A DNA stretch of 40,610 bases. Source: Clostridiales bacterium (lineage in GTDB: Bacteria > Bacillota > Clostridia > Saccharofermentanales > Saccharofermentanaceae). The position numbers and the translations under genes are program-made. Each line of letters opens with the position of its first letter. The first letter of the stretch is position 1. Below are positions 1-40,610 of the stretch, one piece after another. The notes under the pieces are model-generated. The model ran no database searches. It worked only from the letters and a program-made list of their open reading frames with translations, and had not been told where the DNA came from. The DNA is taken from the NCBI GenBank assembly GCA_017550385.1, contig JAFZPJ010000056.1:1-40610 (forward strand). The letters are read 5' to 3'.

Positions 1-1992
1 ATCTGCCAGACCTTCGCTCACTTCCCCGTATTCAGGGTCGGAGGCGATGAATTCGTGATCGTCCTCAAGGGTCAGGATTATGCTATACGCGACGATCTTA
101 TCGATTCGTTCAGAAGACAGGTCGAAGATAATATGCGTATCGGCTCAGGTCCGATCGTTGCAATAGGCGTCGCTGAATACCAGGAAGGCAAGGATACTAC
201 GGTCGAAGAGATCTTCCACCGTGCCGACGGCCGCATGTACGAAGACAAATCGCGCCTTAAGGAAGAGAAGCTCCTGCACGAGAGCCGTTCACTCAAGGAG
301 CAGTCGGTCGAGAAGAAGATCACGGATGATAGGAAGAAGATGCTCGATTCGCTCTTCAAGTCATACGATGTTGTCGCCGAAGGCACATATGTCTATCTCT
401 GCGATATGAAGTACGACTTCTCCAGATGGTCCAAGAACTGCGTTGATAAGTATGAACTCCCGTCCGAGTACATGTACGGAGCGGGAGATATCTGGGAGAA
501 CGTGATCCACCCCGATGACCGTGAAGCTTATCACAAAGGTATCGATGAGATATTTGCAGGTGCATCTTCGGGACACGATATGCAGTACCGCGCCAGAAGA
601 CCGGACGGCCAATACGATGTCTGCACATGCCGCGGCGTAGTCATCAGGGATCCGATGGGTGACCCCGACTACTTTGTCGGCACCATCCGCAACCACAGCA
701 CTCAGGGCCACATCGATACTCTTACGGGTCTCCGCAACCAGTACGGGTTCTTCGATGATCTCGACAGCTGGATCAAGAGACAGGCCGTGGCTCACGTTCT
801 CATCGTCGGCATCAGCAAGTTCTCCGAGATCAACGAATTGTACGGTTATAATTTCGGTAACCGTGTATTGCAGCTGTTTGCAAGGAAGGTCTTCGAGACG
901 ACCGGCAACACCGGTGTTTGCTACAGGATAGACGGAACCAAGTTCGCGGTGATCAGCAACACGCTGTCTTTTGATGAGATCGAGACCAGGTATAACAACT
1001 TCCGCAATTACTTCCGTGAAGATTTCAAGGTGGATGATAAGCGGGTACTGCTCGAGGTCAACGGCGGTGCTCTGAAGATGGAGAATTTCGACTTTGATTC
1101 ACAGACGGTCTATGGATGCCTGAACTTCGCTTACAGCGAGTCCAAGTCACGCCGCCAGGGTGACCTCGTTCTGTTCCTGAACAACCTCAATGAGAATAAC
1201 AGGCACAGGATCGAGAAGCTCCATGAGATCCGCGCTTCCATCATGCACGGCTACAGAGGATTCTTCCTCTTGTATCAGCCAGTGGTCGATGCGCAGACTG
1301 AAGAGCTCATCTCAGCCGAGGCACTGCTCAGATGGAAGAACGATACATACGGTGTCGTACCGCCTGACCAGTTCCTGCCGCTCCTTGAATCTGACCCGCT
1401 CTTCCCGGAGCTCGGCGAGTGGATCATCAGAGAAGCGATACTCGCTGCAAAGCAGATCAGGATGAAGTATCCGGACTTTATCATGAACATCAATCTGTCC
1501 TACACGCAGCTTGAGAAGCCTGACTTCGTCGATATGGTCTACAATCTTGTCAGCGATCTCGGATATCCGCCGCAGAACCTCTGCTTCGAGATCACCGAAC
1601 GGTGCAAACTGCTCGATATCAAGCTCCTGAGGAATGTCGCAGCCAAGCTCAAGTCGAGAGGTATATTGATAGCGCTCGATGATTTCGGCACGGGCTTCTC
1701 GTCTGTCGGAATCGTCAAGGAACTCCCGTTCGACATCATCAAGATCGACCAGGGATTCGTCGCGAAGATCGAAGAGAACAACGTGGACAGAGAGCTCATC
1801 AGGCACTTCGCAGGACTTGCCAAGCTCTTCGGTGCGAAGGTCTGTGTGGAAGGCATCGAGACCGCCGGCATGAGAGACATCCTGCAGCAGTACAGCGTCG
1901 AGAGCTTCCAGGGCTACTATTATTCCAGACCTCTTGCACTCGACAAGTTCTTCGAGTGGGACGAGGACTTCTCACAGCATCCCAAAGCATGA
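1..1992 (+). CDS. GGDEF-PAS-GGDEF-EAL c-di-GMP signalling protein (5' end missing)
   Basis: The frame is open from the first base, so the gene begins upstream. At 40-54 it encodes an intact GGDEF motif (F-R-V-G-G-D-E-F), the C-terminal half of a diguanylate cyclase domain. A PAS-like domain follows (about 340-700, with IHPDDR and a YRARRPDG stretch). A second GGDEF domain (about 715-1150) has D-G-T-K-F at 931-945 instead of the catalytic signature, so it is probably a non-catalytic or regulatory copy. The EAL domain (about 1240-1970) keeps E-A-L at 1318-1326, NINLS, EITE, DDFGTG at 1678, IKID, VEGIET and QGYYYSRP. These are the metal and catalytic residues expected of a working c-di-GMP phosphodiesterase. 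Inference: a bifunctional or switchable c-di-GMP enzyme sensing through PAS. The stop overlaps the next start as ATGA. Confidence 0.93.
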   Translation: MCQTFAHFPVFRVGGDEFVIVLKGQDYAIRDDLIDSFRRQVEDNMRIGSGPIVAIGVAEYQEGKDTTVEEIFHRADGRMYEDKSRLKEEKLLHESRSLKEQSVEKKITDDRKKMLDSLFKSYDVVAEGTYVYLCDMKYDFSRWSKNCVDKYELPSEYMYGAGDIWENVIHPDDREAYHKGIDEIFAGASSGHDMQYRARRPDGQYDVCTCRGVVIRDPMGDPDYFVGTIRNHSTQGHIDTLTGLRNQYGFFDDLDSWIKRQAVAHVLIVGISKFSEINELYGYNFGNRVLQLFARKVFETTGNTGVCYRIDGTKFAVISNTLSFDEIETRYNNFRNYFREDFKVDDKRVLLEVNGGALKMENFDFDSQTVYGCLNFAYSESKSRRQGDLVLFLNNLNENNRHRIEKLHEIRASIMHGYRGFFLLYQPVVDAQTEELISAEALLRWKNDTYGVVPPDQFLPLLESDPLFPELGEWIIREAILAAKQIRMKYPDFIMNINLSYTQLEKPDFVDMVYNLVSDLGYPPQNLCFEITERCKLLDIKLLRNVAAKLKSRGILIALDDFGTGFSSVGIVKELPFDIIKIDQGFVAKIEENNVDRELIRHFAGLAKLFGAKVCVEGIETAGMRDILQQYSVESFQGYYYSRPLALDKFFEWDEDFSQHPKA

Positions 1993-2873
1993 TCATGAAC
2001 GAGACCTATCTGCTCAGCGATGGAACTTCATTGCCGAAGATAGGCTTCGGTACTTATAACGAGGCTTTTGAAGACAACAAAGACGCTATCCTCAAGGCTA
2101 TCGAGTGCGGTTACAGGTTCTTCGATACCGCATCTCTTTACGAGACGGAAAGACCTTTGGGCGCTGCAATTAAAGAGAGCGGCATCGCCAGGAGCAATGT
2201 CATAATCGAGACCAAGCTCTGGACGGACGAGATGGGCGCGGATAATGCGAGAACGGCGCTCTCCAAGTCGTTAGACCGCCTCGGAACGGATTACCTCGAC
2301 ATCTACATGATGCACTGGCCCAGGCAGACCGGCGCCGAAGACGAGAACTGGAAAGAATTAGACATCGAGACATATCAGGCAATGGAAGAGATGGTCGATA
2401 AGGGCCTCGTCAGGAGGCTCGGCCTCAGCAACTTCCTGCCGCATCACTTAAAGAACATTCTCGATAACTGCAGGATAAAACCCGTTGTTGACCAGATGGA
2501 GCTCCATCCAGGGTATTCACAGGAGGCTGCAGTTGCTTTCTGTAAGGCAAATGACGTCCTTCCGATGGCCTGGAGTCCTCTGGGAAGGGGCAGGGAGAAC
2601 GCCACCATCGGCAATTCCATCCTGGTCCGGCTGGCTGCCAAGTACGGCAAGAGCGTCCAGCAGATCAACCTGAGGTTCCTGTTGCAGAAGGGCATCCTTC
2701 CCATCCCGAAAGCGTCCTCCATGGAGCACATGAAGGCTAACCTCGAGGTGTTTGATTTCGAGCTTACTTCAGACGATATGTCCATGCTCACCTGCATGCC
2801 GCAGACGGCGTGGCTGGGTGAGCACCCGGATTTTGTCATCCCTGACAGGAAAAGCAATCCGGATAATCTGTAG
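1989..2873 (+). CDS. Aldo/keto reductase
   Basis: A 294-residue NADPH-dependent oxidoreductase of the AKR superfamily, presumably cytoplasmic and reducing small aldehydes or ketones. The catalytic tetrad is visible: D46 and Y51 in FFDTASLYETE, K76 in IETKLW, H109 in YMMHWPR. The cofactor-binding end (LPIPKASSMEHMKAN) is also typical. The reading frame could extend upstream to 1956, but the ATG at 1989 (or 1995) matches family N-termini (YLLSDGTSLPKIGFGTY). The 1989 ATG overlaps the upstream TGA by four bases, so translation is probably coupled to the c-di-GMP gene. Substrate cannot be predicted; the link to c-di-GMP signalling may only be co-transcription. Confidence 0.9.
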   Translation: MIMNETYLLSDGTSLPKIGFGTYNEAFEDNKDAILKAIECGYRFFDTASLYETERPLGAAIKESGIARSNVIIETKLWTDEMGADNARTALSKSLDRLGTDYLDIYMMHWPRQTGAEDENWKELDIETYQAMEEMVDKGLVRRLGLSNFLPHHLKNILDNCRIKPVVDQMELHPGYSQEAAVAFCKANDVLPMAWSPLGRGRENATIGNSILVRLAAKYGKSVQQINLRFLLQKGILPIPKASSMEHMKANLEVFDFELTSDDMSMLTCMPQTAWLGEHPDFVIPDRKSNPDNL

Positions 2874-2914
2874 TAACAGTGTTACATCGTGTGGTCATGC
2901 ATAGAGAGGGGCAT

Positions 2915-3955
2915 ATGGGATATGTAAAGAAGAGCATCGCTGCAGTGCTGATGACGACAATGGTCTTAAGTGCAGCTTCCTGCTCGATATTTGATAATAA
3001 GTTCGCTACGACGCAGACGTATTCTGCGATCAAGGATGATGCATACAAGTCCAAGTCTGACATCGACAAGGACGACGAAGGCATCTACATGAAGACAGTT
3101 GCAGGCGTCATAAAGTATTTGGACAAGGGCGATGCGGACGGACTTTCAAAGCTCTGCTGTGACGGGCTTCTCGATATGGACGGTACCGATGATGAGCTTG
3201 AAGCTATGGCGGACGGATTTGAAGGCAAGGTAACCGATACTACCCCCATCGGTACGGATCTCGGATCCAGAGGATTTGCCCAGTGGTCCGGCAGCGAACC
3301 CGTAGCCTGCTATGACGGGTGGTGCTATATCTATACGGATGAGCAGACATACTATCTGCGTATTTCCATGTGTTCCGTAAACAAGAAGGATGATGACGGT
3401 GATGATTCCGTAGGCGTGTGCATGATCGAACTGATGACCATCGATATGAAGTATGACTTAGAGAGAACAGGTGTTCCTGAAGAAGAGGACGTTCCCGAGT
3501 ATGTGGCCACTTATGTTTTCGGAGACGGTTCTTCGGAAGACGTACCATTCCGCCTGGTCGGCATGAACTACTGCGGTATCGTCTCGGCTTTCGGTGACTG
3601 CGAAGGATATACCATAATCGATACGGCAATAGGTTACAGTTATAACGTTTATAAGCTGACCGGCACAGACGATGAGATAGACCTTGATGATGTTAAGTAT
3701 CTTGATATGGATGATCCGGAAGAGATGTATGAGTTTTTTGCAGAGTACGAACAGTATGCCGTGGAAGAGAACGACGGATATAATTACTTCTACAACATCG
3801 AAGGCAAGGATGACGAGAAGCTCCTTGTGTGGGTGTACGGCACTCACGGGGATGACGATGTTCCGTATGTGGCCGGGATACAGGTGATGGATATCACCAA
3901 GCCGTATAACGACCAGAAGAGAGAAGAGATATATAACAGCAAGAATAAGAGTTAG
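2915..3955 (+). CDS. Putative lipoprotein, function unknown
   Basis: A 346-residue secreted protein with a lipoprotein signal: K5-K6, hydrophobic run, then LSAASC with the candidate lipidated Cys at 23. The start at 2915 is preferred over an upstream in-frame start at 2879 because a purine-rich ribosome site (GAGAGGGG, about 2904) precedes it and the signal peptide begins there. The mature part is very acidic (many Asp/Glu clusters) with beta-type segments such as ATYVFGDGSSEDVPFRL and an IQVMDITKPYND end. I recognise no domain. It is followed by a strong bidirectional terminator shared with the convergent ABC permease gene. Probably anchored on the outer face of the cell membrane. Confidence 0.8.
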   Translation: MGYVKKSIAAVLMTTMVLSAASCSIFDNKFATTQTYSAIKDDAYKSKSDIDKDDEGIYMKTVAGVIKYLDKGDADGLSKLCCDGLLDMDGTDDELEAMADGFEGKVTDTTPIGTDLGSRGFAQWSGSEPVACYDGWCYIYTDEQTYYLRISMCSVNKKDDDGDDSVGVCMIELMTIDMKYDLERTGVPEEEDVPEYVATYVFGDGSSEDVPFRLVGMNYCGIVSAFGDCEGYTIIDTAIGYSYNVYKLTGTDDEIDLDDVKYLDMDDPEEMYEFFAEYEQYAVEENDGYNYFYNIEGKDDEKLLVWVYGTHGDDDVPYVAGIQVMDITKPYNDQKREEIYNSKNKS

Positions 3956-3972
3956 CCGATAAGCAAACAAAA

Positions 3973-3996
3973 ACGTCCCGGAGCGATCCGGGACGT
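3973..3996. terminator. Bidirectional intrinsic terminator
   Basis: A perfect 10-bp stem (ACGTCCCGGA / TCCGGGACGT) with a GCGA loop. It is followed by CTTTT on the plus strand and by TTTTTG on the minus strand, and sits between convergent genes. The GGA-GCGA-TCC apex is identical to that of the hairpin at 9548-9569. Confidence 0.85.
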
Positions 3997-4009
3997 CTTT
4001 TAACTTAAC

Positions 4010-6613
4010 TCACTCAACCGACTTCAGCGCATCCGTCAGCGGTATCTTCTTGATCCTCATGATGTCGAAGAACGACACGATGAAGTACGAGATAAGCATT
4101 ATTCCGATCATCTTCAGGATACTGATAAAGCTTACATATATCTCGATCCAGCCGCTCATCGAATACATGATGACGGCAAAGATAGCTGTCAGACCGATAA
4201 CGGAAAGGGAAGCTGTCGCTACGGCGAAGATCACCACCACTCCTGTGGTCAGATTGACGTACAGGCTGTTGATCTCGCGGTTCTCGTAGCCGAGCACTTT
4301 GACCATCGATATCGATGTCGCATTCTTCTCGATGATGATCTTCGTGAGCAGATAGATTACCAGGATTCCGATGAGAAGACATGCGAACGATACGTAATCC
4401 ATATAATTGCCCATCGAATGATCGATCTGAGTCGACAGCGACATGATGTCTTCTCTTGTTACGACCGTATAGATCATATCCTCATCGATGTCAGTGATCT
4501 TCCCGGACGACAGGAATCCGGTGAAACTGTCCTCGTCCAAGTCAAAACAATCATTGTATTCATCATTTCTCATAAAGACGGCGAGACCGCCCATGTATGA
4601 ATACACGCCCTTGACTTCGAACGTATACGTCTTGTCCGAGTACTTCTCTTTCAGCGTGATGGTGTCGCCTTCGCGCAACAGGAACTTGTCAGCATATGCA
4701 CTCGATATGAGCACGCCGTCATCGGGAAGATCCGCCCTGACATATCTGCTGTCATCTTCGATGCCGTAGATCGTGATGCCTTCACCTTCTCGGACACCGT
4801 TAACGGTCTCCAAAGAACTCGTGGAGAACTTCTCAGCGCCCTCGGTATCGGTCGTTATGACATTGCCGTCCTCATCCTCATAATCCATGAGGATGTACTG
4901 GTATTCGGAGATCAGTTCGCTGGTCATCACACGCTTGTAGTGATCGAGCGTCTCTGGAAGGCCGATCGAGAAAGACAGCAACAGCATGACGAAAGCAATT
5001 CCGAAGAAGAGTACGACATAGCTTCCGAGATTCTGCAGGAGGATCCTCAGGCGGAAACGGCTGAAGAACTTGAGCCTCGGCAGACGTACTGCCTTCTTTC
5101 TTTTCGATGTGGACAGATCCCTTCTGAGGAACTTCAGAGGCGACAGCCTCATCTTCCTAACGATGATGATGAGGTTGATGATGAACATCAGCGCGAGCGG
5201 TATGAGAGTCGTGTTGACGAAAGCCTCCGCGTTCCATATGGTCTCGTATGTGGGCAGGCTGTACGAGTTGTAGTACATGCTGACTACCGTATCCTTGAAG
5301 AGCGTGTAGCCGAGAAGGTTACCCGTGACCGCCGACAGGAGCGTAACGATGACCGGCATCATCATGTAGTAGAAGGTGAGCTCGCCCCTGGTGTAGCCTG
5401 TCGCCCTGAGAGTGCCGATGACCGCGGCTTCTTTGGTGATCGTGTTCGATGTCGTTATCGCGAAAACGAACGCCAGCACCGCGATGAACACGTACACGAG
5501 TACGCCCATCATCGCGACGTCCGAGCCGAAATCCTCAGGCGCGAACTGTATTGCCTGATTGGCATATGAGGGCAGGAAGTCGACCAGCTCGTTGGTATTG
5601 TCTTCGTAGGGCTCTAACGCTTCGAGCTTGTCTACTGTCTCGTCGATCTTGTCCTGCTCTGCGGCGAGCGCATCGGCGTCTGCCTGAAGCGCGTCCGCAT
5701 CTTCCTGAAGGGAAGCGGCTTCAGCGAGCCACTCCGGGTCGCCGGCGAGGACCTTATCATAGTTTGCCTCGAGCTCAGCGGATCTTTCCTCGAGTTCTTC
5801 TCCGCGGGCTTCCAAGTCGTCTGCCTGCTCCTCGATGCCTTCGAGATATGCTGTCCATTCGTCGACGTTGTCTGCAAGCTGCTCGGCCTCATCCTTGTCG
5901 TCCGTGTAACCGCCCGTAGCCGCGATGACTGCGGCCTGCTCCATCAGATCGTCGCTCCACTCCTTCTCTTCGTATTCCGAGGCAGGAACCGTATCATATC
6001 TGAATGCATACTGGTATTTGACGTTGCCGGGGAGGTTTTCCCAGCCCTCTTCCGTTACGAGCGCCACGTCGAAATCAATGGCGTTGAACATTATGTCCGA
6101 GTTCTTCTTGAACAGCGTGCTGTAATCGGGGAGTGCGATGAAGCCTACAACCTCGAGTTTCACGCCGTTTACCGTGATCGTATCGCCGATGCTTAAACCG
6201 AGGTTATCTGCATGCATACGGTCGATAGCGATCTCGTCCTTGCCTTCGGGGAGACGGCCTTCGATAACACTTGCGATGTTGAGGTCTTCTCTTATCTTGA
6301 ATACTCTTACTACCGCATTGTCATTGCCGTCAGACACCTCGGGCACTTCCTTGTAGAACTGCTCATAGAGGGTGACGTTATCGGGCATTGCGGCAAGCAG
6401 TTCTTCGGTAGGTTCTTCCTTGAACTCGATATGTCCGTCTTCTCTGTTGTATTTGTCGTAGGATTCGTCAAATGCCTTGAGCATGCTGCCGTTGGCGACA
6501 TACATGCCCGATGCCGTGCCTATCATGAAGCTCATGAGAAGGAACAGCACCACATATCTCTTCCACTCCTTCGCCAGGTCGCGAAGGATCCTTTTGTTGA
6601 TAGGGTTTCTCAT
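4010..6613 (-). CDS. FtsX/MacB-type ABC transporter permease with extracellular coiled coil
   Basis: An 867-residue ABC3-type permease. An N-terminal membrane helix (YVVLFLLMSFMIGTASGMY) is followed by a large extracytoplasmic region and an Ala/Glu/Asp-rich heptad stretch (about residues 245-340) that should form a coiled-coil hairpin. Then comes a first FtsX core (MMGVLVYVFIAVLAFVFAITTS onward), a second helix and extracellular domain, and a second FtsX core (SFACLLIGILVIYLLTKIIIEKN to the end). The ATG at 6613 is chosen because AAGGGGG lies just upstream; a TTG at 6631 is in frame but poorer. It partners the ATPase gene, whose TAA lies just upstream of this start. Family role: mechanotransmission or export of lipids, peptides or antimicrobials rather than bulk import. 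Substrate unknown. Confidence 0.92.
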   Translation of the reverse strand: MRNPINKRILRDLAKEWKRYVVLFLLMSFMIGTASGMYVANGSMLKAFDESYDKYNREDGHIEFKEEPTEELLAAMPDNVTLYEQFYKEVPEVSDGNDNAVVRVFKIREDLNIASVIEGRLPEGKDEIAIDRMHADNLGLSIGDTITVNGVKLEVVGFIALPDYSTLFKKNSDIMFNAIDFDVALVTEEGWENLPGNVKYQYAFRYDTVPASEYEEKEWSDDLMEQAAVIAATGGYTDDKDEAEQLADNVDEWTAYLEGIEEQADDLEARGEELEERSAELEANYDKVLAGDPEWLAEAASLQEDADALQADADALAAEQDKIDETVDKLEALEPYEDNTNELVDFLPSYANQAIQFAPEDFGSDVAMMGVLVYVFIAVLAFVFAITTSNTITKEAAVIGTLRATGYTRGELTFYYMMMPVIVTLLSAVTGNLLGYTLFKDTVVSMYYNSYSLPTYETIWNAEAFVNTTLIPLALMFIINLIIIVRKMRLSPLKFLRRDLSTSKRKKAVRLPRLKFFSRFRLRILLQNLGSYVVLFFGIAFVMLLLSFSIGLPETLDHYKRVMTSELISEYQYILMDYEDEDGNVITTDTEGAEKFSTSSLETVNGVREGEGITIYGIEDDSRYVRADLPDDGVLISSAYADKFLLREGDTITLKEKYSDKTYTFEVKGVYSYMGGLAVFMRNDEYNDCFDLDEDSFTGFLSSGKITDIDEDMIYTVVTREDIMSLSTQIDHSMGNYMDYVSFACLLIGILVIYLLTKIIIEKNATSISMVKVLGYENREINSLYVNLTTGVVVIFAVATASLSVIGLTAIFAVIMYSMSGWIEIYVSFISILKMIGIMLISYFIVSFFDIMRIKKIPLTDALKSVE

Positions 6614-6624
6614 GCCGCGCCCCC

Positions 6625-7344
6625 TTACCAATCAAGCTCTGTCGCGCTGATCTTTTGTTCGTTGACGATGTTCTTTCTTACGACGCCGTCACGGAGCTTG
6701 ATCACGTGGTCTGCCATGCCTTGGATCGCATTGTTGTGGGTGACCATGATGACCGTGTTGCCGTACTTCTGATTGACGTCTTCGATGAGCTTTAATATCT
6801 CTTTGGAAGTGTTGTAGTCGAGCGCTCCCGTAGGCTCGTCACACAAAAGGATGTCGGGATTCTTTACGATGGCGCGGCCGATCGATGTTCTCTGCTGCTG
6901 GCCGCCGGATAACTGGTTGGGAAGCTTGTATCTGTGATCCCAGAGCCCAAGTGTATTAAGGAGCTCGTCGATATCAAGGGGAGAGTCGGACAGATACGCG
7001 CCGACTTCGATGTTCTCTTTTACGTTCAGGTTGGGAATAAGGTTGTACAGCTGGAAAACATAACCTAAGTGCTTTCTCCTGTATCTGGTGAGCGTCTTCT
7101 CATCCATGTCGCGAAGCTTGTCTCCTGCGATCGAGATGTACCCGTCATCCGCGCTGTCGATGCCTCCTATGATGTTGAGAAGGGTGGACTTACCCGACCC
7201 TGACGGCCCGAGAAGGACGCAGAACTCGCCCTTTTTGACCGTGAAGTCCATTCCTCTCAGGACTTCCTGTCTGCTGTCGCCTTCGCCGAAAGCCTTGTAG
7301 ACATTGCAGACATTAAGGAATTCTTGAAGTTCTTTTTCTGACAT
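6625..7344 (-). CDS. ABC transporter ATP-binding protein (MacB/LolD-like)
   Basis: A 239-residue nucleotide-binding subunit. Visible motifs: Walker A GPSGSGKST, Q-loop YVFQLYN, signature LSGGQQQR, Walker B ILLCDEPTGALD, and switch His in VTHN. The EPTGALD form is typical of the MacB/LolD/FtsE class that pairs with FtsX-type permeases, and the permease follows directly. The start at 7344 is preferred over an in-frame ATG at 7371 because GAGGTGAT sits five bases upstream of it. The gene lies about 45 nt downstream of a near-consensus promoter with a palindromic operator, and further downstream of a candidate Mn2+ riboswitch with terminator. Both may control this two-gene operon. Confidence 0.95.
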   Translation of the reverse strand: MSEKELQEFLNVCNVYKAFGEGDSRQEVLRGMDFTVKKGEFCVLLGPSGSGKSTLLNIIGGIDSADDGYISIAGDKLRDMDEKTLTRYRRKHLGYVFQLYNLIPNLNVKENIEVGAYLSDSPLDIDELLNTLGLWDHRYKLPNQLSGGQQQRTSIGRAIVKNPDILLCDEPTGALDYNTSKEILKLIEDVNQKYGNTVIMVTHNNAIQGMADHVIKLRDGVVRKNIVNEQKISATELDW

Positions 7345-7395
7345 TAAAATCACCTCGTGTCTTTCTGACATATGAATACTTGCTCATATGTGCAT

Positions 7396-7436
7396 ATTAT
7401 AGTGTTAGCATATGCTAATTGTCAACCGGTTAGCAT
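7396..7436 (-). promoter_or_regulatory. Sigma-70 promoter with palindromic operator in its spacer
   Basis: On the minus strand TTGACA (7420-7425) and TATAAT (7396-7401), both exact consensus, are 18 bp apart. The spacer contains the perfect 14-bp palindrome TTAGCATATGCTAA (7405-7418). A further half site TTAGCAT lies at 7430-7436, just upstream of the -35 box. A palindrome between the two boxes is a classic repressor site (MarR or TetR type). The promoter points at the ABC operon. No regulator gene is adjacent. Confidence 0.75.
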
Positions 7437-7464
7437 TATGCAACTTCTCCAAAATCGAGGCAAT

Positions 7465-7510
7465 AAAAAACGGGACTTTCTATTGCATCGACAATGCAAT
7501 AAAAGTCTCG
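7465..7510 (-). terminator. Riboswitch-associated intrinsic terminator
   Basis: Read on the minus strand, a long hairpin with an 8-bp apical stem (ATGCAATA-type arms at 7481-7488 and 7494-7501) and a 9-bp lower stem (7471-7479 with 7502-7510, one G-U), separated by a one-base bulge, is followed directly by six T. It ends the candidate Mn2+ leader RNA, upstream of the ABC operon's own promoter. Confidence 0.85.
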
Positions 7511-7594
7511 CTTCGAAAGACACATACCGAGGGAAAACCTGTGATGACGATACATGCCGCACGCTTAGGCCGTGCAAGCTACTCCCTAATATCT
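7465..7594 (-). ncRNA. Candidate yybP-ykoY (manganese) riboswitch with terminator
   Basis: The minus strand carries, in the right order and spacing, blocks I associate with the yybP-ykoY aptamer. GGGAGTAGC lies at 7578-7586, followed by a P2-like hairpin (GCACG/CGTGC arms, 7559-7575). An 8-bp stem CATGTATC / GGTATGTG (7549-7556 with 7521-7528, including wobbles) encloses CGTCATCA and a small AGG/CCT hairpin. Then comes AGCGAGACTTTT, which runs into the terminator arm. In known members Mn2+ binding favours read-through into exporters such as MntP or TerC. Here the first downstream gene is an ABC ATPase, about 120 nt past the terminator and behind a second promoter. The outer P1 pairing is weak by eye. 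Comparison is from memory; a covariance-model search is needed. Confidence 0.62.
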
Positions 7595-7600
7595 GCGTTC

Positions 7601-7633
7601 ATTGTAACACTTGAAACATATCAATCAAGTGTT
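7601..7633 (-). promoter_or_regulatory. Promoter and inverted repeat for the leader RNA
   Basis: On the minus strand TTGATT (7623-7628) and TACAAT (7601-7606) are 16 bp apart and would start RNA near 7594, just before the GGGAGTAGC block. A 9-bp inverted repeat, AACACTTGA (7606-7614) and TCAAGTGTT (7625-7633) with a 10-bp spacer, overlaps both boxes and could be an operator. Confidence 0.45.
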
Positions 7634-7748
7634 TGTTGGTTATATAGTTTACACAATTGTCAATCAATATTAATCGCAAGTTGTTTTCGGGAACGTATAC
7701 TCAAAACATATAAAAATATCTTAAAAGAAAAGAATAGAGGTGTAATCC

Positions 7749-9536
7749 ATGACAAAAGGCGCAAAGAACTTATTAGCGGTATTCGCGGTACTGTGTCTCG
7801 GTCTGCTGGTGGTAGGACTGGTGCTGATCGCGAGAAACATCATCAGATTCCCGGCACCTGCAGAAGAACCTGCATTGGAGTCTGCCGAGTCTGCCCCGAT
7901 GCCTTCGGAGTCTGAGACCGCAGCTGAGACCACAGAGACAAAGCCTGCGTCTTCGGAGACGAAGATCGCCGTGTTCCAGACCAGCGATATCCACGGATAC
8001 ATAATGGATACCACGAGCGGCGACGAGAGTACTTTCGAGTACAGGCTTGCATACATTGCCAAGATCTTTGAAGATGCGAGGGATTCGGACGAGTATGACG
8101 ATGTCCTGCTCATCGACGGCGGAGATATCTATCAGGGCTGTCCCGTGTCTAACCTTACCGACGGTGCAGTCATGAAAGCCGCTTTTGATCTTATGGGCTA
8201 CGATGCAGTTGCACTCGGAAACCATGAATTCGATTGGGACGTTGATGTTTATGCTGCCGATGAGGACGGGACAATGCCTGCATATGAGATAGGTGATTAT
8301 TCGGGTGATCCCGACATCCCCGTTATCGCAGCCGACCTTTACAGTGCATCCGGCGATGAGAAAGTATCCTTTACACAGGACTATGTGATCGTCGAGAAAG
8401 CGGGATACCGTATCGCTTTGATCGGTTATATCCCGGATTATTCAAACAAGATCATGACATCGAAGATAAAGGATTATGAGATAAAAGATGACATGGAAGA
8501 ATTCTCTGCTCTTGTCAAAGAGATCAACGAGAAAGAAACCCCTGACGTTACCATTGTCGTAGCTCACGAATATCCAGTGGATGTTGCCAATGCTCTTGAC
8601 CCCGATGACGTAGATCTCGTAACCGGCGGCCACAAACACGACGGCATCTGCGGAATAGCAGACAGCGGGATCCCATATATTCAGGGAGACTGTTATGCGA
8701 AGGGCTACTCGAGCGCAGTCATCGTTATAGACAGTGAAGGAAACGTAAGTATCGAAGACCTTATGGCTGTTTCCATAACCGAAGAGCCGGAACTTCTCTA
8801 CGATACGCCTGATAATGCTGACAATTTTGATCCCGATATCCTTGCGCTGTCACACGCCGCATGGGATTCCATCAGCGACGAGATGAGCGAGGTTCTCGGA
8901 TACATCGATTCGAGCATAGAGAAGAAGGGTTACATCGACGGACCGACAACTACGGGCGGCAACTTCATTACAGGCCTTATGCTCGAATACATGGAAGATG
9001 AAGGCGTTGTTGCAGCGTTCTATAACAGAGGCGGCGTGCGAGCTGATTTCGTTGTGCCCGAAGGCGAGACGATGGAGATCACTGTAGGGGATATCTATGC
9101 TGTCAGCCCGTTCAACAACATATGGCTCGTTTACGATCTGACCGGAGAAGAACTTGCCCAGCAGATCGAGAACGGTTTTATCGAATCCAACTACGGTGAC
9201 CAGGTATCCGGTCTTACCTACGAATACTATGATTACGGCACTGAGGAAGAGCCTGACGTTGTGATCGTCAGCATTACCCTTGATGACGGAACCGAAGTAG
9301 ATATCGACGGCAAGGATCCCATCTACAGGGTAGTCGTATCCAATTACAGCGCTACGCTCGAAGGAAGCGTTTTCGAAGGCAAGACGCCGGTGTTCCCGGA
9401 GGCCGATGCTCCGATAGACAACCAGGCCTTGATCGAGCTGCTACGCGACAGGCGCGACAGCGGTGAGGAGCAGATCCCGACCGATACGAGTCCGAGGGGC
9501 ACATGCCTCAACGCTGCTGACGAGAAGGCGGCATAA
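7749..9536 (+). CDS. Membrane-anchored 5'-nucleotidase / cyclic phosphodiesterase (UshA/YfkN type)
   Basis: A 595-residue extracytoplasmic metallophosphoesterase. An N-terminal hydrophobic helix (residues about 8-30, ending in ARN) is either an uncleaved anchor or a signal peptide. A Ser/Glu/Thr-rich linker follows. The metallophosphatase domain shows SDIHG (D80, H82), DGGD, GNHEFD (N158, H159), VAHE and GGHKHDG (H295, H297), a full set of metal ligands. The C-terminal 5'-nucleotidase domain shows NRGGVRADF and the DIYAVSPFNN substrate-pocket loop. Known family role: hydrolysing extracellular nucleotides or 2',3'-cyclic nucleotides for nucleoside and phosphate salvage. AGAGGTG seven bases upstream supports this start. 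The family is well known; the exact substrate is not readable. Confidence 0.93.
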   Translation: MTKGAKNLLAVFAVLCLGLLVVGLVLIARNIIRFPAPAEEPALESAESAPMPSESETAAETTETKPASSETKIAVFQTSDIHGYIMDTTSGDESTFEYRLAYIAKIFEDARDSDEYDDVLLIDGGDIYQGCPVSNLTDGAVMKAAFDLMGYDAVALGNHEFDWDVDVYAADEDGTMPAYEIGDYSGDPDIPVIAADLYSASGDEKVSFTQDYVIVEKAGYRIALIGYIPDYSNKIMTSKIKDYEIKDDMEEFSALVKEINEKETPDVTIVVAHEYPVDVANALDPDDVDLVTGGHKHDGICGIADSGIPYIQGDCYAKGYSSAVIVIDSEGNVSIEDLMAVSITEEPELLYDTPDNADNFDPDILALSHAAWDSISDEMSEVLGYIDSSIEKKGYIDGPTTTGGNFITGLMLEYMEDEGVVAAFYNRGGVRADFVVPEGETMEITVGDIYAVSPFNNIWLVYDLTGEELAQQIENGFIESNYGDQVSGLTYEYYDYGTEEEPDVVIVSITLDDGTEVDIDGKDPIYRVVVSNYSATLEGSVFEGKTPVFPEADAPIDNQALIELLRDRRDSGEEQIPTDTSPRGTCLNAADEKAA

Positions 9537-9547
9537 AGCAATAAAAG

Positions 9548-9569
9548 ACGGCCGGAGCGATCCGGCCGT
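9548..9569. terminator. Intrinsic terminator, best on the minus strand
   Basis: A 9-bp stem ACGGCCGGA / TCCGGCCGT with GCGA loop. The minus strand continues CTTTTAT, so it ends the STAS/RsbW/SpoIIE operon. The plus side (TCGTTATCTT) is weaker but may also stop the 5'-nucleotidase transcript. Confidence 0.8.
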
Positions 9570-9596
9570 TCGTTATCTTCGGGTCAAGCCCTCGTA

Positions 9597-9896
9597 TTAC
9601 TCGATGGTGAGGATATCGGAGAAGCCCGTTACATCGAAGATCTCCTTGACCTCTGCAGAAGCGTTCGTGATGACCATCGTGCCCTGCTTGTTCATAGTCT
9701 TCTGTGACGACAGGAGGACTCTGAGGCCTGCACTGGAGATGTACTCGAGCTTGCCTAAGTCAAACTTGAGATCCGTTACACCGTCAAGAGATGCCTTGAG
9801 CTGTTCTTCGAGCATGGGAGCAGTCGTGGTGTCGAGTCTTCCTTCGAGGACGAAGCTGAGCGCGCTGCCGTTAGCATTCTTCGTAATGTTCAACAT
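9597..9896 (-). CDS. STAS-domain anti-sigma factor antagonist
   Basis: A 99-residue SpoIIAA/RsbV-like protein consisting of one STAS domain. The phosphorylation region reads YISSAGLRVL; by alignment with SpoIIAA (DSSGL) the phosphoserine should be S54. An AGGAGG site lies just upstream. It is the last gene of a three-gene minus-strand operon after an RsbW-like kinase and a SpoIIE phosphatase, which makes a complete partner-switching set: kinase phosphorylates, phosphatase restores, and the free form sequesters the kinase. No sigma factor is encoded nearby, so the output may be elsewhere or not a sigma factor. Confidence 0.93.
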   Translation of the reverse strand: MLNITKNANGSALSFVLEGRLDTTTAPMLEEQLKASLDGVTDLKFDLGKLEYISSAGLRVLLSSQKTMNKQGTMVITNASAEVKEIFDVTGFSDILTIE

Positions 9897-9930
9897 GGTA
9901 ATTCCTCCTGTATCTGTAATTAAATATATA

Positions 9931-10338
9931 TCAGAAATCCTTCCGGACGGTCAACCGGTTCTTGCCGTCCTTATACTCGTACGACACCTCGTCCATGCTC
10001 TTCTTGACCATGAAGATGCCGAGGCCGCCGATGGGCCTGTCTTCTGCAGACAGCGAGATATCGGGGTCTTCGTTCTCCAGGGGGTTATAAGGTATCCCGC
10101 TGTCCTCGAAAACGATCTTAACGCTTCTCGCGCTGCTGTCTGCTTCGACCTCTATCAGGGCATCGCCTTCGCCTTCGGGATATGCGTAGTTCGCGATGTT
10201 GACGAAGAGCTCTTCTATCGCTATGTCTATCTGCATCTGTTCTTTTGCCTTGCAGCCTGCTTCCTCAAGGATCGTATCCGCGAAGGATAAGACACGGTCG
10301 AGCTGTGAGATGTCAGCTTTTACAGTAAGTTGTGCCAT
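9931..10338 (-). CDS. RsbW-like serine kinase / anti-sigma regulatory factor
   Basis: A 135-residue GHKL (HATPase_c_2) protein. The N box reads EELFVNIANYAY, the G1-like box FEDSGIPYNP, and the G2 box IGGLGIFMVKKSMD, all well kept, so ATP binding is expected. The start is one base after the stop of the SpoIIE gene, so the two are translated together. Family role: it phosphorylates the STAS partner encoded 34 bp downstream and binds a target, classically a sigma factor. Which target cannot be told from this window. Confidence 0.92.
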   Translation of the reverse strand: MAQLTVKADISQLDRVLSFADTILEEAGCKAKEQMQIDIAIEELFVNIANYAYPEGEGDALIEVEADSSARSVKIVFEDSGIPYNPLENEDPDISLSAEDRPIGGLGIFMVKKSMDEVSYEYKDGKNRLTVRKDF

Positions 10339-10339
10339 G

Positions 10340-11881
10340 TCATAGCTCCTCTCCGATGTACTTCATGCAGAGCATCGTAATGTCGTCGAACTGCTGGGCG
10401 CCGCCTGTGAACTTGTTGATCGCGTCCTTAACGTTCCGGTCGAGCGACGAGACGTCACCTTCGTAAGGAAGGTTGATCGCATCGAGCATCCTGTCTTCGC
10501 CGAAGAACTCGTTGCTGCCGTTGGTGGCTTCCGTAACGCCGTCCGTATATACATATATCATATCACCCGGATTAAGAGTCAGCTGCTTCTCTTTGTAGGG
10601 GATGCCTTCCATGCAGCCGAGCGGAGGCGAGTGGTGTTCCTTGATGAGTTCAAACTTGCCGTCCTTCCTCTTGATGGCGGGATACTCGTGTCCTGCGTTG
10701 GCATATCTGAGTTCGCCCGTAGAGATCGTCAAAACGCCGATCCAGACAGTTACGAACATGCCGAGTTCGTTGCCTTCGCAGAGCTGGTCGTTAACGGTGG
10801 AGAGGATCTTCGCACAATCGTCGAAGTCGGTAAGTCCTCTGTTCTTGATGAGTGTCTTGGTGACCATCATCATGAGCGCCGCGGGGATACCTTTGCCCGA
10901 TACGTCTGCTATCGTGATGACGAGGTGGTCGCTGTCAGGCATATAGAAATCGTAGAAGTCGCCGCCGACTTCTTTTGCTGCCGTCATGGATGCGTACAGA
11001 TCGAATTCTTTCCTGTCGGGATACGGAGGGAAGATATGGGGAAGCATGTTCTCCTGGATGGAGTTGGCCATACGGAGCTCGTTCTCCGATATCGATCTCT
11101 CCCTGCTCTGGAAAACGTTCAGCACGCAGTACATCAGGAGCAGCACGAGCATGATCACGGGGCTCGACAGCGACAGTCCGTAAGTGAAGACCGTGAGTAT
11201 GCCGATCGCAAGCGGGAAGAAAGCGTAGAGGAATAATGTTACTACCTGATATTTCTTGAACCTTCTCCTGGCCAGGAACACCAGGATGAGAGTAAGTATC
11301 ATGGTGACGTATGCATAGACGTTCGAGAGCAGATACCAGTCGCCGCGCGAATAGACGCCGTCGGGACTTATCGTGTAGTAGAAACCGAAGTACAGGTTGA
11401 CGACCCTTATGACTGCTGCAAGTGCCAGCCCGCAGGAGAGAATGACATTGATCGTCTTTAGATTCTTATGCTCCAATCCGAGATAGGTTATGACATATCT
11501 CCAGAACAGGAATGCCAGTACCGGTGCGCACATGTAGTACAGGGCGTTGGCGGCGGAGTTTACCATGATCTGATCCGCGTCGCCGTCGACGAGCCAGCAG
11601 ACTTCGTCAAGGAAAGAGCCGCAGAAACACGTGAAAAGCAGGAGAAGATAGTAATTCAGGTTCTCTTCGTTCTTGGACTTGTCGACGACGCTGCAGATGA
11701 AAAGGACATATCCCAATGCCATGCTGCATATATCGGCAGATACGTTGACAATGCTGACAGTCGGAAGACCTCCGCCGATAAGCACCTGCTCGAACTTATA
11801 TATGCCGAGCACTATCGTGAAGATAAAGAACAATGATGCCAGGACGGCACTGAACTGGAATTGTTTCTTACCTATGGACAT
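10340..11881 (-). CDS. Membrane SpoIIE-family PP2C phosphatase
   Basis: A 513-residue protein. The N-terminal half has about seven or eight hydrophobic segments, resembling 7TM sensor regions. After a short linker (SRERSISENELRMANSIQ) follows a PPM/SpoIIE domain with GGDFYDF, DVSGKG, YANAGHEYP, YTDGVTEA and DDIT. These contain the metal-binding aspartates. It should dephosphorylate the STAS protein in response to a membrane-perceived signal. An in-frame GTG at 11887 is possible, but AGAGG five bases before the ATG at 11881 favours the latter. An exact TATAAT (11910-11915 on the minus strand) precedes it, though I see no good -35. Confidence 0.92.
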   Translation of the reverse strand: MSIGKKQFQFSAVLASLFFIFTIVLGIYKFEQVLIGGGLPTVSIVNVSADICSMALGYVLFICSVVDKSKNEENLNYYLLLLFTCFCGSFLDEVCWLVDGDADQIMVNSAANALYYMCAPVLAFLFWRYVITYLGLEHKNLKTINVILSCGLALAAVIRVVNLYFGFYYTISPDGVYSRGDWYLLSNVYAYVTMILTLILVFLARRRFKKYQVVTLFLYAFFPLAIGILTVFTYGLSLSSPVIMLVLLLMYCVLNVFQSRERSISENELRMANSIQENMLPHIFPPYPDRKEFDLYASMTAAKEVGGDFYDFYMPDSDHLVITIADVSGKGIPAALMMMVTKTLIKNRGLTDFDDCAKILSTVNDQLCEGNELGMFVTVWIGVLTISTGELRYANAGHEYPAIKRKDGKFELIKEHHSPPLGCMEGIPYKEKQLTLNPGDMIYVYTDGVTEATNGSNEFFGEDRMLDAINLPYEGDVSSLDRNVKDAINKFTGGAQQFDDITMLCMKYIGEEL

Positions 11882-12044
11882 ATTCACCTCTGTAATCCTT
11901 TATAAAGTGATTATAAACCTTGACGTTAAGAGCGTTGATTTCAAAACAGTAAACTTTTATTGAAGAACAATGCCGGAACGCCTTGCTCCCAAGGGCTCTG
12001 TGATATCATCTCCATAAAGAAACTTATGACAGGCGGTACAGGGA

Positions 12045-12599
12045 ATGATCTTATTCATCAATTGTTGTGTTCGCAGTGATTCCAGGACGAAGAGACTGGC
12101 TGATGCTTTCCTTGGGCTTCTCGATGGCGAGGTGGAAGAACTCAGGCTTGAAGACGTGGATTTCCCCTTAACGGATGAGAAGTATCTTGTAAGAAGAGAT
12201 GCGCTGATAGCGCAGGAGAAGTTCGATGATCCCCTTTTCGCGATGGCAAGGCAGTTCGCGGAAGCGGATAAGATAGTGATCGCGGCACCGTACTGGGACC
12301 TGTCTTTTCCTGCCTCGCTCAAGCAGTATATCGAACACATCAACGTGCTCGGCATAACATTCCTGTATACGCCGCAGGGCACGCCCGAGGGCCTTTGCAA
12401 AGCGACTGACCTGTACTACATAACGACGGCGGGCGGCGCTTTCTGTCCCGAAGAATTCGGGTACGGATACATCAAGACTCTCGCGGAGAATTTCTACGGC
12501 ATCAAGAATACCCGCATGATATCCGCACAAGGTCTCGATATCTACGGCGCAGATCCGGAGAAGATAATAGACGAGGCGATACAAAAGCTCGAGCTGTAA
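12045..12599 (+). CDS. Flavodoxin-fold NAD(P)H oxidoreductase (AzoR/Flavodoxin_2 type)
   Basis: A 184-residue FMN-dependent oxidoreductase of the Flavodoxin_2 family. Visible are the N-terminal beta strand and phosphate loop (LFINCCVRSDSRTKRLA), APYWDLSFPASLKQYIEHI, typical of the flavin-binding region of AzoR/NQO-like proteins, and TTAGGAF near the isoalloxazine site. The fold family fits two-electron reduction of quinones, azo or nitro compounds. The ATG follows an ACAGGGA site. It is convergent with cstA, only 4 bp apart at the 3' ends, with no visible terminator. Confidence 0.85.
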   Translation: MILFINCCVRSDSRTKRLADAFLGLLDGEVEELRLEDVDFPLTDEKYLVRRDALIAQEKFDDPLFAMARQFAEADKIVIAAPYWDLSFPASLKQYIEHINVLGITFLYTPQGTPEGLCKATDLYYITTAGGAFCPEEFGYGYIKTLAENFYGIKNTRMISAQGLDIYGADPEKIIDEAIQKLEL

Positions 12600-12603
12600 T
12601 GAT

Positions 12604-14025
12604 TCAAACAGCGCGGCTGCCTTTCTTGGCAGTGATGAACACATAGACGGCGAACGATATGGCCGCCGCAGTGATCCCCACGGGATAACCTATGGATGTC
12701 GACAGTTTGAAGCCTTCCTGGGCGACTAATATGTATGTGACGGATACTGCCGTCATGAATGCCGCGGGAAGTGCGGTAAGCAGTGATGTAAGCCTGTTCT
12801 TGTTCGACTTCAGAAGATAAGACGTCGCGACCCAGAGTGCGATCATCGCGAGGGTCTGGTTGCTCCACGAGAAGTATCTCCAAAGCACGTTGAAGTCGAG
12901 CTGCGTAAGCACCGCGCTTACTCCGAGCAGAGGGATGGTGATAAGGAGTCTGTATCCGATCTTCTTCTGATCGAGCTTGGTCCATTCCGCGAGGATCAGA
13001 CGTGCGCTCCTGAACGCCGTATCGCCCGAAGTGATAGGGCAGACGACAACGCCGACTATCGCGAGCACGCCGCCCACATTGCCGAGCATGGTCTCGCTGA
13101 TCTCATATACGACGCCCGACTGCCCCGAAGCCGTGAGCGCTTCCTGAAGGACTTGCGTGCTGCCGTAGAAAGCGACGCCTGCTGCGGCCCAGATGAGAGC
13201 GATGACCGATTCGATCATCATGGCACCGTAGAATACCTTGCGGCCTTCTTTCTCGCCCGTGATGCATTTTGCCATCATCGGTGACTGCGTCGCATGGAAA
13301 CCCGAGATCGCACCGCATGCCACTGTGATGAACATGAACGGCCAGATCGGAAGGCCTTCGGGATTAAGGTTAGCGAGCGTGAGTTCCGGGATAGTGTACT
13401 GAGGGAGGAAGATCATGCCGCCTGCGATAGAGACCGCCATGATGATGAGTATCACGCCGAATATGGGGTAGAGCTTGCCGATGATCTTATCTATCGGAAG
13501 CAGGGTCGCTAACACATAGTAGATGAGGATCACGATGATCCAGAATGTATTGCCGAGGCCTTCGGGCGTAAGGCTCGAGATGAGCGCTGCCGGGCTTGTG
13601 ACGAAGACCGTTCCGGTAAGAAGGAGGAGCAGGATCGAGAATACGCGCATGATGTACAGTGCGGGCTTGCCGAGGTAGATGCCGGAGAGCTCTGCGATCG
13701 AAGCGCCGTTATGCCTTTCGGATATCATGCCGCACATATAATCGTGTACCGCGCCGCCTAAGATAGAGCCGAAGACTATCCACAGGAATACTACGGGACC
13801 GAAGCACGCACCCATCAGAGCGCCGAAGATAGGGCCTGTTCCCGCGATATTCAGAAGCTGAATAAGCAGTGCCTTCCAGGTTTTGATGGGAACGAAGTCA
13901 ACACCGTCACCCATCGCGACCGCAGGTGTCGTCCTGTCATCCGGCCCGAAGACCTTCTCGGTCAGGAGACCGTACGTAAAGAAACCGATAACCAGTACTG
14001 CTAATGCGATGATGAATGTGATCAT
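12604..14025 (-). CDS. cstA: Carbon starvation protein CstA family transporter
   Basis: A 473-residue polytopic membrane protein with the hallmark CstA blocks: IAGTGPIFGALMGACFGPVVFLWI, GSILGGAVHDYMCGMISERHNGASIAEL, GFHATQSPMMAKCITGE, and ITSGDTAFRSARLILAEW. The length fits the short Firmicutes form. Members import peptides or pyruvate during carbon limitation. The start ATG overlaps the stop of the upstream GH5 gene (ATGA), so both are co-translated. Whether this copy carries pyruvate or peptides cannot be told. Confidence 0.93.
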   Translation of the reverse strand: MITFIIALAVLVIGFFTYGLLTEKVFGPDDRTTPAVAMGDGVDFVPIKTWKALLIQLLNIAGTGPIFGALMGACFGPVVFLWIVFGSILGGAVHDYMCGMISERHNGASIAELSGIYLGKPALYIMRVFSILLLLLTGTVFVTSPAALISSLTPEGLGNTFWIIVILIYYVLATLLPIDKIIGKLYPIFGVILIIMAVSIAGGMIFLPQYTIPELTLANLNPEGLPIWPFMFITVACGAISGFHATQSPMMAKCITGEKEGRKVFYGAMMIESVIALIWAAAGVAFYGSTQVLQEALTASGQSGVVYEISETMLGNVGGVLAIVGVVVCPITSGDTAFRSARLILAEWTKLDQKKIGYRLLITIPLLGVSAVLTQLDFNVLWRYFSWSNQTLAMIALWVATSYLLKSNKNRLTSLLTALPAAFMTAVSVTYILVAQEGFKLSTSIGYPVGITAAAISFAVYVFITAKKGSRAV

Positions 14026-15170
14026 GTGTCCAACAACTCCTTTATAAAGGAATACTTCTCTTCATCCCAGGTCTTGAAGTCATCTTTAAGAAGACCGCCG
14101 GTATCGGGCGATTCAGGGTTAAGGCACCAGACGGCAAACCCCAGTCTGTATTCCGATATGAGCCTTCTTGATTCCTTCAGCCACTTCATGGTGACTTCAT
14201 CCATGAATCCGCCCCATTCTCCTATGAAGACAGGAGCGATATCCTCTTCAACTATGTACAGCCACAAATCGTGCCAGGCATCCTTATACAGTGAATCGTA
14301 AGTATAGTCTTTCTCAAACCAGGGCTGCATGAACACGGTAGGTCCGTATTCGTGAACGGAGTAGACGATCTGCCTGTTGCGTTCCTGAGAACCGAGGTCA
14401 ATAGGATGGTTCCTCACGCCCATAAGGTTGCCGCCCCACCAGGTGTTGATGTAGTCAGCCTCATCGGCAGACGAATAGTCGTTGGCGGCAATATCTTTCG
14501 GGTACACCTGAACGCCTTCTATAACGACGAGTGCATCAGGGTCGTTATCCAGAACGGTCCCGGCTGCTTCCTGCGCAAAACGCTTCCAGTTGTCTGCTCT
14601 GTCAGAATCATTCCATACTGCATGCAGAGGCTCTTCTGCCTTGCCGTGCGGTTCGTTCTTGATGTCATAGGCGACGACCGCGCAGTTGTTCTTGTACCTT
14701 CCGGCGATCCAGCCGAGTGCGGACTTAAATTGATGTTCATCTATCTTTGACGTATACCACAGAGGATACATGTGTCCGTTCAGATCAGTCTCGGCAGAAT
14801 GAATATCGATCATTACTCTCATTCCGAGTGAGCCTGAGATGCTTATGACCGTATCGAATACATCAAGACTTGTCTTGCCGATAAGTTCGGGATTGATCGC
14901 AGGGTCAAACCGGGCATGGGGATAATTGCCGTTCATCCATGAGAGCAGCAGCTCACAAGATACGGGTATCCTCAGAAGGTCGAATCCGCGGCGGGATATC
15001 TCATACATCATCCCCTTGAGATTGCATCTGTCCAGTCCGCCGGGCGCATTGTCGCCGGTGTTGAATCCGAACCAGTTGATACCCTTGAACCGGACTTCGT
15101 TTCCGGCTATATCGATTATCCTGCTCCCGTTTGTAGTAAGCTTGCCTGATATGTTTGTTCCGTTCTTCAT
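14022..15170 (-). CDS. Glycoside hydrolase family 5, predicted cytoplasmic
   Basis: A 382-residue GH5 (cellulase superfamily) enzyme, a retaining beta-glycosidase. The acid/base is E173 in KNEPHG and the nucleophile E318 in GEWGG; RIPVS, DIHSAE and VHEYGP are further active-site stretches. The frame is open to 15308, but the ATG at 15170 (MKNGTNISGKL) suits the domain start, with AAGGGGA upstream at a rather long spacing. No signal peptide is seen from either start, so it probably acts on imported oligosaccharides. It is translationally coupled to cstA. Exact substrate (cellodextrin, mannan, glucan) is not decided by sequence reading. Confidence 0.88.
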   Translation of the reverse strand: MKNGTNISGKLTTNGSRIIDIAGNEVRFKGINWFGFNTGDNAPGGLDRCNLKGMMYEISRRGFDLLRIPVSCELLLSWMNGNYPHARFDPAINPELIGKTSLDVFDTVISISGSLGMRVMIDIHSAETDLNGHMYPLWYTSKIDEHQFKSALGWIAGRYKNNCAVVAYDIKNEPHGKAEEPLHAVWNDSDRADNWKRFAQEAAGTVLDNDPDALVVIEGVQVYPKDIAANDYSSADEADYINTWWGGNLMGVRNHPIDLGSQERNRQIVYSVHEYGPTVFMQPWFEKDYTYDSLYKDAWHDLWLYIVEEDIAPVFIGEWGGFMDEVTMKWLKESRRLISEYRLGFAVWCLNPESPDTGGLLKDDFKTWDEEKYSFIKELLDT

Positions 15171-15333
15171 CAGATGCCGCTTCCCCTTGTAAAAGATAAC
15201 TTCATTATGCGCCTTTTTACGGCTTTGGGGCGTTAGTGCAAGGAAATTATACAAACAGTTAATATTATCAAAATGGAAATTTAAATATCTTAAAGCTACA
15301 ATCTTCATATAAGAAACCGAAGGGTGAAATGCA
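15171..15333. promoter_or_regulatory. Divergent promoter region, GH5 / radical SAM
   Basis: On the minus strand TATAAT (15246-15251) with TTTTGA 16 bp upstream is a likely GH5 promoter, giving a leader of about 70 nt. On the plus strand AAGGGTGA is the ribosome site for 15334; TACAAT near 15297 is a possible -10 without a good -35. Confidence 0.4.
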
Positions 15334-16680
15334 ATGAAGGAAGTCTTCTTACTGGTGCGTCCGTATTACGGCGTGAACATCCATACTGATGCACAGGGCG
15401 AGTACGGGACCGTGCTCCACAGTAATGATGTCTTTCCGGACCTTCCGCTCATCAATGCCGCTACCATCCTCAATCAGTCTGAAGACCACGATGTTATCGT
15501 TCTCGACGCTTATGCCGAGAATAAGATGCTTCCTGATACTCTCCTGAAGACGATCGCTTCTATGTCTTGCGATAAGATCGTCATCAAGACCACTGCGGCA
15601 TCGGTAAGAAGCGATATCGAGCTGGTAAGAAGGATCAAGATGAGTTCTCCTGATAGCTATGTCATCGTCTCAGGGCAGGTCGTAAGCGATCTTGAGGACT
15701 GGCTTAAAGCAAACAGCGCCGCGGACCAGATCGTAACCGAGCCTCTCGACAAATACATCTACAGATATGTAAATCACAGGAACGGTACGGTAAACGACAT
15801 GCCGACGCCTGACTATTCACTCGTTAACTACAGGGCATACACGGATGACAACGGACGCGTAAGACTGACCATACAGGCTAGCCGCAGCTGCCCGATGCAC
15901 TGCACTTACTGCCCTTACACCAAGTATTACGGTGCGTATGAGTCCAGAGATGTCGACAAGGTCATGGAAGACATCAGATCTCTGGTATCGCTGGGTGCGG
16001 AGATCATCCAGTTCAGGGATCAGTTCTTCACCTGCGATAAGGAGAAGGTAAAGCAGATATGCCAAAAGATGATCGACGAGGGGATAAAGGTCAGCTGGAT
16101 ATGCGAGACCAAGATCAACAGCATCGATGAAGAACTTGCTAAGCTCATGAAGAAGGCGGGACTTATCCTCGTTTGTTTCGGCGTGGAATCCGGCAACAAA
16201 GAGATCCTTGAGACTTATAACAGCAACAAGGGCGATATCGATACCCAGAAAAGGATCGTAAAGATGCTCAAGGATAAGGGGATCCTTACGATGGCATTCT
16301 ATATCATCGGTTTCCCCGAAGACACATGGGAGACGGTGCATGCAACCTATAGGTGTGCAGAAGAGATAGACAGCGATATCGTGGCGTTCAACGAATACAC
16401 AACGTTCTATTTTGACGGCAAGGAGAACATCGATCCCGGAATATTCCGTCCCTTCGAGAATTCGACCAACGTCGACACTGACTGCAATCTCTCGCGTGAT
16501 GAGATAAGGTATGCCATCGATCTGATAAGCGCGATGTATACGGCCAATCACGACTGCCTGGAGAAGTCCTACACATTCAATCACAAGATAATGTCTGAAT
16601 ACAGGAAGAACATCGCCATGATAGCCGGCTGCGTGGAAGACCTCCAGCTGATGAGCGACAGGTTAAGGCAGATAAGATGA
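15334..16680 (+). CDS. Radical SAM protein (B12-binding-like N-terminus)
   Basis: A 448-residue protein. The Fe-S/SAM motif is SCPMHCTYC, with C186, C190 and C193 (CX3CX2C). The N-terminal about 150 residues have alternating strand-helix spacing and end in VIVSGQVVSDLEDWL, as in BchE/cobalamin-binding-like radical SAM proteins, but the B12 His motif is not evident. FGVESGNKEILETYNS and FYIIGFPEDTWE are typical SAM-domain stretches. AAGGGTGA precedes the ATG. The TGA overlaps the ATG of a MATE transporter, suggesting that the enzyme's product or its control is linked to that exporter. The reaction is unknown. Confidence 0.88.
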   Translation: MKEVFLLVRPYYGVNIHTDAQGEYGTVLHSNDVFPDLPLINAATILNQSEDHDVIVLDAYAENKMLPDTLLKTIASMSCDKIVIKTTAASVRSDIELVRRIKMSSPDSYVIVSGQVVSDLEDWLKANSAADQIVTEPLDKYIYRYVNHRNGTVNDMPTPDYSLVNYRAYTDDNGRVRLTIQASRSCPMHCTYCPYTKYYGAYESRDVDKVMEDIRSLVSLGAEIIQFRDQFFTCDKEKVKQICQKMIDEGIKVSWICETKINSIDEELAKLMKKAGLILVCFGVESGNKEILETYNSNKGDIDTQKRIVKMLKDKGILTMAFYIIGFPEDTWETVHATYRCAEEIDSDIVAFNEYTTFYFDGKENIDPGIFRPFENSTNVDTDCNLSRDEIRYAIDLISAMYTANHDCLEKSYTFNHKIMSEYRKNIAMIAGCVEDLQLMSDRLRQIR

Positions 16681-18443
16681 CGGGCAGATACGACGAGAAG
16701 ATCACCCGCAGATTATTCTTCAGCATGGTGCCCATGCAGATACTCCTCGTCATGTGCGGCGGTGTCAGCGTAATCATCGACAGTGCGTTCGCAAGTAATT
16801 TCATCGGTCCTGACGCCATGGCTGCCGCAGGCCTTTACGGTCCTCTTGCCAAGATACTTGACACGATAAATGCCCTTATGTTCGGAGGCTCGCAGATCCT
16901 GTGCGGAATGTATCTCGGCGAGAATACCTTAAAGCGCGCCAAGAGCATCTTTACGCTCGACATGATAACGATCCTCATAATCGGCATAGCAGGCACCGTG
17001 CTGTTCTTCTGCTTTCCTTCCGTGGCGGCAGGTATGTGTGTGGATCCCGCTGATCCGCTCACCGGGGATCTCATAGAATATCTCAAGGGTATCAGTACCG
17101 GCGTCATCCCGTATCTTCTCGGTACGCAGCTGACTTCATTCCTCCAGCTCGAGAAGAAGGAGAATGTCGGATACTTCGGCATAGGTGGCATGTTCGTTGC
17201 CAATGTCGTATGCAACTATTTATTCATCAACAAACTCGGCATGGGAATATACGGTCTCGGATTTGCCACGGCCGTATCCAACTGGGTGCCTGTAGTGATC
17301 TGCGGTGCGTACTTCCTGAGCAGGAAGGCCCTTTTCGCGCCGGACTTTACGGACCTGCACATAAGAGATCTGGCGGATGTCGCCAAGAAAGGCTTTCCCA
17401 TCGCGGGAACGCAGTTCATGCTCGCTTTCAAAGGCATACTGCTCAATGCGATCATACTTAGGTTCGCAGGCAGCGAAGGCCTTGCGTCATTCGTCGCGGT
17501 CAACTCTTTCGGGTATGTGTACTGGGCGGTGCCCGCAGGCATGTCGTCTGCAATGGTGACGCTCGCGAGCGTATATACCGGCGAGAAGGATAAGAGCGCG
17601 GTGGAACTGCTCATGAGGATATATCTGAGGAAGGCCGTTCCCATAGTGGCGGGCGTCGCGGTGGTGCTGTCGCTGTTCGCATATCCGCTGACGAATCTGT
17701 ACTTCCACGATCCATCGAGCGCCATCTATAAGATGACTCTGCTTGGCTTTGTCCTATTCCCGCTGTACACGCCTTTCTCGACGTTCGTGGTAGGCATGAG
17801 GGATCTGTGGCGCTGCATGGATCACAAGATAGCGGTGAATGCCATAGTCGTTTTTGACGGCCTGGTGTACGTGACGGCATTGTCGTATGTCCTGTCGAAC
17901 TTCTTAGGCATGACGGGCATATGGATCGCGCAGACCGGCGGATGCGTTCTGCTGGCGGTCACCATCTGGTTCATGGCGTGGGGGATGAACAAGAAGATCC
18001 CGAAGTCAGTTCCCGATCTTTGCTGCTATCAGGAAGGCTTCGGCGTCGATGACGATAACAGGCTGAACCTGTCCGTCCACAGCATGGAAGAGGTCATCAA
18101 CATCTCGCTGAAGGTATCGGAATTCTGTCTTGAACGCGGGATAGACAAGACCACTGCCAACCGTGCGGGACTGTGCATCGAAGAACTTGCCGGCAATATA
18201 GTCATACACGGCTTCCAGGGCAAGAAGGATGCTTCGGTCGATATCAGCGTGACCAAGTCTGACGAAGGCCTGCTGATCAAGTTCAAGGATAACTGCGTGC
18301 TGTTCAACCCGACCGAACTGGATACCATCTTCCATCCCGAGGATCCGGCAAAGAACATCGGAGTGCGCATCGTCAGGAAGTCTTGCAAAGAGATGGAGTA
18401 TCATCCGCTCCTGGGTCTTAACGTCCTGTCGATCACGATGTGA
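16677..18443 (+). CDS. MATE efflux transporter fused to an RsbW-like GHKL domain
   Basis: A 588-residue protein. Residues about 1-450 form a 12-helix MATE (NorM/DinF-like) transporter, beginning ITRRLFFSMVPMQILLVMCGG. Residues about 460-588 form a GHKL domain of the anti-sigma/RsbW kind: N box CIEELAGNIVIHGF, G1-like FKDNCVLFNPTE, G2-like NIGVRIVRKSCKEM. The G1 glycine is replaced (DNC), so nucleotide binding may be altered. The start overlaps the radical SAM stop (ATGA). Inference: a transporter whose activity or signalling output is tied to partner-switching proteins such as the STAS protein at 9597. The 3' end abuts the convergent gene at 18444 with no gap. Confidence 0.9.
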   Translation: MTGRYDEKITRRLFFSMVPMQILLVMCGGVSVIIDSAFASNFIGPDAMAAAGLYGPLAKILDTINALMFGGSQILCGMYLGENTLKRAKSIFTLDMITILIIGIAGTVLFFCFPSVAAGMCVDPADPLTGDLIEYLKGISTGVIPYLLGTQLTSFLQLEKKENVGYFGIGGMFVANVVCNYLFINKLGMGIYGLGFATAVSNWVPVVICGAYFLSRKALFAPDFTDLHIRDLADVAKKGFPIAGTQFMLAFKGILLNAIILRFAGSEGLASFVAVNSFGYVYWAVPAGMSSAMVTLASVYTGEKDKSAVELLMRIYLRKAVPIVAGVAVVLSLFAYPLTNLYFHDPSSAIYKMTLLGFVLFPLYTPFSTFVVGMRDLWRCMDHKIAVNAIVVFDGLVYVTALSYVLSNFLGMTGIWIAQTGGCVLLAVTIWFMAWGMNKKIPKSVPDLCCYQEGFGVDDDNRLNLSVHSMEEVINISLKVSEFCLERGIDKTTANRAGLCIEELAGNIVIHGFQGKKDASVDISVTKSDEGLLIKFKDNCVLFNPTELDTIFHPEDPAKNIGVRIVRKSCKEMEYHPLLGLNVLSITM

Positions 18444-18860
18444 TCATTCTTCGGGGCTCCAGGAAGGCTGCAGCGGCTCTACTATAAGGTCTCCGGCTTT
18501 GACCACGACCTGATACTGATCCTCGTAGATTATCTCGCCGGGATTGTTCGTATAGACCAGGAAGTAAGGGTGGTTATACTTCTCGAGAAGCCAGAGCGCG
18601 GGACGTATCATCTTCATCATCTCTTCTGTGTTCTCCGTCTTGAAGAAACACACGACCTTCTCGCGATTCCTGCACGGCTCGGGCCAGGGAAGGTTCTCTG
18701 CGAACCAACTGTCGATCTCCTTGAACAGACCGATGTCTTCCTCGTCCATTACGTCGTTCTGGATAAGCTGCCAGCACATGCTGAATATACCCTTCGCGTA
18801 CAGCGTGTTGGCTGCAAGCTCGCGGCCCTGGATGCGGACGTATTTGTAATTCAGCTTCAC
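18444..18860 (-). CDS. Small conserved-looking protein, unknown
   Basis: A 138-residue soluble protein, starting with GTG at 18860 (KLNYKYVRIQGREL). AAGGAG lies seven bases upstream, inside the 3' end of the dipeptidase gene; the open frame extends to 18962 but has no better start. No signal peptide, membrane segment or catalytic motif is visible. The sequence is aromatic- and charge-rich (SWFAENLPWPEP, MIRPALWLLEKYNHPYF). The 13-bp gap to the dipeptidase stop suggests one operon. I do not recognise the family. Confidence 0.75.
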   Translation of the reverse strand: MKLNYKYVRIQGRELAANTLYAKGIFSMCWQLIQNDVMDEEDIGLFKEIDSWFAENLPWPEPCRNREKVVCFFKTENTEEMMKMIRPALWLLEKYNHPYFLVYTNNPGEIIYEDQYQVVVKAGDLIVEPLQPSWSPEE

Positions 18861-18871
18861 GGCAGGACTCC

Positions 18872-19531
18872 TTATCTCTTGAGGTACTGAGACGAGCACG
18901 GGAACTCGAAATACGTATCCGGGTACGGCTCGTCCTTCAGCGTGAAGTGCCACCACTCGCAATCTATCGGAACAAAGCCGTTCCTCACCATGACGCTCTG
19001 CAGTATCATGCGGTTGTCGTACTGCTCATCGGTGATGCCCTTGTAGTCCGGATGTGACTTCTCGTCAAAGAGATCGAACGGGCTTCCCATATCGACCTCT
19101 TTGCCGGTCTTCATGTCGAGCAGAGTCAGGTCTACCGTGCTGCCCCTGCTGTGCGACGACAGCTTAGCGATGTATCCCTTGGAAAACAGTTCCTGTTTCT
19201 CCAAGTCAGGGTAGAAATAAGGCTTCATCCTGATGTCCTGATCTTCGATGCCCCACAGGACGAAGTGTCTTACGGCGCAGGAGGGACGGTATGCGTCGAA
19301 CACCTTGATGCGGTAGCCCTGAACGAACAGTTCGTTGCTGACTGCCTTCAAAGCTCTCGCGGCTTCGATCGTGAGCAGGGCGCACGGCTCTTCGTAACCG
19401 TCGATGCGCTCGCCGATGAAGTTATAGGTCGAGAAATATCTTATCTCCTGGATGATGTGAGGAACATAGTCAGATAACAGGACGAATCCCGACGGGTCCA
19501 TTGCAGGGTTGTTCTTGTACTCGGTACGCAT
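18872..19531 (-). CDS. D-alanyl-D-alanine dipeptidase (VanX/DdpX family)
   Basis: A 219-residue zinc dipeptidase of peptidase family M15D. The VanX active-site set is complete and evenly offset by 11 residues from VanX numbering as I recall it: R82 (DAYRP), H127 (SSHSRGS), D134 (VDL), E192 and H195 (EWWHF). It hydrolyses D-Ala-D-Ala. No vanH, vanA or vanS/R genes are present, so a housekeeping role in cell-wall dipeptide turnover or catabolism is more likely than vancomycin resistance. There is no signal peptide, so it is cytoplasmic. The ribosome site is weak (GGAAGGG about 14 bases upstream). Confidence 0.92.
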   Translation of the reverse strand: MRTEYKNNPAMDPSGFVLLSDYVPHIIQEIRYFSTYNFIGERIDGYEEPCALLTIEAARALKAVSNELFVQGYRIKVFDAYRPSCAVRHFVLWGIEDQDIRMKPYFYPDLEKQELFSKGYIAKLSSHSRGSTVDLTLLDMKTGKEVDMGSPFDLFDEKSHPDYKGITDEQYDNRMILQSVMVRNGFVPIDCEWWHFTLKDEPYPDTYFEFPCSSQYLKR

Positions 19532-19663
19532 AGTCTTGCCGTGCCCTTCCGATAGTTTTTATGATACTGTTATTCTATAATGAAAATGTTCCTGTGGATT
19601 TATACTGAATTGAAAATTCTGTAAATAACCACCACGGACAAAGATGATCTGAGCGGTATCAAG

Positions 19664-20632
19664 ATGAACATTATTCCGATTACTGAAGTGGCGCCGGTCT
19701 TCATAGGACAGGCAGAGAACAAAGAAGCAGGAACAGGCTGTACGGTATTCGTCAGCCCTGAAGGCATGCGTGCCGGTCTCGATGTAAGAGGCGGCGGCCC
19801 TGCATCCCGTGAGAGCCAGGTCTTAAGCCCTCTTGCTTCTGCGCAGGTCATCCACGGCATAGTCCTTGCCGGAGGAAGTGCTTTCGGTCTGGGCGCCGCT
19901 GACGGTGTGATGCGTTATCTCGAAGAGAAGGGGATAGGCTTTGACGTGGGCGTTACGCATGTGCCGCTCGTGTCGCAGGCGGACCTTTTCGATCTGATGG
20001 TATCTGACAGCAAGGTAAGGCCTGATGCCGCGATGGGATACGAAGCGGCAAAGAATGCACTGGAGTCGCCTAACTACCGCGACGGCAACTTCGGTGCGGG
20101 CACGGGCTGCACAGTCGGCAAGATTGCCGGCATGGATACCTGCATGAAGACAGGCATCGGAAGCTATGCCATCGAACTGAACGGACTTAAGGTCGGTGCC
20201 GTAGTCGCGCTTAACGCGTTAGGCGATGTCTACGACTGGAAGAACGGCAAGAAGGTCGCAGGTCTCCTGACTGAAGATAAGAAGGCATTCAGGAGCACTG
20301 CAGACGTGCTTAACGAGAGCATCAAGGTCATCAAGAACAGGTTCGCGGACAACACCACGCTCGCGGTCCTCATAACGAATGCGAAGTTCGATAAGGCGGC
20401 TCTGTGCAAGATCGCGGGGATGTGCCACGACGGCTATGCGAGATCGATAAGGCCCGTGCATACGTCTTTCGACGGCGACAGCATCTATGCCGTCTCAGCA
20501 GGTGAACTTGAAGCCGATCAGGAAGTGGTCGGAACCATTGCCGCCGACGTGATAAGCGAGGCCATACTTAAGGCCGTGACGAGTGCAGAGAGCGCTTACG
20601 GTTTCTTGTCGGCCTCAGATCTGGATTTCTGA
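19664..20632 (+). CDS. P1 family peptidase (DmpA / L-aminopeptidase D-esterase type)
   Basis: A 322-residue self-processing Ntn-hydrolase of family S58. The N-terminus (ITEVAPVFIGQAE), VLAGGSAFGLGAADGV and NFGAGTGCTVGK are characteristic. The probable autocleavage point and N-terminal nucleophile is Thr231 in ADNTTLAVLIT, by analogy with the Asn-Thr site of ThnT. Members act on N-terminal residues of peptides, D-amino-acid amides or beta-peptides. The context next to a D-Ala-D-Ala dipeptidase is suggestive of peptidoglycan peptide turnover, but the genes are divergent. Its 3' end overlaps the convergent HAD gene by 37 bp. Confidence 0.92.
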   Translation: MNIIPITEVAPVFIGQAENKEAGTGCTVFVSPEGMRAGLDVRGGGPASRESQVLSPLASAQVIHGIVLAGGSAFGLGAADGVMRYLEEKGIGFDVGVTHVPLVSQADLFDLMVSDSKVRPDAAMGYEAAKNALESPNYRDGNFGAGTGCTVGKIAGMDTCMKTGIGSYAIELNGLKVGAVVALNALGDVYDWKNGKKVAGLLTEDKKAFRSTADVLNESIKVIKNRFADNTTLAVLITNAKFDKAALCKIAGMCHDGYARSIRPVHTSFDGDSIYAVSAGELEADQEVVGTIAADVISEAILKAVTSAESAYGFLSASDLDF

Positions 20633-21117
20633 TAAGCCTGCATTCTCTTTATCTTCTTGCGCTTTACTTCTTCTGCCTTGGCGATGATCTTGTCTTTCCA
20701 GTCGTCGTCCTGGGCATCTAACTGATACGCGTCGAAGCCGTACTCTCTGCCGTACGAGCAGATGACCGCTTCGTCGTCCACGTGAAGAGATATCCTGTAT
20801 TTGTTCGGAACCTTCTGCGGCAGGATCTGCGAGTGTCCCTGCTGAACTTCCTTGAGGTGTCTCGTGCCGTTGACGATGCCGTCGAACTTAACGCCGTAAT
20901 GGCGGAAGAGACCCTTGATGTAACGCTCGGAACGGAAGGAAGACGTGTACACCCACACCTCATAACCCATCTTCTGCAAAGTGTTGATGAGATCCGGCGT
21001 GCCGAGCCTTAAGCGCTCCTTGTAGAAGTTCCTAAGGGGGAAGGGGAGCTCCGGCTCGATCTTATGCGTCTTCGGGTTCACAAAAAGGACTTCGTCCAGA
21101 TCGAACGATACCCGCAT
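20596..21117 (-). CDS. Stand-alone HAD-fold hydrolase-like protein
   Basis: A 173-residue HAD superfamily protein. Motif I is DLDEV (D6, D8), motif II lies in WVYTSSF, and motif IV in HVDDEA; the Lys of motif III is likely in the KVPNKY region. This set suggests a phosphatase. It is clearly paralogous along its length to the C-terminal half of the next upstream gene (shared DLDEV-F, RLG-P-L, K-GY-WVY, DGI-G, NKY-LH-D). The start at 21117 fits the domain; a GTG at 21144 with GAGGAG upstream would overlap the upstream gene and cannot be excluded. The Lys/Arg-rich C-terminal tail overlaps the convergent peptidase gene. Confidence 0.82.
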   Translation of the reverse strand: MRVSFDLDEVLFVNPKTHKIEPELPFPLRNFYKERLRLGTPDLINTLQKMGYEVWVYTSSFRSERYIKGLFRHYGVKFDGIVNGTRHLKEVQQGHSQILPQKVPNKYRISLHVDDEAVICSYGREYGFDAYQLDAQDDDWKDKIIAKAEEVKRKKIKRMQAYQKSRSEADKKP

Positions 21118-21127
21118 CTTGTCTGCT

Positions 21128-22018
21128 TCACTTCTTGCCGGCACGTCTCTCTATCTCCTCGACGATCGCGATGGCCTTCTTGGACCATTCCTCTTCTGAT
21201 GCCTCTATCGTGTAGTCTTCGAATTCCTTTGTGTTGTTGTGTGTCTCCAGGATCGAATCGTTATCGATGTGAAGTGTCATCTGGTATTTGTTGTTGATGA
21301 GCTCCTTCATGCGCTTCTCGCTCTCGGAGTTGTTCTGCTCGAGCTTGCCTACGCCGGTGATGATGCCGTCGACGTGCACGGAATAAGCCTTGAAGAACTT
21401 CTGGATATCGTCGATCGAATAGAAGTCAGCCGCATATACCCAGATATCGTATCCGTTCTTGACGAGGTAATAGAACAACGCGGGAATGCCGAGCCTGATC
21501 CTCTGCTTGAACCTGAGACTCAGGGGGAAGGTGAAAGCCTTCTTCTCCAGGCACTTGTAATCCGGATCCCTGAATATGACTTCGTCTAAGTCTATGGCGA
21601 CTCGCTTGTCGTGCTGCGACTTCTCGAGGATTGTCTTGATGTCCGACTCGGTAGCGCAGTTGATTATCTTGATGGGAACTCTCTTGATCTGGCAGCGCAT
21701 GGCGGCAGCCCATCTGTGATGTCCGTTGAGAAGGAGATAGCCGTGAGGTCTGAGCTTCTCGACCATGAGCGGCTCTTCGATGGGCGGCTTGTCGAATCGC
21801 ATGGCTTCGCGGAACTTGGTCTCGTACTCGCTTATGATGCGGTAGCTCGGACCGACGGACGGCATCGTGAATTCGTCCTCCGCATTGGGATGGAGATTGG
21901 TGCAGGCGGTCTTCCTGACGAACAGTCTCTCGAGCAGACCCGCACGAACGGGGATGGATACGCCCTTCTGTTTCTCGAGGTCATTTGCAACGAATTCGTC
22001 TAACTGAGTCTTTGCCAT
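21128..22018 (-). CDS. ParB/sulfiredoxin-like domain fused to a HAD domain
   Basis: A 296-residue protein. The N-terminal about 125 residues contain GYLLLNGHHRWAAAMRC followed by KRVPIKII, a ParB/Srx-fold signature (ParB box II is typically G-E-H-R). The same fold includes the ATP-using sulfiredoxin and free-serine kinase. From about residue 138 comes a HAD domain with DLDEV (D143, D145). Its motif II region reads VYAAD, lacking the usual Ser/Thr, and motif IV reads HIDNDS. The stand-alone paralogue downstream keeps VYTSS and HVDDEA. The start at 22018 is chosen by domain fit with AAAGGTG upstream. Inference: a phosphotransfer/phosphatase pair or nucleic-acid-linked HAD system; no substrate is evident. 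Confidence 0.82.
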   Translation of the reverse strand: MAKTQLDEFVANDLEKQKGVSIPVRAGLLERLFVRKTACTNLHPNAEDEFTMPSVGPSYRIISEYETKFREAMRFDKPPIEEPLMVEKLRPHGYLLLNGHHRWAAAMRCQIKRVPIKIINCATESDIKTILEKSQHDKRVAIDLDEVIFRDPDYKCLEKKAFTFPLSLRFKQRIRLGIPALFYYLVKNGYDIWVYAADFYSIDDIQKFFKAYSVHVDGIITGVGKLEQNNSESEKRMKELINNKYQMTLHIDNDSILETHNNTKEFEDYTIEASEEEWSKKAIAIVEEIERRAGKK

Positions 22019-22107
22019 GGTCAGGAGCACCTTTCTTCGTATAGCTGCATTATAACCCATGAGACACATGTCTTTTGCAACTTATGTGTTAATGAAGCGC
22101 AAATAAA

Positions 22108-22131
22108 GCCCTTGATCCCGGGATCAAGGGC
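22108..22131 (-). terminator. Intrinsic terminator of the 22159-23253 genes
   Basis: A perfect 24-bp palindrome with 12-bp arms GCCCTTGATCCC. On the minus strand it is followed by TTTATTTG. It ends the transcript of the RsbW-like gene before the ParB-HAD gene. Confidence 0.75.
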
Positions 22132-22158
22132 GCTTGGCCGTTTGCTTTGTCAGGAGGA

Positions 22159-22782
22159 TCAGGAAAACGATTTTAAGATCGTGACCTCAACATCAGAACC
22201 TACGATGTTGACCTTGATGTCGTCTGCAAGGTTGGCGACGATCGATCTCTCGAGTTCGTCCTTGGCTTCCTGTTTTCCGTCGAGTTCGGAGCTGCCATTG
22301 TTAATGCCGGTCACATAGCCGGACATCGACCATGAATAAGTCTCTGCTCCGCCGTAATGTGAGCCGACCTGGCTTCCGAGAGCAATGAGGCCCATGGCCT
22401 GATCTGCCATCGCCTTGGTCTCGGGATCGTCGGGAAGAGTAACCGAAGCTATCAGCTCGCGGATCTTGCCCATGATGCCTTTGGCAGCTGCGTTCTTGCC
22501 GGAAGAAGAGACAGAGAGCAGTTCGCTCCTTGTCTGAAGATCCATGGGGATCTCGGCCTTAAGGTGGATCTCGACATCCTTATCTTCAGCCTCCAGCCAG
22601 AGATCGCCGTGAAGATCATCCGAGAAAGGACGTATCAGTTCTATGAGCTCTTCGGCAAGAAGCCTTAAGCGGAGCGCTGACTTGTTATCGAGACCGCAGA
22701 AAGCGGCAGTCTTCTCTGCGACTTCCAATGCCTGCTCTCTTCCGTCTCCGCCTGCATAGACGCTGATGATCTCTGTCTTCAT
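22159..22782 (-). CDS. Degenerate RsbW/GHKL-like protein
   Basis: A 207-residue soluble protein. The N-terminal half resembles an anti-sigma-type GHKL domain: ALEVAEKTAAFCGLDNKSALRL then LRLLAEELIELIRPF at the N-box position, and VEIHLKAEIPM strands. The N-box Asn and the G1/G2 glycines are not evident, so ATP binding is doubtful. The middle has an SSSGKNAAAKGIMGKI stretch, which may serve as a partly preserved G2-like loop. It lies 12 bp after the zinc-ribbon gene and is probably co-transcribed. Third RsbW-like module in this window; function unknown. Confidence 0.7.
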   Translation of the reverse strand: MKTEIISVYAGGDGREQALEVAEKTAAFCGLDNKSALRLRLLAEELIELIRPFSDDLHGDLWLEAEDKDVEIHLKAEIPMDLQTRSELLSVSSSGKNAAAKGIMGKIRELIASVTLPDDPETKAMADQAMGLIALGSQVGSHYGGAETYSWSMSGYVTGINNGSSELDGKQEAKDELERSIVANLADDIKVNIVGSDVEVTILKSFS

Positions 22783-22794
22783 ACGAACCTCTTC

Positions 22795-23253
22795 TTATAC
22801 GTTATTGATGGGGAGCTTCTTATAAGCTCTGCCCTTCTTGATGCGCTTAACATCTTCCTTGGTGATATTTGCAGCAACGCAGATATCCTCGCCGGAATTA
22901 AGATCCTTAACATGGAACTCGTAGCTGTTGTCAGTCTTGAGGATACCCTTGGGCTTGTTTGCGAGGATGTGGTTTACATATGGCTCGAAAGCCTGATCCG
23001 TTACCTCGGGAATGTTCTTGACTTCTGCCTTGCCTTCCTTGCCCTTCATCTCGACGCCGTAGCCGCAAACGGGGCAGAACTTACGGTAAGTCGACTTATA
23101 GGGGATAAGAGGTATGAACTCTATATGGAACCAGTATGAGCTCTTCACATATGAAGGAGCATATACTCTTCCGCAATCCGGACACGCGGCCTTATCACCG
23201 TGAAATCCCTTGTTTGAATTAAAGATATGTGTTCCCCAGTAAATGACTGCCAT
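22795..23253 (-). CDS. Zinc-ribbon protein
   Basis: A 152-residue protein. It has CPDCG and CPVCG knuckles about 40 residues apart that should bind one zinc. Between them is an aromatic stretch (SSYWFHIEFIPLIPYKS) as in zinc_ribbon_15-like proteins. The C-terminal about 80 residues are Lys-rich (EDVKRIKKGRAYKK) and may bind nucleic acid or acidic partners. The frame runs up to 23337, but the ATG at 23253 has AGGAGG seven bases upstream. It is probably the first gene of a short operon with the RsbW-like gene. No enzymatic motif. Confidence 0.85.
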   Translation of the reverse strand: MAVIYWGTHIFNSNKGFHGDKAACPDCGRVYAPSYVKSSYWFHIEFIPLIPYKSTYRKFCPVCGYGVEMKGKEGKAEVKNIPEVTDQAFEPYVNHILANKPKGILKTDNSYEFHVKDLNSGEDICVAANITKEDVKRIKKGRAYKKLPINNV

Positions 23254-23285
23254 GGTCCGTCCTCCTGTTAATGATGATAGAAACC

Positions 23286-23314
23286 AATATAACATCACCA
23301 AAGAATGATAACAA
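23286..23314 (-). promoter_or_regulatory. Promoter of the zinc-ribbon gene
   Basis: On the minus strand TTGTTA (23309-23314) and TATATT (23286-23291) are 17 bp apart and about 33 bp from the start codon. Confidence 0.5.
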
Positions 23315-23378
23315 GAAAGTTTACAATTAGTATACATTTACTACTAACAATTCCGGACCGACAGTGCTATATTGTTCT

Positions 23379-23400
23379 CGGAGCCCGGGTGATGGCTCCG
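23379..23400 (+). promoter_or_regulatory. 5'-leader hairpin ahead of lipoprotein gene
   Basis: A 7-bp stem CGGAGCC / GGCTCCG with an 8-nt loop ends just before the AGGAGA ribosome site of the gene at 23418. It leaves that site free, so transcript stabilisation is more likely than translational repression. Confidence 0.45.
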
Positions 23401-23417
23401 GAATAGGAGACTAAAAT

Positions 23418-24194
23418 ATGAAAAAGATCGTATCAGTTTTACTTGCTTCGGCAATCATGGCTTCATTCGCATGCACATCCACGGGATGCATGCTCAGCAA
23501 ACCCGATGTGGACGGTGAGTATGTGGCAGAGCTCGACCTGACACCCATCATGAAGTCAGCGTTCGAGACTTCATTAGGCGATCAGGGCATTGATATCGAT
23601 GCCGATGATTTCAAAGGCGAGGTAACGGTCCTGTATGAACTCGAACTTGATGACGGCGAGTATTCGCTTACCATCGATTACGATTCATATGTTGAGTCAT
23701 ACACCGATTATGTCATGGATAATCTTCTCCCCGTCATCGAGGAAGAACTGGTCGAACAGGTAGAAGCATACGGATATACGGAAGAAGAATTCCTCGAGAT
23801 GATGGGCTATTCTTCGATCGAAGAATACTGCGAAGACAACATTCTTTCTGCGATCGATACATTTGCCGGAGATCTCGAGAATGAGACGGTAGAAGGAGAC
23901 TACAAGGTATCTTCCGGTATCGGAAGCACGACCGTAAAGCTCGACAACGGTACGATCCTTTACTTTGAGAAGGGTAATCTCGTAGGTTATATCGACGAAG
24001 ATCTTGTTGATGATATCAGGGATGCAGAGGACCTCGATGATCTTAAGGACGCTTTCGAAGACGCAGATGCAGACAGCTCGCTCGTTGATGTTCTCGACAT
24101 GTGCGACAGCTACGGCATCTCGGCAGAAGACTTCGTTGACTGGCTCGACGACTGCGGACTTCTTGATGACGGCCTCGTCTACGAAGCTCAGTAA
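23418..24194 (+). CDS. Acidic lipoprotein, unknown
   Basis: A 258-residue secreted protein. The signal peptide (MKKIVSVLLASAIMASFAC) is followed by a second Cys in TSTGC; either Cys could be lipidated, neither lipobox is canonical. The mature protein is strongly acidic and mostly helical by pattern, with a strand-rich part (DGEYVAELDLTPI, EGDYKVSSGIGSTTVKL), and ends in a helix-rich DLVDDIRDAEDLDDLKDAF region. AGGAGA lies eight bases upstream. A terminator follows directly, so it is monocistronic. No known domain recognised. Confidence 0.85.
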   Translation: MKKIVSVLLASAIMASFACTSTGCMLSKPDVDGEYVAELDLTPIMKSAFETSLGDQGIDIDADDFKGEVTVLYELELDDGEYSLTIDYDSYVESYTDYVMDNLLPVIEEELVEQVEAYGYTEEEFLEMMGYSSIEEYCEDNILSAIDTFAGDLENETVEGDYKVSSGIGSTTVKLDNGTILYFEKGNLVGYIDEDLVDDIRDAEDLDDLKDAFEDADADSSLVDVLDMCDSYGISAEDFVDWLDDCGLLDDGLVYEAQ

Positions 24195-24222
24195 TGAATG
24201 AACAATAAGGTTATGCCAGGGG

Positions 24223-24250
24223 GCGCCGGTATGTACCGGCGCTTCTTTTT
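24223..24250 (+). terminator. Intrinsic terminator (repeated cassette, copy 1)
   Basis: A perfect 8-bp stem GCGCCGGT / ACCGGCGC with ATGT loop followed by TTCTTTTT. It is nearly identical over 34 bases to the terminator at 28943-28970. Confidence 0.9.
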
Positions 24251-24315
24251 GGTTGTTTTAAGGTTGATTTAAGGTAGGCTTGCTAATCTTTGCCCAAGGT
24301 AAGGAGGCAAAGACA

Positions 24316-25044
24316 ATGACATACCTTAATACATTCGAGAGATATGAGATCAAATACATCCTGACGGGTGATCAGAGAAGCAGGCTCGAATACCTGATGT
24401 CGGACCGCATGAAGATCGACCGTTACGGACATTCTACGATCCGCAATATCTATTACGATACCGACGATTACAGACTTATCAGGAATTCACTTGACAAGCC
24501 GGTCTATAAGGAGAAGCTCAGGGTCAGAAGTTACGGCAGGATCTCGGGAGAAGATGATGTTTTCGTGGAGCTTAAGAAGAAGTACGATTCCGTCGTCTAC
24601 AAGAGGAGGATCGCGCTGCCGGAGCATACGGCGTCCGGATGGCTGGCAGGAGAAGAGAAGCTGCCCACCGGATCGCAGATCGGAGACGAGATCGAATATG
24701 TCAGGAGATTCTATACCGGGATAAAGCCGAAGGCATATATCTCATATGAGAGGGAAGCCTACTATCCTACGGACGGCGAAGATCTGAGGATAACGCTCGA
24801 TTCCAACATCCTCGCCAGGGACTATGATCTGTCGCTTCTTTGCGGAGTGTACGGATCTCCCGTTATAGACAGGGACCTTACCATACTCGAAGTCAAAGTG
24901 CCGGGCGCGGTTCCGATGTGGCTCATAAGGTTCCTGGATAAGAACGGAATAAAGAAGACTTCGATATCCAAGTACGGAAGCTATTACAGGAACATGCGAC
25001 AGGCAGGTCCTGCTGATAATGAGAGAGGTGAATTATATGCTTGA
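24316..25044 (+). CDS. VTC-domain polyphosphate polymerase-like protein
   Basis: A 242-residue single VTC domain (the catalytic domain of yeast Vtc4). Visible tunnel-lining residues: K in RYEIKYIL, IYYDTDDYRLI, K-L-R-V-R-S, ELKKKYD, KRRIAL, SYEREAYY, LRITLD, ILEVKVPG and the end motif TSISKYGSYY. All basic and acidic positions expected for metal-nucleotide polymerisation seem present. The ATG at 24316 has AAGGAGG eight bases upstream. It overlaps the DUF4956 gene by 8 bp. Bacterial VTC proteins often travel with DUF4956 and beta-helix or CotH proteins, as here. Whether this one makes polyphosphate is not proven. Confidence 0.92.
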   Translation: MTYLNTFERYEIKYILTGDQRSRLEYLMSDRMKIDRYGHSTIRNIYYDTDDYRLIRNSLDKPVYKEKLRVRSYGRISGEDDVFVELKKKYDSVVYKRRIALPEHTASGWLAGEEKLPTGSQIGDEIEYVRRFYTGIKPKAYISYEREAYYPTDGEDLRITLDSNILARDYDLSLLCGVYGSPVIDRDLTILEVKVPGAVPMWLIRFLDKNGIKKTSISKYGSYYRNMRQAGPADNERGELYA

Positions 25045-25714
25045 GACATTAATGGGAAACACTACGATATCACTGACGGATTTTCTGCTGCCGGTAGGCG
25101 CATCGCTCGTTCTGGGGCTTATCATCTCGCTGGTGCACATGTATAAGAACCGCTGTACCGGGAGTTTCCTCGGGGCGCTTGCTCTGCTTCCCGCGATAGT
25201 CTGCGCGGTGATAATGGCGGTGAACGGCAACATCGGTGCGGGAGTCGCAGTCGCGGGAGCGTTCAGTCTGGTGAGGTTCAGGTCGGCGCCGGGAACGGCA
25301 AGAGAAATCACGGCCCTCTTTACGGCGATGGCTGCGGGTCTGATGACGGGAATGGGATTCATATTATATGCGGGGGTATTTGTTCTCGTGATCGGAGGTG
25401 CGACGCTTGTGTGCCGGTATCTGGAACTGAGCTCTGACCGCGCGGCGGACCTTCGAAGGAGCCTTCGCATTACGATCCCGGAAGATCTTGATTATACGGG
25501 TGTCTTTGACGATATCCTTGCCGAGTACACGAAGGAGCATAAGCTCATCTCATCCAAGACGACCAATATGGGTTCGATGTTCAAACTGACTTATGACATC
25601 ACGCTTGATAAGAACAGGAGCGAGAAAGAATTCATAGATAAGCTCAGATGCCGTAACGGCAATCTCGAGATAGCCATATCGGCAGTAAAGGTCAATGAGG
25701 ACCAGCTGCTCTGA
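25037..25714 (+). CDS. DUF4956 membrane protein
   Basis: A 225-residue protein. Four or so N-terminal hydrophobic helices (LLPVGASLVLGLIISLV, ALLPAIVCAVIMAV, GVAVAGAFSLVRFRSAPGTA, FILYAGVFVLVIGGATLV) precede a cytoplasmic alpha/beta domain of about 95 residues. The loop GAFSLVRFRSAPGTAREI is the DUF4956 signature. The start ATG at 25037 has AGAGGTG upstream and lies within the VTC gene. Its partnership suggests it couples VTC polymer synthesis to the membrane or to export, which is inference. Confidence 0.9.
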   Translation: MLETLMGNTTISLTDFLLPVGASLVLGLIISLVHMYKNRCTGSFLGALALLPAIVCAVIMAVNGNIGAGVAVAGAFSLVRFRSAPGTAREITALFTAMAAGLMTGMGFILYAGVFVLVIGGATLVCRYLELSSDRAADLRRSLRITIPEDLDYTGVFDDILAEYTKEHKLISSKTTNMGSMFKLTYDITLDKNRSEKEFIDKLRCRNGNLEIAISAVKVNEDQLL

Positions 25715-25730
25715 GAAAGGAGTAAACACC

Positions 25731-26897
25731 ATGAAGAACATAAAGATAAGAAAACTCATATCAGGCGCCGTGGCGGCAGCTCTGAGCCTTGCCCTGCTCG
25801 CGGGTTGTGCGGCAGGTGCCGTATCCGAGACGGTAAACTCCGAGAGCGCTTCCGAAGCTGTCCTTCAGGAGCCAAGCTACAGTGAAGAGGAAACTCCGCT
25901 CATTGATATATCTGACGGATCTTATGTCGATATTGCCGCAGGCGGAACGTACATCATAACGGGCGAGTCTTCAGACTGCGGCATAACGGTGGATGCCGGT
26001 GATGAAGATGTGCAGCTGGTCTTAAGGGATGTATCTCTGACATGCACTGATTCGGCAGCGATAACAGTGCTCTCTGCAGGAGAGGTAACCATCACTCTGG
26101 AAGGCAGTAATTACCTTGCAAACGGCGGTCAGTTCGTATCAGTCTCTGACGAGGAGATCGATTCGGTGATCTTCTCGAAATGCGATCTTACGGTCAGCGG
26201 CAAAGGAAGCCTCGAGATATCGTCTCCTTCAGGTAGCGGGATCGTCTGCAAAGACAATATGGTGATCACGGGCGGATCTTATGTTATCGAAGCGTCTGAT
26301 GACGGCATCAACACAAATGATTCGCTCCTTATAACAGGCGGAAGCTTTACGATAGATGCAGGTGACGATGCCATCCATACGGACGGAACTCTGGACATTA
26401 CCGGCGGCACAATGGATCTTACGGCAGCCGAAGGCCTTGAAGGCACACAGATCGTGATAGACGGAGGCGAGATAACGATATCTGCCACAGACGACGGCAT
26501 CAATGCCGCACAGAAGACTGAGGACATGGAAGTCTTCGTTGAGATCAACGGAGGTACCATAACGGTCACCATGGGACAGGGAGATACTGACGGTATCGAT
26601 TCCAACGGAGACATTACCATAGCAGGCGGAACCGTCGACATAACGGGAATGTCAGCAGTCGACTATGACGGAACCGCGGTCCTTACGGGAGGCACGCTGA
26701 TCATCAACGGAGTTGAGTCGGATACCATTCCGAATCAGGAGATGGGCGGCGCCGCATCTGTAGAAGGCACTCTTCCTGAAGGTGAACTGCCCGGAGAACC
26801 GCCGTCGGGCGAAGTTCCCATGGCAGGTCCCGATGGCGGCTTCCCTCAGGGTCAGCCTCCGGAAGGTGATCCTCCGCAGGGCATGCTCCCGGGATGA
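25731..26897 (+). CDS. Beta-helix lipoprotein (carbohydrate-binding DUF4353 / Cthe_2159-like)
   Basis: A 388-residue lipoprotein with signal peptide and lipobox LLAGC. The body is a right-handed beta-helix built of repeated turns of the type ITGGS-T-DA-DDGI (for example SDDGINTNDSLLITGGSF, AGDDAIHTDGTLDITGG, ATDDGINAAQ, TDGIDSNGDITIAGGT). These D-D/G-I turns match calcium-coordinating loops of the Cthe_2159 cellulose/pectin-binding family. The tail (about 330-388) is Pro/Gly/Glu-rich with PEGELPGEPPSGEVP repeats, probably a wall-spanning or flexible segment. AAAGGAG precedes the ATG. It belongs to the VTC operon. Confidence 0.9.
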   Translation: MKNIKIRKLISGAVAAALSLALLAGCAAGAVSETVNSESASEAVLQEPSYSEEETPLIDISDGSYVDIAAGGTYIITGESSDCGITVDAGDEDVQLVLRDVSLTCTDSAAITVLSAGEVTITLEGSNYLANGGQFVSVSDEEIDSVIFSKCDLTVSGKGSLEISSPSGSGIVCKDNMVITGGSYVIEASDDGINTNDSLLITGGSFTIDAGDDAIHTDGTLDITGGTMDLTAAEGLEGTQIVIDGGEITISATDDGINAAQKTEDMEVFVEINGGTITVTMGQGDTDGIDSNGDITIAGGTVDITGMSAVDYDGTAVLTGGTLIINGVESDTIPNQEMGGAASVEGTLPEGELPGEPPSGEVPMAGPDGGFPQGQPPEGDPPQGMLPG

Positions 26898-26974
26898 GAA
26901 TGCCTGCTTTAGGCGATACATTTTCGGGGTAAGTCGTGAGATAATCAGAGTATGGAAGATAAAGGAGATATCCG

Positions 26975-27646
26975 ATGCGCATACTGATCGCTGAAGACGA
27001 GAGATCGATGGCAAATGCTCTCAGGGCGATAATGACGAAGAACAACTATTCGGTCGACACCGTCTATGACGGTGAAGAGGCTGTGTCTTATATCGAGACA
27101 GGTGATTACGACTGCGCGATATTGGATGTCATGATGCCGAAGAAGGACGGATTTGAAGTCCTTCGCGAGATAAGGGCCAAGGGCATCGGCATTCCCGTCA
27201 TGATGCTCACTGCGAAGTCACAGGTGGATGACAAGGTGGAAGGTCTGGATCTCGGGGCAAATGACTACCTGACCAAGCCTTTCGAGAGCAGGGAGCTGCT
27301 TGCCAGGATCAAGGCGATGACGAGGACGGCGGCATCTGCTGACAACAATCTGAGATACGGCAACGTTACGCTTAACCGCAGCAATTACGAGATGTCTGCC
27401 CCCGGCGGGGCGGTGCGCCTGGCGTCCAAGGAGTTCCAGATAATGGAATATCTCATGTCCAATCCCGGAGTGCTGATATCGACTGAGAGGCTCATGGATA
27501 AGATCTGGGGCCTGGATTTTGACGGTGATATCAACATCGTCTGGACGAACCTGTCATATCTTCGAAGGAAGCTTCAGCAGATAGGTGCGGACGTGAAGAT
27601 CAAGGCCACGCGCAATGCGGGATATTCACTGGAGATCGAAGGATGA
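26975..27646 (+). CDS. OmpR-family response regulator
   Basis: A 223-residue DNA-binding response regulator. The receiver domain has the acidic pair E7-D8-E9, phosphoacceptor D51 (AILDVMMP), T79 and K101 (YLTKPF). The C-terminal winged helix ends in LSYLRRKLQQ and TRNAGYSLE, typical of OmpR/PhoB. AAAGGAGAT precedes the ATG. It lies 77 bp after the beta-helix gene and overlaps the histidine kinase by ATGA. The likely regulon includes the adjoining VTC cluster, as inference from position. Confidence 0.95.
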   Translation: MRILIAEDERSMANALRAIMTKNNYSVDTVYDGEEAVSYIETGDYDCAILDVMMPKKDGFEVLREIRAKGIGIPVMMLTAKSQVDDKVEGLDLGANDYLTKPFESRELLARIKAMTRTAASADNNLRYGNVTLNRSNYEMSAPGGAVRLASKEFQIMEYLMSNPGVLISTERLMDKIWGLDFDGDINIVWTNLSYLRRKLQQIGADVKIKATRNAGYSLEIEG

Positions 27647-28911
27647 AGAATTCGCTTAGGATAAGGTTTACGGTGACCGCTATCGTATCAGTGCTACTGG
27701 TGCTTGTGGTGATGGTCTCTGCGATCAACCTGATGAACTACAACAAGGTCGTATCAGACAGCGATAAGGTGCTCGGAATGCTTGCAGAGAACGGAGGAGC
27801 GTTCCCGGAACATATGAAGCCTGAACCGGGCAAATATCCGGAACCTGCTCCTCCAAAGGATACGCGCGGCGGAGACAGGACGGAGTCACCCGAACTTGCC
27901 TTTGAGACCAGATACTTCAGCGTCGTTATCGGCGGGAACGGAAACGTACTGTCTGTTGATACGGGCAATATCGCGGCAGTAAGTGACGATACCGCGGCAG
28001 GATATGCGTCGGACATATACGGCAGCAATAAGACAAAAGGGTTTGTAGGAGACTACAGATACAGCAGCATAGTGACTTCCGAAGGCGATACGCTAATCGT
28101 GTTCTGCGACTGCGGTCCCGGCCTGTCAAACTTCAGGAGCTTCCTGGGTATAAGCATACTCATATCGGCATGCTCACTCGTATTGATAAGCATCGTTGTA
28201 TTCCTTCTGTCTGGCAGAGCAGTAAGCCCTGTAGTGGAGAGCCACGAGAAGCAGAAGCGGTTCATAACGGATGCTGGTCACGAGATCAAGACTCCGCTGG
28301 CGATCATCAATGCCGATGCGGATGTGCTCCTTGCCGAGACGACTGAAGACAACGAGTGGATAACAGATATCAAGAAGCAGACCAGAAGGCTGGCGGATCT
28401 TACGGATGAACTCATACTGCTGAGCAAGATGGAAGAAGGATCCTATGTTCCCGTCAGAGAGGAGATCGATCTTACTGACATCACAGAGAAGCAGACGGAG
28501 CTGTTCAGAGTCGCTGCGGAAGGGACAGGCAGGAAGATAGAAGGCAATATAGAGCCGGATGTCCGCATAACAGGTGACGGCAAGGCTATAGAGAGGCTTA
28601 TATCGATCCTGCTCGATAATGCGGTTAAGTACTGCCCCGAAGGCAGGACCGTCAGTATTTGCCTGAAGCGCAGCTGGAAGAACGCGGTGATCGAGGTTAG
28701 CAATCCTACCGAAGGTCCGATCGATGAGAAGAGCCTTGGCAGTCTGTTTGACAGGTTCTACAGGGCGGATTCGTCAAGGAATTCCGGGACGGGCGGACAC
28801 GGGATCGGACTGTCTGTTGCCAAGGCAATAACCGAAGCTCATTCGGGGAAGATAGCAGCATATAAAGACGGAGATGACGTCATCAGGTTCAGGGCCTTGC
28901 TGCGGTCGTGA
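27643..28911 (+). CDS. Sensor histidine kinase
   Basis: A 422-residue membrane kinase. TM1 is at about 10-30 and TM2 at about 168-190. The roughly 135-residue extracytoplasmic sensor between them has a proline/charge-rich start (PEPGKYPEPAPPKD). The dimerisation/H box contains H213 in DAGHEIKTPL; the N box is LLDNAVKYC, the F box FDRFYRAD, and the G2 box GGHGIGLSVAK. The start overlaps the regulator's stop by four bases. It ends just before a strong terminator. Ligand unknown. Confidence 0.95.
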   Translation: MKNSLRIRFTVTAIVSVLLVLVVMVSAINLMNYNKVVSDSDKVLGMLAENGGAFPEHMKPEPGKYPEPAPPKDTRGGDRTESPELAFETRYFSVVIGGNGNVLSVDTGNIAAVSDDTAAGYASDIYGSNKTKGFVGDYRYSSIVTSEGDTLIVFCDCGPGLSNFRSFLGISILISACSLVLISIVVFLLSGRAVSPVVESHEKQKRFITDAGHEIKTPLAIINADADVLLAETTEDNEWITDIKKQTRRLADLTDELILLSKMEEGSYVPVREEIDLTDITEKQTELFRVAAEGTGRKIEGNIEPDVRITGDGKAIERLISILLDNAVKYCPEGRTVSICLKRSWKNAVIEVSNPTEGPIDEKSLGSLFDRFYRADSSRNSGTGGHGIGLSVAKAITEAHSGKIAAYKDGDDVIRFRALLRS

Positions 28912-28942
28912 CATCTGAGACTGAGCAGCACTTACAAGAGGG

Positions 28943-28970
28943 GCGCCGGTATGTGTCGGCGCTTCTTTTT
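28943..28970 (+). terminator. Intrinsic terminator (repeated cassette, copy 2)
   Basis: Stem GCGCCGGT / GTCGGCGC (six Watson-Crick pairs plus two wobbles), ATGT loop, then TTCTTTTT. It differs from copy 1 at 24223 by two bases. Confidence 0.9.
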
Positions 28971-29040
28971 GGCTTTTATTATTTTTAATGATAGAATTAC
29001 AAGGATTTAAATCATTAAGGAGTTAACAAAGCATCTTACG

Positions 29041-30069
29041 ATGAAGATACTTTCTGTTGCCATACCTTGCTATAACTCAGCCGAATATATGGGCAAGTGT
29101 ATCGAGTCGCTCCTGCCTGCAGGTGACGATATCGAGATACTTATCGTAGACGACGGTTCTGCGAAGGATAATACACTGGAGATCGCCAGAGACTACGAGG
29201 CCAAACACCCCGGCATTATCCGTGCGATCCACCAGGAGAACGCAGGTCACGGCGGCGCGGTCAATAAGGGCATCAGCGAGGCGACCGGCGTCTACTTCAA
29301 GAACATAGATTCCGATGACTGGGCAGATACCGAAGTCCTGCTCAGGATAATAGGTCTCCTCAAAGGCTTTGTGGAGAAGGATACCAAGGTGGACCTGGTC
29401 CTTGCGGATTTTGTTTTCGACAAGGTCGGGGTGAAGGAGCAGAACAAGAAGGTAATGCGCCTTACGAAGTCCCTGCCCGTGGGAGAAGTTTTCGGGTGGG
29501 AAGACGTCAAACGCGTCACGAGCCAGTACATAATGATGCATAACATCATCTACAGAAGAGACGTCCTGCTGGAGTCCGGGCTCAAGCTTCCGGAGCACAC
29601 GTTCTACTGCGACAACATCTATGCTTACCAGCCGCTGCCGAACGTTAAGACCATGTATTATATAGACGAAGCTCTATATAGATATTACATCGGCCGCGAA
29701 GGCCAGTCCGTAAGCGAAGAGGCACAGCTCAAGAACATCGACCAGCAGATAAGGGTCGATAAGATAATGACGGATGTGTATGCACTGCAGGATGCATCTG
29801 CGCTCGGCCCCAAGCTCAACAAGTACATGCTGTCCTATCTGACGCTGATGTACTGCGCGACGACTTCGATCCTTCTGATCGGCGGCACGGACGAGCATCT
29901 CAGGAAGTTGGACGACCTCTGGAAGTATCTGGAAGACAGAGACCCGAGGGCATACAAGAAGATCAAGGGAAGCTTCATGGGCGGATGGATGACATTGCCG
30001 GGCAAGCTCGGAAGGAAGATGTCCGTCGGAGGCTACAGGATCGTGCAGAAGCTGTATAAGTTTAATTAG
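29041..30069 (+). CDS. Family 2 glycosyltransferase
   Basis: A 342-residue GT-A enzyme. The start of the nucleotide-sugar fold is SVAIPCYNSAEYMGKCIESLL, followed by ILIVDDGSAKDNT, NAGHGGAVNKGI, and the metal site DSDDW. The C-terminal third is more divergent and lacks membrane helices. The best ribosome site (AAGGAG, 29017-29022) is 18 bases from the ATG and no nearer in-frame start exists, so initiation may be inefficient. Four bases separate its stop from the UPF0104-like membrane protein. The pair suggests assembly of a membrane glycolipid or polyprenyl-linked sugar. Confidence 0.92.
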   Translation: MKILSVAIPCYNSAEYMGKCIESLLPAGDDIEILIVDDGSAKDNTLEIARDYEAKHPGIIRAIHQENAGHGGAVNKGISEATGVYFKNIDSDDWADTEVLLRIIGLLKGFVEKDTKVDLVLADFVFDKVGVKEQNKKVMRLTKSLPVGEVFGWEDVKRVTSQYIMMHNIIYRRDVLLESGLKLPEHTFYCDNIYAYQPLPNVKTMYYIDEALYRYYIGREGQSVSEEAQLKNIDQQIRVDKIMTDVYALQDASALGPKLNKYMLSYLTLMYCATTSILLIGGTDEHLRKLDDLWKYLEDRDPRAYKKIKGSFMGGWMTLPGKLGRKMSVGGYRIVQKLYKFN

Positions 30070-30073
30070 GTAT

Positions 30074-31207
30074 ATGGAAAGACTTAAGACTGCAGGCAAA
30101 TACATATTGAATTTCCTGATAATCCTCGCGATCGGGGCGCTCTCGCTGTTCCTGTCGGTAGGATCCGAAGGGGAGGCCTTCCTCGATGCGCTGGTGACTT
30201 CGGATAAGAGGTTCATCCTGGTAATGGCGGGACTGATGCTCTGCTATTACCTGATCGATGCGCTGATACTGTTCATCATATGCAAGGACCTCAAGTACCG
30301 CATTACCTATAAGCAGTCGTTCGTAACCAACATGACGGGCGTGCTCTTCTCGGACCTTACGCCGTCTTCTACTGGCGGACAGTTCGCTCAGGTATATGTA
30401 TTCCATAATCAGGGAGTTCCGGCAGGCATCGCCTCGGGCATCCTTGCCATGTGCTTCGTCACATACCAGATAGTCATCATCGTCTATGCGACGATTGCGA
30501 TGCTCTGCAACCACAACGTTATCTTCGCCAATCAGCAGACGACCGTCATAGCTGTCGTCGGATTCATCGTAAACGTGGTCATCACGGGCAGCTTCTTCCT
30601 TGCCACCAAGCTTAAGAAGGTGCATACATTCCTTACGGTAAGCTGTCTTAAGTTCCTTGAGAAGATCCACCTCGTAAAGGATTACGACAAGACTTCAAAG
30701 TCGGTCAACAAGGCCTTCGAGGAATTCAGGAACGTATCTTCCATACTGTTCTCCAGGAAGGCTCTCTTTGCTAAGGTCTGCCTGTGCCATGCACTCAAGC
30801 TCACGCTTCTTTATTCGGTACCGTTCTTCGCTGCGCTGTCGCTCAAGGTGCCGCTCACGGCTTCAAACTATCCGAACTTCCTGTCTCTGGCGGCTGCCAT
30901 CAGCCTGTTCAATACGTTCATGCCGATCCCCGGCGCATCGGGCGGAAGCGAGGCAAGCTTCATGCTTTTGTTCGGATTCCTCGGACAGGCTACGGCTTCT
31001 TCTGCGATGCTCATCTGGAGAATGCTCACATTCTACTTCGGCCTGCTCATCAGTATCCTCATCGTCGCGTTTGCAAAGGATACGAAGGGCGGCATCATGA
31101 AAGGCATCAAGGAAATGGAAAAGGCCCAGGACGAAGAGTTGTCGTCCCAGGCCGGTCCTTCTGTTATCAAGCCTGAAGATATACCGTCAGACGGCGATAG
31201 CAAGTAA
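30074..31207 (+). CDS. UPF0104 / LPG-synthase-TM-like flippase domain protein
   Basis: A 377-residue polytopic membrane protein of the YbhN/AglD2-like superfamily (the membrane part of MprF). About eight helices and the conserved PIPGASGGSEASF motif and DLTPSSTGGQ loop are visible. In MprF this domain flips lysyl-phosphatidylglycerol; free-standing copies accompany glycosyltransferases and are thought to translocate lipid-linked products. It follows a GT2 gene with a four-base gap. No lysyl-transferase domain is attached. The 3' end overlaps convergent mgtE by 21 bp. Confidence 0.9.
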   Translation: MERLKTAGKYILNFLIILAIGALSLFLSVGSEGEAFLDALVTSDKRFILVMAGLMLCYYLIDALILFIICKDLKYRITYKQSFVTNMTGVLFSDLTPSSTGGQFAQVYVFHNQGVPAGIASGILAMCFVTYQIVIIVYATIAMLCNHNVIFANQQTTVIAVVGFIVNVVITGSFFLATKLKKVHTFLTVSCLKFLEKIHLVKDYDKTSKSVNKAFEEFRNVSSILFSRKALFAKVCLCHALKLTLLYSVPFFAALSLKVPLTASNYPNFLSLAAAISLFNTFMPIPGASGGSEASFMLLFGFLGQATASSAMLIWRMLTFYFGLLISILIVAFAKDTKGGIMKGIKEMEKAQDEELSSQAGPSVIKPEDIPSDGDSK

Positions 31208-32551
31208 TCTCGTTATCAAAGTAAAATAGATCAGCAGCGATACGGCATCTACGATCGTTGTGATGAGAGGGCTCGCCATTACGGCAGGGTCCAGCTTGAT
31301 CGTTGCCGCGATGAGCGGCAGGGTGGAGCCGATCGACTTGGCGAAGATGACGACCAGCACCAGCGTGGTGCAGATGATGAGCGCGATGTTCATCGGCAGC
31401 CTGTCGATGAGCATGAGCTTGATGAAATTCGCAGCCGAGAGCGTAACGCCGCAGATGACGGCGACGCGGATCTCTTTCCAGAGGACCTTGAAGAAATCGC
31501 GGAACCTGACCTCCTGAAGGGACAGGGAACGGATGACGGATACGCTTGCCTGGGAACCTGCGTTACCGCCGGTATCCATCAGCATCGGGATATACGCGGT
31601 AAGAAGGACGTAGCTGGCAAGGGCACTCTCAAAATGAGTGATGATCGCACCCGTAAACGTAGCTGAGATCATGAGGAACAGCAGCCAGGGCATCCTCTTT
31701 TTGAACGTCTCGAAAACACCCGTACGAAGATAAGACTTATCGGTATCGGAAGGGATGATAGCAGCCATCTTCTCGATATCCTCCGTGGCCTCTTCTTCCA
31801 TGATGTCGATAACGTCGTCGACCGTGATGATCCCGACCATTCGGTTCTCATTGTCAACTACGGGCATCGCGGTAAAGTCGTATTTCTGGAAGGATCTTGC
31901 AGCTTCCTCCTGGTCATCCATCGTCTTGATCGAGATGACGTTCTCGTTCATGATGTCGCCGATGACTTCGTCGGGCTGCTTGATGAGAAGGTATCTCAAG
32001 GCGACGGTGCCTACGAGGAGACGCTTGGGATCGAGTACGTAACAGATGTTGGTGGTCTCGGAATCAAGACCGATCTCCCTGATCCTCAATATGGCATCTG
32101 CTACCGTCATGTCTCTCTTGAGGTCAACGTACTCGACCGTCATGACGGAACCTGCGGAATCTTCAGGGTATCTTAAGAGGTGGTTGATGTCTGCACGCTG
32201 CTCTGCGCTCGCATTGGCGAGGATCTGCTTTACGACGTTGGCAGGCATCTCTTCCAGGAAGTCAGTAGCATCATCCGCCATCAGATTGTTGATGACGTTC
32301 GCGGACTCTGTCTTGGACAGGGACATGATGATGTACTTCTGGTCATCGACTTCGAGCTCGGCGAAAACGTCCGCAGCCATTGTCTTAGGCAGGATACGGA
32401 ACAGCTTGAGGCTCTCTTCGTCCTCCATCGAGTCCATTATCGATGCGATATCGGCTTCCATCATCTCAGAAAGCCGGTTGCGGAGCGTTACATACTGCTT
32501 CTGCTTAAGAAGCTCTAAGATCTCCGCCTTTACGGATGCTAATTCTTCCAT
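31187..32551 (-). CDS. mgtE: Magnesium transporter MgtE
   Basis: A 454-residue Mg2+ channel/transporter. An N-terminal MgtE_N superhelical domain (about 1-130), two CBS domains (about 135-260, with GVAL-like LLVGTVALRYLL and GIITVDDVIDIMEEEATED) and five C-terminal helices are visible. The pore motif is LLTAYIPMLMDTGGNAGSQAS. Mg2+ binding between the CBS and N domains closes the pore. AAGGAGA precedes the ATG and lies inside an upstream overlapping reading frame (32505-32624) that may control mgtE translation. It overlaps the convergent gene at its 3' end. Confidence 0.96.
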   Translation of the reverse strand: MEELASVKAEILELLKQKQYVTLRNRLSEMMEADIASIMDSMEDEESLKLFRILPKTMAADVFAELEVDDQKYIIMSLSKTESANVINNLMADDATDFLEEMPANVVKQILANASAEQRADINHLLRYPEDSAGSVMTVEYVDLKRDMTVADAILRIREIGLDSETTNICYVLDPKRLLVGTVALRYLLIKQPDEVIGDIMNENVISIKTMDDQEEAARSFQKYDFTAMPVVDNENRMVGIITVDDVIDIMEEEATEDIEKMAAIIPSDTDKSYLRTGVFETFKKRMPWLLFLMISATFTGAIITHFESALASYVLLTAYIPMLMDTGGNAGSQASVSVIRSLSLQEVRFRDFFKVLWKEIRVAVICGVTLSAANFIKLMLIDRLPMNIALIICTTLVLVVIFAKSIGSTLPLIAATIKLDPAVMASPLITTIVDAVSLLIYFTLITRLLAIAV

Positions 32552-32624
32552 AGCGTCTCTCCTTAAGGTGTGTTTCTAATGCGCATAGTCGCGATCGGGG
32601 AATGTCTGAATCGCTTCGTAACAT
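32505..32624 (-). CDS. Candidate 39-residue leader peptide overlapping mgtE
   Basis: A short frame on the minus strand: ATG at 32624, TAA ending at 32505. The peptide begins MLRSDSDIPRSRLCALE and is Arg-rich. It has a perfect Shine-Dalgarno: AAAGGAGGTGAT (32630-32641) matches the full anti-SD end of 16S rRNA, stronger than any other start in the window. It runs across the mgtE ribosome site and start in another frame, ending 47 bases inside mgtE. The acidic/proline N-terminus followed by arginines recalls MgtL of enterobacteria (EPDPTP then RRR), whose translation is Mg2+ sensitive. Function is inferred; it is too short for coding statistics. Confidence 0.6.
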   Translation of the reverse strand: MLRSDSDIPRSRLCALETHLKERRYGRISIRKGGDLRAS

Positions 32625-32680
32625 TAAAAATCACCTCCTTTGAGACGCCGGAAGGGCGCTGATTAGAATTTTCTATCGGG

Positions 32681-32709
32681 ATTATACTCCGTGTGATATA
32701 CTTTTGTAA
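32681..32709 (-). promoter_or_regulatory. Promoter of the leader-mgtE transcript
   Basis: On the minus strand TTACAA (32704-32709) and exact TATAAT (32681-32686) are 17 bp apart. RNA would begin near 32674, leaving about 50 nt before the leader start and about 120 nt before mgtE. I see no M-box-like structure in this leader. Confidence 0.6.
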
Positions 32710-32739
32710 GTATTTTATTAAGGAATATGACAAATTTAT

Positions 32740-35361
32740 ATGGATCTGGCCACGATACTGTATACGCTCCTAATAAAGCCGCTTGTTCTGCTGTTTGAGG
32801 TCATATTCGTAATCGCGAACCGCGGGCTTAACAATCCGGGCTTGTGCATTGTGGTGCTGAGCCTCGCGATGAACCTCCTCGTTCTTCCCATCTACCGTAA
32901 GGCCGATGTCATCCAGAAAGAAGAGCGCGATCTCGAAGAGAAGATGAGCGCCACAGTTGCCCACATCAAGAAGGTCTTCAAGGGCGATGAGCGCTTCATG
33001 ATCCTTCAGACATACTACCGTCAGAACAACTACAGTCCGCTCTATACGCTTAAGAGCCTTCTGCCGGTCATACTGCAGATCCCGTTCTTCCTTGCGGCTT
33101 ATACTTTCCTGTCTAATCTCGAAGTTCTCAAGGGACTTGCATTCGGACCTCTGAAGGATCTCGGTGCACCGGACGCTCTTATAACTCTGGGCGCCGTCAG
33201 CATCAACGTGCTTCCCATCCTGATGACTCTCATCAATGTCATATCGGGACTCATCTATACAAAAGGCCTGCCCGTAAAGACGAAGGTGCAGACATTCCTT
33301 ATCGCGGCAGTCTTCCTCGTATTGCTCTACAATTCGCCGTCAGGCCTTGTCTTCTACTGGACCCTGAACAACGTGTTCTCTCTGGTCAAGAATATAGTTG
33401 CGGATAAGGCCGACAGTACTAAGAAGGCAGCAGCCGTCGATACCAAAGAACAGAAGAACATACATACCGTTGCTTTCTTTGCATCTGCTGCTTTCTTGGC
33501 CGTTCTGACGGGACTATATATCCCTTCGGGAGTGCTTCAGGTCTCGACCGAAGAATTCGTCAATACGAGCCAGATATTCTCGCCCAATGACCTTGTGTTC
33601 CAGAGCGCGTTGCTTGCTGCAGGCGTTTTCGTACTGTGGGGAGGCGTGTTCTACCTGATGTCAGGAGGAAGGGTAAGGACATACTTTGCGTATGTGATGC
33701 TCTGCCTGGCGTTTGGCGCTGCAGTGAACTTTTTCGTTTTCGATGCGAAGCTCGGGTTTATGTCCAGCATGCTGCAGTACGACAAGAATCCGGAGTACGA
33801 CCCCGTGGGACTGATAATAAACCTTGCAGTGGTGGCGGTGCTGCCTGCAGGGATCGTCTTTGCCTATAAGAAGGTTCCCAAGATCGTGCAGAGCGTCGTT
33901 CTTGCCGGCGTTCTTGCCGTAGGCGTTCTGTCTGTTAGGAACTGCATCAATATCGACGAAGATTACAGGATTTATCTCAGTTATAACCAGATGCATACAC
34001 TGGTAAACGAAGAAGGATACACAGACATTGTCCCCTGGACGCTGTCGACGGAGGGACAGAACGTGTATGTCCTGGTGCTTGATAAAGAAGTAGGCGCCAT
34101 GCTGCCTTATATCTTCCAGGAGCACCCGGAACTTGCCGAACAGTTTGACGGATTCACCTATTATAGCAATACTCTTACATACGGACCTTATACGAACTTC
34201 GGCATGCCGGCAGTATACGGAGGCTATGAATATACTCCGTCTATGTTCAACGAAAGGTCTGACATGACGATCCCCGAGAAGCATAACGAAGCCTTGAAGG
34301 TAATGCCGGCGCTGTTTGCAGAGAACGGGTACAACGTTACCGTGGTGAATCCGACATACGCGAATTACCAGTGGATCCCCGATACTTCTATCTTTGACGG
34401 CATGGAAGGCATCACGGTCTACAACACGGGCAATTACTTCAATCCGTTCAAAGAGACTTATAACGAGAACTACTTTGCCATGATGACCAGGAACCTCTTC
34501 TGCTACGGTCTGTTCAAGTCGTCTCCGTGGTTGTTCCAGCCGCTGCTGTATGATTTCGGCAGATATAATTCCGTTCTTGATCTGACTGACATAACCCAGC
34601 TGATAGGAGGGACTTCGTACTCCGACGGCTTCCTGTACCCGTTTATGAGCGAGTACTATGCTCTAGGCGCGATGCCGGAACTCACCGAGATCGTGGATGA
34701 TGACAGTTATAATTTCGTTATCTTTACGAACAAGACTCCGCACGATACCATGCTTCTCTTGGAACCATCGATGGAGCCCTGCAGACATGTTGATAATTCC
34801 GCATACGATGAGGATAACTATTGGAGATTCCTGTATAACGGAGTGCAATTCATTGCTGAGGACGGCGAACAGTACGCAGGTTATCAGTCCAATGCCGCGG
34901 CTCTCATCCAGATAGGGAAGTGGCTTGTGTATCTGCAGGAGAACGGAGTCTATGACAATACGAGGATAATCATCGTATCCGATCACGGCAATAATCTCGG
35001 CAATTTTGAAGAGTGGCTGACAGGCGAAGACCTTAATAATCTCGATATCGAGATGTTCTCGCCGATACTGATGTACAAAGACTTCGGTTCTACGGGCGGA
35101 TTCGTAATGTCAGACGAGTTCATGACAAATGCCGATACGCCGTACCTCGCGACTAAAGACATAATCGATAACCCTTGTAATCCTTATACAGGCGTTCCTT
35201 TCAGCACCGATTACAAGAACGGGGATCAGATGGTCATAAGCTCAGACGAGTGGGATATCTTAAAGAATAACGGTTATACGTATCTTCCCGGTAACTGGTA
35301 CAGTGTCTCCAACGGAGATATGACGGATCCCGCCAACTGGACATATCAGGGCGAGTGGTAA
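32740..35361 (+). CDS. YidC/Oxa1 insertase domain fused to extracytoplasmic sulfatase/alkaline-phosphatase-like domain
   Basis: An 873-residue protein. Residues about 1-225 are YidC/Oxa1-like: LCIVVLSLAMNLLVLP, a charged cytoplasmic hairpin (QKEERDLEEKM to YYRQNNYSPLYTLKSLLPVILQIPFFLAAY), and FYWTLNNVFSLVKNI. The groove arginine of YidC aligns with N45. Residues about 240-415 add five or six more helices. Residues about 430-873 resemble the alkaline phosphatase superfamily of LtaS and sulfatases: VLVLDKE (D448), TNFGMPAVYGGYEYTP (candidate nucleophile T485), KTPHDT (H668) and IIIVSDHG (D748, H749). No cleavable signal is needed, as the last helix delivers the domain outside. Ribosome site AAGGAAT is weak and distant. 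Role inferred: envelope polymer modification. Confidence 0.85.
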   Translation: MDLATILYTLLIKPLVLLFEVIFVIANRGLNNPGLCIVVLSLAMNLLVLPIYRKADVIQKEERDLEEKMSATVAHIKKVFKGDERFMILQTYYRQNNYSPLYTLKSLLPVILQIPFFLAAYTFLSNLEVLKGLAFGPLKDLGAPDALITLGAVSINVLPILMTLINVISGLIYTKGLPVKTKVQTFLIAAVFLVLLYNSPSGLVFYWTLNNVFSLVKNIVADKADSTKKAAAVDTKEQKNIHTVAFFASAAFLAVLTGLYIPSGVLQVSTEEFVNTSQIFSPNDLVFQSALLAAGVFVLWGGVFYLMSGGRVRTYFAYVMLCLAFGAAVNFFVFDAKLGFMSSMLQYDKNPEYDPVGLIINLAVVAVLPAGIVFAYKKVPKIVQSVVLAGVLAVGVLSVRNCINIDEDYRIYLSYNQMHTLVNEEGYTDIVPWTLSTEGQNVYVLVLDKEVGAMLPYIFQEHPELAEQFDGFTYYSNTLTYGPYTNFGMPAVYGGYEYTPSMFNERSDMTIPEKHNEALKVMPALFAENGYNVTVVNPTYANYQWIPDTSIFDGMEGITVYNTGNYFNPFKETYNENYFAMMTRNLFCYGLFKSSPWLFQPLLYDFGRYNSVLDLTDITQLIGGTSYSDGFLYPFMSEYYALGAMPELTEIVDDDSYNFVIFTNKTPHDTMLLLEPSMEPCRHVDNSAYDEDNYWRFLYNGVQFIAEDGEQYAGYQSNAAALIQIGKWLVYLQENGVYDNTRIIIVSDHGNNLGNFEEWLTGEDLNNLDIEMFSPILMYKDFGSTGGFVMSDEFMTNADTPYLATKDIIDNPCNPYTGVPFSTDYKNGDQMVISSDEWDILKNNGYTYLPGNWYSVSNGDMTDPANWTYQGEW

Positions 35362-35392
35362 GAACTTTTTCGGATAATTACCAAAATCACTG

Positions 35393-35421
35393 TTGACATA
35401 GTAGCAAAACAATACTATTAT
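35393..35421 (+). promoter_or_regulatory. Strong promoter of the 35478 lipoprotein gene
   Basis: TTGACA (35393-35398) and TATTAT (35416-35421) separated by 17 bp, about 56 bp upstream of the start codon. Confidence 0.8.
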
Positions 35422-35477
35422 ATGCGTATCGAAAGTATTAAGGCGATACTAACTGTGCGTTTTAAAGGAGTATTGAT

Positions 35478-36299
35478 ATGAAAAAGAAGAGTGTACTTGC
35501 GGTAATGATGGTCCTTGTGCTCTGCTTTGCAACTGCAGGATGCTCGATCCTCGGCGTCGGCGGAAAGAAGAAAAAGGATAAGGAGAAGGATATCGACCCG
35601 CCTTCGGATAAGGCGATCATCAAGGCTGTCGAAGCCGAGTATGACGGAGACGGCGACTGGGAGATCACCGACGATGACGAAGATGACGGCGATTATACCT
35701 GGGAACTCGAGTGCGAGGATGGTGCGACTGCAGTCGTAACTTGGAGCGAAGGCGACGATGAGGATGATCTCGATATCGATATCGACGATTCGGGTGTTGT
35801 CATAGAGACAGAACCCGAGCCTACGGATGATGTCGTTCTGCCCGATCCGACGAATGATGATCCTGATCCGGTAGTGACTACTGCAGCTCCTGATGTTCAG
35901 GAAGCTCTGAACGGCTTCGATCAGTATCAGATCAACGATTATTCCCTTGGTGTCAACAGCATCAACTGGAGCGGAGCCATGATCTCGAACGGTATTGCTA
36001 TATATTCGATCGGTGACGTGCTTACTCTGGAATTCAATTGTCCTGATACAAGCGTTGACCTCTATTTACATGTATACGAATATCCTCTGGCTAATGACGA
36101 GGATCCTGATGCGAATCAGAATCCTATAGACATTGAGTATTATTCCGGCTCAGTAGAGCTTTACGGCGATTCAAACGGTGATTATTCAGTGGATTGGAAT
36201 GGTCCGGATGAAGAAACGATGTATATCTTCGTTATAAGTGATGAGACGAATTATCAGCCTGATTACTCATACTTCTACACAGCATGTTTCGCTGATTAA
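35478..36299 (+). CDS. Lipoprotein with acidic linker and C-terminal beta domain
   Basis: A 273-residue lipoprotein: signal MKKKSVLAVMMVLVLC, lipobox TAGC, then a Lys-rich patch (GGKKKKDKEKD). Residues about 45-100 look like a small folded unit (IIKAVEAEYDGDGDWEI to EDGATAVVTW). A Glu/Pro/Asp/Thr-rich linker (about 105-145) leads to a beta-rich C-terminal domain (YSLGVNSINWSGAMI, DVLTLEFNCPDTSVDLYLHVYEY) that may be a carbohydrate-binding-like sandwich. AAAGGAG precedes the ATG; a consensus promoter lies upstream. Not recognised at family level. Confidence 0.87.
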   Translation: MKKKSVLAVMMVLVLCFATAGCSILGVGGKKKKDKEKDIDPPSDKAIIKAVEAEYDGDGDWEITDDDEDDGDYTWELECEDGATAVVTWSEGDDEDDLDIDIDDSGVVIETEPEPTDDVVLPDPTNDDPDPVVTTAAPDVQEALNGFDQYQINDYSLGVNSINWSGAMISNGIAIYSIGDVLTLEFNCPDTSVDLYLHVYEYPLANDEDPDANQNPIDIEYYSGSVELYGDSNGDYSVDWNGPDEETMYIFVISDETNYQPDYSYFYTACFAD

Positions 36300-36333
36300 G
36301 ATAATAACCGGATAGATTAAGACAGTTTGACTT

Positions 36334-36375
36334 AATATCCCCTCTGTTGTATTTTTCATACACAGGGGGGATATT
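36334..36375 (+). promoter_or_regulatory. Long hairpin sequestering the CPBP gene ribosome site
   Basis: AATATCCCCTCTGT (36334-36347) pairs with the 14 bases just before the start codon (36362-36375, one G-U). A bulged U and four more pairs lead to a TTTTC loop. The 3' arm contains GGGGGGAT, the only Shine-Dalgarno for the ATG at 36377. No T-run follows on either strand, so it is not a terminator. It looks like a translational switch or RNA thermometer. Confidence 0.65.
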
Positions 36376-36376
36376 T

Positions 36377-37351
36377 ATGGAAAAGATCTCAACACAGGCA
36401 AAATGGCAGCCATGGAAGGGTGTGATCTTCCAGATCGTTGCTGTGGGAATGCTGCTGTTCCCGGGAAGCCTGATACAGTACTGCCTCGGTCTCTGGGGCG
36501 TCGTGATAACGGAACTCATGTTCCTGGCGCTTGCCATTATATGGACGCTCGCCAAGAAGACACCTCTTAAGGAAGTATTCCCCGTCAAAGTCCCTACGGT
36601 AAGAGACGTAATAGGAACCGTTATGCTCTGGTTCGGCGTCATGCCTCTCAGCATACTGTCCGTGTTGATAATGATGATGCTGATACCTGAAGGCTTCGTC
36701 GATACCGCTTCAGGATTGAATGAGGTCCTGAGCAGCGAGTCGGCTGTCCTGACATTTATCGCTGCCGCCGTATTGCCGCCTGTCTGTGAAGAGGCATTGC
36801 AGAGGGGAGTGGCGTTGTCATACTTCAGGTCTCTGAAGCATGACTGGGTCATAGTACTGATAATCGGAATATTCTTCGGAATACTGCATCTTGATCCCGT
36901 GAGGTTCGGAACTACGGCTATCCTGGGCGCAGCCCTGGCTTATGTCGTGGTCAAGCGCAACAACATGGTCCTGGCGTTTATCATACACTTCATCAACAAT
37001 GCGTACTCGGTAGGCATGTCCCTGATCTCGGACACGACAGAGCAGGTCGAAACCGCGGAAGTCACGGATGCCGTTCAAACGATTACGGACTCGGGTCTCA
37101 TGGTGATCGGTGCTTTCCTGATCATCGGATGCTTAAGCCCCATGCTTATCGCCGGCGCCATCCACCTTCTGAATCCCGGCAAGAAGCTGCATAATTTCAG
37201 GAGATACATAATCGCGGGAGTACTCAGCGGCCTCATGTTCTTCTCCGGCTTGGTCATGTTTGTCGCAACCATGATCGATTCACCCGAGTATCAGGAGATC
37301 TACGAGAGCATTGAAGCCGAACAGATGGAACAGCTGGAGCAGCTGGAATAA
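36377..37351 (+). CDS. CPBP-family intramembrane metalloprotease
   Basis: A 324-residue membrane protein of the CAAX protease/bacteriocin-processing (Abi) family. The motif set is complete: E138-E139-x3-R143 (EEALQRG), H171 (GILHLDP), and H204 with N207/N208 (HFINNA). About eight hydrophobic helices flank it, and the C-terminus ends in repeated Glu/Gln (QMEQLEQLE). The ATG at 36377 is chosen because GGGGGGAT is six bases upstream; a TTG at 36347 is less likely. Members cleave membrane substrates; no bacteriocin gene is adjacent. Translation may be controlled by the hairpin over its ribosome site. Confidence 0.92.
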   Translation: MEKISTQAKWQPWKGVIFQIVAVGMLLFPGSLIQYCLGLWGVVITELMFLALAIIWTLAKKTPLKEVFPVKVPTVRDVIGTVMLWFGVMPLSILSVLIMMMLIPEGFVDTASGLNEVLSSESAVLTFIAAAVLPPVCEEALQRGVALSYFRSLKHDWVIVLIIGIFFGILHLDPVRFGTTAILGAALAYVVVKRNNMVLAFIIHFINNAYSVGMSLISDTTEQVETAEVTDAVQTITDSGLMVIGAFLIIGCLSPMLIAGAIHLLNPGKKLHNFRRYIIAGVLSGLMFFSGLVMFVATMIDSPEYQEIYESIEAEQMEQLEQLE

Positions 37352-37365
37352 ACGGCAATAAAAAA

Positions 37366-37387
37366 GCCCGCGGATAATCACGCGGGC
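37366..37387. terminator. Bidirectional terminator, strongest on the minus strand
   Basis: A 7-bp GC stem GCCCGCG / CGCGGGC with an 8-nt loop. The minus strand continues with TTTTTTATT, ending the prepilin transcript; the plus side is less T-rich. Confidence 0.85.
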
Positions 37388-37454
37388 ATATTCCATTTTC
37401 CGCCGGAGGCGTACGATCGTCTCGATCGATAACTACGATATAACTGTAAGACTA

Positions 37455-37682
37455 TCAGCCGTCGTCTTCCGCTTCGTCATCGAAAGAAGCGCCAAGTACT
37501 TCAGTAGCGACAGAAGAAGCATATTCGTTATGCTCATTGAGGCTGTCTGCAGCAACATTAGCAGAATCAAGGTAAGTTCCTATGCCGAGCATTATGATGC
37601 TCGCGAGGATGATTATTATTGCCATTGTAAGTACCATCTCTACAAGTGTAAAACCCTTGCGTGACTTGCCAAGCTTTGTCAT
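37455..37682 (-). CDS. Orphan type IV prepilin-like protein
   Basis: A 75-residue class III signal protein. The N-terminus TKLGKSRKGFTLVEM is a canonical prepilin peptidase site (cleavage after Gly, E at +5), followed by the hydrophobic helix VLTMAIIIILASIIMLGIG. After it, only about 35 residues remain, ending FDDEAEDDG, which is very short for a pilin. AGGAGG precedes the ATG. There is no pilus ATPase, peptidase or PilC-like gene here, so it must depend on machinery encoded elsewhere (Com, T2S or T4P). Confidence 0.9.
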   Translation of the reverse strand: MTKLGKSRKGFTLVEMVLTMAIIIILASIIMLGIGTYLDSANVAADSLNEHNEYASSVATEVLGASFDDEAEDDG

Positions 37683-38007
37683 GTTCCGTCCCTCCTGATG
37701 AAGAATTTGTTAACTGATAACGGAATAATAACACATAGTTCACAATTGTTCAATATTTTTCTTATAAAATTCACAAATTTGAAGAAAACTCTGAGGCGTT
37801 GGTATTCGGGCGTTTGCGGACTTTTGGCAACGGAAATCCTAAAAATAACCAAAAAATATTTTTAAGAAAATGTTAACAAATAATACAAAAAGGAAAAAAT
37901 GTTAACGAAAAGTAACGACAAAAATGAAGGTCATAAAACGATAAATCCGAGACCTTGAATGCGAGTTATAATGTTTAAGTTATAAATCTCTTATTAAAGG
38001 TGTCATT
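37683..38007. other. 325-bp AT-rich divergent intergenic region
   Basis: Holds the prepilin promoter on the minus side and, on the plus side, an exact TATAAT (37967-37972) without a good -35, then AAAGGTG ahead of larA. Two direct copies of AAAATGTTAAC (37867-37877 and 37896-37906) are 29 bp apart. A GC-richer island at about 37790-37850 with CGTTG/CAACG pairing stands out from its surroundings and is unexplained. Confidence 0.5.
37725..37753 (-). promoter_or_regulatory. Promoter of the prepilin gene
   Basis: On the minus strand TTGAAC (37748-37753) and TATTAT (37725-37730) are 17 bp apart, about 43 bp from the start codon. Confidence 0.65.
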
Positions 38008-39261
38008 ATGATCGTTGAATTTGGTTTCGGAAAAGGCACGCAGAATGTGGATATCCCTGATGAGAACCTTCAGGACATCCTCATGAGCAATCCGCTTGAA
38101 CACGAGAGGACAGGCCCTGATGCTGTCGAATATGCTCTTGATAACCCTATCGGATCAGGCAGGCTCGAGGACATCGTAAAGCCCGGCCAGAAGATCGCGA
38201 TCATTACCAGTGACATCTCCAGGCCCATTCCGAGCTTCGATGTAATCCCTTCGATCCTTAAGAGACTGTTCAAGGCAGGGTGTGCCCCTGAGGACATAAA
38301 GGTCGTTTTCGCGCTGGGTTCGCACAGACATCACACCGAAGACGAGAAGAAGCACCTCGTTGGCGAGTGGGTCTATGAGCAGGTCGAGTGCGTCGACAGT
38401 GAGCCCGAGGACTGCATCCATATGGGAGATACGAGCAGGGGAACGCCTGTTGACATCACGAGGTCCGTCGCAGAAGCAGACTTCAGGATCGGCGTCGGCA
38501 ACATAGAGTTCCATTATTTCGCAGGATATTCGGGAGGAGCCAAGGCTCTCATGCCGGGCGTGTCCACACCCAATGCCATCCAATCCAACCACCGCATGAT
38601 GGTCGATGAGAACGCGTGCGCGGGAAAGCTCGAAGGCAACCCCGTAAGAGCCGATATCGAAGAGTCGGAGACGTTCTGCCACCTGAGCTTCATCGTCAAC
38701 GTAGTTCTCGACGAGCACAAGCACATCGTCTACGGCGTGGCAGGCGACGTTACCGAGGCACACCGCGTCGGGTGCAGGTACTTGGATCAGATGTACAGGA
38801 AGCCCATCAAGCAAAGGGCGGACATCGTCATCGTGTCGCAGGGAGGAGCACCCAAGGATGCCAACCTCTACCAGACACAGAAAGCGCTCGATAACTCCAA
38901 GCATGCCGTGAAGGACGGCGGAACGATCATCCTGATCGGTGCGTGCAACGAGGGCCTCGGAAGCAAGGTCTTCGAAGAGTGGCTCGTCTCCGCACCTACT
39001 GCCGAATCCATGATCACAAGAGTAAACGAACACTTTCAGTTAGGCGGACACAAGGCGGCTGCTATCGCGATGGTACTGCAGCATGCAAAGATCTGCCTGG
39101 TATCCGAGATGGATGACGACTTCGTCAGGAGCATCTTCTTAGAACCCGTGCACAGCGCACAGGAAGCGTTTGACGAAGCAATGGCCCGTTATGGAAAAGA
39201 AGCATCGGTCATCTGCATGCCTTTCGGCGGTGCGACATTACCGATGCCTCCCGAAAACTAA
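38008..39261 (+). CDS. larA: Nickel-pincer lactate racemase family protein LarA
   Basis: A 417-residue LarA homologue. Catalytic and cofactor residues recalled from Lactiplantibacillus LarA can be matched: D69 and R72 (TSDISRP), H106 or H108 (GSHRHH), H169 (EFHYFAGYSGG), K179 (GGAKALMPG, the residue that binds the nickel-pincer nucleotide), H195 (SNHRMM), and K292 in YQTQKALDN. The enzyme interconverts D- and L-2-hydroxyacids in the cytoplasm. The larB, larC and larE maturation genes are not in the window. AAAGGTG precedes the ATG. Since the family includes racemases or epimerases of other hydroxyacids, lactate is likely but not certain. Confidence 0.92.
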   Translation: MIVEFGFGKGTQNVDIPDENLQDILMSNPLEHERTGPDAVEYALDNPIGSGRLEDIVKPGQKIAIITSDISRPIPSFDVIPSILKRLFKAGCAPEDIKVVFALGSHRHHTEDEKKHLVGEWVYEQVECVDSEPEDCIHMGDTSRGTPVDITRSVAEADFRIGVGNIEFHYFAGYSGGAKALMPGVSTPNAIQSNHRMMVDENACAGKLEGNPVRADIEESETFCHLSFIVNVVLDEHKHIVYGVAGDVTEAHRVGCRYLDQMYRKPIKQRADIVIVSQGGAPKDANLYQTQKALDNSKHAVKDGGTIILIGACNEGLGSKVFEEWLVSAPTAESMITRVNEHFQLGGHKAAAIAMVLQHAKICLVSEMDDDFVRSIFLEPVHSAQEAFDEAMARYGKEASVICMPFGGATLPMPPEN

Positions 39262-39279
39262 CCGATCAGAAACTGATAC

Positions 39280-40329
39280 CTACCAGTCCGAATCCCATCC
39301 GCCTCCGCCGAGGTTCCAGCCTCCGCCGTAGTCGTATTCGTAGTCGGAGTCATAGTCGTAATCATAATCGTTGTCGTCGTTGTAGTAGTAATCCCAGTCG
39401 TCATCTTCCCAGCTGTCATCGCCCCATGAGTCGTCGTACTCATAATCGTAGCCGGAATCATACTCATAGGTGTCGTAGTAGGGAACATACTCGTCGAAAT
39501 AGCTGTTGTCGTCTAAGTCGTCGTAGTCGGAATCCTCAAAATAATCATCGTAATTATCATCGAGGTCATCCGGGACCTTAGTCTCTGCCCAGTAACCGTC
39601 TTCATCCAAGCCGTACCACTTATCGTCATCATAGTAATAATAGTCGTCGCCGTATGAATAGTAGCCGTTGTCCGGACCATCCTGCTGTTCGACGTAATAC
39701 GAATCCAACGAATCGAGCAATCCCGGAGGTATTGTCAGGTCACAGGAAGTGAGCGCTGACGCGAGAACGACCGCGAGGAACATGAGCGCTGCGATAGCCG
39801 GAGCAACGGCGTTGCCGTCACGGCCTCCCAGGATGTTGTTGCCGCGGGAATACTTGAACTTCTCCTTGGGCGGGGGAGGTGCGGGCTTACGGTAATCCGT
39901 GAAGGGCACGTCGGGGCGTCCCTTACCGTAGTCTCCGCCGTCAAAGAAGCTGCGGCGGTCCATGACCTGCCTGTGCTCTAAGTATTCGGCCTTCATCTTC
40001 TGATAGATCTCGTTTACGGCATAAGCCTCGTCCGCACCTTCGTAACGGATGATGCGTGTGCCGTCGCTCTTGTTCTTGTACACGACGCAGTTCTGATTGT
40101 CCTTCTTGAAGATGCCGAAAGCCTTGGGCTCCGTGTAATCGATCCCGATGAAGAACCTCATCTTGTCGACCGGGATCTTGTGCTCGGCAATGAAAGCCTG
40201 AAGCTCTTCGATCGTCTTGGGAACCTGGTTGCCCGAACGGAGCATGTGCTTGTTGACAGCGCCGCATTCAGGGCATGTTGCCAAAGTCTCATCAATCGGG
40301 TTGCCGCAATAATCGCATAAAACCTTCAT
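39280..40329 (-). CDS. Zinc-ribbon membrane protein with Asp/Tyr-rich tail
   Basis: A 349-residue protein. The N-terminal zinc ribbon is C5-x2-C8 and C19-x2-C22 (LCDYCGNPID, ATCPECGAVN). A soluble region follows (about 30-150, FFIGIDYTEPKAFGIFKKD, a possible small alpha/beta domain), then a proline-rich linker (KPAPPPPKEK), one hydrophobic helix (about 190-213), and a tail of over 130 residues almost wholly Asp, Tyr, Glu, Gly and Ser, ending GGGWNLGGGGW. The tail would be outside if the ribbon is inside. The ATG at 40329 fits the ribbon and follows GGGGGAT; the frame extends to 40455 without need. Convergent with larA, 18 bp apart. Confidence 0.88.
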   Translation of the reverse strand: MKVLCDYCGNPIDETLATCPECGAVNKHMLRSGNQVPKTIEELQAFIAEHKIPVDKMRFFIGIDYTEPKAFGIFKKDNQNCVVYKNKSDGTRIIRYEGADEAYAVNEIYQKMKAEYLEHRQVMDRRSFFDGGDYGKGRPDVPFTDYRKPAPPPPKEKFKYSRGNNILGGRDGNAVAPAIAALMFLAVVLASALTSCDLTIPPGLLDSLDSYYVEQQDGPDNGYYSYGDDYYYYDDDKWYGLDEDGYWAETKVPDDLDDNYDDYFEDSDYDDLDDNSYFDEYVPYYDTYEYDSGYDYEYDDSWGDDSWEDDDWDYYYNDDNDYDYDYDSDYEYDYGGGWNLGGGGWDSDW

Positions 40330-40368
40330 AATCCTATCCCCCTGTAATCTATCCCTTAAACATTTTTG

Positions 40369-40398
40369 ATTATAGCATACCCGAAGAAAGCTTATCAA
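40369..40398 (-). promoter_or_regulatory. Promoter of the zinc-ribbon membrane protein gene
   Basis: On the minus strand TTGATA (40393-40398) and exact TATAAT (40369-40374) are 18 bp apart, about 40 bp from the start codon. Confidence 0.6.
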
Positions 40399-40438
40399 TG
40401 TAACAGAGCGGTTTGCGTGCACTATTTCGAGTGATTTT

Positions 40439-40470
40439 GTGTTGAAAAAAAGCACCTCAACACTTAAAAT
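40439..40470 (+). promoter_or_regulatory. Promoter with overlapping inverted repeat
   Basis: TTGAAA (40442-40447) and TAAAAT (40465-40470) are 17 bp apart. A 7-bp inverted repeat GTGTTGA (40439-40445) / TCAACAC (40457-40463) with an 11-bp spacer covers the -35 box and spacer and may be an operator for the gene at 40528. Confidence 0.5.
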
Positions 40471-40485
40471 ATCTACGGTGAAATT

Positions 40486-40499
40486 CGACCTTAAGGTCG
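40486..40499 (+). promoter_or_regulatory. 14-bp palindrome in the leader of the 40528 gene
   Basis: CGACCTTAAGGTCG is a perfect palindrome between the probable transcription start and the AAAGGAGA ribosome site. It could be a regulator site; too loop-poor for a stable hairpin. Confidence 0.4.
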
Positions 40500-40527
40500 C
40501 ATTCCTTATTAAGAAAGGAGAAACATA

Positions 40528-40610
40528 ATGATTTATTCAACAGAAGTCAAGAATATGTGCAAAGTGAATCAGGCCGGCAACCACGGCGCTGCACCGATTC
40601 CTGAAGAAGC
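40528..40610 (+). CDS. Start of a probable Fe-S cluster assembly scaffold (NifU-like) protein
   Basis: Only 27 codons are inside the window (MIYSTEVKNMCKVNQAG and on to PIPEE), and the gene continues past the right edge. AAAGGAG lies seven bases upstream of the ATG. The N-terminus resembles, from memory, the small Clostridia proteins annotated as iron-sulfur cluster assembly scaffold (I-Y-S-x-E-V, a Cys soon after, then A-P-I-P-E-E). That is a weak basis; the gene is certain, the function is not. Confidence 0.6.
   Translation, partial: MIYSTEVKNMCKVNQAGNHGAAPIPEE

Follow-up and report, generated by a model that had tools for sequence, protein, structure and literature searches.

What is a protein-insertion fold doing in the same polypeptide as an enzyme of the alkaline-phosphatase (AP) superfamily? 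The question is raised by an 873-residue protein encoded in a contig of 40,610 nucleotides (the window, by which we mean the whole stretch of DNA that was analyzed), where a YidC/Oxa1 core that lacks the groove arginine is followed by a second membrane bundle and a large outer domain. We propose, with about even confidence, that this protein and its relatives are extracytoplasmic phospho- or phosphono-alcohol transferases that would work with a TagF-like partner protein, GPT, and whose YidC half would hold or move a loaded carrier. On this view, a fold that served protein insertion would have been put to a new use in decorating the cell surface. Neither a YidC–AP fusion nor its link to GPT and headgroup genes was found described in the open-access literature.

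Architecture of the Fusion Protein

YAP, the name used here for the family of YidC–AP fusions, is encoded in the window at 32740–35361 of the forward strand, stop codon included, by an open reading frame that begins with ATG. Its YidC/Oxa1 core, residues 34–221 (32839–33402, forward strand), matches PF02096 at E = 3e-22, with 79.7–83.5 bits against a cut-off of 35, and profile–profile comparison of YAP against a set of 32 ordinary YidCs yields a probability of 99% and E = 7.8e-18 over 211 columns. PF02096 is matched by all 27 YAPs of a first alignment (A1); under the NCBIfam model TIGR03592 (yidC_oxa1_cterm) the window protein falls below the cut-off, at 78.9 versus 84.3 bits. A second alignment (A2) comprises 83 of 118 full-length YAPs of 77 loci together with the window copy. 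Hydropathy across these 84 homologues indicates an N-terminal hydrophobic segment, two sets of five transmembrane helices separated by a positively charged stretch at about residues 222–243, and a C-terminal AP-superfamily domain, residues 402–873 (33943–35358, forward strand), which is placed outside by the charges of the loops. The second set of predicted helices, residues 244–401, corresponds to 33469–33942 on the same strand.

The initial annotation had described a fusion of YidC, a helical bundle, and an AP-type domain. The exact reading frame and profile searches of the separate parts bear this out, PF02096 scoring over its cut-off in the window protein and PF00884 (Sulfatase) being matched at E ≤ 0.01 in 26 of 27 YAP homologues. 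By sequence and hydropathy the YidC, second-bundle, and AP folds of YAP are predicted, and its predicted nature as a genuine single protein is confirmed. The fusion is not a chimera of assembly, because a relative at 87% (L047) has the same gene order and other relatives lie in contigs whose titles name a strain, Schwartzia succinivorans DSM 10502 being one.

Several other genes of the window deserve description. A family 2 glycosyltransferase (PF00535; 29041–30069, forward strand), which holds the same place in the gene order of L047, is followed at 30074–31207 on the forward strand by a flippase-like membrane protein of the LPG_synthase_TM type (PF03706, 92 bits; TIGR00374 over its cut-off); both are at most candidates for a link to YAP. 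A second open reading frame of 873 codons, at 4010–6631 of the reverse strand, encodes an FtsX/MacB-type permease and adjoins an ABC ATPase gene at 6625–7371; its equal length is coincidental. Elsewhere lie a SpoIIE-type phosphatase (10340–11887), a protein with both a MATE transporter domain and a histidine-kinase-like ATPase domain (MatE and HATPase_c_2; 16677–18443, forward strand), and a VTC-domain protein (24280–25044, forward strand) near a Cthe_2159-type carbohydrate-binding protein (25695–26897, forward strand).

The Active Site of the Outer Domain

The residues that had been singled out as a catalytic site, D448, T485, H668, and D748–H749, are located as claimed, and none of them varies in any of the 84 homologues aligned. 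By analogy with the AP superfamily, Asp448 (codon at 34081–34083) and the pair Asp748–His749 (34981–34986) are predicted metal ligands, Thr485 (34192–34194) is the predicted nucleophile, and His668 (34741–34743) a predicted active-site histidine, all on the forward strand. The outer domain had been taken for a phospho- or sulfo-transferase. The intact AP-type site with its threonine nucleophile agrees with the first of these activities. Known sulfatases carry cysteine or serine as the nucleophile; sulfo-transfer, and with it identity as a sulfatase, is disfavored because threonine occupies this position in every one of the 84 sequences.

The window protein matches PF00884 weakly, with E = 0.001 and 18.9 bits where the cut-off is 25. 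Of the four YAPs of its own genome, three exceed that cut-off, one of them only when in-frame neighboring matches are summed; two paralogues on another contig of this genome, C44, score 35.1 and 30.1 bits. Four of the five Sulfatase matches in the genome are YAP fusions, and the fifth is an LtaS-like protein. A profile of LtaS finds the second half of YAP, comprising the membrane bundle and the AP domain, weakly (34% probability, E = 4e-4) and the AP domain by itself with 0.2% probability; the NCBIfam LtaS model is matched by 4 of 27 YAPs, with a best E of 2.8e-4. Profile comparison of YAP with one individual LtaS-like sequence gave nothing useful. By topology alone, helices 244–401 are best read as the probable transmembrane part of an LtaS/EptA-like enzyme.

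Distribution of the Family

The window comes from a genome of 1.85 Mb (61 contigs, completeness 84.6%) with four YAP genes, one of them cut by a contig end. In a sample of 59 related genomes, 35 of the genus and 24 others of the order, YAP is present in 32 of the former (this genome included), with 1–19 tblastn matches each, fragments counted, and in none of the latter apart from two matches at E ~7e-4 (G042 and G054), which were scored as lacking YAP. A scan of species genomes returned at least 566 YAP-related stretches. Among the matches listed, 77 loci were kept; these are not independent, several sharing a contig or a genome, and one (L074) has no YAP gene call. Seventy are titled Clostridia, and the rest include Schwartzia (Negativicutes), Solobacterium (Erysipelotrichia), and two Actinomycetota. 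Of 398 genomes sampled across the breadth of the phylum, three have YAP, the source genome included; a further match, in G317, is an ordinary YidC and was left out of the count. The survey of the fusion that had been suggested at the outset thus extends it from the genus to other Clostridia and to three further lineages. YAP is a large multi-copy family, though not a universal one, and is carried by many gut and rumen bacteria. In one locus, L057, eight YAP gene calls, some partial, form an array with a single GPT.

The Partner Protein GPT

GPT, a PF04464 protein (55.9 bits against a cut-off of 22.1), has about 430 residues and one N-terminal hydrophobic segment. The GPT alignment (A3) holds 35 of 59 full-length sequences and two from the source genome; compared with the PDB, the GPT profile finds TagF-like Cps3D at E = 2.6e-8 and TarL at E = 0.003. 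Clustering of 1095 neighbor genes, annotated through cluster representatives and for some clusters only, places GPT in 62 of the 77 YAP loci. In 54 of the 77 it is the immediate neighbor of YAP and shares its strand, and 48 of 52 GPT-to-YAP gaps measure between −4 and +15 bp; the order is reversed, GPT following YAP, in 17 further pairs. Counted by gene, 66 of 127 YAP calls have GPT directly beside them. The association extends to whole genomes: among the sampled relatives, GPT is found in 31 of 32 genomes with YAP versus none of 27 without it (Fisher p = 6e-16, or 6e-4 in the genus alone, kinship among genomes being uncorrected), the exception being G001, a genome 100% complete that has YAP and no GPT over threshold. 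Of the 398 genomes of the phylum sample, the three with YAP are also the three with GPT, one being the source genome. YAP copies outnumber GPT copies in 24 of the 62 loci that contain GPT, and the reverse is seen in none, a ratio that fits one shared donor serving several acceptors. The window YAP has neither GPT nor PEP mutase (PepM) on its 40.6-kb contig, and other loci, among them L049–L051, have YAP without GPT beside it.

So tight a linkage of the two genes would also be expected if the YidC half were a static anchor or docking platform that joins cytosolic GPT to the AP transferase and moves nothing across the membrane. Such a platform finds a parallel in another family of the order, where one protein of 768 residues unites a YidC domain with a PF04464 domain (L162 at 1546–3852, forward strand, and L163–L174). 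Matches at E ≤ 1e-20 to this second fusion occur in 19 of 38 genomes of that family; 13 of them span both parts, four are confined to the PF04464 part, and the other two are fragmentary. The groove residue is lysine in all 12 copies read, and these 12 cluster apart in the tree described below. On the other side, YAP keeps the whole five-helix core, with Asn166, Asn210, and Asn211 conserved in 84 of 84 sequences, which exceeds what an anchor would be expected to require, and in loci such as L049–L051 and in that of the window copy there is no adjoining GPT to be docked. Docking of GPT explains the data almost as well as a lipid role for the YidC half, though we rate it as rather unlikely.

Activation of Headgroups

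The proposed transferase role of YAP draws on a further set of neighbors, which would supply its donors. In the source genome, an operon on contig C44 encodes YAP, PepM, an iron-dependent-type alcohol dehydrogenase (Fe-ADH), phosphonopyruvate decarboxylase (Ppd), GPT, a VTT-domain (DedA-like) protein, and a cytidylate-kinase-like protein; the same contig also carries a divergent GPT–YAP pair. The PepM scores 398 under TIGR02320 (cut-off 319.55), its motif EDKKGLKKNS fits EDKx5NS, and the decarboxylase scores 456 under TIGR03297 (cut-off 312.5). This PepM is fused to two nucleotidyltransferase domains, both of which were identified in the homologue from L053, and PEP mutases fused to both types of nucleotidyltransferase are described in PMC6697681. 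The predicted functions of the C44 genes fit activation of hydroxyethylphosphonate with CTP.

Recognized headgroup genes occur in 26 of the 77 loci (Lic-like in 16, PepM in 9, and a CobD-like fusion in 9) and in none of the other 51, as judged from the DNA around YAP. The 16 loci have LicA-, LicC-, or EamA-like clusters, and among the clusters annotated no full LicA–LicB–LicC–LicD set was found. Two loci (L062 and L070) have choline kinase, a LicC-like protein, and EamA or BCCT transporters. In L077, an aminoethylphosphonate (AEP) aminotransferase over its cut-off occurs together with LicD, the only LicD identified among the annotated neighbor clusters. The third type, cluster c9, found beside YAP in nine loci, joins an NTP-transferase domain to a CobD/HisC-like PLP enzyme (L053 at 2733–4532, forward strand); its CobD-like part scores below the CobD cut-off, and the fusion may make and activate aminopropanol- or ethanolamine-phosphate.

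Across the relatives, PepM over its cut-off is found in 31 of 35 genomes of the genus versus 1 of 24 others. Split by YAP, the figures are 30 of 32 genomes with it versus 2 of 27 without (p = 0.03 within the genus alone); weak matches on contigs C29 of G000 and C4 of G017 were left uncounted. For choline kinase, nine of the 35 genomes of the genus and three of the 24 others have a match over the cut-off, and in five of those nine a GPT match is no more than about 7 kb away; a search of the source genome gave no match. With GPT and these activation genes as neighbors, the tie to lipid-linked surface chemistry that the initial annotation drew appears plausible.

The same neighborhood might instead belong to an ordinary glycerol-phosphate (teichoic-acid) system, in which GPT would use CDP-glycerol and YAP would be an LtaS-like glycerol-phosphate transferase. 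Membership of GPT in PF04464 and its resemblance to Cps3D and TarL agree with such a system, as do the LtaS matches of 4 of the 27 YAPs, the five helices that precede the AP domain, and a LytR-CpsA-Psr gene near YAP in L048. We nevertheless consider it improbable: among the annotated neighbor clusters no stand-alone glycerol-3-phosphate cytidylyltransferase was seen, the PF01467 domains that were seen being fused to PepM, and it is phosphonate or choline activation genes that accompany YAP in 26 of the 77 loci.

The YidC Half and Its Groove Residue

If YAP transfers headgroups, what remains to be explained is the YidC half. The predicted loss of the groove arginine, in the window copy to Asn45 (codon at 32872–32874, forward strand), holds in every homologue aligned. 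This position is asparagine in 76 and serine in 8 of the 84 homologues, arginine or lysine in none, and within A1 it is asparagine in 21, serine in 4, and threonine in 2. The corresponding column in 32 ordinary YidCs (the 30 best-scoring fetched loci plus L001 and L127) has 29 arginines, two asparagines, and one methionine.

The initial annotation took the missing arginine, in a protein tied to a transferase, as a sign that the fold had been put to another use; by itself the residue does not establish loss of the insertase function. Ordinary-length YidCs may themselves lack the arginine (Asn in L127 and L161, Met in L156), so that its absence is a weak argument by itself and was rejected as proof. 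The YidC of L127 adjoins a jag gene, recognized by eye, and is the ordinary YidC nearest the YAPs in a tree with long branches. PMC8920935 terms the groove charge strictly conserved; it also reports that E. coli YidC functions with R366A, that neutral mutants of R366 fail only if residue 517 is apolar, and that in S. mutans YidC2, which has tryptophan at the equivalent place, the arginine is essential. In YAP the partner position, as equated in our own alignment, is Trp207 in 84 of 84 sequences. Because this matches the situation of S. mutans YidC2 as given in that source, loss of insertase function in YAP is likely, to judge by the residues concerned.

A quickly computed tree of 43 of the 84 YAPs, the 32 ordinary YidCs, and 12 YidC–PF04464 fusions, with long branches flagged, puts the YAP halves in one group (SH-aLRT 100), whose stem is about 2.9 changes per column long. 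The normal YidC sought elsewhere in the source genome is present and retains its arginine, with rnpA-, yidD-, and jag-like genes recognized by eye around it, and a separate normal YidC was detected in 29 of 32 genomes with YAP. That YAP is still an insertase, serving its own C-terminal half or GPT while the AP domain pursues a separate activity, would accord with homology over the entire core and with the groove asparagine of the jag-adjoining L127 and its place next to the YAPs in the tree, yet the separate YidCs, the single long-stemmed YAP group, and the need for arginine opposite tryptophan in S. mutans YidC2 (PMC8920935) make it very improbable.

A Proposed Route for Headgroups

The steps of the preferred reading, headgroup transfer by YAP in partnership with GPT, may be set out as follows. 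Headgroups would be activated in the cytoplasm to CMP conjugates; candidates are 2-hydroxyethyl- or 2-aminoethylphosphonate, phosphocholine, and perhaps phosphoethanolamine-like groups. GPT would shift the headgroup from CMP onto a membrane carrier. Outside the cell, the AP domain, with threonine as its nucleophile, would take the headgroup off the carrier and put it onto a surface polymer, and YAP paralogues would differ in their acceptors. The YidC-like half would hold the loaded carrier or let its polar head cross the membrane, and no protein would be inserted.

These steps differ in standing. The predicted transfer role of YAP is reasonably supported, since the active site, the topology, and the gene partners all point to it. 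Loading of a lipid by GPT is suggested by the ratio of YAP to GPT and by the location at the membrane. A part for the YidC half in moving or holding lipid is suggested by the three conserved asparagines and by lipid scrambling, which PMC10491306 reports for E. coli YidC in liposomes. We infer the direction of transfer to be as proposed.

Since polymers of the teichoic-acid type are known substrates of PF04464 enzymes, GPT may place the headgroup straight on a glycan, with no lipid donor. Other observations also speak against the mechanism: 51 of the 77 loci have no recognized headgroup gene in the DNA around YAP, the window copy is accompanied on its contig by neither GPT nor PepM, similarity to LtaS is weak, and G001 has YAP with no GPT over threshold. 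More tentatively, the YidC/Oxa1 fold minus its groove charge could be a built-in flippase or scramblase that feeds a lipid-linked headgroup donor to its own AP transferase, a possibility that we hold with considerable doubt. Two separate fusions have joined a YidC domain to enzymes that handle phosphorus compounds of the surface, which argues for a functional need.

If the flippase reading is true, YAP and GPT would provide a third route, besides LicD and PptA, for surface phosphocholine and phosphonates, one that combines a CTP-activated donor with an AP-superfamily transferase; in YAP loci, CTP-activation cassettes do adjoin the gene of such a transferase. The 566 or more stretches found in species genomes, which are first recognized through the YidC half, would then code for enzymes that decorate the surface and not for insertases. 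YAP is also a natural setting in which to ask whether scrambling of lipids by purified insertases (PMC10491306) serves the cell.

Relation to Known Systems

YAP shares with the YidC/Oxa1/Alb3 proteins a PF02096 score over cut-off, the five-helix core, a cytosolic C1 region, and the 99% profile match. Unlike them, it has a second membrane bundle and an AP domain, has no arginine or lysine in the groove, and is multi-copy and encoded outside the rnpA–yidC–jag locus.

In LtaS, EptA, and OpgB a membrane bundle precedes an outer AP domain that has a threonine nucleophile and Asp/His metal ligands. YAP resembles them in each of these features, as it does PptA, an AP-superfamily headgroup transferase according to PMC10434233. 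It differs from all four in carrying a YidC half and in pairing with a GPT gene, and its similarity to LtaS is weak. GPT, for its part, belongs with the TagF/TagB-like transferases Cps3D and TarL as a member of PF04464, and is set apart from them by its length of about 430 residues, its one N-terminal hydrophobic segment, and neighbors that point to donors other than CDP-glycerol.

In the LicD route the donor is a CDP conjugate and transfer occurs in the cytosol; in the PptA route the donor is probably a lipid and transfer occurs outside. With the Lic-1 and Pnt pathways (PMC10434233, PMC6697681), some YAP loci share choline kinase and a LicC-like protein, and some YAP/GPT loci have Pnt-type genes (the PepM–nucleotidyltransferase fusion, Ppd, and AEP aminotransferase). 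Unlike in those pathways, transfer would here be split between two proteins, GPT and an enzyme of the AP superfamily.
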